IMG/VR virus record: IMGVR_UViG_3300028315_000508
Coordinates: 1 to 64,000 of that record
DNA from: a virus
Reading direction: 5' to 3' (one strand)
DNA length: 64,000 nt
Shown here: positions 1 to 64,000 of the stretch, in pieces
Layout of the letters: every line of letters begins with the position of its first letter
Position numbering within the stretch: the first letter of the stretch is position 1
Notes under the pieces: model-generated
Database searches by the model: none
What the model was told of the DNA's origin: nothing
Seen by the model: only the letters and a program-made list of their open reading frames with translations
Translations under genes and position numbers: made by a program

Positions 1-666
1 ATGTCATGGGAATACACACAAGCCGATCTCGATCTCTGTAGAGCGATCGTGTTCCAGCTGAAGGGTGGTGCTCCTGGTTCTGACGGACAGAACAGAGGTG
101 GGAAGATTGAGTTTCAATTCCCACCGAAAATCACATCGGACAGCAGGAAAGGTGACTGGGTCGAAGAAGAGAAGCCCGGTTCAGAGCCAACGTTCGAGTA
201 CAAGAAATCGGGAGCCCGCGAAATCAGCATGAATTGGACCTACGTGGTCGATTCTTTCCAACAAGGCGGTTGGACAATTGGGCGAATCACAAGCAATATC
301 CGAACCCTTCGTGGCTACTTTGCCCAATCAAGGAACCCTGGGTCTAATCACGAGAACTTGGTTATCAAGTTCAAAATGTGGTCTATCGGCGGCACAGGAG
401 GTGGCCAACCAGACATGACGTGTCTCATTAAGAGTGTCGATGTCAAGTATGGCGACACGATTGTTGCACCTCCACGAGGTGGCTTTTTTGGCGGAATTAC
501 CGCTGCGGCTGGCGGAGGCAGTATTAACACAGATCAAGCATTCTTCCTACGCAGCGACATCACGGTCGATCTTCGAATTTGGACACAGGGCGAGGGCGAA
601 GGAGGCGGCGACATTCTCGAGAAAGTCGATGCTCTCTACAAGCGGCTAGACCCAGCGTGGTATTAA
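1..666 (+). CDS. baseplate/tail-tube initiator-like structural protein
   Basis: The 221-residue product has the look of the tube or hub-adaptor proteins of contractile tails (CIS tube / LysM-type baseplate family): an early QFPPKITSDSRKGDW strand segment, a central ISMNWTYVVDS strand and a C-terminal ITVDLRIWTQG strand. It lies one base upstream of a gp53-like LysM-type wedge gene, which fits a baseplate role. A Gly-rich stretch (residues about 157-176) is probably a flexible loop. The ATG is the first base of the window, so a start further upstream cannot be excluded and no ribosome site can be judged. The family assignment rests on pattern and context only. Confidence 0.6.
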   Translation: MSWEYTQADLDLCRAIVFQLKGGAPGSDGQNRGGKIEFQFPPKITSDSRKGDWVEEEKPGSEPTFEYKKSGAREISMNWTYVVDSFQQGGWTIGRITSNIRTLRGYFAQSRNPGSNHENLVIKFKMWSIGGTGGGQPDMTCLIKSVDVKYGDTIVAPPRGGFFGGITAAAGGGSINTDQAFFLRSDITVDLRIWTQGEGEGGGDILEKVDALYKRLDPAWY

Positions 667-667
667 A

Positions 668-985
668 ATGGCAGAACTAGGCGAATTTTCGAGATTCATC
701 AACACCGATGAAGTCGTCGTAGACGGTAAAGAAACCCTTGGCGTTTGGCAACCGCCGAACTTCATTAAAGCCAGGCCATCTGACGATCAGATCGGTATCT
801 TCAGAGTCACAAATGCCGTTGAAGGTAGGCCGGATCTCATCTCTCAACAGCTCTACGGCACACCCAAGCTCTTTTGGGTATTGATTGCGTTCAACAAGAT
901 TCGCAATCCTCTCAACTGGCCGAAAGCCGGTAGCACTATTGAATACCCATCGGAATCGGTTGTGTTCCCGCAGGTATCAGGCTGA
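668..985 (+). CDS. baseplate wedge protein, gp53/LysM-like
   Basis: This 105-residue protein carries the phage LysM-like signature seen in T4 gp53 and tail protein X: a 'GRPDLISQQLYGTPKLFWVL' segment, then an Asn-rich turn and a GSTIEYPS end. In gp53 this fold locks neighbouring baseplate wedges together. It follows the previous gene after one base, so both are probably translated from one message. Its last nine bases overlap the tail of the convergent hub gene. The fold is fairly secure; the exact gp53 equivalence is inferred from the baseplate neighbours. Confidence 0.8.
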   Translation: MAELGEFSRFINTDEVVVDGKETLGVWQPPNFIKARPSDDQIGIFRVTNAVEGRPDLISQQLYGTPKLFWVLIAFNKIRNPLNWPKAGSTIEYPSESVVFPQVSG

Positions 986-2281
986 GCCGCCGACTTTCTT
1001 TGCGAGCGAATCGAAATCGTATCTCGCCAAATAGAGGTCGGTCTTCCAACCACCACGCGTGATAACATGGTGGAAGCCGTAGACGAGCCAGTTGCCGTTG
1101 TAGAAATACAACTGGTTTCCTTCTTCATCTGGTTCTGTCAACCATTTCAAGTACACTGTGTCGACGCCAAGGCCGGTGCTTTCTGACCACTCTCCGTGGC
1201 CTCTGACCGTCAGTTTGAGTCTCATCACATTGTTGATGAGATTAAGCCAAATTCCTCTAGGTCGTCCGTCGATGTACTCGTCGTATGGTAGACCGATGTC
1301 ACCAGCAGAATAGATTTCAGGAAGTCCTGAAACAGTGCTCCAACCTATTTTCTGTGGACCGGCACCTACCGAATCGTCGGGTTTTGTGAACGATTCTTTC
1401 TTGGTCGTTTTTGCGACCTTCTTGGAGGTGGTCGTCATATCCTTGGCGAACACCTTTCGCTCTTTTTCGTCAGTGACGATATCGAGATATTGGCCCGCGA
1501 TCGCCGATAAGCCTTGTGTGACGAGCTTTGTCTCAATGATCGAAAGGGCGTTGTCTGCCAACATGTCCCACGATAGGACTGTGTCGCCTTTTCCTTTCCA
1601 GAATCGGTAGAATGCTCTTTGCTTGGAATTAAGCTCGGCCTGCTCTTTAATGATTAAGTCGTTGCCATCCATCCCAAGCAGCCAGTGGGTCTTGTTTCTT
1701 GTGACGGACGAGGACCAGTCGGTCAGGCTAGAGATAAAAGTCTTTGGGTCCTGCCTCATCATCCAGAAGCGATTCTCATCGTTGTCGATTGTATCGCTGA
1801 TTTCGAGATTTATGCCAGGTGCATATTCCTCGACGACCTGCCGGATGACACTGCTGACTTTCCCCTTGTAGGACTTGCCGGAGGCGTCTCCTGCGTTGAG
1901 GTACCATGAGGCAGGATCGATAGCCACAAATTCTAGATAAGCGTGTTCGGCTGGGCCGCCGTACGAATTTAAAGAAAGAACAATCGCACGTTGTTCCTTT
2001 GTGGCTGTCTGTGGAGGTTCTCCCTTGGCACTTGCTTTCAGCTGGAATTTGATCGGTAAGACTTGGCTTCTGGATTTCTCCAGATATCCGTTCTTGATCA
2101 GCAGGCTGAGCAGGTTGAGTTTGTTATCCCCAAGCTGGCCACGTACAATATATCCGCCGTTGACCATCGACTTGAACTCCAAACGGGAGAACAAGTAGCC
2201 GAAGTCCTTACCGGCTAAGTCGCCGATTAGGAACTCCAGCTTGATGATTGGTCTGGCTTGTGTTTGCGGTACGTTAGCCAT
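977..2281 (-). CDS. baseplate hub protein, gp27/late-control-D-like
   Basis: The 434-residue product resembles tail hub proteins of the gp27/GpD type: an N-terminal beta-rich domain (GGYIVRGQLGDNKLNLL), a middle region with a conserved 'VVEEYAPGINLEISDT' type helix-strand, and a second barrel near WSTVSGLPEIY. Such proteins form the trimeric hub on which the spike sits, and the spike gene lies just beyond the next gene. Oddly it is the only baseplate gene on the minus strand. Its ATG shares a CATG with the plus-strand ATG at 2280. No clear Shine-Dalgarno is visible. The function is inferred from pattern and position. Confidence 0.7.
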   Translation of the reverse strand: MANVPQTQARPIIKLEFLIGDLAGKDFGYLFSRLEFKSMVNGGYIVRGQLGDNKLNLLSLLIKNGYLEKSRSQVLPIKFQLKASAKGEPPQTATKEQRAIVLSLNSYGGPAEHAYLEFVAIDPASWYLNAGDASGKSYKGKVSSVIRQVVEEYAPGINLEISDTIDNDENRFWMMRQDPKTFISSLTDWSSSVTRNKTHWLLGMDGNDLIIKEQAELNSKQRAFYRFWKGKGDTVLSWDMLADNALSIIETKLVTQGLSAIAGQYLDIVTDEKERKVFAKDMTTTSKKVAKTTKKESFTKPDDSVGAGPQKIGWSTVSGLPEIYSAGDIGLPYDEYIDGRPRGIWLNLINNVMRLKLTVRGHGEWSESTGLGVDTVYLKWLTEPDEEGNQLYFYNGNWLVYGFHHVITRGGWKTDLYLARYDFDSLAKKVGGSA

Positions 2282-2561
2282 GAAATTACTCTGGATTCAC
2301 TACAAAGGCCAAAAGCGTACGAGATACATACTCTTCCTCAGTCTTGGGTCCCGAGACGGGAAGCTCGTCGGTTTGGACGCTGAGCTGGTGGATGACGCTT
2401 CTCGTGCGAAAATGTTGTCTGACAAAGCATTCCGGAATTTATCTTTGTATGCCAAACTCAACTGGCTGAGGAGATACTGTCCGGGAACGATGAAGGCAGC
2501 CTACCGTGAATTGCGTCAAAACGGCATCATATCCTCGAAAGAATACGCAATGAAATCCTAA
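2280..2561 (+). CDS. small hypothetical protein
   Basis: This 93-residue basic protein (begins MKLLWIHYKGQ, later LNWLRRYCPGTMKAAYRELR) is unrecognised. The chosen ATG overlaps the start of the divergent hub gene by the palindrome CATG. A longer reading from 2241 would run into that hub gene and has no better ribosome site. It ends 22 bases before the spike gene. The repeated Leu, Arg and Tyr residues suggest a small helical protein, perhaps a baseplate assembly factor, but this is only position-based. Confidence 0.5.
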   Translation: MKLLWIHYKGQKRTRYILFLSLGSRDGKLVGLDAELVDDASRAKMLSDKAFRNLSLYAKLNWLRRYCPGTMKAAYRELRQNGIISSKEYAMKS

Positions 2562-2583
2562 GTAGATAGGCTCGAGGAAACCG

Positions 2584-4752
2584 ATGTCAGACAATCTTGG
2601 AATAATCTGGGAAAAGTTCTTCTCCCACCGCACCAAACCGTTGTGGGACAGATTTCCTGGTCATTATCGTGCTTTGGTGGTCGAAACGAACGACCCGTTG
2701 GACATGTATCGGGTGCGATTCAAGTGCCCTGACATGCACGACTTCGATCTTGAAGTAGACGAATGCCCTTGGGCTGTACCGGCATTCGACCTAGGCGGCA
2801 AACGAGCTGGCCGATTCTCGCATCCTGTCATAGGCGACTGGATCTGGATCACTTTTGAACGCAATCACCCCTACGGCCCTATCTGGACCGGATTTGCCGA
2901 TCCAACTCGCCGTAAGTTCTATTCTTATCCGCAGGTGTTCACACCGACACCACTCAGCGTCAATGAAGAAGGCAAACCAGCAGACCAGCCAAGCGATTTC
3001 GATGAAGACTATCTGCCGAAAGACGGCCGCCCAATGGCACATGGCTGGGCAGATCGCTACGGAAATCTTGATATTCACTCCTCTGTTGGATTCTTTCCAA
3101 CAGAGCATGAAGACCCGCCACCGCCTCCCGATCATGACGCCGTACAAGGCTCCGACTTCAAACAGAAGTCGCGATCACCGGAGGTAAACGACCCTGATAA
3201 GAAGTATATGGCCCGTGTCACGAAATACGGCAATATCTTCTTGATGGGCGACCAGGGCTATCATTGGAAGAAAGAAGACGATGGCGAACTGGGCGAATTC
3301 AAAGGCGATTTCAAGGAAGATGAACAATTCGAGACCAAACGCTGGTTATTTCTCCAGAAGCTGCTGAATGATGGCGTACCGAAAGCGTCTCAGAAAGATG
3401 GCGATCAACGTAAAATGATCTGCCTGACGCGATATGGTAGCCGAATCGAAATCCGCGATACCGGCTGGGCTCAGATGGGGCCAATTGAATCCAAATCACG
3501 ACAAGGTGAATTTGGCCCATCTAGGATCTTGTCCAAAGAATCGAAGAGCGATTATCGCTGGATTAAAATCCGTACCAAGGGTGGTATGCTATTTCAAGCG
3601 TACGACAAGGGGTTCCACCCACAAGAAGACATGTTTATTAAACGGCATCTCCTTGAGGAATCCGGTTCCAAGAGCGAGATGGAAGACAAATACTGGGGAG
3701 ATCGTGACGCTAGATGGATTAGGATCGTCACACGGTATGGAATCAAGTCTGCCTGGGATGACAGGGGAAGCCACGACAAGCGTGCCCGTAAGCTCGAGGT
3801 CCCACGCGGCGTCGGATATTTGGTGAAGGGTAGAAGATCACCGGCGGCAAAGAAAAGGCCCGCGATGGGCAAGCCGCGTGGCTTCCAGTGGGAATTCAAC
3901 GAACGGGATGATGCGAATCATTCGATGTGGTGTTCTCCATTGGGGCAAGCTATTGAACTCAACGACCGCTATCAGTACATGATGCTGACTGCGGCACTTG
4001 GTGATTCTTGGGTGCCAAAATGGCGACATATCAAAGAAAACGAATTCATCGCCAAGCCGACGATGCTCAAGAACCCGGAAAAGAAGACACACCATCTGAA
4101 ACTCGACCACGATAACGAGTATATCCGATTTAAGACTCGTGGCGGTAAAGGCGTTAAGCCGAAGATGCCAGCAAATCCAAGCGGTGTTGGCGGCAGTGAG
4201 ATCAATCAGGGATGGGAAGCTCACGACGGCCAGAAGGGTGATGGTCCATGGGTCGAGATGGTCGATTGCCAACGTCGCGGAATGTGGTTCAGCAAAAAGG
4301 AGCAGCTCGGTATCTGGAGGGCCAAGAAGGGTCGCCAGATGTACCAATGGTTCGATGATCGGCAAAGGAAGATTGTCATCTTCAATAATGAGGCTGCTGG
4401 TACCATCGAGATTTATGCCAATCGGCAAGTGAATGTGATCACGAACAACGACATCAATTTGCGTGCGGATAGGCACATCTTCATCAGAGCTGGCCAATCG
4501 ATTCGGATGCAGGCCGGTGGTACGAGATTCACTCTGTTCGGTGGAAATATCGCGACCAATGGAAAATACTACGGTCCCGAGGTCAATGCATTTGTCTGCG
4601 GCGTCTTCCCCGGTCCTGGTGCTGGTTGCAGGAATTCTGGTGGTGCTGTGGTGGATAGGATTACACGGCCGACAGTCCCACGACCACGAGAACCGAAGGA
4701 TAGAGCGAAAACATACAATAAACCCTACGAGAAGGCTGAAGAGATCAAGTGA
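2584..4752 (+). CDS. baseplate central spike protein, gp5/VgrG-like
   Basis: The 722-residue protein begins with an OB-fold like that of gp5/VgrG spikes: 'YRALVVETNDPLDMYRVRFK' followed by CPWAVPAF and a VIGDWIWITFERNHPYGPIW end, in the first 120 residues. The middle holds several repeats of a RYGxxI / WIRIVTRYG type. The C-terminus (IEIYANRQVNVITNNDINLR, then IFIRAGQSIRMQAGG) is a beta-helix needle. No lysozyme domain of the T4 gp5 type is evident. A good ribosome site (GAGGAAACCG) precedes the ATG. The tip ends in a Pro/Arg-rich tail. It would puncture the host envelope at the tail tip. Confidence 0.85.
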   Translation: MSDNLGIIWEKFFSHRTKPLWDRFPGHYRALVVETNDPLDMYRVRFKCPDMHDFDLEVDECPWAVPAFDLGGKRAGRFSHPVIGDWIWITFERNHPYGPIWTGFADPTRRKFYSYPQVFTPTPLSVNEEGKPADQPSDFDEDYLPKDGRPMAHGWADRYGNLDIHSSVGFFPTEHEDPPPPPDHDAVQGSDFKQKSRSPEVNDPDKKYMARVTKYGNIFLMGDQGYHWKKEDDGELGEFKGDFKEDEQFETKRWLFLQKLLNDGVPKASQKDGDQRKMICLTRYGSRIEIRDTGWAQMGPIESKSRQGEFGPSRILSKESKSDYRWIKIRTKGGMLFQAYDKGFHPQEDMFIKRHLLEESGSKSEMEDKYWGDRDARWIRIVTRYGIKSAWDDRGSHDKRARKLEVPRGVGYLVKGRRSPAAKKRPAMGKPRGFQWEFNERDDANHSMWCSPLGQAIELNDRYQYMMLTAALGDSWVPKWRHIKENEFIAKPTMLKNPEKKTHHLKLDHDNEYIRFKTRGGKGVKPKMPANPSGVGGSEINQGWEAHDGQKGDGPWVEMVDCQRRGMWFSKKEQLGIWRAKKGRQMYQWFDDRQRKIVIFNNEAAGTIEIYANRQVNVITNNDINLRADRHIFIRAGQSIRMQAGGTRFTLFGGNIATNGKYYGPEVNAFVCGVFPGPGAGCRNSGGAVVDRITRPTVPRPREPKDRAKTYNKPYEKAEEIK

Positions 4753-5477
4753 TAATTAAGTTCCCCACAGGGCTCTATGATCTGCCGGTGGCACCTTCTG
4801 ACAACAGAAGTGTGACCTTTACGATCAGTAATGAAGAGCCACCGAGGACGAACCTGATCTTCCCCAAGATCCCTCCTGGGATTGTGGATAGGAAGAGAAC
4901 GCCGAAGACTATCACTCTCGTAGAACGTCGTGGCAGTGTCGGCGACCTGATCTTTTCTGTGTCGCGAGCGGCACGCATCAAAGAGGGAAACAACGCTCAA
5001 CAATTCGAGACCGGACAAATCTTGTCCTTTGGTGATGTGCCGCTTCTGTCGTTGGACCCAATGCTCGTCAGCGAGAAAACAGAGACTCAGCACGATCTGA
5101 ACAGATTCGATTATTCGAGTCTTGGTGTGACGGCAGAAGAGCAACAATTGATCGCAAATTCCTCCATCAGTACGCATAATGCGTTAGTCGATCGATTGAA
5201 TGATTTGAAGCGTCAACGAGCCGATGCCGAAATCATCGTAAACTCACAACAGAAAATCATCAACGAAGCAACCAGGAACATCGAGGCTCTAGAGATCATT
5301 GCCGACAGTTCAGCAGAAACCAGTGATGATGTCTTGAGTCTGATCGGCAAGCTCAAATTGAAGCGGCAAGAGGCATTTACGGCAAGGAATGCTGCATCTG
5401 CACTTGCCAATATGGTTGCGATAGAAGCCGATGAAGTGGTTTCGGAACTTCGAACTGTTGCGACGGTGCTGAAATGA
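4749..5477 (+). CDS. hypothetical baseplate-operon protein
   Basis: The 242-residue product is unrecognised. It starts at a GTG that overlaps the spike gene stop by GTGA, so it is likely translationally coupled to it. The first 115 residues look beta-rich (VTFTISNEEPPRTNLIF); residues about 120-235 are predicted coiled helices rich in Ala, Glu, Asn (ADAEIIVNSQQKIINEATRN). It sits between the spike and gp25 genes, which makes a virion or assembly role likely. The four-base overlap with the following gene (ATGA) continues the coupling. Confidence 0.7.
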   Translation: MIIKFPTGLYDLPVAPSDNRSVTFTISNEEPPRTNLIFPKIPPGIVDRKRTPKTITLVERRGSVGDLIFSVSRAARIKEGNNAQQFETGQILSFGDVPLLSLDPMLVSEKTETQHDLNRFDYSSLGVTAEEQQLIANSSISTHNALVDRLNDLKRQRADAEIIVNSQQKIINEATRNIEALEIIADSSAETSDDVLSLIGKLKLKRQEAFTARNAASALANMVAIEADEVVSELRTVATVLK

Positions 5478-5878
5478 CAGCAATTTTTTACGGATATAAT
5501 CCTCCTTTCATTGGCGGAGTGCAGAACGTGCTCTCACGACAGGAGGATCTACGTCTTATCAAGAATGACATGTTGCAACTATTGTTGACCATTCCTGGTG
5601 AGCGTACGATGCGTCCGGATTTTGGGGTGAATCTGCGAAACTTTGTCTTCGAGCCGTTGACTGAATCTGATTATTCGATTCTTGAGTCGGATATCAGAGC
5701 ATCGCTTGATCGGCAAGAAAGACGAGTGATTGTGGATAATGTCGTCATCACACCATTCGAAGATGAAAACCGCGTCAGAATCGACATCCTGGCAAGACTG
5801 AAATCAGACCCGAAGCAGGAAGTTACGGTCCAGCTCTTCTTGCGTAATGACGGTAGCATCCCGCAGGGAGCCCTCTAA
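5474..5878 (+). CDS. baseplate wedge / sheath initiator gp25-like
   Basis: The 134-residue protein matches the GPW/gp25 family of T4 gp25 and phage P2 W: a hydrophobic start, 'IKNDMLQLLLTIPGERTMRP' with the conserved GER-x-MRPDFG motif, then the central helix and the strand pair VVITPFEDENRVRIDI. In contractile tails this protein joins the baseplate wedge to the first sheath ring. Length is typical. It overlaps both neighbours by a few bases (ATGA upstream, TAATG downstream). Confidence 0.93.
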   Translation: MTAIFYGYNPPFIGGVQNVLSRQEDLRLIKNDMLQLLLTIPGERTMRPDFGVNLRNFVFEPLTESDYSILESDIRASLDRQERRVIVDNVVITPFEDENRVRIDILARLKSDPKQEVTVQLFLRNDGSIPQGAL

Positions 5879-7473
5879 TGGCGACAGACGTCCGAGAAAC
5901 ACTTTTTGATCTTCCTAATAGCCCAGACGAATTCGGCGTAATCTTGCCGCCGAGTAATTTGCGGCGTCTGGACTTTAGTGGTCTCGACTACACCACGGCT
6001 CGTAAAGCGATCATCGAGTATATTCGCACCTACTTCCCAGACGACTTCAACGACTTTGTGGCCAGCAACGGCATTATGATGATCATGGAGATCATCGCTG
6101 CGACAACAGCGAAACTTTCTCTTCGTTCTGACATTCTGGCCAATGAAGCGTTCCTTCCGACCGCACAGACAGAGCAGGCCGTTGTTAACCATCTCGCTCT
6201 GATCAATCAGCGGATTTTGAGGCAAACGCCTGCTGTTGTTGATATCGAAATTACCGTCGAACAGCCGGTCTTCACTGACATCGAAGTCGATCCCGGTTTG
6301 TCGTTTACAACGACTGGCGGCCCGGATGGTAAGTCTGTTATCTATGAAGTTTTCAGAGCACCTGGAGACTGGACAAGCAAGATCATCATCCCGGCCGGGA
6401 AACGTGGTGTGATCGCCTGGGGAGTTGAGGGTCAATTCTCGGCTCCATTTGTTGTCATCAGTGCTGGTGGTCCAAACCAGACCTACACCATCAGCGAAGT
6501 CAACATGCTCGAAGATCCGATCTTCGTAACGGTTACAGTCGGCAACGATGTTGAAGAATGGGACGTCATTACGGAACCAATCGAGAGGTTCGGGCCAAAC
6601 GACAAGGTGGTTGAAGTCAACTTTTTCGAGAACAATGCGATCTTCAGATTCGGCGATGATGTAACCGGTCAAGCTCCGTTGTCTGGCTCCTCGATCAAGT
6701 TCACTTTCAGGACCGGCGGTGGAATTCGTGGTAGGATTGGTGTGGCCCAAATCGATTCGACTCGGCCAATTACTCCTCTACCACCGGCCAACGCGTCAAC
6801 GACTGTTCGATTCAGGAATATCTCTCCTTCGGCTGGTGGAACAGACAAAGAATCAATCGAGCGTGCAAAAAAGAGGGCTCCGAGAGATTTTGCCGTGCAA
6901 CGGAGTATTGTCACAGCTGACGATTACGCCCAGACTGCGTCATCGTTTGCACACCCTGTATTCGGCTCGATCAGCAAGTCGTTGGCAACGATCCGTACTG
7001 GTTTGAATGCCAATCTTGTCGAGGTGTATGCGTTGGCGGAAGGACCTGACGGGCTTCCGGTTACGCCAAATGCTGGTCTGAAAGCTGGTCTCGTCACATT
7101 CTTTAAAGACCTGAATGTCTTGACAGACCATGTGGAAGTATTGGACGGGGCCATCAGAGCCGTAGATATCGATATGACTGTTGTCGTCAACAGGAATGCT
7201 GACGCTTCGGTCGTGAAGGAACGGGTTGAAAACGCCCTGACCGATTATTTCGATATCGCTCGTTGGGAGATGGGACAAGAGTTTTACATTTCAAATCTCA
7301 TCGAGACGATTGAAGCCATTGATGGTATTGCCTACGTCAATCTCTTTGAGCCATCCAACAACATCCTTCGAACCGGCAGTCTTGCCGATCCAACGAGTGA
7401 CGGGATTGGCTTGAACGAGGTGATCGTCGAAGGGGAAAGAAAGACATCGTACTTCTACGAGAAGATCCAATGA
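5878..7473 (+). CDS. baseplate wedge protein, gp6/J-like
   Basis: The 531-residue protein has the order expected of the baseplate J/gp6 family: an N-terminal helical part ending YIRTYFPDDFNDF, a core domain with 'GRIGVAQIDSTRPITPLPPA' and the SAGGTDKESIERAKKRAP segment typical of J proteins, then the VTADDYAQTAS helix. The C-terminal domain has FDIARWEMGQEFYISNLIE. Two copies normally form the wedge core that opens at infection. It starts one base after the gp25 stop codon begins (TAATG). Assignment is strong. Confidence 0.92.
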   Translation: MATDVRETLFDLPNSPDEFGVILPPSNLRRLDFSGLDYTTARKAIIEYIRTYFPDDFNDFVASNGIMMIMEIIAATTAKLSLRSDILANEAFLPTAQTEQAVVNHLALINQRILRQTPAVVDIEITVEQPVFTDIEVDPGLSFTTTGGPDGKSVIYEVFRAPGDWTSKIIIPAGKRGVIAWGVEGQFSAPFVVISAGGPNQTYTISEVNMLEDPIFVTVTVGNDVEEWDVITEPIERFGPNDKVVEVNFFENNAIFRFGDDVTGQAPLSGSSIKFTFRTGGGIRGRIGVAQIDSTRPITPLPPANASTTVRFRNISPSAGGTDKESIERAKKRAPRDFAVQRSIVTADDYAQTASSFAHPVFGSISKSLATIRTGLNANLVEVYALAEGPDGLPVTPNAGLKAGLVTFFKDLNVLTDHVEVLDGAIRAVDIDMTVVVNRNADASVVKERVENALTDYFDIARWEMGQEFYISNLIETIEAIDGIAYVNLFEPSNNILRTGSLADPTSDGIGLNEVIVEGERKTSYFYEKIQ

Positions 7474-7883
7474 CCGACTGGGTCGACAAGTGCTGGGGAA
7501 AGACGCGAGAATTAGTCGATTCTCCGTTTTATTCCAAGCACGAACTCGAACTAATTGCTGGCGGTTATTGCTCGATTCATTACCATCGAGAACGTGCAAA
7601 CCGGTTTATCATCCAATCGGGCACGGTGGAGATCGTAGAGTTTTTCGGGCCTCGATTCAACCGGCATCTCCTAGGCCCTGACAATACATATGATGTCGCG
7701 TCGCTTGTGCCGCACATGTTTATCGTCCACAAGAACGGGATGATGTTAGAGGAGTACTTCCCGGATCGCGGAGGTGTCGTCGACAGAGGCGACATCATTC
7801 GCCTGATTGAGGGCGGAAAGGTTGAGGACCTGGCAGAGCTGCAAGGTTTGCCTAGGAAGCTTTTGGCTCAGATCGATGTTTAA
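7470..7883 (+). CDS. cupin-fold protein, mannose-6-phosphate isomerase-like
   Basis: The 137-residue product is a single cupin barrel: 'YCSIHYHRERANRFIIQSGT' contains the metal-ligand motif HxHxxR...N and the GTVEIVEFFG strand, resembling the C-terminal cupin of type II phosphomannose isomerases. It overlaps the gp6 stop by ATGA, so it is co-expressed with baseplate genes. It may modify a sugar or serve as a small structural barrel in the baseplate; the sequence does not decide. The two His in HYH suggest a bound metal. Confidence 0.75.
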   Translation: MTDWVDKCWGKTRELVDSPFYSKHELELIAGGYCSIHYHRERANRFIIQSGTVEIVEFFGPRFNRHLLGPDNTYDVASLVPHMFIVHKNGMMLEEYFPDRGGVVDRGDIIRLIEGGKVEDLAELQGLPRKLLAQIDV

Positions 7884-8241
7884 AGAACAAGTCATCACAA
7901 TTTGGATGATCGTGTACGACGGCGAAGCCAGTCAGGTTTACACGACTACCAATTTTGACAAGATGCTTGCTTCCATCGAAAGCTCGATTCGTGGCTATTT
8001 TGGTGAAGATTCGCCAGCCGCTGAGCATGTCTATAAGCAGATCATCACAAAGGTTAGAGGGGCCGAAGAACAACCAGCTATACCGATGCGGTTTGGCCCT
8101 CTTCAAATCGTCGTCTACCGCTGGGAAATCGATGACTCGAACAAGGTCCATGAGATCCTTGGCCGCTGCTATGACGTTATCGATGATCCGTTGCTGCGAG
8201 AAGAGATCGAATCTCTTTTCTCAGCGAGCGTGTTTACCTAG
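7876..8241 (+). CDS. hypothetical protein of the baseplate operon
   Basis: The 121-residue protein (MFKEQVITIWMIV...) is unrecognised. The start is chosen at the ATG that overlaps the cupin stop by eight bases; a longer in-frame reading would overlap the cupin gene by about 75 bases. It has alternating strands and helices, for example PLQIVVYRWEIDD, and a C-terminal acidic helix DPLLREEIESLF. Position at the end of the baseplate run suggests a structural or assembly role. Its end overlaps the convergent gene by eight bases. Confidence 0.65.
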   Translation: MFKEQVITIWMIVYDGEASQVYTTTNFDKMLASIESSIRGYFGEDSPAAEHVYKQIITKVRGAEEQPAIPMRFGPLQIVVYRWEIDDSNKVHEILGRCYDVIDDPLLREEIESLFSASVFT

Positions 8242-8581
8242 GGTTGGTGTCGAGAGATTCTGAGAGCTGGGTTTTGAAACCTCTCAGAACATCAGCTGCT
8301 AGTGACATCGATTCCAGGATGTCACCTCTGAAGAATACCATCGGACGGCTGAATTGCTCCGCTTCGTCTGGGTTTGCTTCTTTTGGTGTTGGATATATCG
8401 CGATTGCCATCGCGACCTGCACACCATGCTTTTCGCATTGCTCGCCGAATCCATCCATCAGCTCGTGGAATCGCTGTTCAAAGATGTCTTGTCCGTCGAC
8501 CTCGACATGTTGATCGAGGTTATCTTCAGCCTGCTCAGATGCGTCGTCGTTGTTGTTTTGGAGTTCAGTCTTGTCAGTCAT
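8234..8581 (-). CDS. hypothetical acidic protein
   Basis: The 115-residue product is not recognised. A strong ribosome site reads GAGGAG six bases before the ATG on the minus strand. The first 40 residues are acidic and Asn/Asp/Glu-rich (likely disordered), followed by helices around DIFEQRFHELMDGFGEQCEK and a strand VQVAMAIAIYPTPKE. It lies alone on the minus strand between two plus-strand genes. Confidence 0.75.
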   Translation of the reverse strand: MTDKTELQNNNDDASEQAEDNLDQHVEVDGQDIFEQRFHELMDGFGEQCEKHGVQVAMAIAIYPTPKEANPDEAEQFSRPMVFFRGDILESMSLAADVLRGFKTQLSESLDTNPR

Positions 8582-8606
8582 TGCATCTCCTCGTATTGGC
8601 TCTCAC

Positions 8607-9269
8607 ATGAAAGCATGTCATGTGTCTGCTGATCAGATCTGGAAGGTGTGGAACTGGTGCTCTGACTCCTATTTACGGCACGGCATCCGGCTCTCTTTCC
8701 CTAAAAACACTCAGCCAGAGAAGACCTACCAATGGCGTTACTGCCGCTCACTCGCTGAAAAGTTCGACGAGTGGGATTTCGATGACGAAACTTCGGTTCG
8801 TTTTATTGATACGGCGGTGAAGCACGCCAAGAAGATAGGCGTGCTTCGGAAGGGCTTGGCAGTCTTACATCAGGGCAATATGCTCGATGTGGTCTACAGT
8901 CTGTTGCAGGAAGAAGCTACACTATATTCGCAATCTATTGATTCAATCCAAGCAACGAAAAGGTGGATGGATCAGCAGATTGGGAGCAACCCACCTCTCG
9001 AAGTTCTGCTTCACAGGGAACGTGACGGGGCCTTTTGCAACGTTACAATCTGGTACCAGGCTAACAAACTGTCGGCCTTGTACATCGCGTTGTCGAAATC
9101 CTGCTGCAAAGCCCTCGCCAAACTGAAGAAGCTTGAGTTAGATGAACGTGAGATGCTGCCAAAAGTGACGGATCTTTACCGGCTGAGGTATGACTTCCTT
9201 CGTGATGTCAACAACCTCAAACAAGCAAGAAGCACCCTTGGCGATGATTGGAGAGAATTGTGTCATTGA
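8607..9269 (+). CDS. hypothetical helical protein
   Basis: The 220-residue product is unrecognised and largely helical with several Trp and Leu patches (LSALYIALSKSCCKALAKLK). The ATG at 8607 is preferred over an upstream start at 8550, because the longer reading would overlap the divergent gene's start and its ribosome site. It ends inside the reductase start region, so the two genes are probably coupled. No catalytic motif is visible. Confidence 0.7.
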   Translation: MKACHVSADQIWKVWNWCSDSYLRHGIRLSFPKNTQPEKTYQWRYCRSLAEKFDEWDFDDETSVRFIDTAVKHAKKIGVLRKGLAVLHQGNMLDVVYSLLQEEATLYSQSIDSIQATKRWMDQQIGSNPPLEVLLHRERDGAFCNVTIWYQANKLSALYIALSKSCCKALAKLKKLELDEREMLPKVTDLYRLRYDFLRDVNNLKQARSTLGDDWRELCH

Positions 9270-11455
9270 CCACGACGTCACCCGCGAGTCGAACCCGCGT
9301 CGACAACATTTCAGAGACCTACTTCCGACATCACAACGAAGAAGAACACTTTCGACTCGATGACAAATTCCTCCGATCATACAGCGGCAAGAAGCCAAAC
9401 TTCGGATTCAACGGCCTAGGCGAGTTTGTTTTCTACCGCACTTACTCTCGCCTCATGGATGACGGCAGGAAAGAGACATTCATCGACTGCATTAAGCGAG
9501 TGGTCGAAGGATGCTTCGAAATCCAACGTCGCCACCAACGATCACTCCACCTGCCGTGGGACTATGACCGTGCTCAACCAGCCGCCCAAGAAATGTTCCA
9601 CAGGATGTGGGAATTCAAGTTCTTGCCACCAGGACGCGGCCTCTGGATGATGGGCACACCGTTCATGTGGGAACGAGGCAGTGCAGCTCTCAACAACTGT
9701 GGATTCGTCTCGACTTACGACAAAATTGAGACCGATCCGGCCGAGCCATTCTGTTTCTTGATGGACATGGCCATGCTCGGAGTCGGAGTCGGCTTCGATA
9801 CCAAAGGAGCCGGTCACATCAAGGTCAATCGACCGTCCAAGAGCCATCGCACTTACCAGATTCCAGACTCACGTGAAGGCTGGACTGAATCGATGCGGCA
9901 GCTCATCTACTCATACACCATCAACGCAGATGGTGGCCATGTGTCATTCGATTATGACTCGATTCGCCCTGCCGGAACAGATATCAAAGGGTTTGGCGGC
10001 AAAGCATCTGGGCCTGAAATTCTGGTTGATTTGCACGATCTCATCAGAGATCATCTTGAGCGAAGGATCGGCCACACACTCTCCAGCGTTGATATCGTCG
10101 ATCTTATGAACTACATCGGTCGCTGTGTCGTGGCAGGCAATGTGCGACGGACTGCTGAGATCGCTTTTGGCGATTCTGATGACTTCGCCTATTGCAGTAT
10201 GAAGAACCCGACTGCCACTTTGACAGAAGATGACAAGACAAAATTCTTCGACGTCATCAGCAAGCTGTATGCCCAGAGCAAGTCAAAGGGTGAAGTTGCT
10301 GATTTCAAAGAGACAGGCATACCGCTCGAGCGGTTGTGTCCAGCGATTGAAACCTGGAATTCACTCAACCACCATCGCTGGGCATCAAACAACTCGATTT
10401 TCGCCAAGATTGGCCAGAGTTATGACCATATCGGCGAACAGATCTCTACAAACGGCGAACCCGGCTTGATGTGGCTCGACAACATGCGTGACTTCGGACG
10501 TATGGCTGATGGTCGTGTCCCAGGCATTGACGGACGCGTGATGGGTGGAAATCCGTGCTTGGAGCAATCGCTCGAATCGTACGAGCTTTGTAACCTGTGC
10601 GAGACGTTCCCAGCGAACCATGATGATGCTGATGACTACATGCGTACTCTCAAGTACGCTTATTTGTACGCCAAGACTGTCACTCTGCTGCCGACACACA
10701 ATCGTCGGACGAATCAGGTCACACTGCGGAACCGTCGCATCGGCCTTTCGCAAAGCGGCATCATTCAGGCGTTTTCGAAATTTGGACGTCGGACGGTCCT
10801 TCATGATTTCTGCGATGCCGGTTACACCGAGATTCGACGTTGGGACGACATCTACTCTGAATGGATGTGTGTCAACAGATCGATCAAGGTTACGTCGGTG
10901 AAGCCGAGCGGTACTGTTTCGTTGGTCGCCGGTGCGACTCCAGGCATTCACCACCCAGTTGCCAGCACGTATTGGCGTCGTAATAGACTCGCCAAAAACA
11001 GCATCCTCGTCAAGATTCTGTCAGATGCCGGATTCCACATCGAGCCAGATCTCAAGGATCGCGATAGAACGGTCATTGTCAAGTTCGCTATTAGCGATGA
11101 ACGAGTGCGGCCGGTTGAGGATGTCAGCATCTGGGAACAGATGCAGAATGTGGCTGACTACCAAGCACTTTGGGCTGACAACCAAGTGTCTTGCACAGTC
11201 ACATTCAAGAAAGAGGAAGCCAAAGACATTCCTAGAGTGCTCGAAGCATACGAAGACAAGATCAAAGGCATCAGCTTCCTTCCGGCGACAGATCACGGAT
11301 TCGCCCAAGCACCGTACGAGCCGTGCACTATCGAGGAAGTCGAACAGTACAACGCTTCGCTACGGAATGCTGACTACAGCGAGTATCTCCACGAGGCGTC
11401 TGGTGCCAAGTTCTGTGATGGCGACGTCTGCATGCTCAACGAAACTGCAAAATAG
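9260..11455 (+). CDS. class II ribonucleoside-triphosphate reductase (adenosylcobalamin-dependent)
   Basis: The roughly 731-residue protein matches monomeric B12-dependent reductases such as that of Lactobacillus leichmannii (739 residues). With GTG 9260 as residue 1, the redox cysteine is in NNCGF (C147), the thiyl cysteine and catalytic Glu are in NPCLEQ (C433, E435), the partner cysteine is C444, and the C-terminal shuttle pair FCDGDVC is C719/C724. It makes dNTPs for replication without oxygen dependence, needing host cobalamin. The GTG is chosen because GGAG lies six bases before it; TTG 9248 and TTG 9266 are alternatives. A terminator follows directly. Confidence 0.92.
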   Translation: MSLTTTSPASRTRVDNISETYFRHHNEEEHFRLDDKFLRSYSGKKPNFGFNGLGEFVFYRTYSRLMDDGRKETFIDCIKRVVEGCFEIQRRHQRSLHLPWDYDRAQPAAQEMFHRMWEFKFLPPGRGLWMMGTPFMWERGSAALNNCGFVSTYDKIETDPAEPFCFLMDMAMLGVGVGFDTKGAGHIKVNRPSKSHRTYQIPDSREGWTESMRQLIYSYTINADGGHVSFDYDSIRPAGTDIKGFGGKASGPEILVDLHDLIRDHLERRIGHTLSSVDIVDLMNYIGRCVVAGNVRRTAEIAFGDSDDFAYCSMKNPTATLTEDDKTKFFDVISKLYAQSKSKGEVADFKETGIPLERLCPAIETWNSLNHHRWASNNSIFAKIGQSYDHIGEQISTNGEPGLMWLDNMRDFGRMADGRVPGIDGRVMGGNPCLEQSLESYELCNLCETFPANHDDADDYMRTLKYAYLYAKTVTLLPTHNRRTNQVTLRNRRIGLSQSGIIQAFSKFGRRTVLHDFCDAGYTEIRRWDDIYSEWMCVNRSIKVTSVKPSGTVSLVAGATPGIHHPVASTYWRRNRLAKNSILVKILSDAGFHIEPDLKDRDRTVIVKFAISDERVRPVEDVSIWEQMQNVADYQALWADNQVSCTVTFKKEEAKDIPRVLEAYEDKIKGISFLPATDHGFAQAPYEPCTIEEVEQYNASLRNADYSEYLHEASGAKFCDGDVCMLNETAK

Positions 11456-11479
11456 CGGTGAACGTTTCCCAAGGGGAGT

Positions 11480-11506
11480 CACGAGGCCGGTAAATCCGGC
11501 CTCGTG
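11480..11506 (+). terminator. rho-independent-type hairpin after the reductase gene
   Basis: Eleven-base-pair stem CACGAGGCCGG / CCGGCCTCGTG with a TAAAT loop. The following run is TCGTATTTG instead of a long U-tract. The same hairpin-plus-TCGTATTT design recurs several times in the window. Confidence 0.8.
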
Positions 11507-11508
11507 TC

Positions 11509-11516
11509 GTATTTGA
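11509..11516 (+). promoter_or_regulatory. GTATTTGA late-type promoter box
   Basis: GTATTTGA follows the terminator hairpin by two bases and is followed by CCAATG. The helicase ATG is 31 bases downstream. The box matches the pattern GTATTTRA found upstream of many genes here. Promoter activity is inferred from repeated placement, not shown. Confidence 0.45.
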
Positions 11517-11547
11517 CCAATGGCTAAGTCACTGCAACAGGTTCGGT

Positions 11548-13161
11548 ATGAGAGCGATAATCAACGACAATCAGTGGATTTGGTTCGACAACATCACCAC
11601 GGCTGAAGAAGAGGTGTTGTGGGTCAACTTCAGCGTCCAGAACGCAGGGACCTACATCGATCCATCTCAACGTGGGATGTGGGATGGAATCTATCGCAAA
11701 TACAACCGAGCCAAACAAAGGATGGCTCGCCCGTTATTGAGTATGCTTCGCGGTGTCTGTACGAAGCACGATCTGCCTCTGGTAGTGAAAGACAATCGGC
11801 GGAGATGGGATTATAAACCACTCAAGCCTGAAGAAATTACACCAGACTTTCTTCCAGGGATCACGCTCGATCCGCACCAGATCAGAGCGATTCAAGCTGC
11901 TTGCAAAGTAGAATGTGGAATTGTCGATGTCCCGACAGGCGGTGGCAAAGGTGAAATCATCTGTGGTATCTGTAAGGCTATCGACTGCCCTACGATTATC
12001 ATAGCAGATCAAACGGTGGTCATTGATCAGCTCAAAGCACGCCTTGAGTTGCGTGAGATCGACGAAGAGATTGGTCTCTTTTATGCAGGCCAGAGACCAA
12101 GCGGCGAGAAAATCGTTGTCGGCTCAATCCAATCGCTCCAAAGTCCTACTAAGGTGCCACCTGTTCCTGAGAGGAAACTCAACGAATCCGACGCCGTCTT
12201 TGAAGGACGCATGGCTAAATGGGAACAACAGTACAAAGCGTTCAAGACCCGCCAGAAAAATGCGAAGTTCCTGCAGGCGTACGCGAAGACAGCCGAGATG
12301 ATTCTTGTTGATGAATGCGATAAAGCAACGTCTGATCCTTACAAGAAGTTGTTCCGTCATTGGTTTCAAGGACGTCGAAGATACGGATTCTCAGGCACAC
12401 CATTCGACGAAGAGAAACCTGTCGAAGCGATGGTGATGCAGGAACATCTCGGCTCTGTGATTGCTAGAGAATCTAGATCCAATCTGGAAAAGATCGGCCG
12501 CATCATTCCTTGCGAATATTGGTCGATGGCTTTTGGCATCGACGGGAGTATCAACGAAGGTTCTGCTTATGATATCGCTCGCAACGATTACATGACGCAG
12601 AATAAGAAATTCCACAATCTGATCGCAGCTATCTGCAACAAGTATAGAGGTGATGGCACTTTGATTCTTGTGGATGCGATTCCGCTCGGTCAGCATTTGG
12701 AGAGAGTGATCAACGAAAGTGGTCTGAGAGCCCACTTCATCTATGGGAAAACTCCGAAACGTCGTCGGACTGAACTGCTACGATCGTTCGAGAAGAGAGA
12801 TTACGACGTACTTATCGGTGGCAAGATAATAAATCGTGGCCTTGATCTCGCTGGTGGTTGCGAGAATTTGATTATCGCAACCGGAGGAAAGTTGCAGTCA
12901 GATTTCATCCAGAAGATTGGTCGTGCTCTTCGGCACAACAAACGAGGACGAAGCAGAGTCTTTGATTTTTATTTCCGATGCAACAGGTACCTCTACGATC
13001 ACTCGAAAGCTCGGCTCAAGGCCATGGTCAATGCCGGTTATCGTACAGTAGTCGTATTTCCGGGCGGGAGCATTGATGGTGCCCAACTCATCAGAAATAG
13101 ATTCCAAATCCGAAAACGGCTCCTCCAAGCCGACCCCCAGACCCGGCTCAGTTTCTCCTGA
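11548..13161 (+). CDS. SF2 DNA helicase, UvsW-like
   Basis: The 537-residue protein is a superfamily 2 helicase: Q-like entry LDPHQIRAIQAA, Walker A PTGGGKG (129-135), DECD box (255-258), the motif III-like GFSGTPF region, and the C-terminal 'IQKIGRALRHNKRGRSRVFD' motif VI. Its order and size match T4 UvsW, which unwinds branched replication and recombination intermediates. It lies between the reductase and the late sigma gene, which its end overlaps in another frame by 86 bases. Confidence 0.85.
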   Translation: MRAIINDNQWIWFDNITTAEEEVLWVNFSVQNAGTYIDPSQRGMWDGIYRKYNRAKQRMARPLLSMLRGVCTKHDLPLVVKDNRRRWDYKPLKPEEITPDFLPGITLDPHQIRAIQAACKVECGIVDVPTGGGKGEIICGICKAIDCPTIIIADQTVVIDQLKARLELREIDEEIGLFYAGQRPSGEKIVVGSIQSLQSPTKVPPVPERKLNESDAVFEGRMAKWEQQYKAFKTRQKNAKFLQAYAKTAEMILVDECDKATSDPYKKLFRHWFQGRRRYGFSGTPFDEEKPVEAMVMQEHLGSVIARESRSNLEKIGRIIPCEYWSMAFGIDGSINEGSAYDIARNDYMTQNKKFHNLIAAICNKYRGDGTLILVDAIPLGQHLERVINESGLRAHFIYGKTPKRRRTELLRSFEKRDYDVLIGGKIINRGLDLAGGCENLIIATGGKLQSDFIQKIGRALRHNKRGRSRVFDFYFRCNRYLYDHSKARLKAMVNAGYRTVVVFPGGSIDGAQLIRNRFQIRKRLLQADPQTRLSFS

Positions 13162-14056
13162 TGCTCAGAGGAAACTGTATTTCATCAATGAGATTGTGGA
13201 GTGGCAGCTCACACAGTACATCTGGACCGGTTGCACCAGAGTCCATCTCCGCGACCAAATCATGTCGCACGCTACGGAACTGATTCGGCAGATTATCCGT
13301 AAGCAGGGCCTGCACACGATTTATCCAGGTCAAGAAGAGTCGGCATTCGGCGATTTGCTACAAACGGCTTGGGTGCAGATCGAAAGGACTCTCTACAAGT
13401 ACCGTTCTTGTCCACATTGTCGCAATTGCTTCAATTACGAGCGGCCATCCGAATCGCTCCTTTACAGGCCGCAAAACCGCGAGTATGGCATCAAGACGCT
13501 GGAAGAAGTCGTCAAGATGCACCGCTCTTGCCCACATTGCAAGGTTCCTCTATCGGCTGATCCGGTTGTTGAGCCGGTTCAGGGTCGCTATGGTGGGTCC
13601 GCATCTGTCAGCTATCGCGGCATGTCGAAGGTGTTTAACATGTGGTCGCAAATCGCCAGGACTGTAATTCTGGCGTATATCAAGAAAGAGGGCAGAGACC
13701 GCAAGAACTCTGGCCCTTATATGACGCATCTCACGACTCGCACAAGACCGGTCAGCGACATTATGATCCGGTTTCTCAACGAAGCGAAAGAGATGTGTCG
13801 GTACAATGATGATTATCTTGCAATCTTGAGTTCCCTCGAATGGCTCATGGCGAATGACGAGCGACCTCACGATGGAATCATCGGAAAATTGGTCGAACGA
13901 TCTGGCCTCTCTCGAGCCACTGTCACTGGCTTCATGAAGTTCGTGAAACTCCGTAGCCTGGAGTTCACTGATTCTCCCATCAACAGAAGCTACAGTGACG
14001 AGCACCGTCGCACCGACGCCCGCCGTAAAAGCAACGTCGATTTTGACGAGGATTAG
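13076..14056 (+). CDS. gp55-like late sigma factor with zinc-ribbon insert
   Basis: The 326-residue protein shows sigma-70 region 2 logic: ELIRQIIRKQGL and 'FGDLLQTAWVQIERTLYKY' (residues about 68-109), then after an insert 'KVFNMWSQIARTVILAYIKK' followed by EGRDRK, which resembles the second half of T4 gp55 region 2 (YITQACFNAFVQRIKKERK). Between the halves is a four-cysteine ribbon, CPHC at 112-115 and CPHC at 152-155. A helix-turn-helix like SGLSRATVTGFMKFVK follows. It would direct host polymerase to late promoters, and TATAAATA-like boxes occur in this window. The ATG has GGGAG upstream. T4 gp55 is only 185 residues, so this form is enlarged. Confidence 0.7.
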   Translation: MVPNSSEIDSKSENGSSKPTPRPGSVSPDAQRKLYFINEIVEWQLTQYIWTGCTRVHLRDQIMSHATELIRQIIRKQGLHTIYPGQEESAFGDLLQTAWVQIERTLYKYRSCPHCRNCFNYERPSESLLYRPQNREYGIKTLEEVVKMHRSCPHCKVPLSADPVVEPVQGRYGGSASVSYRGMSKVFNMWSQIARTVILAYIKKEGRDRKNSGPYMTHLTTRTRPVSDIMIRFLNEAKEMCRYNDDYLAILSSLEWLMANDERPHDGIIGKLVERSGLSRATVTGFMKFVKLRSLEFTDSPINRSYSDEHRRTDARRKSNVDFDED

Positions 14057-14062
14057 TCTCCC

Positions 14063-14071
14063 AAACATACA
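14063..14071 (+). promoter_or_regulatory. AT-rich late-type promoter box before the MKLR gene
   Basis: AAACATACA sits two bases before the ATG at 14074, with no Shine-Dalgarno between. Transcription starting about six bases past such a box would give a message without a leader. The match to T4 TATAAATA is partial. Confidence 0.35.
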
Positions 14072-14073
14072 AT

Positions 14074-14385
14074 ATGAAGTTGCGGGAGATCTATATCCTC
14101 GAAGACGATTATTCCGGACTCGAAGACGCAGACGAGTTCGGGACAGAGTGTGCTTATCCAGGATGTGTGATTTCCCACGGCGAATGGTCTTGTGAGAATT
14201 GCGGAAGACCATACTGCGACGATCACATTGTGCCAGTGGAGCCTGAACTACTAAAGGACAATAAATTACTTGGGCATCTCTACTCGCCACCGAAAATGTG
14301 GCACGGTGCTAGACTTGTCCAGAATGACTTGGACATCTGTCCTGATTGTCTTGAACGTGCTGGATTTGATTTGGAGCAATTCTGA
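14074..14385 (+). CDS. putative capsid-targeted zinc-binding protein
   Basis: The 103-residue protein starts MKLREIYILE, matching the MK(L/I)R-I-E leader family in this window and ending in an I-x-E gp21-type cleavage motif. Then comes DYSGLEDADEF, a copy of the recurrent decapeptide, and a cysteine-rich part: C26, C31, C40, C43, C48 plus H51, and a CPDC near the end. The ribbon may bind zinc. It precedes the packaging module and is probably a head internal protein, but no enzymatic activity is visible. Confidence 0.6.
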   Translation: MKLREIYILEDDYSGLEDADEFGTECAYPGCVISHGEWSCENCGRPYCDDHIVPVEPELLKDNKLLGHLYSPPKMWHGARLVQNDLDICPDCLERAGFDLEQF

Positions 14386-15026
14386 TGGCCAAATCGAAAC
14401 CACAGTTTGTCACGAGTTGCTGTGGCCGTCCGATAGAAGACTGCCCAGGCTGCCCTGAGGGAATGATGTTGATCCCCAAAGATACTGACGGGGATGAGGA
14501 TATGGACAAAGAAATCGACGAATCTCTCCAGCCGATCTTCAAAAAGATCGAATCTGGCACAGTGACTACCGACGACTTCAACGCATTAATGGAGGCGACT
14601 CCGGAGTCTGCCAGGGATCGTCTTCGTAGACGTTCTATGGCTCAGCGGGACACTGTGAAAAGCCATCAAGATAATGAGACCGGCCATGCCGATCTCGAAT
14701 TACCAACTTTCAACGATCGGATTCAACCGAAAAGAGAACGTGCTGATAGGACCCAGATGCAACATCGTGGGCGGCTCGGGCATCGGCACAGTGCGAGGAC
14801 TCAACGTCGCACACAGCAAGAAAATAGGTTTGAAGTAGCTCTTGGCTTCTTGGTCGAGAATTTCGGCAAACCGTTTGACGAATACCAGGAATTATTGGCT
14901 GACATCGAAGATAAGGCAGCGGTAGCTATTGTTGCCAGAAGGTTGATGACCAAGCCTGGTATCAATAGGGATTGGCTGTACGACGTTTGCCGGAATCTGG
15001 AACATGACAGACGAAATGGAAGATGA
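14385..15026 (+). CDS. hypothetical protein with N-terminal cysteine cluster
   Basis: The 213-residue product begins MAKSKPQFVTSCCGRPIEDC, with cysteines in the order CC, C, C that could bind a metal, then an acidic region and a long basic Arg/His/Gln-rich middle (RLGHRHSARTQRRTQQ). A C-terminal helical domain has 'NFGKPFDEYQELLADIEDKA' and DWLYDVCRNLEHD. It overlaps both neighbours by a few bases. It may help packaging or processing; nothing decisive is seen. Confidence 0.65.
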   Translation: MAKSKPQFVTSCCGRPIEDCPGCPEGMMLIPKDTDGDEDMDKEIDESLQPIFKKIESGTVTTDDFNALMEATPESARDRLRRRSMAQRDTVKSHQDNETGHADLELPTFNDRIQPKRERADRTQMQHRGRLGHRHSARTQRRTQQENRFEVALGFLVENFGKPFDEYQELLADIEDKAAVAIVARRLMTKPGINRDWLYDVCRNLEHDRRNGR

Positions 15027-15621
15027 TGAACTCCAAAGTCTCCTCAATCAGCTGGAAGACCAAGACCAGCTTGTGGATACAATGGAGTCAGAAGTGGACG
15101 AGCCGCCCGTTGAGAGCGAGAAGCCACTATTTTCAGAACCAGAGGTCACGCTTAGACCCGAGGAAACCGGGCCGCCGCCCGATGGGCTGGTTGCGACAGA
15201 TGCACGGAGATTTGATGCAGCTCCTCAGTCGATTATTGAGGAACGTGCAGAAGATATTCCAGTTGACAATCAGTTGTCCAAGTACATGGACAGACTCGAC
15301 GATGTCACTGAGGAAGTCCTGGCTGCTTGTCGCTCTGACCGTCAAGAAGCACAGGATGTCATCAACATCTACAAGAAAGCGATCGAAGACGCTCAACAAG
15401 CAAAACATCCACCTGCTAGGATGTGGGTCGACGGCCTTGTGAAAGCCGTTGAGGTGAAAGCAGGAATTAACGGAAACGCGGTTAAGGTCATTGAGGCGAA
15501 CGCCAAAATGCTCGCCGCGACAAAAGCTGGGACCATGCTCAATCAACAAATCAACATTGGTGACGGTGCCCAGCTCGATGATGTCTTGAGCCAGGAACTC
15601 AGCGAAGACGATGAATACTGA
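15004..15621 (+). CDS. candidate terminase small subunit (gp16-like)
   Basis: The 205-residue protein lies directly before the large terminase (its stop overlaps that ATG as TGATG), the usual place of gp16. The first 75 residues are acidic and disordered. Residues about 95-185 form long helices (DDVTEEVLAACRSDRQEAQD then WVDGLVKAVEVKAGINGNAV), as in oligomerising small terminases. It overlaps the preceding gene by 23 bases. Function is inferred from position and helical pattern, not a clear motif. Confidence 0.6.
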   Translation: MTDEMEDDELQSLLNQLEDQDQLVDTMESEVDEPPVESEKPLFSEPEVTLRPEETGPPPDGLVATDARRFDAAPQSIIEERAEDIPVDNQLSKYMDRLDDVTEEVLAACRSDRQEAQDVINIYKKAIEDAQQAKHPPARMWVDGLVKAVEVKAGINGNAVKVIEANAKMLAATKAGTMLNQQINIGDGAQLDDVLSQELSEDDEY

Positions 15622-17600
15622 TGGCTAGCAAAAGGGTAAATGCAAAGCAGCGAGAGGTCATCCGACGCTGCCAACGATCTGTAACATGGTTCCTGCGGAA
15701 CTTCGGAAAGCTGAAGCATCCGTCAGCAGGCGTGCTACAGTTCTACCCATTCAGCTACCAGCGAGAAGCCATCAAGTCGTTTAGGAAGAATCGGCTCAAC
15801 ATCTTCAGAAAATGCCGTCAGTCCGGTATCTCAAAGATCTCTGGAGCATTCGCGACATGGTTCGCAATGTTCCACCCGCACAAGACGATTCTCATCGTCT
15901 CACGTCGAAACGAAGACGCCATGGCCTTCTTGCGAGACCACATCGTCTTCTTATTTGAGCATCTTCCGCAATGGATGCGTGACGTCTGGGAACCAGTAAA
16001 GCAGAACGAACACGAAATCATCTTCCCCAATGGCTCTCGGATTCAATCCTTGACGAGCCACCCAGACGTTCTACGATCGCACGCCTCATCGCTGAATATC
16101 ATCGACGAAGCCGGGTTCATCCAGGGTATGGACATCATGTGGGCCGGTGGTTGGCCGACGCTTCAGCACGGTGGTAACGTCATCTGCATCAGCACGACGA
16201 ACGGTATCGGAAACTGGTACTGGTCGACGATGACAGACGCTGAGGCAGGAGTAAACGGTTTCAACCCAATCGTGGTCAACTGGTGGGACATGGACTGGTC
16301 CATCGAGTACCGAGACCCGTTGTCGAGAGAATGGAGGCGAATCGCTCCTCGTGATGGCATCAGAGAAACCAGGACAAAGGACGAAGTCGGTAAATTCGGA
16401 CCGTACTGGTCGCCTTGGCTGCAAGAACAATATGATGCTCTCCAAGAGCAAGGAGAGGCGTGGAAATTCAGGCAGGAAATTCTGGCTGACTTCATCGGAT
16501 CTGGTAACACTGTCCTTGCTCCGGAAGTTATCGCTCATATCGGGACGACAGTCGAAGATCCGCCGCAAGTCGTCACTGGATATCAGACTTACGTGCACCC
16601 AGTCACCGGCAATGTCGAAGAAATCGACTTCTCATTTGATCAGCCGGATGAGGGCCTTTGGGTCTGGAAGAAGCCGGTCATTGCTGTTCCGGAGAAACGA
16701 CGTGGCGATCAGACCATCGAAAGGGGCGTGCCTGCACATTCTTATGTGATGGGTATCGACATCGCGACCGGTAAAGGCCGTGACTACAGTGGAATTGAAG
16801 TCTTTGATGTCGATACGATGGAACAAGTCGCCGAATTCATGGCGAGATGCTTACCGAGAGAGCTGGTGAAGTACATCGACCGTATCGGCCGCTGGTACAA
16901 CTGTGCTTTGGCTGTTGTTGAACGAAACAATGGTGGCGACATCGTCATTGACAGTCTTCGCTATGACATCATGTACCCGAGGCTGTGGCGAAGGAAGGAC
17001 ATCAACGACAAACCGCAGCCTCCGCGATCCCTTAACCGTGCCAGGGCTTTGAAGGTTGGTCAATACGGCTTTTCCACCAGCATGGCCAGTAAGCCGACAA
17101 TGAACAAATTCCTTATCGACTACATTCGAGAGAAGGAGGAAGAAGGATACAGGATTTACAGCAAGCGGCTGTTGAAGCAGTTCCAGACTTATGTTCGGAA
17201 GAGAGACAGATTGGGGAAAGACACTGGTAGGACCGAGGCCGAAGAAGGTGCTGGAAACTTTGACGACCTCGTCATGGCTTGCGGTCTGGCACTTATTGGC
17301 ACCCAGGACGCTTTCCGTGTCGATTCCGGAAACTTGGTGCCGTACGGTGCTGGCACTAGCTTCAAGAGCCAGACCGGCCCAGTGATTATGTCCGACCAAT
17401 CAGTTGCCGCCGCTCAGCAGCAGTACATAGCCGAGGGCGGGCAACACCTCTTGATGCCATTATCTCTCGCCCCTGACGACTTGCCAGAGATTTCAGCACA
17501 ACGGCAGCTCGAGGCTTTCACATTTCAGCTTGGCGGCATCCCAGTGGGTAAGCAAGGCCCGTTGGTCGTCCCACCAAAATACTACTATGACCGCAAATGA
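15621..17600 (+). CDS. terminase large subunit, gp17-like
   Basis: The 659-residue protein has an N-terminal packaging ATPase and a C-terminal nuclease. The ATPase shows FRKCRQSGISK (residues 62-72, a P-loop variant with Ile where Lys/Thr are common), Walker B LNIIDEAG, and the coupling motif STTNGIGNWYW. The nuclease has MGIDIATGKGRDYSGIEVFD with the first Asp, ALAVVERNNGGD with the Glu, and FDDLVMACGLAL with the last Asp. It translocates concatemeric DNA into the prohead and cuts it. Start is the ATG overlapping the small-subunit stop. Confidence 0.95.
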   Translation: MASKRVNAKQREVIRRCQRSVTWFLRNFGKLKHPSAGVLQFYPFSYQREAIKSFRKNRLNIFRKCRQSGISKISGAFATWFAMFHPHKTILIVSRRNEDAMAFLRDHIVFLFEHLPQWMRDVWEPVKQNEHEIIFPNGSRIQSLTSHPDVLRSHASSLNIIDEAGFIQGMDIMWAGGWPTLQHGGNVICISTTNGIGNWYWSTMTDAEAGVNGFNPIVVNWWDMDWSIEYRDPLSREWRRIAPRDGIRETRTKDEVGKFGPYWSPWLQEQYDALQEQGEAWKFRQEILADFIGSGNTVLAPEVIAHIGTTVEDPPQVVTGYQTYVHPVTGNVEEIDFSFDQPDEGLWVWKKPVIAVPEKRRGDQTIERGVPAHSYVMGIDIATGKGRDYSGIEVFDVDTMEQVAEFMARCLPRELVKYIDRIGRWYNCALAVVERNNGGDIVIDSLRYDIMYPRLWRRKDINDKPQPPRSLNRARALKVGQYGFSTSMASKPTMNKFLIDYIREKEEEGYRIYSKRLLKQFQTYVRKRDRLGKDTGRTEAEEGAGNFDDLVMACGLALIGTQDAFRVDSGNLVPYGAGTSFKSQTGPVIMSDQSVAAAQQQYIAEGGQHLLMPLSLAPDDLPEISAQRQLEAFTFQLGGIPVGKQGPLVVPPKYYYDRK

Positions 17601-17631
17601 TGCGGCAACTGATTCTGGATTGGGACGTGGG

Positions 17632-17639
17632 TAAATATA
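17632..17639 (+). promoter_or_regulatory. TAAATATA late-type promoter upstream of the portal gene
   Basis: TAAATATA lies 27 bases before the portal ATG, in the 66-base gap after the terminase gene. This is close to the T4 late consensus TATAAATA, and the gap also carries a GGGGAT ribosome site. A late portal/head unit probably starts here. Confidence 0.5.
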
Positions 17640-17666
17640 ACCTACAGATTACTTTGGGGATGACGT

Positions 17667-19637
17667 ATGCCTAGTAGCTGGCTGTTATGGGATCGAATCC
17701 GGGCAATGACCCGGCAGCACCAGATCTACCAGGCTGAGCGTGTATTCCAAAACCAATCCTCTCTTGACAGGCTGACAGCTGGCGGCGAATTTCTCGATTT
17801 CAATGCTCAAGCCGCTATCCTGGACCAAACGAACCTGCAAATTAACAGGCTCGAAAGGTACAAGGATTATGAGCAAATGGATCAGATGGGTGAGATCAGT
17901 CTTGCCCTCGACCTGTACGCCGACGAAGCGAGCTTGGTCGATCCGGAGCGAAAGCACACCCTCATTATCCGTGCGAGAAACAGACGGCTTAAGAGGGAAC
18001 TTGAAGATCTCTTCTTTGACACGCTGCTCTGGGACACGTACTGCAGACCGACAGTGCGTTATCTGTGCAAGTATGGTGATCTTCCGTTCGAAGTGATTCC
18101 AGCTACTGGTCGCGATGGCGTTTCGTCGTTGCGATTCATGAATGTCTACAATTTCACTCGGATCGAAACGCGGTTCGGTGATCTTGTCGGATTCTTCTAT
18201 CAGGATGCTTTGTTCCCGCAACCGCAATTCTTGCACCCTTGGCAGGTGATGCACTTGCGGTTGACAAGCTTCGAGAATATCTACCATCCCTATGGTAGGT
18301 CGATCTTGGATGGTGGACGAAAATCATTCAAGCAGCTACGACTCATGGAAGACGCAGCTCTCATTTATCGAATCACACGTGCCCCGGAAAAGCGTAAATT
18401 CACAATTCCGGTCGGCCTAATTCCGCCGAAAGAAGTTCCAGAGTACATGCAAATGATTGCTCGGAACTTCAAGAGACAGCGATTCTACAATCCGACAACC
18501 GGTACGTTCGATGAGCGATACTCTCCTCTGATCCAAGAAGACGACTTCTTCTTGCCGAGGCGTCCGGACGGCACTGGACCCGATGTCGATACTCTTGCTG
18601 GTGCCGAGAACCTGGACCAAATTGCCGACATTGAATACTTCAAGAAGAAGATGATTGCTCCGACCAAGATTCCATTCGCAAGAGTTGGGATCGGTGAAGG
18701 CTCTGGCGAGGCGAGCGAGAAGTCGCTTTCGCAGTCACACTCTGAATTCGCCAAAGCAGTACAATGGGTGCAAAGGGAAGTTGCGACTGGTCTGACGAAG
18801 ATCGCAATAATCCATCTGGCCCTTCGAGGTTATTCGGTTGAGGATCTCAAGGGATTCGAGATCGCACTCACCGCTACATCGGCGATGGAAGAGTTGTACA
18901 GGATCGAGACCTGGCAAACGCGAGTCGGTGTAATGGCCGACTTGAAAGATCTTGGATGGTTCCCGAAGGAATGGATCGTCACTCACTTCACCGATTTGTC
19001 TCCCGATGAAATCGAGGAATTGAAGGAGATTGAGGCCGAGGAGTCACAGGGCGGTCCGAGTGGCGGTGGCCCTGGTGGACTTGATGTCGAGCCTGAGATG
19101 GCTGACGAAGGTCTTGAAGGCGGCGAAGAAGAAGCTGCTGGTCAAGGAGGTGAAGAGGGAGGCACTGCTCCTGAAGAGGGTGTGGCTCCAGAGGAGCCAA
19201 AGCCTGTTCCTGGACTGGAAGGCTTTGATTACGCCGCCGAGAAACGTTTGCTTCTTGAATTGAGAAAACAAGGAAAACGAAACGAGGCGATGGCTATTGT
19301 CAGGAGGTGGGCAGCCCGTCTTGGTCGTCCTTCGATGGCCGATGACAGAGAATATAACAGTGGCTTCGATTTTCTCATCGAGCACAAAGAGCTTGATGGC
19401 TTATCAGCCAATCATCCTATCAATCCTGCCGAGTCGAATGGCAATGGTAGAGGAATCCACGATCCTAACAAAGATACCGATTTACTGGTCGAGTGGTCGG
19501 TAGATGAAGACGAACGGACTCAGGCCATCGACGAGGTCTACAATGTGATCACTGCTGGCGAGGTGCTGTCAGAGGATGCCGACGAAGATAACATCACAGA
19601 GGATGATCTTCCTGCAACTTCTGTGAGCGATCTGTAG
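17667..19637 (+). CDS. portal protein, gp20-like
   Basis: The 656-residue protein is a T4-type portal: residues about 30-90 hold 'LQINRLERYKDYEQMDQMGE', then the wing and stem region with EYFKKKMIAPTKIPFARVG, and the conserved SQSHSEFAKAVQWVQ helices. Residues about 455-525 are Gly/Glu-rich low complexity. It forms the dodecameric ring through which DNA enters and leaves the head. In T4, genes 18 and 19 lie between terminase and portal; here they are absent. Confidence 0.93.
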   Translation: MPSSWLLWDRIRAMTRQHQIYQAERVFQNQSSLDRLTAGGEFLDFNAQAAILDQTNLQINRLERYKDYEQMDQMGEISLALDLYADEASLVDPERKHTLIIRARNRRLKRELEDLFFDTLLWDTYCRPTVRYLCKYGDLPFEVIPATGRDGVSSLRFMNVYNFTRIETRFGDLVGFFYQDALFPQPQFLHPWQVMHLRLTSFENIYHPYGRSILDGGRKSFKQLRLMEDAALIYRITRAPEKRKFTIPVGLIPPKEVPEYMQMIARNFKRQRFYNPTTGTFDERYSPLIQEDDFFLPRRPDGTGPDVDTLAGAENLDQIADIEYFKKKMIAPTKIPFARVGIGEGSGEASEKSLSQSHSEFAKAVQWVQREVATGLTKIAIIHLALRGYSVEDLKGFEIALTATSAMEELYRIETWQTRVGVMADLKDLGWFPKEWIVTHFTDLSPDEIEELKEIEAEESQGGPSGGGPGGLDVEPEMADEGLEGGEEEAAGQGGEEGGTAPEEGVAPEEPKPVPGLEGFDYAAEKRLLLELRKQGKRNEAMAIVRRWAARLGRPSMADDREYNSGFDFLIEHKELDGLSANHPINPAESNGNGRGIHDPNKDTDLLVEWSVDEDERTQAIDEVYNVITAGEVLSEDADEDNITEDDLPATSVSDL

Positions 19638-19753
19638 GCACTCGAGCAAAATTAGTTATAGCTACTGACACGAAGCACTTTATTGCCATCGGGAAGATAA
19701 TCAGATCTGCAGCCCTAATCTGTGATCTGACAACCGAGCAATGGGAGTTTGCA

Positions 19754-22700
19754 ATGAGCAAAACGGCGACAGACAGTTCTGCGGTTGTAATGGATAGCCG
19801 CAAATTCTTGGGTGCACTCAATGACTCCGCTCAGGCCAAAGTTGCCGAGTTCGATGGTCATGTCCAGTCGATGGGCCGCAAAGCTGGTAAGAACTGGCGT
19901 TTGACGGCTCTCAAGGCGAGTGACCTCTATTTCGAAGACGTCGACACCAACGTCTACTACATCGCCGAACACAAGTCGAACAACGGCAAGGTCACGATCC
20001 AGAACATTCGCCCGATCCAAATCCAGGAAGGCGAAAAGCAGAAGGTCTTCGGCGAAGCCTGCCTGAAGCTGATCGAATCGATCGAAGAAAACGATCAGAC
20101 CGGCATGCAGAACGCATTCAACAGAATGCGGAGCCACAAGTTCTCCGGCCGATCAGTGCCCTACTCCGGTTTTGTCCGCTGCAAGGACAACATCACCCGT
20201 CAAATTCAAGTCTCCAGCGACGATTCCCTCTCGGAAGATGTACGTGGCCGCCTGATCGCCGCCATCGTTGAAGGACTTCGAGATCAGGTCATCGTCGAAA
20301 ACGGCAATGTCGTTTCCGCCTCTTTCAGCAATGGTGATCCTGTTCGATTGCCAGTGACCAAGTGGGCGGCACGTAAGCTGGTCGCAAAGAAGATGCGATC
20401 TGCCGCCGAAAATGCATTCTGGTCCGAAGGATTCCAGAAGCGTGTCAAGCACGTCGCACAACTCGTATCCGAAGGGAATATCGAGGGTGCTGTGAAGTTC
20501 GTGTCGCCGTTCCTCGACGACATGGAGGAATTCACACTACTGTCTCGTGGCAGAGTCCAAACGTTGGTTGAAAATGCTTTGGCGGCAAACGCCATCTTCA
20601 ACCAGTCGCTCTGTGACGACGTCTCGACTCTGTTCCATCGGACCAATCTGCGGGTCAATCGCCGCAAGATCATCGACGAATGGCGAAACATTTCGCGACG
20701 TGCTGAGCATGCCGTGCTCGCCGAGAACGTTCAGATTCTCGAGGATGCGAAGAACTTCGAGGCCGCCTACGACAAATTCCTCGAATTGATCTTCGAAGCA
20801 ATCTCCAATCGCGAAGTGGCAGCTGAAGCTCTGGCGACCACTCTGGAAGTCCTCAAGACCAAGACGCCGCGAATCAGAGAATCTCACGACCTGTCGTCCA
20901 AACTGGAGAATCTCATTGCCCGTTTGAAGGACCCAACATTCGACGATGCCGCGATTTATGAGGCTGAAGACCTCATCGCGACAATCCAAGAAGAACTCGC
21001 TGCGACCGAAACTCTTGGGAATTTCGATCAAATTCCTGGTGGCGGTGGTGACGATAGTCTCGGACTCGACGAATTGGGTGCCGATGCCGGTGCCGGTGGT
21101 GGTGGTGCTCCCGTCATCAACATCAATTCCCCACTCATCCAGGTCGGCGGAACAAGCTCTGCCGGGCCAGGTGGTGAGGAAGAGGACCTTGGCGGTCTCG
21201 AAGATCTTGGTGCCGAAGAAGAACCAGCACCCGAAGAGGAATTGGGTGGAGCTGGTGAAGAAGGTGATTTGGCCGCTCTGCTCGGCGGTGGCGGTGGTGC
21301 TGCCCCTCCAGGAGGTGCTCCGGCCGGTGGCGGTGGTGGTCTTGGCCTCGAAAGCAGGCAGCGACGCCGCCGTTCGGTCAACGAGTCGAATCCGCAGCAC
21401 TATGAAATGCGGAAGAAGGGTGATGACGACCAGGGAAGTGCCCCAGAAGGTGAAGGGGACGATGAACTGGAGGAAAGCCGCGATCCGTACGCCATTCGAG
21501 AAGGCGAATTCGATTTCTCGACGACAAGCAGCATGACCACTTATGGTGCTCCTGTCATCACAGACGAGAAGCAGCTGCGTCAGATCGTCGGAATCATGAA
21601 CCGCCTGCGTGTCGAGCACAATCTGAAGGGCCGAGCACTTAAGGAGAATCTCGAATCGATGGCCGAGGCGAGCATCAGTGCCATTGGGCTCCGAATTCCG
21701 AAAGGACGGATGTCGAAGGCATTGGAGCAAGCTATCGAATTGTTCAACGAAATGGTCGGAACTGCTGCCGTTGCCGATATGACCGGTGGCGGCAAGATGG
21801 CCAAGAAAGACGACGACGACGATCTCGGTCTCGGCGATGACGACGATATGGCCGAAGATCAATTCAAGGGACCGCGAATTCGCGGCCGTGGTTACAAGAA
21901 GACCTCTTACCAAGCTCGCGAACTCCAGAAGGAGTCCATCGAGTGGGGTGAATCGCAGGATGATGCGATTGCTGGCAGCCTTGCCGGTGTGGGATTCATC
22001 TTCGATCACGGCGGTGCCGATGACTCTCTCAAGCCGATCATCATGAGTGAAGACGGCTCGGTCGAGATTCCGATCCCTGCTGAACTCTACAATGACGCAT
22101 TTGCCGCTGCCAACATGATTGACGAGGGCGGTGATCCGTCCAAGTTCGTTCGTTGGCTCAGCGGTTCGATCGAACAATTGCGTCCGATCACTGACGAAGA
22201 AGAACTGGCTCTCCAGGAAGCGATGGCGAAGATTACCACGACTCCTGATGGCGGAATTTCAGTTGAGGTCAGCGACGACGTCCAGGTCGGCGAAGTCGGT
22301 GGCGAAGCCGGGCCTGACATGGGCATGGGCGACGACGAAGAGCTGGAAACCGCCGGTATGGAACCTGTGGACGCCGTTGGTGGTGAAGGTATGGAAGATC
22401 AGGCCATGGATGCCGAAATGGGCGGCGAAATGGGCGGCATGGAAGACGGCATGGAGGGTGGCGGCGAAATGGAAGAAATGCCGGATTACGAGGAAGAAGA
22501 TGCCCTCGAGCCCAGCATGCAGCAGCCGCAGCAAGGTGCTGCACAACCGCAGCAAGGTGGCCAAATGCAGCAACCGCAGCAGAAGCCACAGCAGCAGATG
22601 CAGCAGCCCGAAGAACAAATGGAAGACAAGGACATCACCGAGCCTTCGTCCTCGAAGTACACGAAGCACGTCAAGGACAACAAGCGTGAAATGCCTGCCC

Positions 22701-22813
22701 ACAAGCCGACCAAGAAGACAGATGACAATCTGGATTCGATCGGTCCGAGCTTGAAGACCGATGACGGGTCGGGCACGAAGCCGCCTACGGCGAGAGCGAT
22801 GAGCCAGAAGTAA
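19754..22813 (+). CDS. large low-complexity prohead-core/internal head protein
   Basis: The 1019-residue product is between portal and protease genes, where T4 has small core proteins gp67 and gp68. Residues 1-430 are mostly helical. Residues about 430-545 are Gly, Ala, Glu low complexity, followed by an Arg patch (RQRRRRSVNES). Residues about 600-690 and 715-840 look folded, and the tail is Met/Glu/Gln/Pro-rich (QQPQQKPQQQMQQP). The composition suits a core protein removed or packaged during head maturation. SMAEAS has the hydrophobic-x-Glu-small pattern of gp21-type sites. No family name is safe. Confidence 0.7.
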   Translation: MSKTATDSSAVVMDSRKFLGALNDSAQAKVAEFDGHVQSMGRKAGKNWRLTALKASDLYFEDVDTNVYYIAEHKSNNGKVTIQNIRPIQIQEGEKQKVFGEACLKLIESIEENDQTGMQNAFNRMRSHKFSGRSVPYSGFVRCKDNITRQIQVSSDDSLSEDVRGRLIAAIVEGLRDQVIVENGNVVSASFSNGDPVRLPVTKWAARKLVAKKMRSAAENAFWSEGFQKRVKHVAQLVSEGNIEGAVKFVSPFLDDMEEFTLLSRGRVQTLVENALAANAIFNQSLCDDVSTLFHRTNLRVNRRKIIDEWRNISRRAEHAVLAENVQILEDAKNFEAAYDKFLELIFEAISNREVAAEALATTLEVLKTKTPRIRESHDLSSKLENLIARLKDPTFDDAAIYEAEDLIATIQEELAATETLGNFDQIPGGGGDDSLGLDELGADAGAGGGGAPVININSPLIQVGGTSSAGPGGEEEDLGGLEDLGAEEEPAPEEELGGAGEEGDLAALLGGGGGAAPPGGAPAGGGGGLGLESRQRRRRSVNESNPQHYEMRKKGDDDQGSAPEGEGDDELEESRDPYAIREGEFDFSTTSSMTTYGAPVITDEKQLRQIVGIMNRLRVEHNLKGRALKENLESMAEASISAIGLRIPKGRMSKALEQAIELFNEMVGTAAVADMTGGGKMAKKDDDDDLGLGDDDDMAEDQFKGPRIRGRGYKKTSYQARELQKESIEWGESQDDAIAGSLAGVGFIFDHGGADDSLKPIIMSEDGSVEIPIPAELYNDAFAAANMIDEGGDPSKFVRWLSGSIEQLRPITDEEELALQEAMAKITTTPDGGISVEVSDDVQVGEVGGEAGPDMGMGDDEELETAGMEPVDAVGGEGMEDQAMDAEMGGEMGGMEDGMEGGGEMEEMPDYEEEDALEPSMQQPQQGAAQPQQGGQMQQPQQKPQQQMQQPEEQMEDKDITEPSSSKYTKHVKDNKREMPAHKPTKKTDDNLDSIGPSLKTDDGSGTKPPTARAMSQK

Positions 22814-22825
22814 TCGGAGTGGACA

Positions 22826-23575
22826 ATGCTACCAAGCAGAAGAAATAACAGGGCTTTGTTGGAGGACATCCACGAGCCCTCTTACTTCAATCGCGGTCTG
22901 ATCGCGGAGACCGGTCGTATCCCGCTTGGCTTCAAGCTGATTCAGGATACGTTCCCTTTTGAGGTCATCGAAACGAAGAATACGGTGACTGAGGGGAAAG
23001 ATGGCCGTGAAGTCCCGATCATGCGTGTCACCGGTCTGTTTCAGATGGGTGACAGGGAGAATGCGAACGGACGATGGTACTCCACTCGTGACGTTCTGGC
23101 TCCAGCCGTGCAGCAGATTCAAGAGGATGTGTCGGCACGAGCCGTTATGGGTGAATTTGATCACCCTGCGGACGCGAAAATTCACCTTGACCGTGTCAGC
23201 CACCTAATGACGAAAGTCTGGATGGACGGTCGCAAGGTCTTCGGCGAAGCCGAGGTCCTACACAGTCTCCCATGTGGTGCCTGTCTCCGTGGCTTGTTTG
23301 AACACAAGGTGCGGGTGGGGATTTCATCTCGTGGGGTTGGAGACATGGAAGTCTCTGAGCAGGGTGGGCATGAGGTCTACCGGGTGATGCCGGGCTACTC
23401 GTTCGTGACTTGGGATGCTGTTGCCGAGCCTTCGGTCAACGGAGCCATCCTGAACATTCAAGAAAGCCTGAATCGGCGGATTCGACCGCTGGCACAGCAG
23501 CGAGATAAGTTCCCCCGAGCGACCTACGAAAAGATGTTGGTCAAGGAGATCAACAGCTTCTTCGATTTGAGGTAA
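22826..23575 (+). CDS. prohead core protease, gp21-like
   Basis: The 249-residue protein carries the gp21/U9 protease signatures: GEFDHP with catalytic His (H113) and VGISSRG with catalytic Ser (S167 or S168). GLIAETG near residue 24 is a hydrophobic-x-Glu site where self-cleavage could occur. This enzyme removes scaffold and the N-termini of head proteins after Glu in (L/I)-x-E sites. The capsid leader and the MKLR proteins in this window carry such sites. The ribosome site is CGGAG at eight bases. Confidence 0.93.
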   Translation: MLPSRRNNRALLEDIHEPSYFNRGLIAETGRIPLGFKLIQDTFPFEVIETKNTVTEGKDGREVPIMRVTGLFQMGDRENANGRWYSTRDVLAPAVQQIQEDVSARAVMGEFDHPADAKIHLDRVSHLMTKVWMDGRKVFGEAEVLHSLPCGACLRGLFEHKVRVGISSRGVGDMEVSEQGGHEVYRVMPGYSFVTWDAVAEPSVNGAILNIQESLNRRIRPLAQQRDKFPRATYEKMLVKEINSFFDLR

Positions 23576-23641
23576 CTAAGAATTCACTGATTCACGCAAA
23601 AATAACTACAACACGACAAGTCTCGTGAGGAGTCGTCTACA

Positions 23642-24382
23642 ATGGACAAAATCAAAGCACTGCTCCAAAAAGCTGGCGTGAGCGAGGATCTGGCCGTCCA
23701 GATCGTCGAATCTCTCGATGGCTACAAGACCACTCTTCGCGAGCAGTTCGAGAAGGAGTATGCGGGCAAGGTTGAGCAGGCCAAGAAGGTCTGTATCGAA
23801 GAAACCGAAGCCCACAAGCGAGAGCTTGCTCGTCGTCTCCAGATTTTCTGTGAGACCAAGGGAGCTGCAATCGAGGCACAGCTTGCCAAACAGTCGGCCC
23901 TTAGCGAATCCGAAGCTCTTTCCAAGCTGACCCAGGTTCGAGCCATGCTCGAAGGGATCACGCTTAATGGAGAGCCCAACGGACAAGCTACAGCCGGGTT
24001 GGAGAAAGCCAAAAAGCAGGTCCAAGTTGCGGTCGAACAGCGAGATCGAGCAGTCGAAACTGCGAACCGGCAAACAGCCATCGCAGAGCGAGCCCTGAAG
24101 AAGAACCGGCAGCTAGCCACTGAAAACGCTGAACTCAAGAAGCGAGCCAGCGGCCAGCGACAACCGGTCACTGAAGGGAAGCAAGGCCAGCAATCTCGTC
24201 GGATTGACAAGGGTCGTAAACAAGCCCGTCAACCGGTGACAACCCGACCGACTCTCGTTGAAAGTCAGGATCGACGTCCGCCGCAGCAGCAAAATCAACC
24301 GCATGTGACCAACACCGGCAACGGTCAAGGCCGCTACGGCATCAGCGATATTGCTGCCCAGGTTGACGAAGATCTCATCTGA
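23642..24382 (+). CDS. prohead scaffold protein, gp22-like
   Basis: The 246-residue protein is almost entirely coiled-coil in residues 30-165 (LREQFEKEYAGKVEQAKKV, Ala/Glu/Lys/Gln), with a basic Gln-rich C-terminal third and end GISDIAAQVDEDLI. Position between protease and capsid genes matches T4 gene 22. It would form the core around which capsid assembles and then be cleaved. The ribosome site GTGAGGAGT lies about ten bases before the ATG. Confidence 0.85.
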   Translation: MDKIKALLQKAGVSEDLAVQIVESLDGYKTTLREQFEKEYAGKVEQAKKVCIEETEAHKRELARRLQIFCETKGAAIEAQLAKQSALSESEALSKLTQVRAMLEGITLNGEPNGQATAGLEKAKKQVQVAVEQRDRAVETANRQTAIAERALKKNRQLATENAELKKRASGQRQPVTEGKQGQQSRRIDKGRKQARQPVTTRPTLVESQDRRPPQQQNQPHVTNTGNGQGRYGISDIAAQVDEDLI

Positions 24383-24416
24383 ACCTGCAATCTGAATTCC
24401 AACCAGGAGTAACCAT

Positions 24417-26036
24417 ATGCTACCCACCAGAAACGCCCAGCGGCAACGCTTCAGTGGCGGTGGTCGCAGAACTCTTGCTGAAGGCACTGGAACCGGTCGT
24501 CGGCCAATCACAGAAGCCACCGACCTCCATCAGGCCGCCGTCATTCACGAGGGGAAGAAAAACCAACTCGTGAACAAATGGTCGCCGGTCCTTCGCAAGT
24601 GTCGCGAAGTCCCGCAGCAAAAGTTCGGCCTGATGGCCGCGATCCTCGAGAACCAGTACAACTGCTGGAATCCCGAGAACCGCTCGGTCATCTTGGAAGA
24701 CCAGACGACCACGGCGAACATCGCCGACTTCACCCGGTTTGCCCTTCCGCTCATCCGGAAGTCCTATCCGAAGCTGATCGCCGACAACCTCGTCGGTGTC
24801 CAGCCGATGAGCCAACCGGCGAGCTTGATCTTCTACATCCGATACCGCTACGCCCTCACCAAGGGCCAAACGGTCGCCGGAACGCAGATCATGCGTCAGA
24901 ACACCGCCCAGGTGTTCGCACGCCAAAACGGATGGGCACTCGACCCGTACTACAGCTCGCAGGAAGTCCGTGGTGAAGACGCCACGATCACCGGTAACAC
25001 GGTGGTTTCCGCGACGCTGGCACACCGCCCGGTTCTCGCCGGTACGGTTGTGGTCGAGGTCTTCGAGACCGAAGCCGACGCCAATCCGAACTGCGAAGAA
25101 GCCGTCCCCTGTCTCCGCGTCAGCTTTGACAGTGACGGTGCCCCTGACGTTGTCCTCGTTGGCGACTGCACGAACTTCACCGACAACCTGACGGTTGACA
25201 CGACCACCACTGGTGCCACCGAGTTCAACCACTCGACCGGTGCTGTTCAGATCTCGCTCTCCGCCGGTGTCTTCCCGGCCGGAGCGGTCGCACGCGTCAA
25301 CTACGAGTACGACCTCGAAGCCAACCCGTTCCAGCCGGAAGTTACGCTGAGCATCGACAGCGACTCGGTCGCCGCGATCACGCGTAAGCTCAAGACCAGC
25401 TGGAGCCTCGAGGCAGCTCAGGACCTCAAGTCGGTTCACAACATCGACGCCGAGTCCACTCTCACCGACCTGATGGCCGATGAAATGGTCGCGGAAATCG
25501 ATCGTGAAATCATCAACGACCTGATCATTTCGGCAGCCATTCGTGCCGACCACAACTTCGCGACCGCCGCTGGTGCGTCCGTGAACTTCACCGACCGCAA
25601 CATCGCCTTGATGTACAAGGTCCTCGAAGTCGCGAACATCATCCACCGGACAACGCTCCGTGGTCCCGCCAACTGGATGGTCATGTCCGCCGACATCTGC
25701 TCGAAATTCGAGCAGCTCAACGACTTCCGTGCGAGCGACGCGTTCACAACGGAAGGTGTCGACATCGGCATCATGAACATCGGCACGATCCAGGGCAAGA
25801 TGAAGATCTACAAAGATCCTCTCTTCCCGAACTGCAAGATCCTCATGGGCTTCAAGGGCAACTCCGTCCTCGACGCCGGATACTTCTACGCTCCGTACAT
25901 TCCGCTGCTCAGCACCCCGACCGTGCTGGACCCGAACAGCTTCACGCCGAACAAGGGTGTCATGACCCGATACGGCAAGAAGCTCATCGAGGACGGCGGC
26001 CTGTACTACGGTGTGGTCACGGTCAGCAACCTGTAA
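24417..26036 (+). CDS. major capsid protein, gp23-like
   Basis: The 539-residue protein shows gp23 features: FALPLIRKSYPKLIADNL, VGVQPMSQPASLIFYIRYRY, and a long beta-rich centre. The N-terminal leader has three gp21-type sites: LAE|G (22/23), ITE|A (33/34) and IHE|G (45/46), the last just before KKNQLVNKWSPVL, a likely mature start. Codon choice is strongly biased, as for an abundant protein. It follows the scaffold gene after 34 bases with AGGAGT six bases before its ATG. A hairpin terminator follows. Confidence 0.95.
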   Translation: MLPTRNAQRQRFSGGGRRTLAEGTGTGRRPITEATDLHQAAVIHEGKKNQLVNKWSPVLRKCREVPQQKFGLMAAILENQYNCWNPENRSVILEDQTTTANIADFTRFALPLIRKSYPKLIADNLVGVQPMSQPASLIFYIRYRYALTKGQTVAGTQIMRQNTAQVFARQNGWALDPYYSSQEVRGEDATITGNTVVSATLAHRPVLAGTVVVEVFETEADANPNCEEAVPCLRVSFDSDGAPDVVLVGDCTNFTDNLTVDTTTTGATEFNHSTGAVQISLSAGVFPAGAVARVNYEYDLEANPFQPEVTLSIDSDSVAAITRKLKTSWSLEAAQDLKSVHNIDAESTLTDLMADEMVAEIDREIINDLIISAAIRADHNFATAAGASVNFTDRNIALMYKVLEVANIIHRTTLRGPANWMVMSADICSKFEQLNDFRASDAFTTEGVDIGIMNIGTIQGKMKIYKDPLFPNCKILMGFKGNSVLDAGYFYAPYIPLLSTPTVLDPNSFTPNKGVMTRYGKKLIEDGGLYYGVVTVSNL

Positions 26037-26064
26037 TCCGTCCACACGACGTGGATCATCTACG

Positions 26065-26093
26065 CAATGGCCCGGCACTTCGCCGGGCCATTG
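26065..26093 (+). terminator. hairpin terminator after the major capsid gene
   Basis: Stem CAATGGCCCGGC / GCCGGGCCATTG (12 base pairs) with loop ACTTC, followed by TCGTATATG. It should separate the head operon from the small-gene region. Confidence 0.85.
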
Positions 26094-26177
26094 TCGTATA
26101 TGTGTCGTCCGCAACGTGTTCAAAAGTAGATAAGGACCCCCACAACGGGGGTCATCTTCTTTTACCATGGAGGACCC

Positions 26178-26486
26178 ATGAAATACGCTGCGATGGCACT
26201 GTCTCTGATCCTGATGGCTTCCACAGTGCAAGCCAACACCGTGTCATGTCGAGAAATCAGGATCGAGGACCCATGCAAAGTGGCACCATGCTCGGTGCCC
26301 ACGGAAATCACCGTCTGCGACCCATTTACGTGCTGCGAGGTCAAGTTGACTGTCTGCATGCCGAAGGGCTGCGTGGTGTGCCCGGAAGTCACAAGGCACG
26401 GTCGAAAAGTGAAATATGATTTCGGCAAATACGAAGTGGAAATCCACTTCAGCCGCAAAAACATCACGATCGACTACGACGACTGA
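26178..26486 (+). CDS. secreted cysteine-rich protein
   Basis: The 102-residue protein has a clear signal peptide (MKYAAMALSLILMASTVQAN) and ten cysteines in the mature part in a regular pattern (CREIRIEDPCKVAPCS, CDPFTCCEVKLTVCMP). Cysteine pairs suggest disulfide bonding after export. It is followed by a strong hairpin and has a good ribosome site (GGAGGACCC). It resembles small secreted Cys-rich proteins of planctomycetes. Role unknown: perhaps an envelope modifier or exclusion factor. Confidence 0.75.
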   Translation: MKYAAMALSLILMASTVQANTVSCREIRIEDPCKVAPCSVPTEITVCDPFTCCEVKLTVCMPKGCVVCPEVTRHGRKVKYDFGKYEVEIHFSRKNITIDYDD

Positions 26487-26492
26487 TCAACG

Positions 26493-26522
26493 CAACGGCC
26501 CGGTGAACACGCCGGGCCGTTG
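26493..26522 (+). terminator. hairpin terminator after the Cys-rich protein gene
   Basis: Stem CAACGGCCCGG / CCGGGCCGTTG with loop TGAACACG, then TCGTATCAAAC. It resembles the previous hairpin closely, with changes on both arms that keep pairing. Confidence 0.85.
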
Positions 26523-26624
26523 TCGTATCAAACATACCATAAATGAATGGTGTCCTCCCGCCTTGGTATTCTGGCAGATGGTCTGCCGGATGTCCGTAAG
26601 TCCGAGCAAAAGGGAGGATTGAGG

Positions 26625-26900
26625 ATGAGCGAAACACATCGCATGCCTCAACTCGGCGAGCCGATCGTCTACTGTGATTCACGTGGGGTGGATCACGACG
26701 CCTTGATTACCGCAGTTTGGGGAGAAGATTGCATCAATCTTGTCTTCGTCTCCGGTGATGAAAGTCGTAAAGACAGTTACGGTCGGCAGGTTGAACGGGA
26801 GACGTCAGTGCTCCACGTCAGTAGAAGCGACGTTCACGGCTCTTACTGGCGGTTCAAAGAAGAGAAGCGAAACCCCTACAAAGCTCCTCTGCAAAGCTGA
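26625..26900 (+). CDS. hypothetical protein
   Basis: The 91-residue protein (MSETHRMPQLGEPIVYCDS...) is unrecognised. GGGAGGATTGAGG lies just before the ATG, a strong ribosome site that rules out the longer reading from 26547. It shows short strands (DALITAVWGEDCINLVFVSG) of a small beta barrel type. It stands alone between hairpin and the convergent DUF5131 gene. Confidence 0.75.
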   Translation: MSETHRMPQLGEPIVYCDSRGVDHDALITAVWGEDCINLVFVSGDESRKDSYGRQVERETSVLHVSRSDVHGSYWRFKEEKRNPYKAPLQS

Positions 26901-26948
26901 GTGAACAGCCTGTTGGAACCGAGCAGGAACCTATCACACAGGCGACAC

Positions 26949-27782
26949 TCAATTTGCACTGAACGGCATCTGACGAACACGGGCATCAACCGGCCATTCA
27001 TCCCAATCTCCGCCGTGATGATCGTTGAACGACAACCCAATCGGGTGTGATCCGAACTGCTTCACGAACACGGCAATCTCCAGCTTTTTGCCCAACTCGA
27101 TGACCCTGTAGACCCAATCAGGATCGAACGGTCTTCCGATGTGTACTCCCTGATCACTCTCGCCACCGATGATGATCCAGTCAATGCCGCGTAAATGCTT
27201 CGCGGTCAATCCTGGGTCACCGACCAGCGGCTCCAATGACAAGAATCTGTGAGTGGCCGGGACCCGACGCAGATGGTCGATCCTTTTCAGGCTGTTCCTG
27301 CCGGTGATACTCGTTCCGCACCACAAGTTCTCCGGCCACGGCTCGTCCAGCCAATCAGCGAAGTCAGCTGTGCGATTCGGCTGTTTCGTCAGCATCTGCA
27401 GATCGTGGCGATTTCCGTTGACGCTATTGGCGACGTCTACGATTTCTTCCTTCAAGAAATCGAATGTCACTGCGGCAGAGAAGACGTCTCCCAGGTCGCC
27501 CAGGAAGATCTTACGACGCCTGCCGCTCAGCCACGGTTTGTCCGTTCGTGCTTTCCCCGTCAAGTCCATGCAGCGGACGGCCTTCTCCATACGGCCAGGA
27601 ATCATCCTGACATTGGTGAAGACGGGGTCGTAGAACTGGGGCAGTGAGTGGGCCAATCGAGTTTCGTGGAAGTTGCCCGCGTAACACGGACCTCCACGAC
27701 CGGGAACCCACAATTCGCAACCATCGCACCCAGAAGTCGGGTTGACGGTGTCATCTGCCCACTGAATGCCAGTGCCTTTCAT
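26949..27782 (-). CDS. DUF5131 family protein (phage Gp37/Gp68-like)
   Basis: The 277-residue protein shows the family start IQWADDTVNPTSGC with cysteines C19, C22 and C33 and a PCYAGNFHETR segment; the later WIIIGGESDQGV and VFVKQFGSHP strands are also characteristic. The family is widespread in phages and linked to radical-SAM-like folds, but the biochemical role is unproven. The ribosome site GAGGAGGTGATCT precedes the ATG. It is the only minus gene between 8.6 and 31.4 kb. Confidence 0.85.
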   Translation of the reverse strand: MKGTGIQWADDTVNPTSGCDGCELWVPGRGGPCYAGNFHETRLAHSLPQFYDPVFTNVRMIPGRMEKAVRCMDLTGKARTDKPWLSGRRRKIFLGDLGDVFSAAVTFDFLKEEIVDVANSVNGNRHDLQMLTKQPNRTADFADWLDEPWPENLWCGTSITGRNSLKRIDHLRRVPATHRFLSLEPLVGDPGLTAKHLRGIDWIIIGGESDQGVHIGRPFDPDWVYRVIELGKKLEIAVFVKQFGSHPIGLSFNDHHGGDWDEWPVDARVRQMPFSAN

Positions 27783-27892
27783 AGATCACCTCCTCGTGGT
27801 TGTTGCAACTATTCAGTTGCGGTTAACTTCGAGGCGTGATCTGGAATTCCCAGCATCTCGCAATTTCTCAAATACGTTTGCGTTCCGGCGAC

Positions 27893-27901
27893 AAATCTAT
27901 A
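27893..27901 (+). promoter_or_regulatory. AT-rich late-type box before MKIR gene
   Basis: AAATCTATA ends two bases before the ATG at 27904 with no ribosome site between, matching the arrangement before the other MKLR genes. Confidence 0.4.
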
Positions 27902-27903
27902 CT

Positions 27904-28164
27904 ATGAAGATCAGGTCTATCATAGAATCAGAATACGAAGGACTCGAGGATTCAGACGAGTTTCGAGACCGACGTACCGGGCCAGATTTTCTTCCACGAG
28001 AAAGGACACTCACCGATATCGCGAGAGATCTTGAAGTCTTAACTCGAGAAACCAACGAGTTAATAACCGACTGGAACAGACTTCGTGCGGAGAGTATCCT
28101 CAGAGTTCTGAGAGCACGTGCATACTTGCTGCAGCTGTTGATCGAAAAGGACTATGAAACTTAG
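27904..28164 (+). CDS. putative capsid-targeted small protein
   Basis: The 86-residue protein starts MKIRSIIESEYEGLEDSDEF: the MK(L/I)R-x-I-I-E leader, a gp21-type IIE|S site, then a copy of the recurrent decapeptide. The rest is helical and basic (IARDLEVLTRETNELITDWN, ESILRVLRARAYLLQLLIE), which could bind DNA or form a helical hairpin. No zinc ribbon follows the decapeptide here, unlike the next gene. It overlaps that gene by 11 bases. It is likely packaged in the head. Confidence 0.6.
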   Translation: MKIRSIIESEYEGLEDSDEFRDRRTGPDFLPRERTLTDIARDLEVLTRETNELITDWNRLRAESILRVLRARAYLLQLLIEKDYET

Positions 28165-28621
28165 GTCGATCATTGAATCATACGAAGGTCTTGAAGACGC
28201 CGATGAATTCAGCGGTGGCTGGACTGAAGTATGCAGCTTCTGCGGGAACACCTACGATGTCGATGACGAAACCGACTATGCCTGTGCTGGATGCGGCAGG
28301 ACGACCTGCCCTGATTGCGAGATAACCTCTCAGAGGCTCCCGGATGGCACGTACGACGAGCGAATCTTCTGCTCACCTCAATGCCGGGCCACTCTCATGA
28401 GGCTCGAGGAAGCCAAAGGAAAAACTCCGGGACCTATCATAAGGCGGATTCAATGGAGTCCGGCCGCAATTTGGATTCAATTCCCGAGTGGTGAGACATG
28501 GGAATATGTCGTCTACGAAAATCGTTGGCTTGAGGACATTCTGCGTAGAAATCGCCGTAACGGGGGTAGGGTTGTTGCTGCTCTCAAGAAGTTGGGTGTT
28601 GAAGCTCGCAAAGCGAGCTAA
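28154..28621 (+). CDS. putative capsid-targeted zinc-ribbon KTSC-like protein
   Basis: The 155-residue protein begins MKLRSIIESYEGLEDADEF, leader plus decapeptide. A ribbon follows: CSFC, CAGC, CPDC and later FCSPQC. The C-terminal 50 residues (AAIWIQFPSGETWEYVVYEN then a helix) resemble a KTSC domain, a small RNA/nucleoprotein-associated fold. Domain order is leader, decapeptide, zinc ribbon, KTSC-like. AAAGGA lies just before its ATG. The zinc part resembles that of the 1312-residue protein at 48799. Confidence 0.6.
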   Translation: MKLRSIIESYEGLEDADEFSGGWTEVCSFCGNTYDVDDETDYACAGCGRTTCPDCEITSQRLPDGTYDERIFCSPQCRATLMRLEEAKGKTPGPIIRRIQWSPAAIWIQFPSGETWEYVVYENRWLEDILRRNRRNGGRVVAALKKLGVEARKAS

Positions 28622-28678
28622 ATATAAAAGCAACAACCATCTCAATGCACCTATCTGGTGCCAAACAGGAGGACCGCC

Positions 28679-29227
28679 ATGAAAAGACTTCTCACTTTGT
28701 TGGCAGTCGTTGCACTGCTTACGCCAGCCACGCTCCTTTTCGCTCAAGAGGCACCACCGCAACCAGCGGTTCAAGCGGCTCAAGAAGCCGCCGCAGAAGC
28801 CGTCCAAGAAGCAGCAGTCGTCGAAGTCACTCAAGTCATTGTCCGCAATACGACCTATGAGAAGGCCACACTCGAACGGTCTTTCAAGCTCGTTGCGGAT
28901 CAGCTTTCGAAGCACCTGAAGAAGGCAACGTTCAAAGTCGACGGCAGCATTCTTTACGTCGGTGTCCAATACGACGTCCTCGCCAAGGATGCGACTCTGG
29001 CCAAGATCGACTTCAGCTCCGATTGCCCAGACAACAGCCAATTCCACGTTCAACCATCGGTACTCGCCGCTCTCGGCACGAATGAGATCAAGGAGGTTCT
29101 CATTGCCTGGACCCGTTACAGGCACGATGCTATGGCGGCCGATGTTCGCGTCGTGAACGTGGCTGATCGCACGCGATACGTGAACTTCGATGTTCAGCTC
29201 AACATCAGGAAGGTTGCACTACGGTAA
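28679..29227 (+). CDS. secreted protein with Ala/Gln/Glu-rich spacer
   Basis: The 182-residue protein has a signal peptide (MKRLLTLLAVVALLTPATLL) ending FAQ, an Ala/Gln/Glu-rich spacer (QAAQEAAAEAVQEAAVVEV) and a 120-residue folded domain with strands such as TFKVDGSILYVGVQYDV and ADVRVVNVADRTRYVNFDV. The ribosome site CAGGAGGACCGCC is strong. The fold is not recognised. It would act in the periplasm or outside the cell late in infection. Confidence 0.7.
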   Translation: MKRLLTLLAVVALLTPATLLFAQEAPPQPAVQAAQEAAAEAVQEAAVVEVTQVIVRNTTYEKATLERSFKLVADQLSKHLKKATFKVDGSILYVGVQYDVLAKDATLAKIDFSSDCPDNSQFHVQPSVLAALGTNEIKEVLIAWTRYRHDAMAADVRVVNVADRTRYVNFDVQLNIRKVALR

Positions 29228-29254
29228 CGCCATCGAGTGCAGAGGACTTCGCAC

Positions 29255-29282
29255 GAGGCCCGGTCGGCAACGGCCGGGCCTC
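29255..29282 (+). terminator. hairpin terminator
   Basis: Stem GAGGCCCGG / CCGGGCCTC with loop TCGGCAACGG, tail TTTCGTAC. It follows the secreted-protein gene. Confidence 0.8.
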
Positions 29283-29394
29283 TTTCGTACGTCAATCGCT
29301 GAACAGAATAAGACCCCCCGGTAGTGTGGGTTTGTGTAAAGATACTGTGGCAATTCCGCCAAACCCGAACAGGTCCCAAAAGGGGAGAGATCAA

Positions 29395-29763
29395 ATGAAG
29401 AGCTTGCTCGCTGTAGGAGCAATGCTGGCAGCAGTCGTTGCAACTTCCAACACTGCGGAAGCCCAGCAGTGCTTTGTCAACCAAGGTTTCAGTCAGCCCG
29501 TCGTCGTTCAGCAACCGTTCGTCACTCAACAGTTCGCCCAGCCGGTCTTCGTGAACCGAGGCTTCGTGCGACAACCAGTCATCGTCAACCGAGGCTTCGT
29601 GCGACAGCCGATCTTCGTGGGGCGGCAACGCTTCATCGGATCGCCATTCCGCAGCCGAGCGTTCATCGGAACTGGTTTCGGATTTCAGCAGCCGGTATTC
29701 GTCAACACTGGCCCATCGTTCGGGCTATTTGGCCGTCGAGGCGGCCTGTTCCTGAACTTCTGA
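29395..29763 (+). CDS. secreted Phe/Gln/Val repeat protein
   Basis: The 122-residue protein has a signal peptide (MKSLLAVGAMLAAVVATSNT, cut near AEA) and imperfect repeats of NRGFVRQPVIV and QPVFVN units; one repeat of about 36 bases is duplicated almost exactly near 29548-29610. A lone cysteine follows the signal. The repetitive, Gly/Phe/Val-rich nature suggests a surface or matrix protein. AGGGGAGAG is upstream. The product resembles planctomycete secreted proteins. Confidence 0.7.
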   Translation: MKSLLAVGAMLAAVVATSNTAEAQQCFVNQGFSQPVVVQQPFVTQQFAQPVFVNRGFVRQPVIVNRGFVRQPIFVGRQRFIGSPFRSRAFIGTGFGFQQPVFVNTGPSFGLFGRRGGLFLNF

Positions 29764-29782
29764 GTGGGTGAGAATCGATGCG

Positions 29783-29815
29783 GTTTGTGGCCTCACCATT
29801 GGTGGGGCCACAAAC
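29783..29815 (+). terminator. long hairpin terminator
   Basis: Stem of 15 base pairs, from GTTTGTGGCC to GGCCACAAAC with a short ATT loop, followed directly by GTATTTGG. The 297 bases from here to 30060 hold this hairpin, a second hairpin at 29956 and only ORFs under 30 codons on the plus strand; I see no other gene. Confidence 0.85.
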
Positions 29816-29955
29816 GTATTTGGGCATTGATTGGTCTGTGATGCAAAAATATCAACAAGACAGCGATCGCACCATGCTCGATTCACTGATATCTCCTCAC
29901 GCTCTAGTATGATCAGAGTTCGGATATCCACCCCCGGACTCATCGAGAACTTCAG

Positions 29956-29989
29956 CAAAGAGCCCAGTCAATTTCGGCTGGGCTCTTTG
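29956..29989 (+). terminator. hairpin terminator upstream of the Pro-rich gene
   Basis: Stem CAAAGAGCCCAG / CTGGGCTCTTTG, then CGTATTTAAAG. It lies 70 bases before the next gene; with no gene before it, it may end a small RNA or guard the promoter. Confidence 0.8.
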
Positions 29990-29990
29990 C

Positions 29991-29998
29991 GTATTTAA
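29991..29998 (+). promoter_or_regulatory. GTATTTAA late-type promoter box
   Basis: GTATTTAA follows the hairpin by one base. The next gene starts 62 bases on with its own GTGAGGAG ribosome site, so this message would have a leader. Confidence 0.45.
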
Positions 29999-30060
29999 AG
30001 TGACCGGAAGCCCGATTGGGTATTGTCGTTCAACCATGGAACTTGTGAGGAGTCTCCAAA

Positions 30061-30678
30061 ATGAGGAAGCTGCTACTCCTGGGACTTGCCATTTTGGCGT
30101 CCCTCTCAGCCGTATCAGAAGCAAACGCAGGATTATTCTTCCGCCACAGCAATTGCAGCTGCAGCAGGGTCAGAATCTTCCGCACCCGATGCCGCGTACA
30201 ATGTGTGCCATGTGGCCAACAAACCGGCACCGTTGTTGAAGAAGTCGTACCAGCAGCCGAAGCCCCACCATCAACCAACCCAAGTGGACCAGCGGCTCCT
30301 GACACGACCACGAACCAGCAAGTCCCGGAAATCGCACCGCCCCCGCCAATCGACGCCGGACCAGCCGCCCCCGCAGTGCAGTCATCCACGCCGGAAGAAA
30401 CAACAAAACCAACTCCGGCCCCGACTGTCAACCAAGGTGCCCAGGAAGAGAAACCGTTCCAATTGCTGAATCCGCCTCAGACTCCGCCACCGGCACCTTC
30501 AACCAAGCCACAATCTGAGCCAACTCCTACGCCCACTCCGGAAGCGGCACCATCGGAGCAACCGGTCAACACGCCGACTCCAACGCCGAAACCTGATCCG
30601 GATTTCAATTTGGTTACAAATGACAGGGGAATGGTACCACCAGCCCCATCATCTTTTCTGCTTGTCGGTCGGGACTAA
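30061..30678 (+). CDS. secreted Cys-cluster and Pro-rich protein
   Basis: The 205-residue protein begins with a signal peptide (MRKLLLLGLAILASLSAVSE, ending ANA), followed by GLFFRHSNCSCSRVRIF and CRVQCVPC, then a Pro/Thr/Glu-rich spacer for about 130 residues (QNTPTPTP-like). The start and the Cys cluster are of a type common in planctomycete exported proteins. It is preceded by GTGAGGAG. The stalk-like spacer suggests a cell-surface display role. Confidence 0.7.
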   Translation: MRKLLLLGLAILASLSAVSEANAGLFFRHSNCSCSRVRIFRTRCRVQCVPCGQQTGTVVEEVVPAAEAPPSTNPSGPAAPDTTTNQQVPEIAPPPPIDAGPAAPAVQSSTPEETTKPTPAPTVNQGAQEEKPFQLLNPPQTPPPAPSTKPQSEPTPTPTPEAAPSEQPVNTPTPTPKPDPDFNLVTNDRGMVPPAPSSFLLVGRD

Positions 30679-30705
30679 CCTCCCACGAGATTGACTCATG
30701 CGTAG

Positions 30706-30729
30706 AGAGCCGGGCTTCAGCCCGGCTCT
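30706..30729 (+). terminator. hairpin terminator before the HD-domain gene
   Basis: Stem AGAGCCGGGC / GCCCGGCTCT with TTCA loop, followed by TTGCGTATAAATA. It ends the secreted protein gene and abuts the next promoter. Confidence 0.85.
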
Positions 30730-30734
30730 TTGCG

Positions 30735-30742
30735 TATAAATA
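30735..30742 (+). promoter_or_regulatory. TATAAATA late promoter
   Basis: Exact match to the T4 late promoter TATAAATA, six bases after the terminator and six bases before the ATG at 30749. In T4 the start site is about six bases after the box, so the message would begin at or next to the ATG. No ribosome site exists. Confidence 0.65.
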
Positions 30743-30748
30743 TAGAGC

Positions 30749-31291
30749 ATGAAGCTCAGATTCATTGCAGAACTCAATTGGAGAAAAGCACGGCGACGAA
30801 TGAAGCCGTTGCTTGCTATTCTGCCAAAGCGTAAGAAAAAGCACTCCGAACGAGTTGGGAAGACTTTGAAGGACGTAGGTGCTGGAAAAATAGCCACCTA
30901 TGCCGGACTCCTGCATGACTATCTTGAGCGAGGGGGCTCTCTCGAGGACCTCTCGGACCACATTGAAGAGTTAGGTCTACCTCGACAGATCGTTCAAGCC
31001 GTCCAGTCTCTCAGCCAAGACGAGAATTACGGTACATCAAATCAACCTCTGACGCATCTCAAACGGGTGTTGAAAACGATTGACGATGAAGATCTTCGGA
31101 ACATCGTCATCGTCGCCAAACTCGCCGATAGGATTGACAATTTCAGGAGACGTCGGAATCGAGACGAATTGACAAAGCTGTACCGCAAGAATACCGACAG
31201 GCTGATCGAATATCTCATCAACCAATACACAGGCAAAGGCAAACCAGTTAGGAAATTGATGCGGATTTATTCCGCGATTGCGGGGGAATGA
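30749..31291 (+). CDS. putative packaged HD-domain hydrolase, (p)ppGpp-hydrolase-like
   Basis: The 180-residue protein starts MKLRFIAE|L, a capsid-targeting-like leader with a gp21 site. It then shows the metal-site spacing of SpoT/Mesh1-type HD hydrolases: H32 (KKHSERV), H56-D57 (AGLLHDYLE) and KLADRIDN with D127 (ADR...N). The region between holds the helix pattern EELGLPRQIVQAVQSLSQD typical of that fold. If it hydrolyses (p)ppGpp it would counter the stringent response at infection. Leader plus enzyme is inferred to mean packaging and injection. It could also hydrolyse another nucleotide. Confidence 0.6.
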   Translation: MKLRFIAELNWRKARRRMKPLLAILPKRKKKHSERVGKTLKDVGAGKIATYAGLLHDYLERGGSLEDLSDHIEELGLPRQIVQAVQSLSQDENYGTSNQPLTHLKRVLKTIDDEDLRNIVIVAKLADRIDNFRRRRNRDELTKLYRKNTDRLIEYLINQYTGKGKPVRKLMRIYSAIAGE

Positions 31292-31473
31292 TGGCGAAGA
31301 AGAAGAAAGCAAATCCCCTGAAAAAGAAGTGCAGTGACTGTGGTAATCCCACAACCGATTACTATCCGATAAAGGGCGGCATTCGTTGCAATGAATGTCA
31401 AGAACGCTTTGTCAGGACTGGCTATCAAGAGGATAAACCGGCACATGGGTCTTACAAAGACAGACGTCGATAG
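31288..31473 (+). CDS. small zinc-ribbon protein
   Basis: The 61-residue protein has a lysine-rich start and one ribbon, CSDC...CNEC, with a basic tail. It overlaps the HD gene by ATGA, so the two are likely coupled. A second ATG lies one codon in. Its size and charge suggest a nucleic-acid-binding helper. Confidence 0.65.
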   Translation: MMAKKKKANPLKKKCSDCGNPTTDYYPIKGGIRCNECQERFVRTGYQEDKPAHGSYKDRRR

Positions 31474-32073
31474 TCACTTCTTCTCGTGCACCCAAATTCT
31501 GGTGTTCTCCACCACGTAAAAATCGTCCTTGAAACACTCCTGGACGGCGTCCATCACTCCAGGATCGCAGCTCCAATAGTCGTGGCCATACATTCTGCCG
31601 CCCGGATTGAGCAGTGGCAGAAACGCTAGAATGTCACCTTCCGCATCTTCCCTACGGTGCCCGGCATCAATGTAGATAGTGTCAGCCTTGACGCCGTCTT
31701 TGAATAGTAGAGTGGCGGCTGTGAGGCCAGCCATCTTGTGGAACTTAAATTCGAGATCTGGACGCTTCTTGTGCAGTGCCCGCAAAGTAGCTTCTAAGAC
31801 TTCAGTGGCCCACTCGTTTGATGGTAAACCAAACCCAGGTAGATGGTGGATGCCCCATTCATGCTCCATTGGATCGATCAAATGAAGCGTACTGTTACTT
31901 GTCATTGCATTTGCTGTTGCCCACAAACTTTTGCCACAGAAGACGCCGACCTCGATGTGACATTTGCTGTTCACTTCTTCGGCTAACCTATGGAGAGTAT
32001 CAAGCTCGCGTGGCCAACACCAACCTGGGATCTGCCAGGCAGCTTGTTTGGTTAGTTCTGCAGGAGTTTTCAT
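31474..32073 (-). CDS. SAM-dependent methyltransferase, family 24-like
   Basis: The 199-residue product has HIEVGVFCGKSLW (SAM-binding loop), LHLIDPMEHEWG, DTIYIDAGHRREDAEGDI and GGRMYGHDYWSCDPGVMDAV, the pattern of class I methyltransferases of the CmcI/Methyltransf_24 type. The target is unknown; such enzymes often modify sugars or small molecules. The start MKTPAELTK is preferred because AAGGA lies eight bases ahead; the ORF could extend to 32091. It abuts the previous gene with no spacing at the stops. Confidence 0.8.
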   Translation of the reverse strand: MKTPAELTKQAAWQIPGWCWPRELDTLHRLAEEVNSKCHIEVGVFCGKSLWATANAMTSNSTLHLIDPMEHEWGIHHLPGFGLPSNEWATEVLEATLRALHKKRPDLEFKFHKMAGLTAATLLFKDGVKADTIYIDAGHRREDAEGDILAFLPLLNPGGRMYGHDYWSCDPGVMDAVQECFKDDFYVVENTRIWVHEKK

Positions 32074-33196
32074 GGACAATATTCCTTGCATCTACAGAGG
32101 ATCACACCCATTTGTGAGACCGGTTGCGTCGGATGTTATCCGAACTTTCAGATGCCATTCTGATGAGGTCCCCACTCATTATTGTTCTTTGCACGAGCAA
32201 ATCGAAGGATTGACATGCTGCTCGCAGTGTGCCCACCGCACCGAATATTCGCGAGATGAAACACAAATCGTCTTGTCACAAGGCCGCTGGAACTACATAT
32301 CTACGGCCCAGCTCCTAAGAGATACCTACGAACTCGTCAAGCATGTCCCAGCTGATTGTGCTGGTATCGTCGGTGTGCCACGGTCCGGGATGATCCCGGC
32401 TTCGCTTTTGGCGACTGCTTCTCATTTGCCGTTGCTTGAATTTTCGAGCCAATATGGCCTTAGACAGCTTGGAACTGGCGGCAGAATGCACGGTGCTCGC
32501 ATTGGTGATTTCGGAAAAGGAAAGTTGTTTGTCGTAGACGATTCTGTGCACAGTGGTGGGGCGATGAGTCTTGTTCGTGACTTCTTGGGAAACAAGGCGA
32601 TCTACTCCACTGTTTATTGCCGTATGGAGGCATCACAAGAAGTCGATATCTTCATCAGAGAAGCACCAAGCCCACACATTTTCGAATGGAATCTGTTCAA
32701 CAGCGGTAATGTGTCAGGCCAATCAGGAGAAGACGTTCACTGGTTCACTGGCGGCATAGCATTCGACTTCGATGGCATCATTTGTCCCGATCCACCGGTA
32801 CCAGACGCTGACGATGGTCCCGGCCTAGAAGCGTACATTCACTATCTCAAAAATGCCCCGCCAACTCATATGACGCCGCGATACGATCCGGTTCCGCTGA
32901 TTGTCACTCTCCGGCTCGAGAAGTGGAGAGAGATTACGATGGACTGGCTTAGAAGGAACAGAGTGACGTGCTGGAAACTTGTGATGTGTCCCTACGAGAA
33001 TGCGTCTGAGAGGAACGGAGAAAACGGTGTCGTGCCAGAGCACATTATCATCAAGCACAAAGCGATGCCATACAAGGAATCAAAGTGTATCTTGATGGTC
33101 GAATCAGATCCTCGACAGGCTGAACTGATTCATTTTGCCAGTGGCAAGCCCGTGCTCTGTCCAGCCACCGGCGAGATCTTTCAAGACTCGATCTGA
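32072..33196 (+). CDS. phosphoribosyltransferase-HAD fusion protein
   Basis: The 374-residue protein has an N-terminal cysteine set (C28, C38, C49, C50, C53) that may bind zinc, then a type I phosphoribosyltransferase with GVPRSGM (101-107) and PRPP loop FVVDDSVHSGG (153-163). Residues about 229-374 look HAD-like: AFDFDG with D232 and D234, and a late MVESDPRQAELIHFA motif. It could pair base attachment or salvage with dephosphorylation. AGGAG lies six bases before the ATG, which shares CATG with the methyltransferase start. Substrates are unknown. Confidence 0.7.
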   Translation: MDNIPCIYRGSHPFVRPVASDVIRTFRCHSDEVPTHYCSLHEQIEGLTCCSQCAHRTEYSRDETQIVLSQGRWNYISTAQLLRDTYELVKHVPADCAGIVGVPRSGMIPASLLATASHLPLLEFSSQYGLRQLGTGGRMHGARIGDFGKGKLFVVDDSVHSGGAMSLVRDFLGNKAIYSTVYCRMEASQEVDIFIREAPSPHIFEWNLFNSGNVSGQSGEDVHWFTGGIAFDFDGIICPDPPVPDADDGPGLEAYIHYLKNAPPTHMTPRYDPVPLIVTLRLEKWREITMDWLRRNRVTCWKLVMCPYENASERNGENGVVPEHIIIKHKAMPYKESKCILMVESDPRQAELIHFASGKPVLCPATGEIFQDSI

Positions 33197-33636
33197 ATCA
33201 AGTCGTGGTCGTTGAGAGTGAATGGGTAGAACCATGGGCGATCTGCGTAATCTGGGTCGCCGTGCCTGGCGAATTCGCCGACCTCGACAGTGCAGTCGCT
33301 TTCGAAGATGAAAGCGACTTGCTCTTGATCCTTGCATCGCCAGCCAACAATGTGAATTCTGTCTACGACGCCGACAGTTCCACGCATCGCTGTCCTAGCT
33401 CGATACAAGAATTGTTGCCCAGGTTTGTATCGTTGTGTGAATTTGACGTTACCGTTGCGGTCAGTTAGGACGAATGCTCTCAGCTTCTCTCTGTCGATGT
33501 CTTCGCTGCAATGGATTTGCTGGCCGTTGTCGTACTGCTTCAGCACCGTCCCGTCTTTATAGATGACATACCATTCCAGCTTCGGGTCGTAGTCCCGGTT
33601 CGTTGCGACTGTTGGTGCTGGTGCTTGTTTTGCCAT
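33181..33636 (-). CDS. hypothetical protein
   Basis: The 151-residue product (MAKQAPAPTVATNRDYDPK...) is unrecognised. It contains beta-strand-rich segments such as LEWYVIYKDGTVLKQYDNG and VDRIHIVGWRCKDQEQVAF. It overlaps the previous gene's end by 16 bases on the other strand. No strong ribosome site is seen. Confidence 0.6.
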   Translation of the reverse strand: MAKQAPAPTVATNRDYDPKLEWYVIYKDGTVLKQYDNGQQIHCSEDIDREKLRAFVLTDRNGNVKFTQRYKPGQQFLYRARTAMRGTVGVVDRIHIVGWRCKDQEQVAFIFESDCTVEVGEFARHGDPDYADRPWFYPFTLNDHDLIQIES

Positions 33637-33706
33637 AACGGTATCTACTGTGTGATTCCTCGTGGTAGTTGGAGTCAGAGCACTGTGGAGAACGTGTTGA
33701 TCTGGG

Positions 33707-34069
33707 ATGTCAAGGCAAGCAGCTCCTTATCGAGTTATGGCAGTTACGAACTGTCCTCTTACCGACATTGCTCCGCCAGTGAGTGTTACGTCATCTACTT
33801 ATTGCAGTCCGCACTCACGATTCTGGCTTAGCTTACATGGCTTGGAAGATCCAGCCGCACCATTGCTCCTCCTTGAATTTGTGGAGACGGTCGAACTATC
33901 GAATTATGATTCCTACGGCAGAATGCAAGATTGGAGAGTCGAATTCGAGTATGACGGGGGGCGTTACATTGGGACCCATTGTACCAATTTGAACAAAGCG
34001 AAGATGATTGCTACTCGTCTGGGTATTCCAGCAATCACATCTTTTGTATTTGATATCTCGTCTTTCTGA
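33707..34069 (+). CDS. hypothetical protein
   Basis: The 120-residue product is unrecognised. The C-terminal half (YDSYGRMQDWRVEFEYDGGR and later ITSFVFDISSF) looks beta-rich. Internal ATG at 33737 is an alternative start; neither has a clear ribosome site. Confidence 0.5.
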   Translation: MSRQAAPYRVMAVTNCPLTDIAPPVSVTSSTYCSPHSRFWLSLHGLEDPAAPLLLLEFVETVELSNYDSYGRMQDWRVEFEYDGGRYIGTHCTNLNKAKMIATRLGIPAITSFVFDISSF

Positions 34070-34082
34070 CCAAAGATATCGT

Positions 34083-34526
34083 ATGAACTTTGAGCGTCAC
34101 CTAAATCTGGTCCTCGGTGGGTTATTCTCTCAGGATACACTCCTTGAGACTCTAGATCCGTACGGCGACACGGTGGACCTAGAAGATGATACGAAGGAAG
34201 ATAATTATGTCAGCGGCTCCGAACAAGTTGAAGCTGCTGAGCTGATAAAGCAGCTTCGGGCCAGAAACGAACTAGATCAATCAGAAGATAATCAGCTTGG
34301 ACTGTCACTGAAACGGTCTCAGGACGCGGCTGACCTTGCTACTGCCGCATACCGGAAGGTGAATGATCTCGAACTCAAAGTCGATCGCGGCTTTGGTGGT
34401 TTACAAAAGTCGCTTATTAAACTCTCCAAGGGTGAACCCCTGGAAGAGCCAGACCCTCCTGGCTCGTCGATCTTTGATGAAGACGAGGAACTTAGCGAAT
34501 TTGGGTTCATGTTCGACGATGAATAA
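34083..34526 (+). CDS. hypothetical acidic helical protein
   Basis: The 147-residue protein has an N-terminal segment MNFERHLNLVLGGLFSQ, a helical middle rich in Ala, Glu, Leu, Lys and a strongly acidic tail (DEDEELSEFGFMFDDE). ATATCGT stands just before the ATG and there is no ribosome site, as in the leaderless group. Function unknown. Confidence 0.55.
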   Translation: MNFERHLNLVLGGLFSQDTLLETLDPYGDTVDLEDDTKEDNYVSGSEQVEAAELIKQLRARNELDQSEDNQLGLSLKRSQDAADLATAAYRKVNDLELKVDRGFGGLQKSLIKLSKGEPLEEPDPPGSSIFDEDEELSEFGFMFDDE

Positions 34527-34534
34527 TCTTCTGA

Positions 34535-34542
34535 GTATTTAA
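34535..34542 (+). promoter_or_regulatory. GTATTTAA late-type promoter box
   Basis: GTATTTAA lies eight bases after the previous gene and 17 bases before the ATG at 34560, with a GGAGGA ribosome site in between. Confidence 0.45.
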
Positions 34543-34559
34543 TACCAGGAGGATCATCA

Positions 34560-35033
34560 ATGCCATCGACCCAAGACGCGTATCTTCATGTCATCACTGG
34601 CGGCTTCGATGAAAAGAAGAGAAAGGCCGTCAGGAAAATGTTCCAGGGCGAAGCCACGGAAGAGCAGCAAGAAGACAAACCAGACCCTAGCAACTACGAT
34701 CTGATCGTGGGGGCTCTTGAAGAAATCCACGCGGTGGGAATCAAACAATTCACCATCGCTCAGGTTGTTCAGATTCTGTCGATCTTTGAAGTCTTGAATT
34801 TCCTGACTGGAAATGTCGATGAGTACATCGAGCGTGCTCTCGCTATTCTGGGCTGCGGACGGCACGGTGACATATTCACGATCCCAGATCAGAATAAACT
34901 GGAAGCCATTCGTCGGCAACACTGCCCCGATAACAAACGGAATGAGCGACTAAAATCGCTCGGGCATCAAATACCAGTCGCAGTTGAGGGATCTGAAGAA
35001 TGGCGATCTCTTCGGGACCGTGACTTGAAGTAG
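34560..35033 (+). CDS. hypothetical protein
   Basis: The 157-residue protein is unrecognised. It has a strong ribosome site (CAGGAGGATCATCA). It includes acidic-linker residues (EEQQEDKPDP), a helical segment IKQFTIAQVVQILSIFEVLN and a basic C-terminal part (CPDNKRNERLKSLGHQIPV). Confidence 0.65.
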   Translation: MPSTQDAYLHVITGGFDEKKRKAVRKMFQGEATEEQQEDKPDPSNYDLIVGALEEIHAVGIKQFTIAQVVQILSIFEVLNFLTGNVDEYIERALAILGCGRHGDIFTIPDQNKLEAIRRQHCPDNKRNERLKSLGHQIPVAVEGSEEWRSLRDRDLK

Positions 35034-35039
35034 GCAAAA

Positions 35040-35357
35040 ATGCGTAGTGTCGTCTTTGGGAACCTGATTGTCTGCAAGCACGTCTTCGACAATTATCCAT
35101 CAAGGTTCCCGCACCAATCCCGCGATCTTGACTTCGATAATCGAGAAGACAGAATCGAAATCGCTCGGTTCATCAAATCGGTTATCGATTGCTCCGTTAA
35201 AGTAGAGAAGCCAGATGGACAGACAATATTCGTCTATATGCCACAGGACGCTCCTCCGGTGGCTTTTCCTGCCGACATCGGCCCCACGCGGACTAAGATT
35301 GTGACGAGCTACCCAGCCGGGCCTTCTTTGGTAAATAAAGCAAAGCTACTTCAGTGA
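35040..35357 (+). CDS. hypothetical protein
   Basis: The 105-residue protein is unrecognised; residues 20-50 are rich in Arg/Asp. It overlaps the next gene by four bases (GTGA), so the pair is likely coupled. Confidence 0.6.
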   Translation: MRSVVFGNLIVCKHVFDNYPSRFPHQSRDLDFDNREDRIEIARFIKSVIDCSVKVEKPDGQTIFVYMPQDAPPVAFPADIGPTRTKIVTSYPAGPSLVNKAKLLQ

Positions 35358-35542
35358 CAGTGCCAATGTCCACCGAACAAGATCACAAGCAACAAGATCA
35401 CAAGCAAAAAGATCAATGCCAAGGTCGTCGCAAGGTTGAGGAAAGCGTCTACGTTCAAGAATCAAGGATCACCACGAGGGAGCCTGCGAAGTCCAACTTC
35501 GATGCCAAACTCGACGATGCCCTGAACAAGGTCAACGGCTAA
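35354..35542 (+). CDS. small hydrophilic protein with DHKQ repeat
   Basis: The 62-residue product starts at GTG and contains the repeat QDHKQQDHKQKDQ and a basic helix. It is probably disordered. A terminator follows 22 bases after the stop. Confidence 0.5.
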   Translation: MTVPMSTEQDHKQQDHKQKDQCQGRRKVEESVYVQESRITTREPAKSNFDAKLDDALNKVNG

Positions 35543-35563
35543 AAGCCAATCTCCAACCAGACC

Positions 35564-35592
35564 AGAGCCGCATGGAATTCCTATGCGGCTCT
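35564..35592 (+). terminator. hairpin terminator
   Basis: Stem AGAGCCGCAT / ATGCGGCTCT with loop GGAATTCCT, followed by TGTCGTATTTGACC. Confidence 0.85.
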
Positions 35593-35596
35593 TGTC

Positions 35597-35604
35597 GTAT
35601 TTGA
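35597..35604 (+). promoter_or_regulatory. GTATTTGA box before a gene without ribosome site
   Basis: GTATTTGA ends five bases before the ATG at 35610. The surrounding GTCGTATTTGACCAAT is nearly identical to that at 11507-11521. Confidence 0.5.
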
Positions 35605-35609
35605 CCAAT

Positions 35610-36299
35610 ATGGACACGAACAACGCGAAAAAGGTACTCGTCGGCTATTGGCCGCTTCTTGATTTCACCAAGGTGATGTCGAAACCGGGTGATGTCAAAG
35701 AGGGTGCTGATGTTGTCACGTCTCTTTCTAAAATGCTTTCCGAAATCGAGATTCCTCCCGTCGCTGGTATCATGTGGGCACACTATCCATTCGATGCCGA
35801 GACAGTAGAAGAAACTGTCACGATCCCAGTTATTCTGATGGATAGGGCGGCTGAGATTGCAGATCATCTGCTCATGTGGATGGAGAACGATGTGAGTCGT
35901 TTCACTCTTCACTTCGAACAGCGTGATATTGGGTATGCTGTCTTACTATTGCCGGATGTCTTGAAGTCGATCGAACGATGGAAGGCCGCTCGTCTAATCT
36001 ACCATGAAGAGGTCGTAACCGACAACGACTTCTCTGTAATCTACCAGACCCTTGGTACGTGTTGTCTTGGTGGTAAGACTTTCGAACAAATCAAAGGGTC
36101 GGTTCAGAGTCCGTGTCATGTCGGGTTTCTTGATCTCGACAAGATGGACCCGAAAAGTCCTGAGGACATCAACCCTGAAGACATCGTCGTTGTCGGTCCG
36201 TTCCGGATTGTGACAGATCCGGATGACAGGGCACGGATGCATCTTGATAATCTGTTCTCAACGGTTGAACCGGTAAAGTCGAAGCTCAATGAATCGTGA
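35610..36299 (+). CDS. hypothetical protein
   Basis: The 229-residue product is unrecognised, with alternating strands and helices (DIGYAVLLLPDVLKSIERWK). It has no ribosome site, and the promoter box lies five bases before the ATG. An upstream reading from 35583 lies inside the terminator and is rejected. It overlaps the following gene by 11 bases. Confidence 0.7.
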   Translation: MDTNNAKKVLVGYWPLLDFTKVMSKPGDVKEGADVVTSLSKMLSEIEIPPVAGIMWAHYPFDAETVEETVTIPVILMDRAAEIADHLLMWMENDVSRFTLHFEQRDIGYAVLLLPDVLKSIERWKAARLIYHEEVVTDNDFSVIYQTLGTCCLGGKTFEQIKGSVQSPCHVGFLDLDKMDPKSPEDINPEDIVVVGPFRIVTDPDDRARMHLDNLFSTVEPVKSKLNES

Positions 36300-36741
36300 A
36301 CGATCAACGGAGTTGTTGCGTAAACTGATGTCCGTGAGTAGTGTCGGGCATCGTAATTCGGGTCATCGTTTCTTGGTGAACCCCTTTCTCACTCTCGTTC
36401 ACCGCGAGTGCATGACCTTCACGTGGGAAGAGGCACAAAATTGGGAGACGAAGGGTCTCTTCATTGGGCAGGACGACACAGATGAAGCTGCTACACCGTA
36501 CGTGATCGTTGTTTACGAGATGAGATGCGGTACTCTCCCATTCGTCATTTTGCCAAAGAAAAAATGGGGGACGTGGGAGCCAAATCTTGATCCCCTCAAA
36601 ATTGACTTTGGTCCGGGCGGCGAGTTCGGTTGGTGGCTCAAGTTTGATCGCTGGCACCTTGGACCTCACATTGAATCGTATGTGGAGAAGGTCGGTGCGG
36701 GTCAAAAAGTTCACCATTTTGCAAGGCGTCCTGTTTCTTAG
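36289..36741 (+). CDS. hypothetical protein
   Basis: The 150-residue protein is Trp/Pro/Gly-rich toward the end ('GPGGEFGWWLKFDRWHLGPH'). It overlaps the lipoprotein nuclease gene by 47 bases in another frame. Not recognised. Confidence 0.55.
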   Translation: MNRERSTELLRKLMSVSSVGHRNSGHRFLVNPFLTLVHRECMTFTWEEAQNWETKGLFIGQDDTDEAATPYVIVVYEMRCGTLPFVILPKKKWGTWEPNLDPLKIDFGPGGEFGWWLKFDRWHLGPHIESYVEKVGAGQKVHHFARRPVS

Positions 36742-37267
36742 TATCCTGCTTATTGCGGGATGCCCTTCTAAGCAAGCGACACCGCCTGTCACGTCGCCGT
36801 CGATCTCAGACAATACATCTGTGGTCGATGAAGATGTGGCATCGGCACAGTCTTCTACGAAGTCATACGGCGACATCACAATAGACAGGTTGGTATCGAT
36901 CTACGATGGCGATACGTTCCATGTCGATATTGCAGGTTGGCCGGACATCGTCGGGAAGAATGTCTCTATCAGGGTCAATGGAATTGATACTCCTGAGCGT
37001 AGGGACAAGCGAGAAAATATCAAGAGACTGGCCCAAGCTGCGAAAGAGCTGGTCGTTACCAGGTTGCGTGCTGCGGAATCTATTGAATTGCGGAACATGC
37101 AGCGTGGTAAATATTTTCGCATTGTCGCTGATGTCTACGTTGACGGTGAAAGCTTGGCTGACATTCTGATCGAACAGGGCCTTGCTAAGCCGTACGACGG
37201 TGGCACCAAGATAGAATGGTCCGAAGCTGATTCAGAAAGGTACTTCAATGGCCGCAACACAGACTAA
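36695..37267 (+). CDS. secreted lipoprotein nuclease, SNase/TNase-like
   Basis: The 190-residue protein has a lipoprotein signal ending LLIAGC (lipid-linked C23) and a staphylococcal-nuclease domain: YDGDTFHV (70-77), RVNGIDTPERR (93-103, catalytic Arg, Asp, Glu positions), and RIVADVYVDGESLADILIEQ. A Ser/Thr/Pro linker separates the two. It would be anchored outside the membrane and degrade nucleic acid there, perhaps blocking DNA of competing phages or feeding the host pool. The GTG start has GGAGAAGG upstream; the ATG 36680 is an alternative. Confidence 0.8.
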   Translation: MRVKKFTILQGVLFLSILLIAGCPSKQATPPVTSPSISDNTSVVDEDVASAQSSTKSYGDITIDRLVSIYDGDTFHVDIAGWPDIVGKNVSIRVNGIDTPERRDKRENIKRLAQAAKELVVTRLRAAESIELRNMQRGKYFRIVADVYVDGESLADILIEQGLAKPYDGGTKIEWSEADSERYFNGRNTD

Positions 37268-37652
37268 TGCCCGAGCGACGCTGATTTCTCAAAGTCTTGA
37301 AGGCCGCGAACAGATGATGGGCCTCGACTTCGGCAGCATCATCACGATCATCACGCAGTTGTTGCCGATGATCATCGCGTGCTTCAATCCCGACGACGGC
37401 CCACAGGCCCAAGCATACGTCTCCAAGCGGTACAATCCCGCGAACGCCGACGACCAGTATCGTGGTTACGACAAACGGCTCGTTAAGGCGATGGCACGTC
37501 AGGCCAAAAACGCCGGGCGAAGGGAAAAGCAGCACGTCACCTGGACGCAGGCGTACGAGATGGCCTTCGCGGCACTTGACGACATTCGCACTGGTGATGC
37601 TCATCAGGCAAGCGTGGCGATCGCTGAGAACCACGACTTCCTGTTGATCTGA
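37248..37652 (+). CDS. hypothetical protein
   Basis: The 134-residue product has a hydrophobic segment (FGSIITIITQLLPMIIACFN) and a basic helical rest (KAMARQAKNAGRREKQHVTW). Membrane association is possible. It overlaps the nuclease gene by 20 bases. Confidence 0.6.
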   Translation: MAATQTNARATLISQSLEGREQMMGLDFGSIITIITQLLPMIIACFNPDDGPQAQAYVSKRYNPANADDQYRGYDKRLVKAMARQAKNAGRREKQHVTWTQAYEMAFAALDDIRTGDAHQASVAIAENHDFLLI

Positions 37653-37666
37653 TCCAGTAATTGTGT

Positions 37667-37693
37667 TTTGAATGCGTTCTGACGCGGTTCAAA
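37667..37693 (+). terminator. hairpin terminator
   Basis: Stem TTTGAATGCGT / ACGCGGTTCAAA with one bulge and loop TCTG, followed by CGTATTTAAG. It is the first of two hairpins in the 153-base gap before the sulfotransferase gene. Confidence 0.65.
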
Positions 37694-37694
37694 C

Positions 37695-37702
37695 GTATTT
37701 AA
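37695..37702 (+). promoter_or_regulatory. GTATTTAA late-type promoter box
   Basis: GTATTTAA directly after a hairpin; about 50 bases later a second hairpin follows, so a short RNA of about 90 bases (37708-37792) could be made here. Confidence 0.35.
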
Positions 37703-37752
37703 GACAGCGGAAGGACCTGAATTCGGTTTGGGATAGCCGAGTTGCACATGTT

Positions 37753-37789
37753 GAGCCGCCCCTAGGAAATCCGGTCCTGGGGGCGGCTC
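37753..37789 (+). terminator. hairpin terminator before the sulfotransferase gene
   Basis: Long 15-bp stem (GAGCCGCCCCTAGGA with TCCTGGGGGCGGCTC), AATCCGG loop, ATTTTG tail. The U-run makes this a good intrinsic terminator. Confidence 0.85.
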
Positions 37790-37794
37790 ATTTT

Positions 37795-37802
37795 GTATCT
37801 GG
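37795..37802 (+). promoter_or_regulatory. GTATCTGG promoter-like box
   Basis: GTATCTGG ends three bases before the ATG at 37806, in the same position as the GTATTTRA boxes. No ribosome site. Confidence 0.35.
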
Positions 37803-37805
37803 ACA

Positions 37806-38381
37806 ATGTATAGCGAAGATGAGCTAAGAAACCAGAGAAACGACAGAACTTTCCGTGACCAAGTGATGACGGACGGTAGTCTTGGGTATATCGCCATCCC
37901 AAAGAACGCGTCATCAAGTCTTTTGCGAGCTTTCTCTCGCGATCTCGGCTGGCAATGGTCCGAGAGTCCAGGAGAAGTAAAATTCTTCGGAATAATCAGA
38001 GATCCTGTCGAGCGATGGATATCAGGTTTCGCACAATCATTCCATCGTAATCATGGCAAAGCTCTCAAAGAAGCCTATAAGGATATCGGACCATTTGTCG
38101 AAGATCCCTGGTATGATCTCCACCAAGCTCCACAAGTATTATTCCTTGAGAAATGGCAATCACCAACTCTGTTCAAATTCGAGCATCTCAATCTGTTGAT
38201 TGACTGGCTGGTAGAACACGAAGTTACGATGCCGGAACTACTCAGGAAGAACACCCGTGCCCAAAATCCAGAGAAGTTGGCGTTGCACAATTATCTGAAC
38301 ACCGCTTTGACGGATGAGCACAGGCGAAAACTTCGCTGCTACTATGCAGCCGATGTTGTTCTCTATAATGGAGCGATCTGA
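37806..38381 (+). CDS. sulfotransferase, family 2-like
   Basis: The 191-residue protein shows the two PAPS-binding motifs: IPKNASSSL (31-39, 5'-phosphosulfate loop) and RDPVERWISGF (65-75, 3'-phosphate). It could add sulfate to a host or phage glycan. It has no ribosome site and begins three bases after the promoter-like box. A glycan target such as cell-surface polysaccharide is a guess. Confidence 0.85.
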   Translation: MYSEDELRNQRNDRTFRDQVMTDGSLGYIAIPKNASSSLLRAFSRDLGWQWSESPGEVKFFGIIRDPVERWISGFAQSFHRNHGKALKEAYKDIGPFVEDPWYDLHQAPQVLFLEKWQSPTLFKFEHLNLLIDWLVEHEVTMPELLRKNTRAQNPEKLALHNYLNTALTDEHRRKLRCYYAADVVLYNGAI

Positions 38382-38731
38382 TGTACGTTGCGATCTCGAG
38401 CGATGGGCAAATGAGCGGTGCTGAAATGCTCAAAGAGCTTCAAGAAGCTCGTATTTGTCCGGTCATGACGTACGTGGAGAACGAAGAACGAATAGTGCCT
38501 TTGTTCGTTTCTGCTGATACGGCACAGAAATTTGCGAAGAGAAACACAAGCCGTGGCGACACTATTGGCACAATGTTCGTCAGAGAGGAAGACAAGCAAC
38601 AGCTAATCGATCGCGGGTTGAAAATCGAAGTGCTAAGCTTCCCGAAGAAACGTGACATCGTGGTAGAGGTCATTCACTTGGCTCGAGAGGTCCAGACGCA
38701 CAATAGAGGGTTGCGTAAGGATATCAAGTGA
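38381..38731 (+). CDS. hypothetical protein
   Basis: The 116-residue protein (MYVAISSDGQMSGAEMLKEL...) is unrecognised. Its stretch ERIVPLFVSADTAQKFAKRN resembles SseB-like regulatory folds, weakly. GGAG precedes the ATG. Confidence 0.65.
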   Translation: MYVAISSDGQMSGAEMLKELQEARICPVMTYVENEERIVPLFVSADTAQKFAKRNTSRGDTIGTMFVREEDKQQLIDRGLKIEVLSFPKKRDIVVEVIHLAREVQTHNRGLRKDIK

Positions 38732-38741
38732 AACGTGCTGT

Positions 38742-38749
38742 GTATTTGA
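38742..38749 (+). promoter_or_regulatory. GTATTTGA late-type box
   Basis: GTATTTGA is six bases before the ATG at 38756, with no ribosome site. No hairpin precedes it. Confidence 0.45.
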
Positions 38750-38755
38750 CACGGC

Positions 38756-39391
38756 ATGAAAATGTTTCTTCAAGCCGCTGACCACAACCAGTTCTTGGTT
38801 GAGTGCGTCGCCAAAAAGCCAGATCGGGTTTTCATCTCGACATTCGGGATGTACCTTGGCATCACCTACGACGGCCGCGACACAACACAATGGGGGCCGG
38901 AATACGCTCTTGCGACCCGTGATCTTGCTGAGAAAATGCGATCGCTGTCCGATGTCAACATACTCGTCGGCATAGCGAACTATCGCAGCTGTAAGAACAA
39001 AATCACGTGCATGGACTGTGAGAAGCAGTACGTTCGCACGCTGTTACGGCACGTCAACCACGCTGAGATGTTCCCCGAGTTCAATTGGCGAATGACAACG
39101 GAGTTGCATCTTAAGTCATTCCTGTTTTATTACGGGGAAGAGAAGACTGGCGTCACCGGCGGTAGGAACTTTACAGATTCAGATTGGACTGACGTCTCGA
39201 TTGTTGTTGGTCCCGAACAAATCGCCAAAATCGAGGAACTAGCCGAGCCCGTTTGGTCGGAAGCATACGACATAACGGATACGAATGCTGGTAAGATCTT
39301 CGAAGAGCAGGAGATATCGAAACGAGGTTTCGAGTCGGTCCTTCAAGGGATCGATGAACTCGACAAAAAGAACGACGACGTACCATTCTAA
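38756..39391 (+). CDS. phospholipase D-like nuclease family protein
   Basis: The 211-residue protein includes HLK (118-120) followed by TGVTGGRNFTDSDW, matching the PLD HxK...GG/S-x-N pattern. Only one HKD-like motif is present, as in small PLD-type nucleases. A CMDCE pair sits upstream. It ends 11 bases before the next gene. The substrate could be DNA or lipid. Confidence 0.6.
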   Translation: MKMFLQAADHNQFLVECVAKKPDRVFISTFGMYLGITYDGRDTTQWGPEYALATRDLAEKMRSLSDVNILVGIANYRSCKNKITCMDCEKQYVRTLLRHVNHAEMFPEFNWRMTTELHLKSFLFYYGEEKTGVTGGRNFTDSDWTDVSIVVGPEQIAKIEELAEPVWSEAYDITDTNAGKIFEEQEISKRGFESVLQGIDELDKKNDDVPF

Positions 39392-39401
39392 AGGAGCAGT
39401 C

Positions 39402-40331
39402 ATGAATCCCTGGATCATCGTGATAGCAATTGTGGCCCTCATTGCCTTTCTAATTGTTTTGGCACTTTGTAAGGCCGCCGGACAGGCCGATCAGAAGATG
39501 GGAGAGATGCGACGAGTTGAAGATCGGTGGCAAAAAGAGATTCCAGAGGACGACTTCGGCGATCAATCGGTAATAGCTTCATCACTTCACAAGGACGAGA
39601 GCAGCATGCCAGAAACAATTGGAACCCCACTCTTTGAGGACACAGGCGGCAAAGGCCGCAAACCGTGTTCGAAACTCAGCAACTCACAATCCGTTTGGGT
39701 CCTTGGTCCACTTGGGCCGATCCAAATGTTCGTGACGAGCGTTGGAGACGACGAAGCGACCCTTCGGAACGAAGAATTCGAGGCGAAAGCGATTCGCAAG
39801 CCAAATTACTTCTCGCAGTCGGTTGCAAACAAGCTCGGCATCGAGAAGCAGGCATGGTGCCTTGACGACATCCGCCGCCGAAGCGAGACAAATTGGTACC
39901 GTCGTAATGGTGGGTCTTCGATGCGTTACAACAGACATGCTGGTGGTGCCAACACAACGTGGCTGCGAGAATATTCGCTGTTGGGCGAGTTCTTCGACAT
40001 CACCATCGAATTCTTCTTACTGCTCGCCGAGGATATGTTCCACGAATTTGACCATTACCAGGACAACTTCCCGCTCGAAGAGCAGGTGGAAGCCGACGCG
40101 TCCCAAGTGATGGAGATGAGCGAGCAGATCGATGTTGCTGCCGCAGAAGCGGCGGACGACTATCAGGCACCAGGGCCGCCGTCCAATATGGATTCCGGCA
40201 TTGATCTGGAATCTGAGGACTCTCGACGGTATTCCGAACCGGTTGAAGCTCCTCATTATGATCCACCCGCTGACACCGGAGGTTATGACAGTGGGGATAG
40301 TGGGGGCGGGGACAGCGGCAGTTTCGACTGA
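39402..40331 (+). CDS. membrane-anchored acidic protein
   Basis: The 309-residue protein has an N-terminal membrane segment (PWIIVIAIVALIAFLIVLAL), a central basic/aromatic region (SETNWYRRNGGSSMRYNRHA), a LLGEFFDITIEFFLLLAEDM helix, and a Gly/Ser/Asp tail (GGYDSGDSGGGDSGSFD). GGAGCAGTC lies before the ATG. Function unknown; the short Cys at residue 23 is not a lipobox. Confidence 0.6.
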   Translation: MNPWIIVIAIVALIAFLIVLALCKAAGQADQKMGEMRRVEDRWQKEIPEDDFGDQSVIASSLHKDESSMPETIGTPLFEDTGGKGRKPCSKLSNSQSVWVLGPLGPIQMFVTSVGDDEATLRNEEFEAKAIRKPNYFSQSVANKLGIEKQAWCLDDIRRRSETNWYRRNGGSSMRYNRHAGGANTTWLREYSLLGEFFDITIEFFLLLAEDMFHEFDHYQDNFPLEEQVEADASQVMEMSEQIDVAAAEAADDYQAPGPPSNMDSGIDLESEDSRRYSEPVEAPHYDPPADTGGYDSGDSGGGDSGSFD

Positions 40332-40374
40332 TGCTTTCTTTTGCTTTCTCTTGACCTGCTGCCACGGACGGCCC

Positions 40375-40437
40375 GAGGCCCGCAGAAGCTATCCGAAGGC
40401 CGCTTTCGGCCACAGGAAACGGCTTCTGCGGGCCTTC
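40375..40437 (+). other. large cruciform-like hairpin
   Basis: Stem of 14 base pairs, AGGCCCGCAGAAGC (40376-40389) with GCTTCTGCGGGCCT (40422-40435), with an inner CCGAA...TTCGG pairing in a 32-base loop. No U-run follows. It sits in the 125-base gap between 40331 and 40457 and could terminate transcription or be a structured RNA. Confidence 0.55.
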
Positions 40438-40456
40438 TGGCTATTAGGGGCCTTGT

Positions 40457-40843
40457 ATGTTGAAGCCTTCACAGCCTCCTGGGCATGTTGATATTGTGGA
40501 ATGTGGAATTTGCGGCGTAGAATTCGATTTCATCAGTGACACTGGGCATGGCATCCCGATCTCAACGGAGACAGCACTTATTGTCCCCAATTCGTATATT
40601 GGGGAGTGGGGTAGTGTCGAATGCTGTAAGAAGTGTTTCGACAAGCATAACTTGTGGTCAGTCCACTTCATGTATTTCGAGTACATGTTGAGAGATGGAC
40701 GGCTTGAGCTGACGCCGGAAGAGCTTGTAAATTATGGGCATGAAAATGCCGCGAACCGTCAAACAATGGAAATCTCCCCTAGCGGCACTGTTGAGGCCGC
40801 AACACCTAGCCGAGATCATCGGCCAGAGTCATCTGCTGGGTGA
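40457..40843 (+). CDS. hypothetical zinc-binding protein
   Basis: The 128-residue product has CGIC...CCKKC, a possible zinc site, and an aromatic segment (NLWSVHFMYFEYMLRDGRLE). Its last 110 bases overlap the RarA-like gene out of frame, so either the true end is earlier or the overlap is real. Confidence 0.5.
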   Translation: MLKPSQPPGHVDIVECGICGVEFDFISDTGHGIPISTETALIVPNSYIGEWGSVECCKKCFDKHNLWSVHFMYFEYMLRDGRLELTPEELVNYGHENAANRQTMEISPSGTVEAATPSRDHRPESSAG

Positions 40844-42125
40844 TGGGAAGCTTCTCCAGCGAATGTCGGCGAAACGGGAATATCAGAGCACGATCTTTTG
40901 GGGACCTCCTGGTACCGGAAAGACTTCGTTGGTTCGATCGTTGGCGAACGACACGGACTCGAACTTTCGCCCGCTGAATGCTACGAAAGCGACTGTGAGT
41001 GATCTAAGGAAGATCATTACAGCTGCAGAGAAAGCAGAAAATCGCACATTTGTGTTCGTCGATGAGATCCACCGCTGGAACAAATCGCAACAAGACGTCA
41101 TGTTGCCGGTGGTCGAGGATGGCACGATCATCTTGTTCGGTGCCACGACGGAGAAGCCGAAGTTCGCCGTTAATTCGACGTTGCTTTCGAGATGCCTTGT
41201 GATGGAGGTAAAACCTCTGTCGTACGAGGAGTTGCTCGCTCTTGTGGTCAAGGTCAAGAACCATTATAAGGAACAAGGCAGAAAAGTCTCGATCGACAAA
41301 GATGCTGCTATGTTGCTTATTTCTAGGTGCAGCGGAGACGCCAGAAAGGTCATCACGGCTCTAGAAACCTGCGTCGAAGTCCTTATCGATGACGATCACA
41401 TCGCCAAAGAGCATATCGAAGTAGCGATTCCAGAAAAGCACATCGTCTTCGACGCCAGAGGAAACGACCATTTCGATCTTGCTCATTGCTATCAAGAGGC
41501 CATCCAGAATTCGGACGTCGATGCTGCCATATATTGGCTGGCGAAGTGGGTGGCATCAGGCGAAGATCCTGCCTACATCTGCCGAAGAATGCTTATCACA
41601 GCGTTCGAAGATTGCTCTGGCAATCCGTTTGCAGGTCCGGTGGCGATGGCTGCTTGTTACACCACTGAGAGAACCGGTATGCCCGAATGCCTGATTCCGA
41701 TGGCTCAGGCTACTGTTGAATTGGCAATGAGTCGTCGGAACAAGGCTGCGTATTTCGCGATCAAGCGGGCGATGGATGATGTGAACAACAACGAGACGGT
41801 CCACGTTCCACCAGGGTTGAGAGCCGGTTCGAAGGGCTACGTCGCGGCGATATCGAAGACGTACCTAAAAGGCTGGTGCCGGGACTGGGAGAGTATTAGT
41901 AGACCGGAATCAGATCGAGAACAAACTTTGTATGGCATCGGGATTGAGCATTCACCCGGTGAGTTTGGTATGACTCATGGTCCGTCGCCAGACCTTGAGG
42001 CATTGTTGCAGATCCAAGGCGAAGAAGGTCATTGCGTCATTCAGTTTAGAGGTGGTTCGGAGGATTACAAAAGCGATGTCGTGCGTAGATGGCAAAATGA
42101 CGGGTGGGAAGTCGTAGACGACTGA
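40734..42125 (+). CDS. RarA/MgsA-like AAA+ ATPase
   Basis: The 463-residue protein starts like RarA: SPLAALLRPQHLAEIIGQSH, then Walker A GPPGTGKT (57-64), Walker B FVFVDEIH (106-113), sensor 1 GATTEKP and SGDARKVITALE sensor 2. RarA acts at stalled forks in bacteria. The phage version may help replication restart. The RarA N-terminus lies upstream of the Walker A, so the ATG at 40734-40746 is needed and the overlap with the preceding gene is forced. A RarA-like gene is uncommon in phages. Confidence 0.85.
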   Translation: MGMKMPRTVKQWKSPLAALLRPQHLAEIIGQSHLLGDGKLLQRMSAKREYQSTIFWGPPGTGKTSLVRSLANDTDSNFRPLNATKATVSDLRKIITAAEKAENRTFVFVDEIHRWNKSQQDVMLPVVEDGTIILFGATTEKPKFAVNSTLLSRCLVMEVKPLSYEELLALVVKVKNHYKEQGRKVSIDKDAAMLLISRCSGDARKVITALETCVEVLIDDDHIAKEHIEVAIPEKHIVFDARGNDHFDLAHCYQEAIQNSDVDAAIYWLAKWVASGEDPAYICRRMLITAFEDCSGNPFAGPVAMAACYTTERTGMPECLIPMAQATVELAMSRRNKAAYFAIKRAMDDVNNNETVHVPPGLRAGSKGYVAAISKTYLKGWCRDWESISRPESDREQTLYGIGIEHSPGEFGMTHGPSPDLEALLQIQGEEGHCVIQFRGGSEDYKSDVVRRWQNDGWEVVDD

Positions 42126-42258
42126 AGCTCGTTTGAGTCATCTACACCCTTGGGCACAGGTCTGGATGCATTCCTAGCAAATATTCTGTGAAGGATGTCA
42201 ACCACGGCCAGTCACCGCAGGACTGGTTACAAAATAAAAATCCAGTCTGGCGGACACA

Positions 42259-42459
42259 ATGGAAGAGGCCCAGAACGACAAAACGCCAAGGAAGTCCTCA
42301 AAGCTACCAGCTTTCGACGTCGATGATCGTATTTATTTGCGTATCGAGCGTGAGCTGGCGGTACAGCTTGGTGAATTGGTCCTGCAGACCGACACGAAGA
42401 ACACCGCCTTGCTAGCAATTGGTCACCAACTGAGGAACCTGGCCCGTGAGCAATCCTGA
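42259..42459 (+). CDS. small hypothetical protein
   Basis: The 66-residue protein (MEEAQNDKTPRKSSKL...) is helical with IYLRIERELAVQLGELVLQT. It follows a 133-base gap holding an imperfect CCAGTC/GACTGG pairing and lacks an obvious ribosome site. It overlaps the acidic microprotein gene. Confidence 0.6.
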   Translation: MEEAQNDKTPRKSSKLPAFDVDDRIYLRIERELAVQLGELVLQTDTKNTALLAIGHQLRNLAREQS

Positions 42460-42619
42460 CTGGGACGACGACGACGACGATCTTGAGGACGCCGACGACG
42501 ATCTCGATGATGGTCCCGACGAAGAATCGTACTACGAAGAGTACGAGGATGACGACGACCTCGACGAAGATTATGAAGACGACGATGACGACGATGATGA
42601 CGATGACGACGACTTCTAA
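42446..42619 (+). CDS. 57-residue hyperacidic protein
   Basis: A GTG-started 57-codon ORF overlapping the previous gene by 14 bases encodes 40 acidic residues out of 57 (32 Asp, 8 Glu) plus a few Tyr, Leu and Trp, including DDDDDDLEDADDDLDDGP and a run of 12 Asp. It ends with TAA sharing CTAA with the stop of the convergent protease gene. The product resembles DNA-mimic proteins in charge, but could instead be a repeat-derived spacer. The coding frame is shorter than usual cut-offs. Existence is inferred from tight overlaps with both neighbours. Confidence 0.5.
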   Translation: MSNPDWDDDDDDLEDADDDLDDGPDEESYYEEYEDDDDLDEDYEDDDDDDDDDDDDF

Positions 42620-44103
42620 GCCATCGTAAAGTCGCTAATCGTGCACTTCCCAACGGCCCCCGGAGCACTGTGGTCGCTGCTGTATCCGAGCAAACCCGTC
42701 TTACCGATTCTGACAGCAGTTGGGTTGTGCGGGAAGATACTTAGTGGCACCTCGACCACGGTGTACCATTTCCGAAGGTCTTGGATTTCGCCAATCCAAG
42801 ACGTAGCCGTCTTGCGGATTCTGACTGGATAAGCCTTGTTCGGTTGGGTCTTTCCGATGTTGATGTTGTAATTGGTGTTGAAGTATCCACCGAAAGTCCC
42901 ACCGTGCCGGAGGTTGACTTTCAGCATCCCTGTCGGCCACTGCACGACGAGTCCAGGTCCCCAAGTAGCACCATTGTCGGTGCCAGTGTTGATCGTGCAA
43001 GAGATCGATTTGACGTTACTGACGATCTGTGCCTCGCAGAAGCAATGGTGATTGGCTGCACTTTCGAAAACGACCACACCATTTGGGTTCTTTGTGACTT
43101 TTCCAGATCTGGCATGTTCGGTCCAAGTCAAAGGACCGATCGGGATCGCTCCTGGTGAATCGTCAGACCACGGTCTCAGACCGTAAAATTGCTGGACGAT
43201 TGCGAACGGATTAGCGATGGTAATCTTTGGAGATCCAGCGAATAGAAGGCCGACAGCTTTCATCCCCATGTCGAAGATAATACTGCCTGAATCGCCGCCA
43301 GCACTCATGTTCGACAGAACCACACAGTTTTCGAATCTAGCCGGACCAAAGTCGTATCCCACCGAGAAGCTGGCGTGTAATCCAATGACGCGGCCGGTGG
43401 TGTAACCGGTGGTCCGTCCTTCTTTTTGAACTGATGTCCCTACCCGAGCTGAGCCAAATCCGGCTAATCTCTTGTTGATAGTTGGGTAGATATCATCAAC
43501 GAGCCCATCTCTGATGAGCGTGTCGTGGATTTTTGCGATTGCTGAATCGTGGCTGTTGCCACTGCCCTTGAGGCGTACGAACTTTTTGAGTGTTCCGATG
43601 TAAGGAAGATTGGCAACTGGAGTTGGCCACGATCTGAAAGTGAGATCAGCTCGATTGTCGAGCGGCCCAGGCTGATAGATGACGTCTCCAATTCTCGCTG
43701 AATTCTCGTTGGCCAGAACATGGTTGTTGCTCAGGATGACTGGGTCGCCATCTTTGTCGTAGAAAACGCCACCGATGGTTCCAGCCGTGATTTGGCGATG
43801 ACCGACACTGTAGCCGGGTTTGATTGGTCTCGATTTGCCTTTGTATCCGACTTCCTTGGTGATGACCCCGACTTCGATGACATCGGTTGGAATGCCATCG
43901 AGTTCACTTGGAACCATTTCATTTGCCGAATACTTGCTGAGGACCCCCCGTTTCGTGAACTTTTTTTGCACAAACACTAACACAGCGTCCTTGCCAGTCG
44001 GAGTGCCGTTGGACCATTTCTCTCCGATAGCGGTTCCAACCACGTTTTGCTTCTTGAGGAGAGATTTCTCGTGAGCTTTTTGTACTGTCAAGCAGTTTGG
44101 CAT
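42616..44103 (-). CDS. trypsin-like serine protease with C-terminal jelly-roll-like domain
   Basis: The 495-residue protein has a complete chymotrypsin-fold triad: NNHVLA (H128), HDSAIAK (D186) and GGDSGS (S272). The rest after residue 320 is beta-rich (ISCTINTGTDNGATWGPG, VVQWPTGMLKVNLRHGGTFG) like a concanavalin/LamG-type sugar-binding domain. AAGGAG precedes the ATG on the minus strand. It lies next to the fibre genes and may trim fibres or host surface proteins. It has no signal peptide. Confidence 0.8.
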   Translation of the reverse strand: MPNCLTVQKAHEKSLLKKQNVVGTAIGEKWSNGTPTGKDAVLVFVQKKFTKRGVLSKYSANEMVPSELDGIPTDVIEVGVITKEVGYKGKSRPIKPGYSVGHRQITAGTIGGVFYDKDGDPVILSNNHVLANENSARIGDVIYQPGPLDNRADLTFRSWPTPVANLPYIGTLKKFVRLKGSGNSHDSAIAKIHDTLIRDGLVDDIYPTINKRLAGFGSARVGTSVQKEGRTTGYTTGRVIGLHASFSVGYDFGPARFENCVVLSNMSAGGDSGSIIFDMGMKAVGLLFAGSPKITIANPFAIVQQFYGLRPWSDDSPGAIPIGPLTWTEHARSGKVTKNPNGVVVFESAANHHCFCEAQIVSNVKSISCTINTGTDNGATWGPGLVVQWPTGMLKVNLRHGGTFGGYFNTNYNINIGKTQPNKAYPVRIRKTATSWIGEIQDLRKWYTVVEVPLSIFPHNPTAVRIGKTGLLGYSSDHSAPGAVGKCTISDFTMA

Positions 44104-44179
44104 GCTGGAGGCTCCTTTGCGTGTGTCTGGTACGTTAGATTTGCAACAAATCTACAATAGTACCATCTGGACGGTGTGG

Positions 44180-44187
44180 ATAAATAT
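44180..44187 (+). promoter_or_regulatory. ATAAATAT late promoter before the fibre gene
   Basis: ATAAATAT ends five bases before the ATG at 44193 and no ribosome site is present. It is close to the T4 late consensus. Confidence 0.55.
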
Positions 44188-44192
44188 CAGCG

Positions 44193-45527
44193 ATGGCTTC
44201 GACAATTCTTCCGAATGACAGATGCTCGGTAATGCCAGCAACGCCGACCAACGGTCAGGTGTTTGTTGATAGCGAATTCGTACGTTGGATCTACAACGCC
44301 GACTTGGATCTGTGGGAACGTGCTGGCACAGCTGATTCCATTCCTCTAGCAACCGTCGTCAATGACGGCTTGATGGCAGCAGCCGATAAACGGCTACTCG
44401 ATAAGGTCCCAGCAATAGGCGGTGCTTTCGGGATCATTGTCGACACAAAGTTGCTCCTTCAGAGTCCTACGAATCCAGAAGGAGTAATTCAAGGCGACAT
44501 CAAGCTCAAGAGTGAGAGTCTTGATATTATTTGTGTCGGACCGGACAAGGTGAAGTTGAATTGTTCGATCCCACCAGAGCTGGAATGCACATCTCAATCG
44601 GGTGACGCTCCCGGCCTGTTGTTCAAGCTCAGTAATAAATTCCTAGACACACTACTAGTTGATCTCCCAGGCCCACCTGGAGATAAGGGATTTCGCGGTG
44701 ACAAAGGCGATCAGGGTACGCCTGGATTTAGCGACGGCCCCAAAGGCGACCAAGGAGAATCCGGTGAGAGTGTGGACGAACTGTGTGAGCTGACAGACGT
44801 CGTCTACAACGATCTGACAGGGCTTACCGATACCGCCATCGTCGATCTCCAACTAGTCGACGACAACGGCCATGGCTGCAAATTGATCGTCACCAAGTCC
44901 AAAATCAACGTCGGAGAAGACAAACCAGCTGAGAAGATCATCGCAAATAGCTTGAGCAGGTCGGTTGTCTATCCTGCTAATCCTAGCGATGCCACCTGCA
45001 GTTTGACGAGATTGGACGACTTCACATTTGCGAAGCCCCCAGGCGATGCGACTCCTTTGAATATGCAGCTTTTGCGGCTGCCGAAAGGTTCGAACACCAG
45101 AGAGACAGCACCCATTGGCTTTAACGGCACGATGGATCTGCAAGGGTTCGTAGAAGACATCGTCTCGGAATACAAAGATCGCCTTATCAAGCTCGATGAG
45201 ACATGGGGCAAGCAAGTAAAATCTTACATCGAATCAGTTGATGACAAGGCCAGGACAATTCTGTCCGGCTTGGCCGATGATCTGGCACAATGCGAATTCG
45301 ACATGCCAGCCATCGAATATTGCATCACATTCACTGGATGCGGTGAGCCACCGCCTCCTCCGCCGCCGCCACCTCCTCCGCCTCCTCCTCCGCCGCCGCC
45401 ACCACCGCCACCACCAAGTCCTTCGGCGGCTGCAGCGAAACGTGCGGACGCAGGTCCGTTGCGTATCGGTGGTAGAGAATCCTCGTCCGTGCAGATGGGA
45501 CAGAGGAGATGGAGGGTTAATTCATGA
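44193..45527 (+). CDS. tail fibre/adhesin with collagen-like repeat and polyproline
   Basis: The 444-residue protein starts with the phage-fibre motif NDGLMAAADKRLLDKV. Residues about 160-193 are a collagen-like stretch (GPPGDKGFRGDKGDQGTPGF). Near residue 386 lies a run of 23 prolines, then a basic Ala/Arg tail. Its N-terminus is similar to that of the next gene, so the two are paralogs. Four-base overlap (ATGA) links them. It is probably part of the host-binding fibre. Confidence 0.75.
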   Translation: MASTILPNDRCSVMPATPTNGQVFVDSEFVRWIYNADLDLWERAGTADSIPLATVVNDGLMAAADKRLLDKVPAIGGAFGIIVDTKLLLQSPTNPEGVIQGDIKLKSESLDIICVGPDKVKLNCSIPPELECTSQSGDAPGLLFKLSNKFLDTLLVDLPGPPGDKGFRGDKGDQGTPGFSDGPKGDQGESGESVDELCELTDVVYNDLTGLTDTAIVDLQLVDDNGHGCKLIVTKSKINVGEDKPAEKIIANSLSRSVVYPANPSDATCSLTRLDDFTFAKPPGDATPLNMQLLRLPKGSNTRETAPIGFNGTMDLQGFVEDIVSEYKDRLIKLDETWGKQVKSYIESVDDKARTILSGLADDLAQCEFDMPAIEYCITFTGCGEPPPPPPPPPPPPPPPPPPPPPPPSPSAAAAKRADAGPLRIGGRESSSVQMGQRRWRVNS

Positions 45528-48253
45528 CGACGAGTGGCATGACAACTCGTTTTCCAGCAAATCCACAGCACGGCGACATCTTCGAACTTCGTGCCGGGCT
45601 TTTGTTCCAGTATGACGCGGCCGTCAATGCATGGATAAAGATCGTCTCCAGCAATTTGATGTTGCCTGTTGCAACGAACATTGCCAACGGAGCAATGACG
45701 GCTGTCGATCTCAAGAAACTCAACAGGCTGGTGATTCCACCGCCGAGATCGACCATCATTGGTAATGACTGTATTGCCCCGTTCAAGGCTGGAGCGATCG
45801 CTCTTTATAGCGGGGACAATTTTGTCAATGTGGAAGGGAATATTGTCCTACAGAATATCGATGAGTTCGGTGATCTGATTAGTGACGACTTCCCGTTCCA
45901 GATTCACCAGCATACCTATGGCTATGACTTTAATCTCGATATCCCGCGACTTGTCACCGAATTGAAGAGAAGAGGCCAATTCGAATCGACTGGTACAGTC
46001 GGGCCGAAAGGAGACAAAGGCGAAGAAGGTGATCCTGGTGTCGATGAAATCCTGTCAGGTCCGCAAGGAGACAGAGGCGAACAAGGTGATGCTCCCGAAT
46101 GTGAGCTTACTATCGAAACAGAACCGGTACAATCCGAAACCCAGCCTGGATTACAGAAAGCTCTGGTGGCTGCGAGAGTGATTCCCAGTGTCCAGTTTCC
46201 GAATGACGCTACAAAATACGGGCTCCAATTCGATCGGCAGACTATCGGAACGTCTGATGTGTCGACCAGTCGATTTATGGTTCAGCAACAAAACAGTTTC
46301 TGGATATTGGCTGTCGAAAGTATCGTTGGAACGCCGCAAGCGATCTATTATTTGGATATCGAGCCGTTGATTGAGGCGGTTCGCCAGAAATTCTTGACAG
46401 AGGTTGAACTCCTGAAGAGCGGCTATGAGGATATCGTCGCTTTTTGGATTCAGACAATGTCTGACCTCTTCGATGAACAGAAAGATGCTCTGTGCTGTGC
46501 TATCGAGTGTTGCAAATCGAGAACAAAGGGCACCCAACTCAGACAGCACATGGAATCTGTTGCAGCTTCTGCATTACCAGATGCCAAAATCAATATTCAC
46601 GGCAGGAAGAGTGGTGAAGCGTTCGAAATGCCGAATACGACTATGTTGGTCGACACTAAATGCTATGATCCTCCGCTGGCGGCCGATGAGGTCTGCGGAC
46701 GATCAGGGCTTGGTGGAGGTGGAGGCGGAGGTGATTCTGATTCAGACACTCTGGAAATCGATGATAGCGACGTAAATCCAGTCGATTGTGATGGCGGTAT
46801 GGACGTTGTGTTCGTCCTCGACGATACTGGTTCGATGGGTCTCTACATCGAAGCGATGAAATCTGCTGCCACTGACTATTCGAACCACATCAAGAACTTG
46901 AGCGGCGGCGATTATCGTCTTGGTTTGATCACATTCAAAGACAGCGTTACAGTTCGACTTTCGATGTCGCCTGCCAACCAGGCACAATTTGTAGCGATTC
47001 TCGATACTATTACTGCTTCCGGTGGTGGTGATAAACCGGAGTCTTCCGTAGAAGCCTTGACAGACGCACTCAATGGTGCGGCTGGTAATTGGCGGCCCAC
47101 AAAAGCCGATATTGCTATTGTGATCACTGATGCCCCACCTTCAGCCGGTAATGCAGCCGCTCAAGTTGCTGCCAATCTGGCCAAGTCTTTGAATATTAGA
47201 GTCAGCAGCATTCACGTTCCGTTGAGGGGTGTGGGTTTCGATAGTGAGGCTGAGCCTGCTCTTCGTTCTTATGCCAGCACTAGTGGTGGTGTCTACGTAA
47301 AATCAGGCAGCAACCGTGCCGAAGATGCGATCGTCGATGGTGCTCTGAAAGTCTGCAGCGGGTCATCTCCTCCGCCAGTCGGCGGCTTCATTGCCAAATT
47401 GGCTGTAGACCCGCTTATCAATGCCGGATCGGCCAACAACGGAGCCTCTGTCGAGATTCCTGCTGGCAATTACGTGGCAACAATTACCGGGGCCACAGCG
47501 TCGATCAATGGCAAACACCGCTCGAATGTTCGTTTGCAATATGCCAATCAAGGGCAACGAAAATCGGCGAGCTTCTTGGATAAGGGCGAATTCCACTCGT
47601 TGGTTGATGGCCGTCATGCTTATGAGGGTCTTACACTTCCGTTCTCGCATGATGGTGGCACGGCTTCGTTCTACTTCCCGATCATACCACAAAAGCGATC
47701 TGCTGGTGAAGTGCAGATTGAAATCAAGAAGGCGAATACTGTATCAAGTATTGCCAAAGCTGCAGCTGTTGAGGCACCGCAGCCACGCCCAACACTGCGT
47801 CGTCCACAACGAGCTGAAAAGATCGTTCCGGTTTCTGACGGTTCCGCGATGTGTACTTTGGATGTGTCGCGTTTGCGATGGTATGAGAGGAGCTGGAAAA
47901 CCGGAAATTGCTGCGGTGTTGTGGTGAATGTCAACGGTCAAGACTATATCGTCGTCAAGAATTCGCTAATTGGCGACGACTCGTGTGGCGGTGGTGAAAA
48001 TGAGACAACACCTTGTATCAAGCAATTCATCAAGTCACATGGTCATCCTTCTTTTGCTTGGCCAACACTTGATGGAGTGAATTTTGTACCTATTCCGGAG
48101 ACTGAGCAAATTCACTTCAAGTATGATCAAGTGCTAAACGATCTAGTGGCTCAAAAGCTCGCCGACGAAGAGTACAATAGTCCAAAGGGTAATCCAGCTG
48201 GCGTACGCCACTTGACGTTCCAATTGATGACTATTTTGTTCCCAGTCGCGTAG
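45524..48253 (+). CDS. tail fibre/adhesin with collagen-like repeat and VWA domain
   Basis: The 909-residue protein has the fibre-type start (LPVATNIANGAMTAVDLKKL), a collagen-like stretch near residues 160-195 (GPKGDKGEEGDPG), and a von Willebrand A domain from about 426 to 620 with the MIDAS DDTGSMG (D433 to G439) and IVITDAPP. A metal-dependent VWA domain binds protein ligands. The last 290 residues are beta-rich with YIVVKNSLIGDDSCGG. It likely acts as a host-recognition or matrix-binding fibre. Confidence 0.8.
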   Translation: MTTSGMTTRFPANPQHGDIFELRAGLLFQYDAAVNAWIKIVSSNLMLPVATNIANGAMTAVDLKKLNRLVIPPPRSTIIGNDCIAPFKAGAIALYSGDNFVNVEGNIVLQNIDEFGDLISDDFPFQIHQHTYGYDFNLDIPRLVTELKRRGQFESTGTVGPKGDKGEEGDPGVDEILSGPQGDRGEQGDAPECELTIETEPVQSETQPGLQKALVAARVIPSVQFPNDATKYGLQFDRQTIGTSDVSTSRFMVQQQNSFWILAVESIVGTPQAIYYLDIEPLIEAVRQKFLTEVELLKSGYEDIVAFWIQTMSDLFDEQKDALCCAIECCKSRTKGTQLRQHMESVAASALPDAKINIHGRKSGEAFEMPNTTMLVDTKCYDPPLAADEVCGRSGLGGGGGGGDSDSDTLEIDDSDVNPVDCDGGMDVVFVLDDTGSMGLYIEAMKSAATDYSNHIKNLSGGDYRLGLITFKDSVTVRLSMSPANQAQFVAILDTITASGGGDKPESSVEALTDALNGAAGNWRPTKADIAIVITDAPPSAGNAAAQVAANLAKSLNIRVSSIHVPLRGVGFDSEAEPALRSYASTSGGVYVKSGSNRAEDAIVDGALKVCSGSSPPPVGGFIAKLAVDPLINAGSANNGASVEIPAGNYVATITGATASINGKHRSNVRLQYANQGQRKSASFLDKGEFHSLVDGRHAYEGLTLPFSHDGGTASFYFPIIPQKRSAGEVQIEIKKANTVSSIAKAAAVEAPQPRPTLRRPQRAEKIVPVSDGSAMCTLDVSRLRWYERSWKTGNCCGVVVNVNGQDYIVVKNSLIGDDSCGGGENETTPCIKQFIKSHGHPSFAWPTLDGVNFVPIPETEQIHFKYDQVLNDLVAQKLADEEYNSPKGNPAGVRHLTFQLMTILFPVA

Positions 48254-48259
48254 CGGAGT

Positions 48260-48802
48260 TTGCCCCCCATCAAGATTCTGGTTGAGCAATTTTGCACTCT
48301 TTCGACCTCTCCCTCATGGCAGTCGTGGCTGTACCATTTCGATCAAGGACTACATTCCTGGTATGTCAAGAAATTGAGGGAATCGACCGGTTGTAATGCC
48401 AACCGCGAATTGATGAAGGAGACGCTGCAGAAAATCGACAATAGCAGTGGTTCTGAAAGACTGGCGTTGTTCTTGCGGAAGAACTTTCCGCAAATGATCA
48501 AGAGTGGTACCACTGCGACGCAGAAACAAGACGATTCAGAGCATCTGAATTCCCATGGAGTTTTCGATTCTTACGTTCCCGGTATTCTGACCTATCCACG
48601 ACGCATCATCTTTGTAGGTCCTAAACGGGAATTGATCAGAGAGGTTAGGCAATTCTGCCTAGACAAACCTGTCAGCGACAGCATTATTGTTGAAGATAGA
48701 GCGTATGTCGAATACCTCGATTCAACTGACCTTCACCTCCAGGACGCAATACCTCTGAAGAATTGGCAAATAGCTGCGTACCGCAACAAACATAGTGTAT
48801 GA
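48260..48802 (+). CDS. hypothetical protein after the fibre genes
   Basis: The 180-residue protein is unrecognised. It lacks an ATG near its start; TTG at 48260 is used with GGAG two bases ahead, which is unusual. Its sequence is WSWLYHFDQ-like aromatic at the start and helical. The place after the fibre genes suggests a fibre-assembly helper. Confidence 0.5.
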   Translation: MPPIKILVEQFCTLSTSPSWQSWLYHFDQGLHSWYVKKLRESTGCNANRELMKETLQKIDNSSGSERLALFLRKNFPQMIKSGTTATQKQDDSEHLNSHGVFDSYVPGILTYPRRIIFVGPKRELIREVRQFCLDKPVSDSIIVEDRAYVEYLDSTDLHLQDAIPLKNWQIAAYRNKHSV

Positions 48803-51800
48803 CCAAAGAATTGCCAGACATGCCAGAAGTCGATCCTGACGATGGTGACATCGAACGCCACGATGCACATTATCGCCTGAATCCTTCTGGCCACAAGGAA
48901 TTGGTCATCCAGAAGAAGGGTGAGCAGGACGAGGAGACTCTCAACGAATTAGCCGAAAGTCTGATGGAGATGGCCGGTGATTATGAGGGGCTCGAGGACG
49001 ACGATGAGTTCGAAGACGAACCCGAAGACGACTACGAATACTGCGATTATTGCGACAGATTCAAAGAAGAGGAATGCCAAAATTGCGGTAGGTCTCTTTG
49101 CGATGTACATGCTGGCGAACACTACGACTTTTGTGGAAGCGACGAAGAAGAGGACGAGTACGAAGGTCTTGAAGACGCTGATGAATTCAAAGAAGGCGAA
49201 AGTTCCTGGCAAGCTTTCCAACCCGATCAAGAACGGCCGACTCGCCACGTTGTTATTTTCTACGGAAATCAGGGAATTCCAGACGATGAGGTCTTGGTGG
49301 CTGCTGGCAACGAACTAGGGGTCCAGTTGCGACAAGTTGATATCGAGGACGAGCCAGCTTCTACTTGGAACGTTCCGTTCAATTTGGGTTATTTCTGGGC
49401 AGAGATGGATAGCGAATTGCCGTACGGGACTACTGCCAGTGGTCATGCTCCTAACGGTGAATGGATCGCGGTTGTTGAGTCTCCGGAAGATGAGTACGAG
49501 GGACTTGAGGACGCCGACGAATTCGGACGCCGAAGCGATGATTGTGAGTATTGTGGCGGTACTGGAGAGATTATTTCATCGTTGTACGAAGACGATGTTC
49601 TCGTCAGTTGTCCGCAGTGCTCGGACCCGGACGATCTTCAAGAGGACATTGCTTTTGGTGGTCCTGCTCCGGCGATGTCTCCCGAACAGCAAGGATATCA
49701 ACGAGATTTTCGCCCCCAGACTCCCGCTGCGTATGTCGATACTGGTCCTGTCCAAGTATCGAGTGATCATGAAACGGAGAGAGCAGCCCAGGAGTCTCCG
49801 AACAACTTCACATCTACCACCGCTCAAGCTGCTGATGGTCCTGAAATGTCTCGTGCAAAATCTAGAATAAGATCAAGCACGATACGAGGCACTGGCTCTC
49901 GAAACAAATATATTTCAGGAACCAGAGGCGACGGGCTTGACTACGGAGCCACCCACAGCGAATCATTTACTGGGACGGCTGCCATCGCGATTGGTACTTA
50001 CGACGTCCTAGGAAACGAAAAAAACGAAGACACCGACACTTCGGAGAGTCTCATGGCAAACAGAAATCTTCTTAACGAGTGGGAACCGAAATTCGCCGGT
50101 GGCGGCGATTACGATCCCGGTGATTACCAAATGCCGAGCCCCACAGGTGACGGTGTAGCCGAACGGAAGCCCAAGAAGAGCAAGGTGGGTGCCTATGACA
50201 CGGCTACTTCCAATCAAGGCAAAGAGTGGCCCCGTGATCACAACGAAACGGCGGCAATGTGTGACGTCGACGATGACGGCGTTGAGCACAAGCCACAAGG
50301 CGGACACGAATCGAGTGTCGGCGAGCCCAAGGACGGTCACCAAAGCGAACTTGGCCACAACTGGCCAGATCAGCCGAAGCTCAGTGGCAGTGGTGTTGCC
50401 GAGCCATTCGAAGGAAACCGCTGGAGTGACGGCGGTACTCTCTCGGGCGGCAAGGGTGCCGACGACGAACATTTCAAAGCCGGTGGCCCAGGAATGCCTG
50501 GAACCGGTACCATCACCGGTACAAGCGGCCCCCAGAACGGTCAACCGCAAGAAGGCAGATGGTCTCCGGACGCCTTTGCAACGTTGATGGAAGGCGACAT
50601 CGACATCCAAGCATTGTTCGACGCCTACGCCGCAGACGGTCGTGAAGCTGTTTGCGTCGAAGACTTCGAGATGCTACTCCGTGCACACGGCTGTGGTGTC
50701 CAAATCGACGAACAGTCCTTGATGTATCTCATGAAGGAAAACAGGCAATTCATCTTCTATGAAGGTGTCGATGCGAATGGCCCGTACTGGGTTCCGACAC
50801 CTATCGCCGAAGGCAAGCCATTCCCAGGTGCCGCCCCACCATTCGGAAGCAAGGACTCTGATTCCGACGATGACGATGATGGTGGCAGCGACAGCGACAA
50901 CGACGATGATGACGATGGCGGTGGCGGCGGCAAGCCGTTCAAAGGTGCCGCACCACCGTTCGGCAAGAAGAATTCCAACTCAGATTCCGACGATGATTCG
51001 GATGACGACGACAGCGGCAAACCATGGGAAAGCCGCCGTCGACGCGGTCGTGTGGTCTCAGAAGGTTCCGGCTGGTGCGACAAGTGCAAGTGCCCGGCGT
51101 CCGAGTGTGGCTGCGACGAAGAAGAATGCGAAGAAGACTGCGTTGAGGAGGGCAGTCTTCGCCGCCCTTTTTCCCTAACTGAAGGCCGCACACTCAGCGA
51201 ATTTCAACGACGATCGCCGGAAGAAGAGGCGAATTTGTACCAAAGTGGTATTACTGACGACCCAACCATGATCCCGCCTGGATTGCAGGGTCCTGGTACG
51301 ATCTCAGCCAGCCCACTGGATGACATTCCAGGTGACGATTTCGAACCGGGTTTGCCGGGCGAATTCGACATGGCAGATCCGCTTGGTGACGAAGACGATT
51401 TCGGCCCAGGCCCGGATTTCGGTGGACCTGGAGCATTTGGTATGCATAACGCCTCGACAGAGGCGTGCCCGGAGTGCGGCTATGAAGGGCCAGGCGGAGA
51501 AGAAACTTGCCCTGAGTGCGGTGCCATGATGGGTGGCATGGGCGAAGAAGACATCTTCGGACCAGGCGGGATGGAACCACGCGGTGGTCTTCCGTCCGAC
51601 ATCGACGATGAAGATGAATACTTCAGCGGTGGCGGCGGTTATGACGATCTCGAGGAAAGCAAAATGTACAGTCCTCAAATTCAAGAATCGCTACGAAGGT
51701 TCATGGTTTCGGCACGCAACATCATCGGCCGCAATCGAGGTCAGCATGTTGGTGCGATCGCTGAAGCTCTGAACAGCTCGTGGGATTATCACGCCGGGAA

Positions 51801-52737
51801 TGTCAACGCAAATCGATGCCCGACGAAAGTGCAACAAAGCCTGTCCGAACTCATGGACAAGTTCCCCGGATTCAGTCCGGTGACCGAAGAATTTTCCGAT
51901 AGGCCAGAAGCCAAGGCCATGAACAAGGCTGATGGAAGTCCTATTGGTGGTGGCGGAGGTGCGAACAACAAGTCATCGTTCTTGCCGGAATCTGACACCG
52001 ACACGAAGGATGAAGGCGAAGCATGGCCGCGATCGCATCGCCAGCAGAATTCTCCAGAAGAGACGCCAATCATCAAGGGCACCGAAAAGGGAATGTCAGG
52101 CACGGGCGGTAATGCAAAGACCGTCAAGGAAAACGTTGCTCGTTTGTCCCGTGTTGTTCGCAAGTGCCTTGCTGAAGGCGTCAAAGGTCTTCAAGGCAAG
52201 TTCGACGTTCGTTTCACTTGCCTCGTCCAAGAAGACGATGGTTCGTTCAATCGAACTCCCGCCAGAATCCGTTTGGCGGAGGCACTCGCAGACGCTGAAG
52301 AGCTTCTACAAATCCATGCGGCTGACCAAGTCGTGTTGGAGAGCTATTTCGGACGAAACGGCCAGTGTTTGCGGAAATACAATATTCCGCTCACTCCCGT
52401 CAAAGTCCGAGGTCCGCTGGTTTCCGGCGATATGGCACTGTTCCGGTTCAACAGATCTGCTGAACAGTACGCCGAAAACTTGGTTTCCGAAGGCATCACT
52501 TGCCGAATCGGAAGTCACAATTGGGGACGAGCGGTTCAAGTGCTTTCTGAGAAGAAAAAGTGGATGCAGGACGTCAAGGCCACCGGCGAATGCACGCCGA
52601 TGACGAAGTCCACCTGCACTGGTCGGAAGAAGGCGTTCGCTAAGAGAGTCCACAAGGGCGGCGACCTCTACCAAGGCGGGAAGAAACACAAGTCCACCGA
52701 CGAAGCACGACGACGCCGCAGTCCCGCTATCACCTGA
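48799..52737 (+). CDS. 1312-residue acidic protein with three YEGLEDADEF copies and zinc ribbons
   Basis: The protein begins after a TGA/ATG overlap with the previous gene. It has YEGLED(D/A)DEF copies at residues 62-71, 121-130 and 233-242, followed (first and third) by zinc ribbons CDYC..CQNC (82-96) and CEYC..CPQC (249-274). Middle parts are long Gly/Asp/Ser/Pro low complexity with Asp/Ser runs, then CDKCKCPASECGC and CPECGYEG..CPECG. The final 200 residues look folded and basic at the end. Many (L/V)xEG sites suit processing by the gp21-like protease. It may be a packaged polyprotein. Confidence 0.65.
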   Translation: MTKELPDMPEVDPDDGDIERHDAHYRLNPSGHKELVIQKKGEQDEETLNELAESLMEMAGDYEGLEDDDEFEDEPEDDYEYCDYCDRFKEEECQNCGRSLCDVHAGEHYDFCGSDEEEDEYEGLEDADEFKEGESSWQAFQPDQERPTRHVVIFYGNQGIPDDEVLVAAGNELGVQLRQVDIEDEPASTWNVPFNLGYFWAEMDSELPYGTTASGHAPNGEWIAVVESPEDEYEGLEDADEFGRRSDDCEYCGGTGEIISSLYEDDVLVSCPQCSDPDDLQEDIAFGGPAPAMSPEQQGYQRDFRPQTPAAYVDTGPVQVSSDHETERAAQESPNNFTSTTAQAADGPEMSRAKSRIRSSTIRGTGSRNKYISGTRGDGLDYGATHSESFTGTAAIAIGTYDVLGNEKNEDTDTSESLMANRNLLNEWEPKFAGGGDYDPGDYQMPSPTGDGVAERKPKKSKVGAYDTATSNQGKEWPRDHNETAAMCDVDDDGVEHKPQGGHESSVGEPKDGHQSELGHNWPDQPKLSGSGVAEPFEGNRWSDGGTLSGGKGADDEHFKAGGPGMPGTGTITGTSGPQNGQPQEGRWSPDAFATLMEGDIDIQALFDAYAADGREAVCVEDFEMLLRAHGCGVQIDEQSLMYLMKENRQFIFYEGVDANGPYWVPTPIAEGKPFPGAAPPFGSKDSDSDDDDDGGSDSDNDDDDDGGGGGKPFKGAAPPFGKKNSNSDSDDDSDDDDSGKPWESRRRRGRVVSEGSGWCDKCKCPASECGCDEEECEEDCVEEGSLRRPFSLTEGRTLSEFQRRSPEEEANLYQSGITDDPTMIPPGLQGPGTISASPLDDIPGDDFEPGLPGEFDMADPLGDEDDFGPGPDFGGPGAFGMHNASTEACPECGYEGPGGEETCPECGAMMGGMGEEDIFGPGGMEPRGGLPSDIDDEDEYFSGGGGYDDLEESKMYSPQIQESLRRFMVSARNIIGRNRGQHVGAIAEALNSSWDYHAGNVNANRCPTKVQQSLSELMDKFPGFSPVTEEFSDRPEAKAMNKADGSPIGGGGGANNKSSFLPESDTDTKDEGEAWPRSHRQQNSPEETPIIKGTEKGMSGTGGNAKTVKENVARLSRVVRKCLAEGVKGLQGKFDVRFTCLVQEDDGSFNRTPARIRLAEALADAEELLQIHAADQVVLESYFGRNGQCLRKYNIPLTPVKVRGPLVSGDMALFRFNRSAEQYAENLVSEGITCRIGSHNWGRAVQVLSEKKKWMQDVKATGECTPMTKSTCTGRKKAFAKRVHKGGDLYQGGKKHKSTDEARRRRSPAIT

Positions 52738-52775
52738 ACCGACGCGACATCTTCAGGTAAGACTGCACCAATCGA

Positions 52776-52803
52776 CAGAGGCCGTCTTTCAGGGCGGCCT
52801 CTG
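52776..52803 (+). terminator. hairpin terminator
   Basis: Stem CAGAGGCCG / CGGCCTCTG, then TCGTATTTATAGG. Confidence 0.8.
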
Positions 52804-52805
52804 TC

Positions 52806-52814
52806 GTATTTATA
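52806..52814 (+). promoter_or_regulatory. GTATTTATA late-type box
   Basis: GTATTTATA lies four bases before the ATG at 52819, two bases after the hairpin. There is no ribosome site. Confidence 0.5.
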
Positions 52815-52818
52815 GGAT

Positions 52819-53793
52819 ATGCATGCTACTCTCATCGGATCGCGAGCACTTTGCTATTGGTACGAGGATGCAAGATACCCTCGTGACTGGGATCTGTTTG
52901 TAACCAGAGAAACCCACGATCAGTGGGTGGAACAAAACAAGCACCTCATAAGAGAAGTCCGCGAGAGCCGCAAAGACAAATTTGTCTTCATTCTAAGCTG
53001 CGGCGTCAAGGTCGAGATTGAGATAGCGGACGAACCGTCTGTGTCGGCATTTATCGAGCTGAACACTAACGGGCCACAAATCAACGTCTTTGGCATCCAA
53101 GCCACCATTGCGTCACCGCATTGCTTGCTGGCTCTAAAACGCAGCCACATTTATTGGCCGCACAATTGGCACAAGCATATCAGGGATTATCACTTCCTGA
53201 AGGATAAGGGAGTGCAGATGGGGTATTTGGTTGAAGATGCCTGCAATATGCGACTCGAGGAGAAAAAGATCGGAAACCCCGACAAAACCATCTTCTCGCT
53301 AAACGTGTCTAACGAAGAGTTCTTTGATGCCTCCGAAGCTTCTCTTTTGCGTTCCTTTGAGCACGACGACATTCACGCGGCCACGTGTTACTATGACGAG
53401 CCGCTGTACAGGAAAGCCAAGAAAGACGCCACGAAAGCCATGGTCGATCGAGATCTGTTCGAGGCCATGAGCTACGACGATCAATGCAAAATGGTCCGTG
53501 AAGAAGCATTCGTCATCGCCTTAGAGCGACGAATTATCCCGCATTTGATGGAGCCGCAATTACCGGGCGAACCTCTGATCGACAAAGCGGTGATCAGGCA
53601 CGGTTTCGATTACGCTATCATGCGAATCTGCACCAGTCTGACCAGAGGCTGGTTTCGGGAATTTGCCATCGAAAACTTCCCGGCGATCTACAAGCATGAC
53701 ACTGACTTCGTGAAGAAATTCCTATTGGCCTTGAAACACGGGAAGGTCCGAGAGCGTGCAGTATCCCCTGGCGAAACTGACCGAGAAGGGTGA
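52819..53793 (+). CDS. nucleotidyltransferase-fold protein
   Basis: The 324-residue protein has GSRALCYWYEDARYPRDWDLFV, with the GSx...DxD pattern of nucleotidyltransferases, and VKVEIEI with the third acidic position. The helical part (LLALKRSHIYWPHNWHKHIR) is typical of the phage version. Activity (e.g. nucleotide transfer to a protein or RNA) is unproven. It overlaps the next gene by 38 bases. Confidence 0.65.
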   Translation: MHATLIGSRALCYWYEDARYPRDWDLFVTRETHDQWVEQNKHLIREVRESRKDKFVFILSCGVKVEIEIADEPSVSAFIELNTNGPQINVFGIQATIASPHCLLALKRSHIYWPHNWHKHIRDYHFLKDKGVQMGYLVEDACNMRLEEKKIGNPDKTIFSLNVSNEEFFDASEASLLRSFEHDDIHAATCYYDEPLYRKAKKDATKAMVDRDLFEAMSYDDQCKMVREEAFVIALERRIIPHLMEPQLPGEPLIDKAVIRHGFDYAIMRICTSLTRGWFREFAIENFPAIYKHDTDFVKKFLLALKHGKVRERAVSPGETDREG

Positions 53794-53980
53794 TACAATC
53801 TTCATCCGGCTCTACGATCACCCAGAGATCGACAGGCTGACCAGTCAAGAAATAGCCGAACGATGTCAGAAGTATGAATCGTTCAAAATCGTCATCGAAC
53901 AAACCCACCTTCACATCGTACAATTAGTGCACGATCTAGAGCAAACCGGGTACAAAGTGTCATGGATAAAGCCAGCCTGA
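53756..53980 (+). CDS. hypothetical small protein
   Basis: The 74-residue product starts at GTG inside the previous gene. Two helices (LTSQEIAERCQKYESFKIVI) and one strand are predicted. It overlaps the primase by 19 bases. Confidence 0.55.
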   Translation: MQYPLAKLTEKGDTIFIRLYDHPEIDRLTSQEIAERCQKYESFKIVIEQTHLHIVQLVHDLEQTGYKVSWIKPA

Positions 53981-54900
53981 CGATCGACCGACATACGCCA
54001 ATCATTCCTGAATCATTATGGTACGGAATGCCGCCGACGCTCGAGAGAGTCTACACCAGGACCAAAAACAAGTTCATCTTACCGACATCTGAAATCGAGC
54101 AGATCACAAGATGGCGTGGCGTCCAAGGAAACAAGTTCCCAAACGAAGAAAAGCGGGAAATCACCGAGGAGATGCTTCAAAAGGCCGAATTCGCCGTACA
54201 TGCCAGTGTCGGAATCCTCAGTGAAGAAACAAAAGCTCACCTGATCAACCGAGGAGTGACACAAGAGGAAATCAGAAACTGGAAAATGTGCGAGACGGCG
54301 GACCTGCTCGAATTCCTTGACGACCATACTGTCGACAACCTGACGCTCAGGATTCCGGCGAAGTTCAAGAGTATTGTCACGAATACCGAGATCACAGGCA
54401 TATCTATCCCATACTATCGCGACGGTCGCCTGTGCGGATTTGTTACCAGAGTACTCGGCGAAGAATCGCTCAAATATTGTGTCACTGTACCAAATCGGTT
54501 ATGCTTTGGCACAGATTTCAACAAGAACGAGGTCTTTGTTGTTGAAGGTGTATTTGATGCGATAGCGATGAGGGCTGTTGGCAATAACCCTCTTGGGATG
54601 GCTGACTCTCAGCCGAACTTCTACAAGATGTGGGCCGCCAACACGTTCGACGTCGTCAATTTGTTGTTCGATCCAGACTACGCCGGTTGGCTCGGTGCAA
54701 TCAAAGCCTACATCATCCTGACTCGGATGTTGAATCGAGACCCCGATTCGATCAATATTCTTGAATTGGATGGAGCCGACCCGGAGCGATTAATTAGGGA
54801 ATCCGGGCAGCTGTTCTCCAGAAAAATTACTTTTGAAGATGCTGTCGCACGTGCGGAAGATCTAGGAAGCCATCTGACTTCGGAAGACATGTTGTTATGA
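53962..54900 (+). CDS. DNA primase, TOPRIM family
   Basis: The 312-residue protein has a TOPRIM core: FVVEGVFDAIAMRAVGNN with E195 and LLFDPDYAG with DPD at 237-239. Residues 120-190 carry the DnaG-type central fold (ISIPYYRDGRLCGFVTRVLG). No zinc-binding N-terminal domain is visible, so a partner may supply DNA recognition. It makes RNA primers for lagging-strand synthesis. The downstream gene overlaps by four bases. Confidence 0.8.
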   Translation: MDKASLTIDRHTPIIPESLWYGMPPTLERVYTRTKNKFILPTSEIEQITRWRGVQGNKFPNEEKREITEEMLQKAEFAVHASVGILSEETKAHLINRGVTQEEIRNWKMCETADLLEFLDDHTVDNLTLRIPAKFKSIVTNTEITGISIPYYRDGRLCGFVTRVLGEESLKYCVTVPNRLCFGTDFNKNEVFVVEGVFDAIAMRAVGNNPLGMADSQPNFYKMWAANTFDVVNLLFDPDYAGWLGAIKAYIILTRMLNRDPDSINILELDGADPERLIRESGQLFSRKITFEDAVARAEDLGSHLTSEDMLL

Positions 54901-55328
54901 GCACGAACTTCGAATCCCGTCTTGGTAAGGTCCTCAGCGAAGACTTCAATATCCAAGAGATGGCGGATCTATCAGGTGGTGCGGTCTCAACCGAGCAGTT
55001 CCTGCATTTTCTGAATGCGATTGTTACCAGTTCGGACCACGCTCGTGCTGAACAGGCCCTGGCACGTGCTGCCCAGATACCGCCAGAGCAGCTCATCGAA
55101 GTGGTAACTAATACGGAATCACTTGGTAATCTCGCTGGCCTGTCTGACTACATCAAGTCGAAGCCATCGCGAATCATGGGGCTGATCGAAATCGCGAGGG
55201 TATTGTTTACTGGTGTGGAATTGGAAGAGGTCGTTGACCAAATGATCCGCAGCAGTACCGACAACGAAGTGTATGATGCAGAAGGCGACTTCTACTACGA
55301 CCAGGGCGAAGACAGCGATGGTCATTAA
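54897..55328 (+). CDS. hypothetical helical protein
   Basis: The 143-residue protein is mainly helical (ARAEQALARAAQIPPEQLIE), with an acidic tail. It overlaps the primase stop by ATGA, so it is probably its partner. Function unknown. Confidence 0.65.
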   Translation: MSTNFESRLGKVLSEDFNIQEMADLSGGAVSTEQFLHFLNAIVTSSDHARAEQALARAAQIPPEQLIEVVTNTESLGNLAGLSDYIKSKPSRIMGLIEIARVLFTGVELEEVVDQMIRSSTDNEVYDAEGDFYYDQGEDSDGH

Positions 55329-56055
55329 CCATCGCAGTGAAACTCTTGCACTACTCGAAGATCTTCGCAGCCCGTACGTTAAGCTTGGTATCCATCCAGA
55401 ATGGCGGCCACAATTCCGCCGGATGATCAAACACCCAAGCATTCTCGCCAAACTTGATGAGAAGATGGCTAAGCTCGGCCGCTGGGTCATCTGCTACACC
55501 AAGATCATTCCGGACCAAGAAGAAATACTCAAGCTATGCGGCTATGACGACGCCACAATCTGCATTATCTCGAGCGTCGGCGAACACGGCATGACCCCGT
55601 GGATGATAATCCACAACGTTGCTCACACGATTGTCTCAAATGAGATGTGGGTCAAGGAAGAAATCAAGAACGTCCTCTGCTTATCACCCACGAACTACCG
55701 CATCTATTTCAAACAACAGGACTATGTGACGTGTGGATCATCGCGTCACATGTTGATCCCAAACATCAACGAGCTGATCTACGAGCTATTCACAACCTGG
55801 ATGTGGCACGGTGAGACCAAATCGAACACGCCACATCTCAAAGCTTATTGCGATTTCACATTTTCCAGGCTGATCGAACAGTATCGTGGCAAAATGTTCT
55901 GGCACAAGTACCGATGCCCAACAAACTCATCTGACGCGGATATGAATTGGCTGCAGGATATCATCGAGGAAGTGCAGCAAGAAGAAGCACCGCTATGCCC
56001 TGGCGTGCCCGGCTTCACCAAATACCAGATGCAGATGCGGAAAGAAGGCGGTTAG
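55318..56055 (+). CDS. hypothetical protein with HxxxH motif
   Basis: The 245-residue protein (MVINHRSETLALLEDLRSPY...) includes MIIHNVAHTI (H-x3-H), with the spacing of some metal-dependent enzymes but weak evidence. Other parts are 'NRIYFKQQDYVTCGSSRHM'-like. It ends in TTAG sharing bases with the convergent gene. Role unknown. Confidence 0.6.
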   Translation: MVINHRSETLALLEDLRSPYVKLGIHPEWRPQFRRMIKHPSILAKLDEKMAKLGRWVICYTKIIPDQEEILKLCGYDDATICIISSVGEHGMTPWMIIHNVAHTIVSNEMWVKEEIKNVLCLSPTNYRIYFKQQDYVTCGSSRHMLIPNINELIYELFTTWMWHGETKSNTPHLKAYCDFTFSRLIEQYRGKMFWHKYRCPTNSSDADMNWLQDIIEEVQQEEAPLCPGVPGFTKYQMQMRKEGG

Positions 56056-58040
56056 AGAAACTGCTTGATCTTCTCGTGGATCGGACCTGGTACCATGGCA
56101 TCAGCTTTTGGATCGGCAAAAAGACTCTTGAAGAAGTCTTTGAGGAACGGCCCGAACCGATCGATGTTGCCTTCGTTGGCATTGGTTATCCATAGTGCAT
56201 CTCGATCTTGATTCCAGTGAATCAGTAAGATCGGCTTATAGGACAACACTTCGGTGCCTTTGTGCTTCTCTTTTGAGATAACATAAGCGACTTCTTCTCC
56301 GGCCAGAAGTTGTCCGAGTGTCTCTTCGTCATAATCTTCATCGCCGACGATATCAGATCCGAACAACCTCATCGAAATAGAGGTAACGGTCGGCTCATCG
56401 CCAAGAAGAGCGGCGATCGGGTCGCTTGAATAGTCCTTCCTGAAGATCAACTGCGTTGCCCCAGCGTTCTCATCTCCAGTACGTTCCTGTCGGTTGAGCC
56501 TGTGAAAATATGGGTTCAGGACGTCACCAAACGCCCACAAGTCACCAACCCCGCCGTGCCGCCAAGCAGCTTTCTGCCAGAGTTCGTGCACGAACTCTGG
56601 ATGAGCACGTAACATCTGCAGGAAGTGTGGCTTCAAAATGTCGGCGAACCCGAGTAGATCACCAAGCTCCATGCTAGAAAGTAACTGCATGGTATACTGA
56701 TGGTTGGCCTGAGTGTATCTCTGGAAGTATGGCCTCAATTCCCACAGCAGAGTGCCTTTTGATTTTTCGACAGGGTCTTCGTTCTGGTGTTTGTATGGTT
56801 TCTGGTAAAAATCGCCAGCTTTCTTGCTTGTGAAGATCTCTTCGGCGTGCTCTGGATGGCTCTTCAACCATTCGCGATAGAATGGCCTGATGTCCTCAAC
56901 AAATACCTTGAGATTTCCGAGCCTTTTATTGGCAAAGAGACTGTTGGTGAAGTCCGGATCATTGGCCAGCAATCGACGAAGGGCTGGTCTCAGTGCCTCT
57001 TCTGTCCCCTGCTCGACCTCACCGTTCTTTAGGCGGGCGATCGCGATCTTTGGGTTTCGTTCCAGCTCTTGTTGTAGTAACGGCGTAAGAAATTCGCCAT
57101 AGATTCGGCCGAAATCGCCTAGATTAGATCTGCCGAACAGTAGTTCTCTGGCTGGTTCGTCTTGTAAGAATCGCTGGAGAAAATCGAGCCCCTCGTCGAA
57201 AGTCGCGGTTGCACTTTTTGGCGACCCGACTGGCCTGTTGTCAGGGTCTTTGAATTCTCGGCTTGATCCGAAATCGGCCAGGGCGAATCGTTTACCGCCT
57301 TTGACGAGGAGGTATAATTCTCGTCGGCTATTTGGTCCCCAGGCATGTTGGTATTTGACGCACCACGACGTACCAGCCATTGCTGCGTGGCAGGTCTCGC
57401 CTTTGTGCATTGTGGATTCTTCGCCGGGAATCCACGTCGGAATGTGATAGAGCTTCCATGGGCCGTCTTGGAAGACAAGCTCGAGCCCCATTCTTGAGTA
57501 TTCATCGCTCTCAACATCACCACTTTCTGTTTGGTAGTCAGCAAGAGTGCGACGGAGAGCGTCGTAACTGTCAAAGTCGTTGACGGATGCGGTTAAGCCG
57601 TGCTGCTTTGCAAGGTTGAATGCAGCTAGAGTTTCGTTGACGATCGGAATGTCTTCTGGGAAGACAAGCGTGTCTGTCGAATTCGGGTCAAGCCACCATT
57701 TGAGAATATTCTTTACGAACGGGGCTTTGACGTTCTTGAGTGGTTTGCCGCGTCGCACGTGATCTTTGTAATATCGTGGATCGGCCTGGAGTGCGAGATC
57801 AACAGCATTTTCGACGTACTTGTTGAGTTCTTTCTTGCTTTTCGGTGGCGGCCCGATTCCGAGATTGCCGAATACGGCCTCTTCTCCGGCATCTTTCGCC
57901 AGCTCCAGCAAACCGGCGATATAGCCGTACGCGTCATCTACGAGGTGTGGCATCAATTTTTCGATATTCTCAGACAGCACTTCATCGAAGACATCGGGGT
58001 CTTCGGTGATCATCTGAGCTATATCTGAAACCACGATCAT
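56052..58040 (-). CDS. GTxxCV-domain protein A (662 residues)
   Basis: The protein has an N-terminal helical domain (residues 105-165, PFVKNILKWWLDPNS..FPED), then GTSWCV (223-228) followed by ELYLLVKGGKRFALADFG. The C-terminal half has four diverged repeats near 307-331, 374-402, 459-487 and 498-514 with a core LGDL..F.dIl.P. A Cys in GTSWC suggests a catalytic or structural thiol. Its neighbour has the same layout. Family unknown to me. Confidence 0.6.
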   Translation of the reverse strand: MIVVSDIAQMITEDPDVFDEVLSENIEKLMPHLVDDAYGYIAGLLELAKDAGEEAVFGNLGIGPPPKSKKELNKYVENAVDLALQADPRYYKDHVRRGKPLKNVKAPFVKNILKWWLDPNSTDTLVFPEDIPIVNETLAAFNLAKQHGLTASVNDFDSYDALRRTLADYQTESGDVESDEYSRMGLELVFQDGPWKLYHIPTWIPGEESTMHKGETCHAAMAGTSWCVKYQHAWGPNSRRELYLLVKGGKRFALADFGSSREFKDPDNRPVGSPKSATATFDEGLDFLQRFLQDEPARELLFGRSNLGDFGRIYGEFLTPLLQQELERNPKIAIARLKNGEVEQGTEEALRPALRRLLANDPDFTNSLFANKRLGNLKVFVEDIRPFYREWLKSHPEHAEEIFTSKKAGDFYQKPYKHQNEDPVEKSKGTLLWELRPYFQRYTQANHQYTMQLLSSMELGDLLGFADILKPHFLQMLRAHPEFVHELWQKAAWRHGGVGDLWAFGDVLNPYFHRLNRQERTGDENAGATQLIFRKDYSSDPIAALLGDEPTVTSISMRLFGSDIVGDEDYDEETLGQLLAGEEVAYVISKEKHKGTEVLSYKPILLIHWNQDRDALWITNANEGNIDRFGPFLKDFFKSLFADPKADAMVPGPIHEKIKQFL

Positions 58041-59152
58041 GACAATTCCATTCCGCCGATCTGAAGAGCAGCTTGGATCATTTTTCCAACAGCTGGCGGG
58101 AGGGCACTCGCGTCAAATTCACCGTTTGGCCCCATGGCACGAACTTTACCGTGTTTCATGGCGGTACTGATCAATCTCACAAGGTTCTTGATCGCGTTCT
58201 CTCCGAGTTCTTCATGCTTTTCTACGATGAGCTTGGAGAAGAAGAATGCTGAAACGGCTGTCATGAACTTGAAGGGCTTGTCTTCTTCATTCATGAACTC
58301 TCCCCAGCTGACGTCAGCGAGAAGGTAGAAATCGCCGTCCTTGAATGTGGCGTAGAGAGGGCCTCGATTCAGGTATGATTGGGCGGTTGTCGGATTGGCA
58401 ACACAATAAGCTGTGCCGCAAGCCAGACGTGATAGTGCGACGGCGGTTGGTGTGACTGTTTTGGCCGTGCTTGGATCGACTTCTTCGGCTGCCCAAAGCG
58501 GTACCCAGGATGTTTCGATCTGTTGACCGTGAGTACCAACGGTCAACTTTTTGGGAACGACTTGGACTCCTTGGGTGATGTCCGGCTGGTAGCTCCCGCT
58601 GCTTCGGTCGAGATAGTTTTCTGCGTCGAATCTGAGGACCGTGAATTTTTCGTCTTTGTAGAAGAGGGTCACCCCTTGGCGTTCGACCCATTTGAACCAC
58701 GAGCGAAGGTTGCTTGGTTCGTCTGTTTGCGATAGTTCATTCTGGAACTTCCTGGTAATAGATTCCAGTTCGCGGAAGCTCTTGTACTTGTGAATGTCCT
58801 TATCACCCTTGAACCGTGTTGTCTTCTTGATCTTGTCGAAGATTGTAAGTGCGTTGCGGAGACGGACGCCATCCTCTGGGAACCGTATTTGAGCAGTGGC
58901 GATTAGTTTCAAGATCCAGGAGACGTATAATCCCTTCGGCATCTTCTCGGTGCCTGATGGGTCCCATTGTGAGAGATAGCGAGCAATTTCTTCTGGACTC
59001 TCGAGGCCGACTTCGGCTTTGAATTTGCGGAGACCTAGATTATTCTTCTTTTCGAGTTTTGTAATCTGGCCCACGAGTTGTTGGATGCGAGCCTCCAGGT
59101 CCTCTGTGAGAACCAGGGCCACCTCGAGTGCTTCATCGAATTTTATTGGCAT
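58037..59152 (-). CDS. GTxxCV-domain protein B (371 residues)
   Basis: The protein shares with its neighbour an N-terminal stretch (GLYVSWILKLIATAQIRFPE) and GTAYCV (246-251) followed by GPLYATFKDGDFYLLADVSW. It overlaps the neighbour by the ATGA at 58037, so the two are co-translated. It lacks the C-terminal repeats of protein A. This suggests a paralogous pair working together. Confidence 0.6.
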   Translation of the reverse strand: MPIKFDEALEVALVLTEDLEARIQQLVGQITKLEKKNNLGLRKFKAEVGLESPEEIARYLSQWDPSGTEKMPKGLYVSWILKLIATAQIRFPEDGVRLRNALTIFDKIKKTTRFKGDKDIHKYKSFRELESITRKFQNELSQTDEPSNLRSWFKWVERQGVTLFYKDEKFTVLRFDAENYLDRSSGSYQPDITQGVQVVPKKLTVGTHGQQIETSWVPLWAAEEVDPSTAKTVTPTAVALSRLACGTAYCVANPTTAQSYLNRGPLYATFKDGDFYLLADVSWGEFMNEEDKPFKFMTAVSAFFFSKLIVEKHEELGENAIKNLVRLISTAMKHGKVRAMGPNGEFDASALPPAVGKMIQAALQIGGMELS

Positions 59153-59184
59153 ACGGCGTCTCCATCTACAACTTATTTTTGAAT

Positions 59185-59502
59185 ATGTTGCCGGAAACAG
59201 TTAAATCTGAACTCTTTGATGTCCGCCATCACGTGGGCGACATGGCACTGGAGTTTATCTGTAGCAAGATAGAAGAGTTCGGATTCGTCGTAGATGAGCA
59301 AGAGAATCTAGACTTGGCAGTTCGGATCACATTCAAGAACGGTGACGATCATGGCGAACTGCGGATAGATCGCCTGCAGCAAGAGTTCGAAATCTGTGCC
59401 GTCGTAGATGGCGAGACCATATTCCCTATGGTTGGGAATTGGGATTTGGTGCTTCGATTCTTGGCTGTTGCTGTGCAATCAGCAGCTGATTCTCAGTTAT
59501 GA
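59185..59502 (+). CDS. hypothetical protein
   Basis: The 105-residue product (MLPETVKSELFDVRHHVGDM...) has a helix then strands. The reading from 59128 would overlap the divergent gene's start; ATG 59185 is preferred. It overlaps the convergent gene by 77 bases. Confidence 0.5.
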   Translation: MLPETVKSELFDVRHHVGDMALEFICSKIEEFGFVVDEQENLDLAVRITFKNGDDHGELRIDRLQQEFEICAVVDGETIFPMVGNWDLVLRFLAVAVQSAADSQL

Positions 59503-60178
59503 TGGGTTGTTGGTTGGCGGCGACCGACCGAACGATTAGATACCCCATCCAAGAAAGCAACGACTGTTCCAGATTGTAGGTCTGGTGAATCCGCTGCAAG
59601 CCGTTGTAGATGACGTCCAACTGGTTTGCATAAGCGTTTTGCGATTGTAGCAGAGTTCTGACCCTCTCTCGTACGGCTCCCATCAGCACGTTGCGTCTCG
59701 GTTCGGTCCTGTGTGTGACTGTTCCAACCGGCGTGACGATTCTCACTGATGATAGGTCTGGTTGAGCCACGACGTCGTGATTGAGACGCAAGTAGACACC
59801 CTCGAGACATTTGAGTTCTTCTAGGGCGTTGAGAAGTAACTTACTGAATGTCGCAATGTAGTCGTCTTCATGGGCTCCTTGGACTTTTCTTTGCAGCCAT
59901 TCAGTCATGCATGCTTCGAGGACGGCGTCTACGTCGAAGCCGGGCCACCATTTGGTTCTTGAAAGCTGCAAGATACTCGCTGCCTCGATTGGGTACAGCT
60001 CATTGCAGTGTCGCATTCCTTCGAGAACGACCGGATGTTCTTGAAGAGCGAGATTGATGTGCATCATCGCTCGTTCGTAGTCGGATTTCGTGAATTTTTG
60101 GCGTCTCGATGTTGATCCGGATGCTGTCGCCCAGTAGTTGCGATCGATCGGTACGTACTTAGTATCGAATTCATTCAC
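59426..60178 (-). CDS. hypothetical protein
   Basis: The 250-residue protein is helical (YNLEQSLLSWMGYLIVRSVA) with a Gln/Pro tail. AAAGGAG precedes the ATG. Family unknown. Confidence 0.65.
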   Translation of the reverse strand: MNEFDTKYVPIDRNYWATASGSTSRRQKFTKSDYERAMMHINLALQEHPVVLEGMRHCNELYPIEAASILQLSRTKWWPGFDVDAVLEACMTEWLQRKVQGAHEDDYIATFSKLLLNALEELKCLEGVYLRLNHDVVAQPDLSSVRIVTPVGTVTHRTEPRRNVLMGAVRERVRTLLQSQNAYANQLDVIYNGLQRIHQTYNLEQSLLSWMGYLIVRSVAANQQPIITENQLLIAQQQPRIEAPNPNSQP

Positions 60179-60207
60179 GTGAAACTCCTTTCTGGAATTT
60201 ATATATC

Positions 60208-60681
60208 ATGGGAGATTACGCCAAGATCGGTGACAAGATCGAAGAACCGAGACCGTCCGTATTTGAGCTTGTAATCGAGGACCACGTTCCATTTGTCAAC
60301 CCGGCCGATTTCGGTCTAACCGATATTCAGGGCATCAATCCAGCCGATTACTACATCACCAGCGGCGACGCGGTTGAAAAGGCAAAAGTCCTCGAGAAGG
60401 AACTCTGGAAATACGCCGGGGACCTAAGAAGAAGGTCCTATGAAATCGTCGCTGAGGAAAATGCCTGCACACCTCTTGAAGCACAAGCCCTGTTCAGGGC
60501 CGGGACACGTCCGCAAGCCCCATCTGGCTTCTCCGAATACGAAGCCGCTGTGTGGAAGGCAGCTGGCTCTGCTCGTAAGATGCGGAACGCTCTTGAAAAA
60601 GCCAAAGGTGTTGATTGCTTCCTTGAGACGGAATGGGACAATCATCAACTACTCTGTATACCAAAGAATCCGAGGAAATAA
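60208..60681 (+). CDS. hypothetical protein
   Basis: The 157-residue protein starts MGDYAKIGDKIEEPRP. An AT-rich TTTATATATC sits just before the ATG with no ribosome site. It ends overlapping the thymidylate kinase ATG by one base. Confidence 0.65.
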   Translation: MGDYAKIGDKIEEPRPSVFELVIEDHVPFVNPADFGLTDIQGINPADYYITSGDAVEKAKVLEKELWKYAGDLRRRSYEIVAEENACTPLEAQALFRAGTRPQAPSGFSEYEAAVWKAAGSARKMRNALEKAKGVDCFLETEWDNHQLLCIPKNPRK

Positions 60682-61406
60682 TGCAAGGAATCTATGTCAT
60701 ATTCGAAGGCTCAGACGGAGCTGGGAAGACTTCGACAATGAGAGCTGTGGCCGAGGCTGTTCGGCCATTGCTCTTAGAGGCAGGGCTACCGTCTGATCAC
60801 AAAATTCACCTGACCCATCACCCTGGAAGCACGCCACTCGGCAAACATCTCAGAACCCTCGTCAAACAACCGGAGACCATCGACCCGACTATCGAAATCG
60901 ACCCAATGTCACGGCAGATGCTCTACATGGTCGATTGTGTCAGCTTTGCAAAATCCATCCTTGAACCCGCTGTCGAAAAGGGCGAATTTGTGTTCGCCGA
61001 TCGCTCGGTGCTCATCAGTGCAATCGCTTATGGTTGTGCCGAAGGAATGAGTATTGATGAGATTCAGCGGATGTTCTCGATTTACGAACCACCGAAGGCA
61101 GACCGCCTCTATGTGTTGCGGTGCCCGTGGGAGATCGCAAAAGAGAGGATGCTTCAAAGTCGAGGGGAGAAGGTCAAACTCGACTACTTCGACAGGAAGC
61201 CGGATGGTTTCTTCGACAAGATTGTCGAGATCTATGACAACTTGCTGACAGGTCCTCCGGAACGGATGGTCACGGTCAGCAGATCCGTTGCCTTGAACAA
61301 CGTGATCTACATTGATGCCACTCAACCTATCGACAGAGTGGTTGAGGACATCCTAACTGATTTCCGATCTGTGCTGAGGCGTCACGTTTCAGCCTTCTCG
61401 GAATAG
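60681..61406 (+). CDS. tmk: thymidylate kinase
   Basis: The 241-residue protein has the P-loop GSDGAGKTS (10-18), the conserved LTHHPGSTPLGKHLR and ADRSVLISAIAYG, and the lid EKVKLDYFDRKPDGF. It phosphorylates dTMP to dTDP. GAGGAAATA precedes the ATG. It works with the reductase and dUTPase to supply dTTP. Confidence 0.9.
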   Translation: MQGIYVIFEGSDGAGKTSTMRAVAEAVRPLLLEAGLPSDHKIHLTHHPGSTPLGKHLRTLVKQPETIDPTIEIDPMSRQMLYMVDCVSFAKSILEPAVEKGEFVFADRSVLISAIAYGCAEGMSIDEIQRMFSIYEPPKADRLYVLRCPWEIAKERMLQSRGEKVKLDYFDRKPDGFFDKIVEIYDNLLTGPPERMVTVSRSVALNNVIYIDATQPIDRVVEDILTDFRSVLRRHVSAFSE

Positions 61407-61688
61407 ATGAATCAACGCTGACAACCAGCTACGTATTGGTCGCCGAGGCTTAACGTCTTCTTCATCTGTTTCTGGTGCTACAACTCGCAGCTTCATTTTT
61501 TCAAGACGTTGGCGAGCGACGGTATCATCGACGTTGAGAGCGACGGCCTCAATCACCTGCAGTCCTTTTTGGCGAAGGGTGAGAGCTAAATGTTGAAAAC
61601 TTCGAGCCTTTTCTCGACCCTCAATGATCTTGAGGTCAGAGTCATAGGCCCGATACTCGAATTGTTGGAAGGGAGTTTTACTTTTCAT
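61389..61688 (-). CDS. hypothetical protein
   Basis: The 99-residue product (MKSKTPFQQFEYRAYDSDLK...) is unrecognised. It is basic, and its start shares CATG (61686-61689) with the dUTPase reading at 61687. No ribosome site. Confidence 0.5.
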   Translation of the reverse strand: MKSKTPFQQFEYRAYDSDLKIIEGREKARSFQHLALTLRQKGLQVIEAVALNVDDTVARQRLEKMKLRVVAPETDEEDVKPRRPIRSWLSALIHLFREG

Positions 61689-62169
61689 GACGGATCGACT
61701 TGCCAATTGCACCACCACTCGCCGAGGACTCGATCATGTTCTCGTCAGTCTGGAAGTGATGCTCAAGCATGAACATGCCAAACTCCCGTTCAGAAAACGT
61801 GAAACTGATGCCGGGTACGACATCTACTCTGTCGAACAAATAACGCTCATGCCCAATCGGGCAACCATCGTCCACACCGGCATTCATATTGCAGCTCCGC
61901 CCGGCTTCTATTATACTATCGAAGGCCGGTCGAGTTTGTGGATGAAAGGAATTTTCCCCAATCGTGGAATTATCGACGCTACTTACACAGGAGAAGTAGT
62001 AGTGTCACTGGTTAATGTCAACGAGGGACCATTCAACGTTGGCATCGGCGATAGAATTGCACAGATCATCCTGCATCGTCAATACGATGCTGATTTCAAA
62101 GTAGTGGAGGAGTTCAGCCCGTGCTTTAATGAGCGTGGAACGGACGGATTTGGCAGCAGTGGCAAGTAG
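61687..62169 (+). CDS. dut: dUTPase
   Basis: The 160-residue protein holds all five dUTPase motifs: DAGYD (41-45), RSSLWMKG (81-88), GIIDATYTGEV (94-104), GDRIAQIIL (121-129) and GTDGFGSSG (151-159). It hydrolyses dUTP to dUMP and keeps uracil out of phage DNA. The usual N-terminus starts near residue 25, where ATG 61759 is an alternative; ATG 61687 has GGGAG at 11 bases. Confidence 0.93.
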   Translation: MTDRLANCTTTRRGLDHVLVSLEVMLKHEHAKLPFRKRETDAGYDIYSVEQITLMPNRATIVHTGIHIAAPPGFYYTIEGRSSLWMKGIFPNRGIIDATYTGEVVVSLVNVNEGPFNVGIGDRIAQIILHRQYDADFKVVEEFSPCFNERGTDGFGSSGK

Positions 62170-62186
62170 CCTCCTGGAGAATAATT

Positions 62187-62531
62187 GTGACGGAGTACGA
62201 AACATCGGGAGTACTACTCGCGAGGAGAAGCCAAATGGAGAAATTCGTTGTCGCATACGCGAAAATTATCACAGATAAAGAAGATGGGGTGTCGCTCGCC
62301 GGAGTTTTCTTCGGCGGGCTCGGTGATACGGTCGATGAAGCCAACGCACTCGCAAAAGACTGCGTCAATACCATCAGAGGAGGAACGATCCTGCCACGGG
62401 TCCTACCGATCGAAGGTGACGGCCAGCTTCTTGAGGCAATGTTCGACGCAACCGACAAGTTCGAACAAGTGACGGCTTACATGATCGAGGCGAACGAAAT
62501 CATTACCAGAACACAGAATCTTAAGAAATGA
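62187..62531 (+). CDS. hypothetical protein
   Basis: The 114-residue protein starts at GTG with CTGGAGAATAATT. It contains strands and a helix (VSLAGVFFGGLGDTVDEANA). It is followed by a four-base overlap with the next gene. Confidence 0.65.
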   Translation: MTEYETSGVLLARRSQMEKFVVAYAKIITDKEDGVSLAGVFFGGLGDTVDEANALAKDCVNTIRGGTILPRVLPIEGDGQLLEAMFDATDKFEQVTAYMIEANEIITRTQNLKK

Positions 62532-62836
62532 TCTGGTTCAGTCAGGAATTCGCACTCGCCGGACAACCGCAAGACGCCACCGTTCGTCTTGAGGGTACCT
62601 ATAACGCACCAGACACCAATCTGCCTCGAATTCTGGTTCGCCTCTACGTCGGTAATCAAGACGATACAATCATTGTCAGAAATCTCTTCGAGAAAAATCC
62701 GGCCATGCTCAGGTACCAAGAGCCGGAATCAGATGATGTCTACGAGAAATATCAGCACAACGTACAAAAGCTGATAAGCAAAATCGATGGTATGAACTAC
62801 GAAGAACTGGTTTCGTGGTGCAGTACCCCTGCTTAA
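62528..62836 (+). CDS. hypothetical protein
   Basis: The 102-residue product is unrecognised. It includes strands (ILVRLYVGNQDDTIIVRNLF) and an acidic helix. ATGA overlap with the previous gene. Confidence 0.6.
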   Translation: MIWFSQEFALAGQPQDATVRLEGTYNAPDTNLPRILVRLYVGNQDDTIIVRNLFEKNPAMLRYQEPESDDVYEKYQHNVQKLISKIDGMNYEELVSWCSTPA

Positions 62837-62857
62837 GTTCCTGCGGTGTATTCTGAC

Positions 62858-62864
62858 AAATATA
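62858..62864 (+). promoter_or_regulatory. AAATATA late-type box before the MKLR gene
   Basis: AAATATA ends four bases before the ATG at 62869 with CCGT between and no ribosome site. This is the same arrangement as at 30735. Confidence 0.5.
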
Positions 62865-62868
62865 CCGT

Positions 62869-63333
62869 ATGAAACTCAGACTCATTGCGGAATCCCACGC
62901 GGATCGGATATCCCGAGAGCAGTCGGCCAAGAATCTTGTCGTGACCTCGCTCATCAAGGTCAGGAACATGCTTGGGCCGATGGGTCTGACAAAACGCCCA
63001 ATCCAGAAGCACAGGGTAGTAGAACCAATCGGCGACCCAGGTGTATTCAGGGCATTCAACTCACTGCGAGAAGTCGTTCGTGCCCGTGCCCAACGCGATG
63101 CTCGTAGTATTCTGAACGGCGAAAATGCCGAGCGGATCGGCGAGTTTTGGGGATTTCAAGTCCCAACTGGCTGGTACGACGTCCATGCGGGCCAAATGGG
63201 ACGACCGACTGCAACAGGTGCATTCGATAATATGATTCGAAACACCGTAGAGCAAGCAGCTGGCCTTGAAAACGATGAGGCCGGTCTCGCTACCAAGGCC
63301 GAACTGCTAAATCAGCTCGCAAGCCAGATCTAA
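62869..63333 (+). CDS. putative capsid-targeted protein
   Basis: The 154-residue protein starts MKLRLIAE|S, again the capsid-targeting-type leader. The rest is basic and helical (VVRARAQRDARSILNGENAE) with WGFQVPTGWYDVHAG. Function unknown; DNA binding is possible. CTAA at its end overlaps the convergent gene. Confidence 0.6.
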   Translation: MKLRLIAESHADRISREQSAKNLVVTSLIKVRNMLGPMGLTKRPIQKHRVVEPIGDPGVFRAFNSLREVVRARAQRDARSILNGENAERIGEFWGFQVPTGWYDVHAGQMGRPTATGAFDNMIRNTVEQAAGLENDEAGLATKAELLNQLASQI

Positions 63334-63677
63334 GAATCGTCCACGTGGGTAATAAGCCTGAAGTCGGCCAACACGTCGACAATCCTCTTGGTGAAACTGG
63401 CAAAATCTGGCTCCGCGATGTCTGGGACAACCGCTTCTTGGAGCAAATCCTTGTAGGCCATTGGTCCGCCAGCCCACATTACTCGAACACCGGTATTTGG
63501 CGGTGGTGCTCCGATGTTGAAGAGGACCAGAATCAGTTCACCATCAACGCCGACTTCCAATGCTTGTGAGTAGTCGAGATATGAGCAGTCCACGTGCTCA
63601 GAACCGATTTTGCATCGGTACTTCTCACTAAGCACCTCGAACAGGTGCTGCCGGACTGCTTTGTTGATGATGTCCAT
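63330..63677 (-). CDS. hypothetical protein
   Basis: The 115-residue protein (MDIINKAVRQHLFEVLSEKY...) is unrecognised. It has a VDGELILVLFNIGAPPPN strand pair. It overlaps the upstream minus gene by 50 bases. Confidence 0.55.
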   Translation of the reverse strand: MDIINKAVRQHLFEVLSEKYRCKIGSEHVDCSYLDYSQALEVGVDGELILVLFNIGAPPPNTGVRVMWAGGPMAYKDLLQEAVVPDIAEPDFASFTKRIVDVLADFRLITHVDDS

Positions 63678-64000
63678 CTATAGACCCCTCCACGTCCTTG
63701 TTGCCAGTCTCTTCATCTTCGTAAATTGGAGCGTAGATTTCGAGCTTGTAAGTCGGCTTCACAATGCCCGGTAAATCCAATTCGAGCGAATCTTCGCTTT
63801 TCTCGTTGGTTCGGCCTTCTTGAGTCAGCTGGCCATCCCGGTATAACTTCCACCGATAGCCAGGAGCTGGTTTGCCTTTATGCTTGACAGTGAGGGCACC
63901 TTCCCAACCGAGCATAGCACCAGGTGGCGTAGGTTGCTTCATACCAACCAGCGGGCGTCTACGAAGCTTCCTATCGATTTCGATGAAGACTTCGTTGACT
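63628..64000 (-). CDS. partial hypothetical protein, cut by window end
   Basis: The minus-strand frame is open from 63628 through to the window edge at 64000, covering at least 123 residues, including VNEVFIEIDRKLRRRPLVG before the internal ATG at 63942. The true start is outside. The part seen contains GAMLGWEGALTVKHKGK and a beta-rich RWKLYRDGQLTQEG, perhaps an Ig-like or carbohydrate-binding fold. Family unknown. Confidence 0.5.
   Translation of the reverse strand, partial: VNEVFIEIDRKLRRRPLVGMKQPTPPGAMLGWEGALTVKHKGKPAPGYRWKLYRDGQLTQEGRTNEKSEDSLELDLPGIVKPTYKLEIYAPIYEDEETGNKDVEGSIDGHHQQSSPAAPVRGA

Follow-up and report, generated by a model that had tools for sequence, protein, structure and literature searches.

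The window, a stretch of 64,000 nucleotides, was taken from an uncultured virus record of 146 kb (IMGVR_UViG_3300028315_000508) in which a gene for an HD-domain protein occurred together with a T4-type head module. The features were as follows (window coordinates; + denotes the plus strand).

15621-17600: terminase, T4-type head module
17667-19637: portal, T4-type head module
22826..23575, +: gp21-like head maturation protease (PHROG 207, E=3.8e-38)
24417..26036, +: major capsid protein, T4 gp23-like (tblastn: KVP40 gp23, E 4e-32; LR756511, a 595-kb uncultured phage, 40% identity)
27904..28164, +: tagged ORF beginning MKIRSIIES (leader motif)
28154..28621, +: tagged ORF beginning MKLRSIIES, cysteine-rich (leader motif)
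30735..30744, +: TATAAATATA, box resembling a T4 late promoter and ending 4 nt upstream of the ATG (direct sequence)
30749..31291, +: HD-domain protein gene, 180 aa, pI about 10.1 (direct sequence, profile searches, AF2 model)
30749..30772, +: leader (residues 1-8, MKLRFIAE), a putative capsid-targeting sequence, with cleavage predicted after E8 (leader pattern counts; gp21 rule L/I-X-E)
30842..30844, +: H32, predicted metal ligand (H in 83/83 relatives)
30914..30919, +: H56-D57, HD motif, predicted metal ligands (83/83 relatives)
30926..30931, +: E60-R61 replacing the catalytic E-D pair, motif HD4 (E in 83/83; position 61 D in 82/83, N in one)
31127..31141, +: D127 to N131 (DRIDN), with a predicted metal ligand (D127) and a residue on the substrate side (N131), each kept in 82/83 relatives
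31288..31473, +: zinc-ribbon ORF, 61 aa, C-x2-C-x15-C-x2-C, its start overlapping the HD gene stop by 4 nt
62869..63333, +: tagged ORF beginning MKLRLIAES, with a tagged homologue in record L221 (leader motif and box)

The open reading frame that a preliminary description of this DNA had placed at 30749-31291 was confirmed, and its start was secure because inspection of the sequence revealed an in-frame stop one codon upstream of the ATG at 30749. The gene lay in a variable region 3' of the capsid gene (genes 26178 to 40328) in which only three genes were matched in 80 related loci; the HD gene was not one of them. The 61-aa zinc-ribbon ORF is likely co-translated with the HD gene. It weakly matched many zinc ribbons, the DksA-like PHROG 54 among them (E=0.0065); a DksA identity was rejected since the cysteine spacing and Pfam scores were those of zinc ribbons in general. 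Four ORFs between the capsid and HD genes (26178-26486, 28682-29227, 29395-29763 and 30061-30678) had apparent signal peptides, which is unusual in a phage head region. A 1019-aa ORF between the portal and protease genes (19754-22813) had no PHROG match.

Against a profile built from the HD domains of 36 bacterial Rel proteins the HD protein scored E=3.1e-13, against one of 47 viral HD domains E=3.9e-14 and against one of all 83 relatives, with the query left out, E=1.1e-14. Profile members were partly recruited via the query, and almost every bacterial one was a long RelA/SpoT protein. Among the remaining ORFs of the window, none reached a score below E=0.6 against the relatives' profiles. 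Pfam HD_4 (PF13328) gave E=1.2e-4 and 22.3 bits, under its cut-off of 27.2, NCBIfam spoT_relA gave 1.4e-4, also under the curated cut-off, and PHROG 990 ('metal-dependent phosphohydrolase') gave 9.7e-8. Despite the weak library scores, RSH HD homology was settled because profiles without the query reached E=3.1e-13 to 1.1e-14. On these comparisons the homology of the domain to small alarmone hydrolases (SAHs) and to the RelA/SpoT hydrolase domain is far above chance, and the protein is, by descent, a very divergent member of the RSH HD superfamily. The class named in the preliminary description was borne out by the bacterial Rel profile; for the PF13328-type families to which it had pointed, homology was seen, but at a score under the Pfam cut-off.

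By sequence, 7QOE ranked first among solved structures, without reaching significance; it is RelH of Leptospira levettii, a small alarmone hydrolase (PMC10434055). An alignment-guided AF2 model had a pLDDT of 81.9 and a pTM of 0.78; single-sequence AF2 gave no usable model (pLDDT 50.6). Foldseek matched the guided model best to Rel/SpoT/SAH entries throughout the top PDB matches, with probability near 1.0, TM of about 0.6 and modest E values of 0.07-0.2, the alignment itself guiding the model. Structure prediction thus pointed towards the proposed class by the identity and probability of the best matches, tempered by their E values and by the dependence of the model on the alignment, so that the HD fold is a probable one. 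Among viral matches, the model came closest to a protein from an uncultured marine phage that is labelled 'putative hydrolase' (28% identity, TM 0.68).

The branch leading to the HD protein, at 4.0 changes per site, was the longest of 84 rows in the tree, and the tree position was left unused on this account. No close relatives were found in single-sequence scans of viral contigs or by tblastn against named phages, and no match at E<=1 was obtained in 48 records with related capsid genes. A search of 49 related records with HD_4 returned one other true SAH-like protein (L088) plus one weak partial match. The protein is a singleton among the viral contigs searched, so that joint conservation of leader and HD domain has no close relative to rest on. 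A second match in the phage's own genome, at 22430-22639, was dismissed as chance: it fell inside the 1019-aa ORF, with 66 residues aligned at 27%.

In the alignment with 83 relatives, the metal ligands H32, H56-D57 and D127 were all intact, as were E60 and N131. H32, H56-D57, KLADRIDN with D127 and the MKLRFIAE start were as the preliminary description had reported, the metal residues being conserved in 82-83 of the 83 relatives. It had overlooked R61, at a position that is D in 82/83 relatives, and the unconserved HD1/HD2 region. R61 stands where the catalytic "ED" pair has its second acid (D82/D66) and aligns with D66 of human MESH1 (5VXA alignment), whose D66K variant is catalytically inactive (PMC9894426). 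The N-terminal HD1/HD2 substrate motifs (H.GQxR...PY..HP) were gone, the H alone being kept. When other SAHs with R after E were sought (AGLLHDxxER), only unrelated proteins were retrieved. R61 could be an error of the single assembly, though the reading frame was clean. Canonical (p)ppGpp hydrolysis is doubtful because R61 replaces the catalytic D and HD1/HD2 is missing; judged by these two tested features, the protein is unlike a working alarmone hydrolase. The intact metal ligands would favour some catalysis, and R61 and the lost HD1/HD2 would oppose the standard reaction. True (p)ppGpp hydrolysis therefore seems unlikely, and hydrolase activity of any kind is given slightly less than an even chance. 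Of the earlier claim of a stringent-response hydrolase, the HD class and the metal ligands stood; the activity was weakened by R61 and the loss of HD1/HD2.

MESH1, RelH and other SAHs (3NR1, 7QOE, 7P1Y) and the Rel/SpoT hydrolase domain (1VJ7, 6S2U) share the H..HD..D metal site, E60 and N131 with the query, together with the all-helical HD fold that is predicted for it; unlike them, the query has R61 where they carry the catalytic D, lacks the GxPY..HP motif and has a basic tagged N-terminus. The phage SAHs of PHROG 990 (PaSpo of Salmonella phage SSU5; phages ACP17, phiKM1, Y3, 2AV2 and phiM12) are, like the query, small stand-alone phage-encoded HD proteins; those compared here differ in lacking a capsid tag and in keeping the E-D pair and, in most, HD1/HD2, and are about 26% identical or less. 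Compact SAH-like proteins of LR756511 (L111:5962-6450) and contig L097 (L097:510-995), both from huge-phage records, have a short N-terminus like that of the query, with H-A-E-R-V replacing PY..HP, but no leader, an intact E-D pair and 26% identity. LR756511 also carries the nearest named capsid protein to that of the query phage (40%). The tree did not place these two proteins with the query, whose placement was unreliable.

T4 gp21 cuts after L/I-X-E, the capsid-targeting sequence (CTS) being the first 10 residues, and ten N-terminal IPIII residues suffice for packaging (PMC9026906). MKLRFIAE follows this rule of the T4 prohead protease, and a gp21-type protease was present in the genome. 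When 37 records with related capsid genes were searched with a DNA pattern for MKL(R/S)x(I/L/F/M)xE, 27 matches were found versus 0 for the reversed pattern, independent cases being nearer 22 than 27 given near-copy records. All 27 were at ORF starts. Besides the HD protein, the cargo comprised mostly unrelated proteins, some of them hydrophobic, some small and basic, and one a GNAT acetyltransferase (Pfam E=2.6e-5). An independent gene-start count in relatives placed the leader at 7/1022 first ATGs versus 0/6877 later ATGs; in 22 other phage records it was near background (3 versus 2 in the control). Homologous cargo kept the leader across records while the remainder diverged (L220/L221, L210/L223), and the leader was also kept by the homologous cargo of L197, L208 and L212. 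Positions 6 (I/L) and 8 (E) were conserved and 5 and 7 varied, in a set partly selected for E8 whose unselected part showed the same conservation. The residue at P1' was L in the HD protein and S, N, D or A in most tagged relatives, a point against its being a packaged head protein. About 48 other viral HD relatives were compared, and none had the tag. The leader is a real start-specific element of the query phage group, and the capsid-targeting-type start proposed in the preliminary description was supported by the 27 versus 0 count, with every match at an ORF start, independently of the reasoning given there.

A late-promoter-like TATAAATA-type box lay just 5' of the HD gene ATG at a fixed distance. 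The pattern [ACT]AAANAT[AT] starting exactly at -12 occurred at 42 per 1000 gene starts in the query phage and at 21 per 1000 in its relatives; at internal ATGs it was all but absent. It looks like a T4-type late promoter, from which the mRNA would begin at or adjoining the start codon. The -12 box preceded many start codons (30735-30748 and 62857-62868 in the window, L003-L006 and relatives), in most cases with no Shine-Dalgarno sequence, a combination that suggests leaderless late mRNAs in the query phage group.

We favour, with a probability of roughly 0.6, the reading of the HD protein as an internal head protein that bears a tag and has an RSH-class HD fold. The gene would be expressed late, and the tag would bring its product into the core of the prohead, where the gp21-like protease would cut it after IAE8. 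The mature domain, which is basic (pI about 10), would then remain with the DNA and be injected together with it. In the cell, it might remove a 3' (pyro)phosphate in a metal-dependent reaction, or bind a molecule bearing one, the target being perhaps a product, nucleotide or tRNA, of an enzyme of host defence, for example a toxSAS/CapRel-type toxin. Packaging, cleavage, injection and target are what we infer, and the target is without support from any genomic link. By analogy with T4 IPI and the SSU5 alarmone hydrolase, counter-defence would be the most likely use. T4 internal proteins are diverse defence proteins whose only common feature is the tag (PMC3012670). Like the query, T4 IPI-IPIII combine a short N-terminal tag ending in I/L-x-E and varied cargo with a T4-type protease and capsid; the query differs in its tag sequence and in having an RSH-class HD domain as cargo. 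We know of no precedent for such a domain as cargo of a T4-type capsid tag.

The leader could instead be a translation-initiation or promoter-linked start sequence, and the HD protein an ordinary cytoplasmic late protein. Of the MKL(R/S) starts with E8, roughly one in two has the fixed-distance box in front of it, and expression could shape start codons; but the box was absent at 14/29 E8 starts, conservation of positions 6 and 8 with variation at 5 and 7 is not readily explained in this way, and the I/L-x-E fit is a protease requirement, so that we regard this explanation as quite improbable. Still less credit is given to the idea that the gene is a degenerate leftover of an acquired alarmone hydrolase and no longer has a function: its singleton status, long branch and lost motifs would agree with decay, but the frame and metal ligands are intact, the start is secure, and a late-type box and a tag are present.

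If the protein is packaged, it may be an active alarmone hydrolase that degrades (p)ppGpp/(p)ppApp or removes toxSAS-added tRNA pyrophosphate at the onset of infection. All four metal ligands, E60 and N131 are intact, the nearest solved structures, in sequence as in fold, are those of Rel and small alarmone hydrolases, and the SAH of phage SSU5 removes the FaRel2 tRNA modification (PMC11559606). This possibility nonetheless appears unlikely, given R61 in place of the catalytic D (compare the inactive MESH1 D66K; PMC9894426), the absent HD1/HD2 motif and the longest branch of the 84 rows. Alternatively, the domain might only bind, as a packaged decoy or sponge or as an inhibitor of a host Rel/SpoT or toxSAS enzyme, by analogy with T4 IPI binding its target nuclease. 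The missing catalytic acid and very fast divergence are consistent with a pseudo-hydrolase, and CTS-bearing T4 internal proteins are often stoichiometric inhibitors (PMC3012670), but pseudo-enzymes usually lose their metal ligands, all of which are kept here; we hold binding alone to be a tentative possibility.

Neither phage alarmone hydrolases nor T4 internal proteins are new in themselves; it is their combination that is new. To our knowledge, known phage alarmone hydrolases are all made after infection; a capsid-delivered one, if true, would act at once, like T4 IPI against restriction. That a head-packaged enzyme hydrolysing alarmones or tRNA pyrophosphates is injected and disarms RSH/toxSAS-based abortive defence before phage gene expression is, in our estimate, unlikely. 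The preliminary description had seen here a new way of blocking (p)ppGpp-based defence; delivery in the virion would indeed be new, but PaSpo of SSU5 reverses FaRel2 tRNA pyrophosphorylation, and phage hydrolases that undo host defence toxins are thus known (PMC11559606).

The packaging tag is judged more useful as a marker than the single HD protein, since MKL(R/S)x(I/L)xE would allow candidates for injection to be recognised from the sequence alone across a large group of T4-related, uncultured phages, and most tagged proteins are of unknown function. The further tagged proteins are candidates for injected proteins on the strength of their leaders. At least 20 more of unknown function were seen in related records (L197-L223, at position 1501 of each, and G000:129117-129578); those of L210 and L223 were hydrophobic and those of L197, L208 and L212 small and very basic. 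A second motif after the leader, GLED(A/S)DEF, was common to three ORFs of the query phage (27904-28164, 28154-28621 and 14074).
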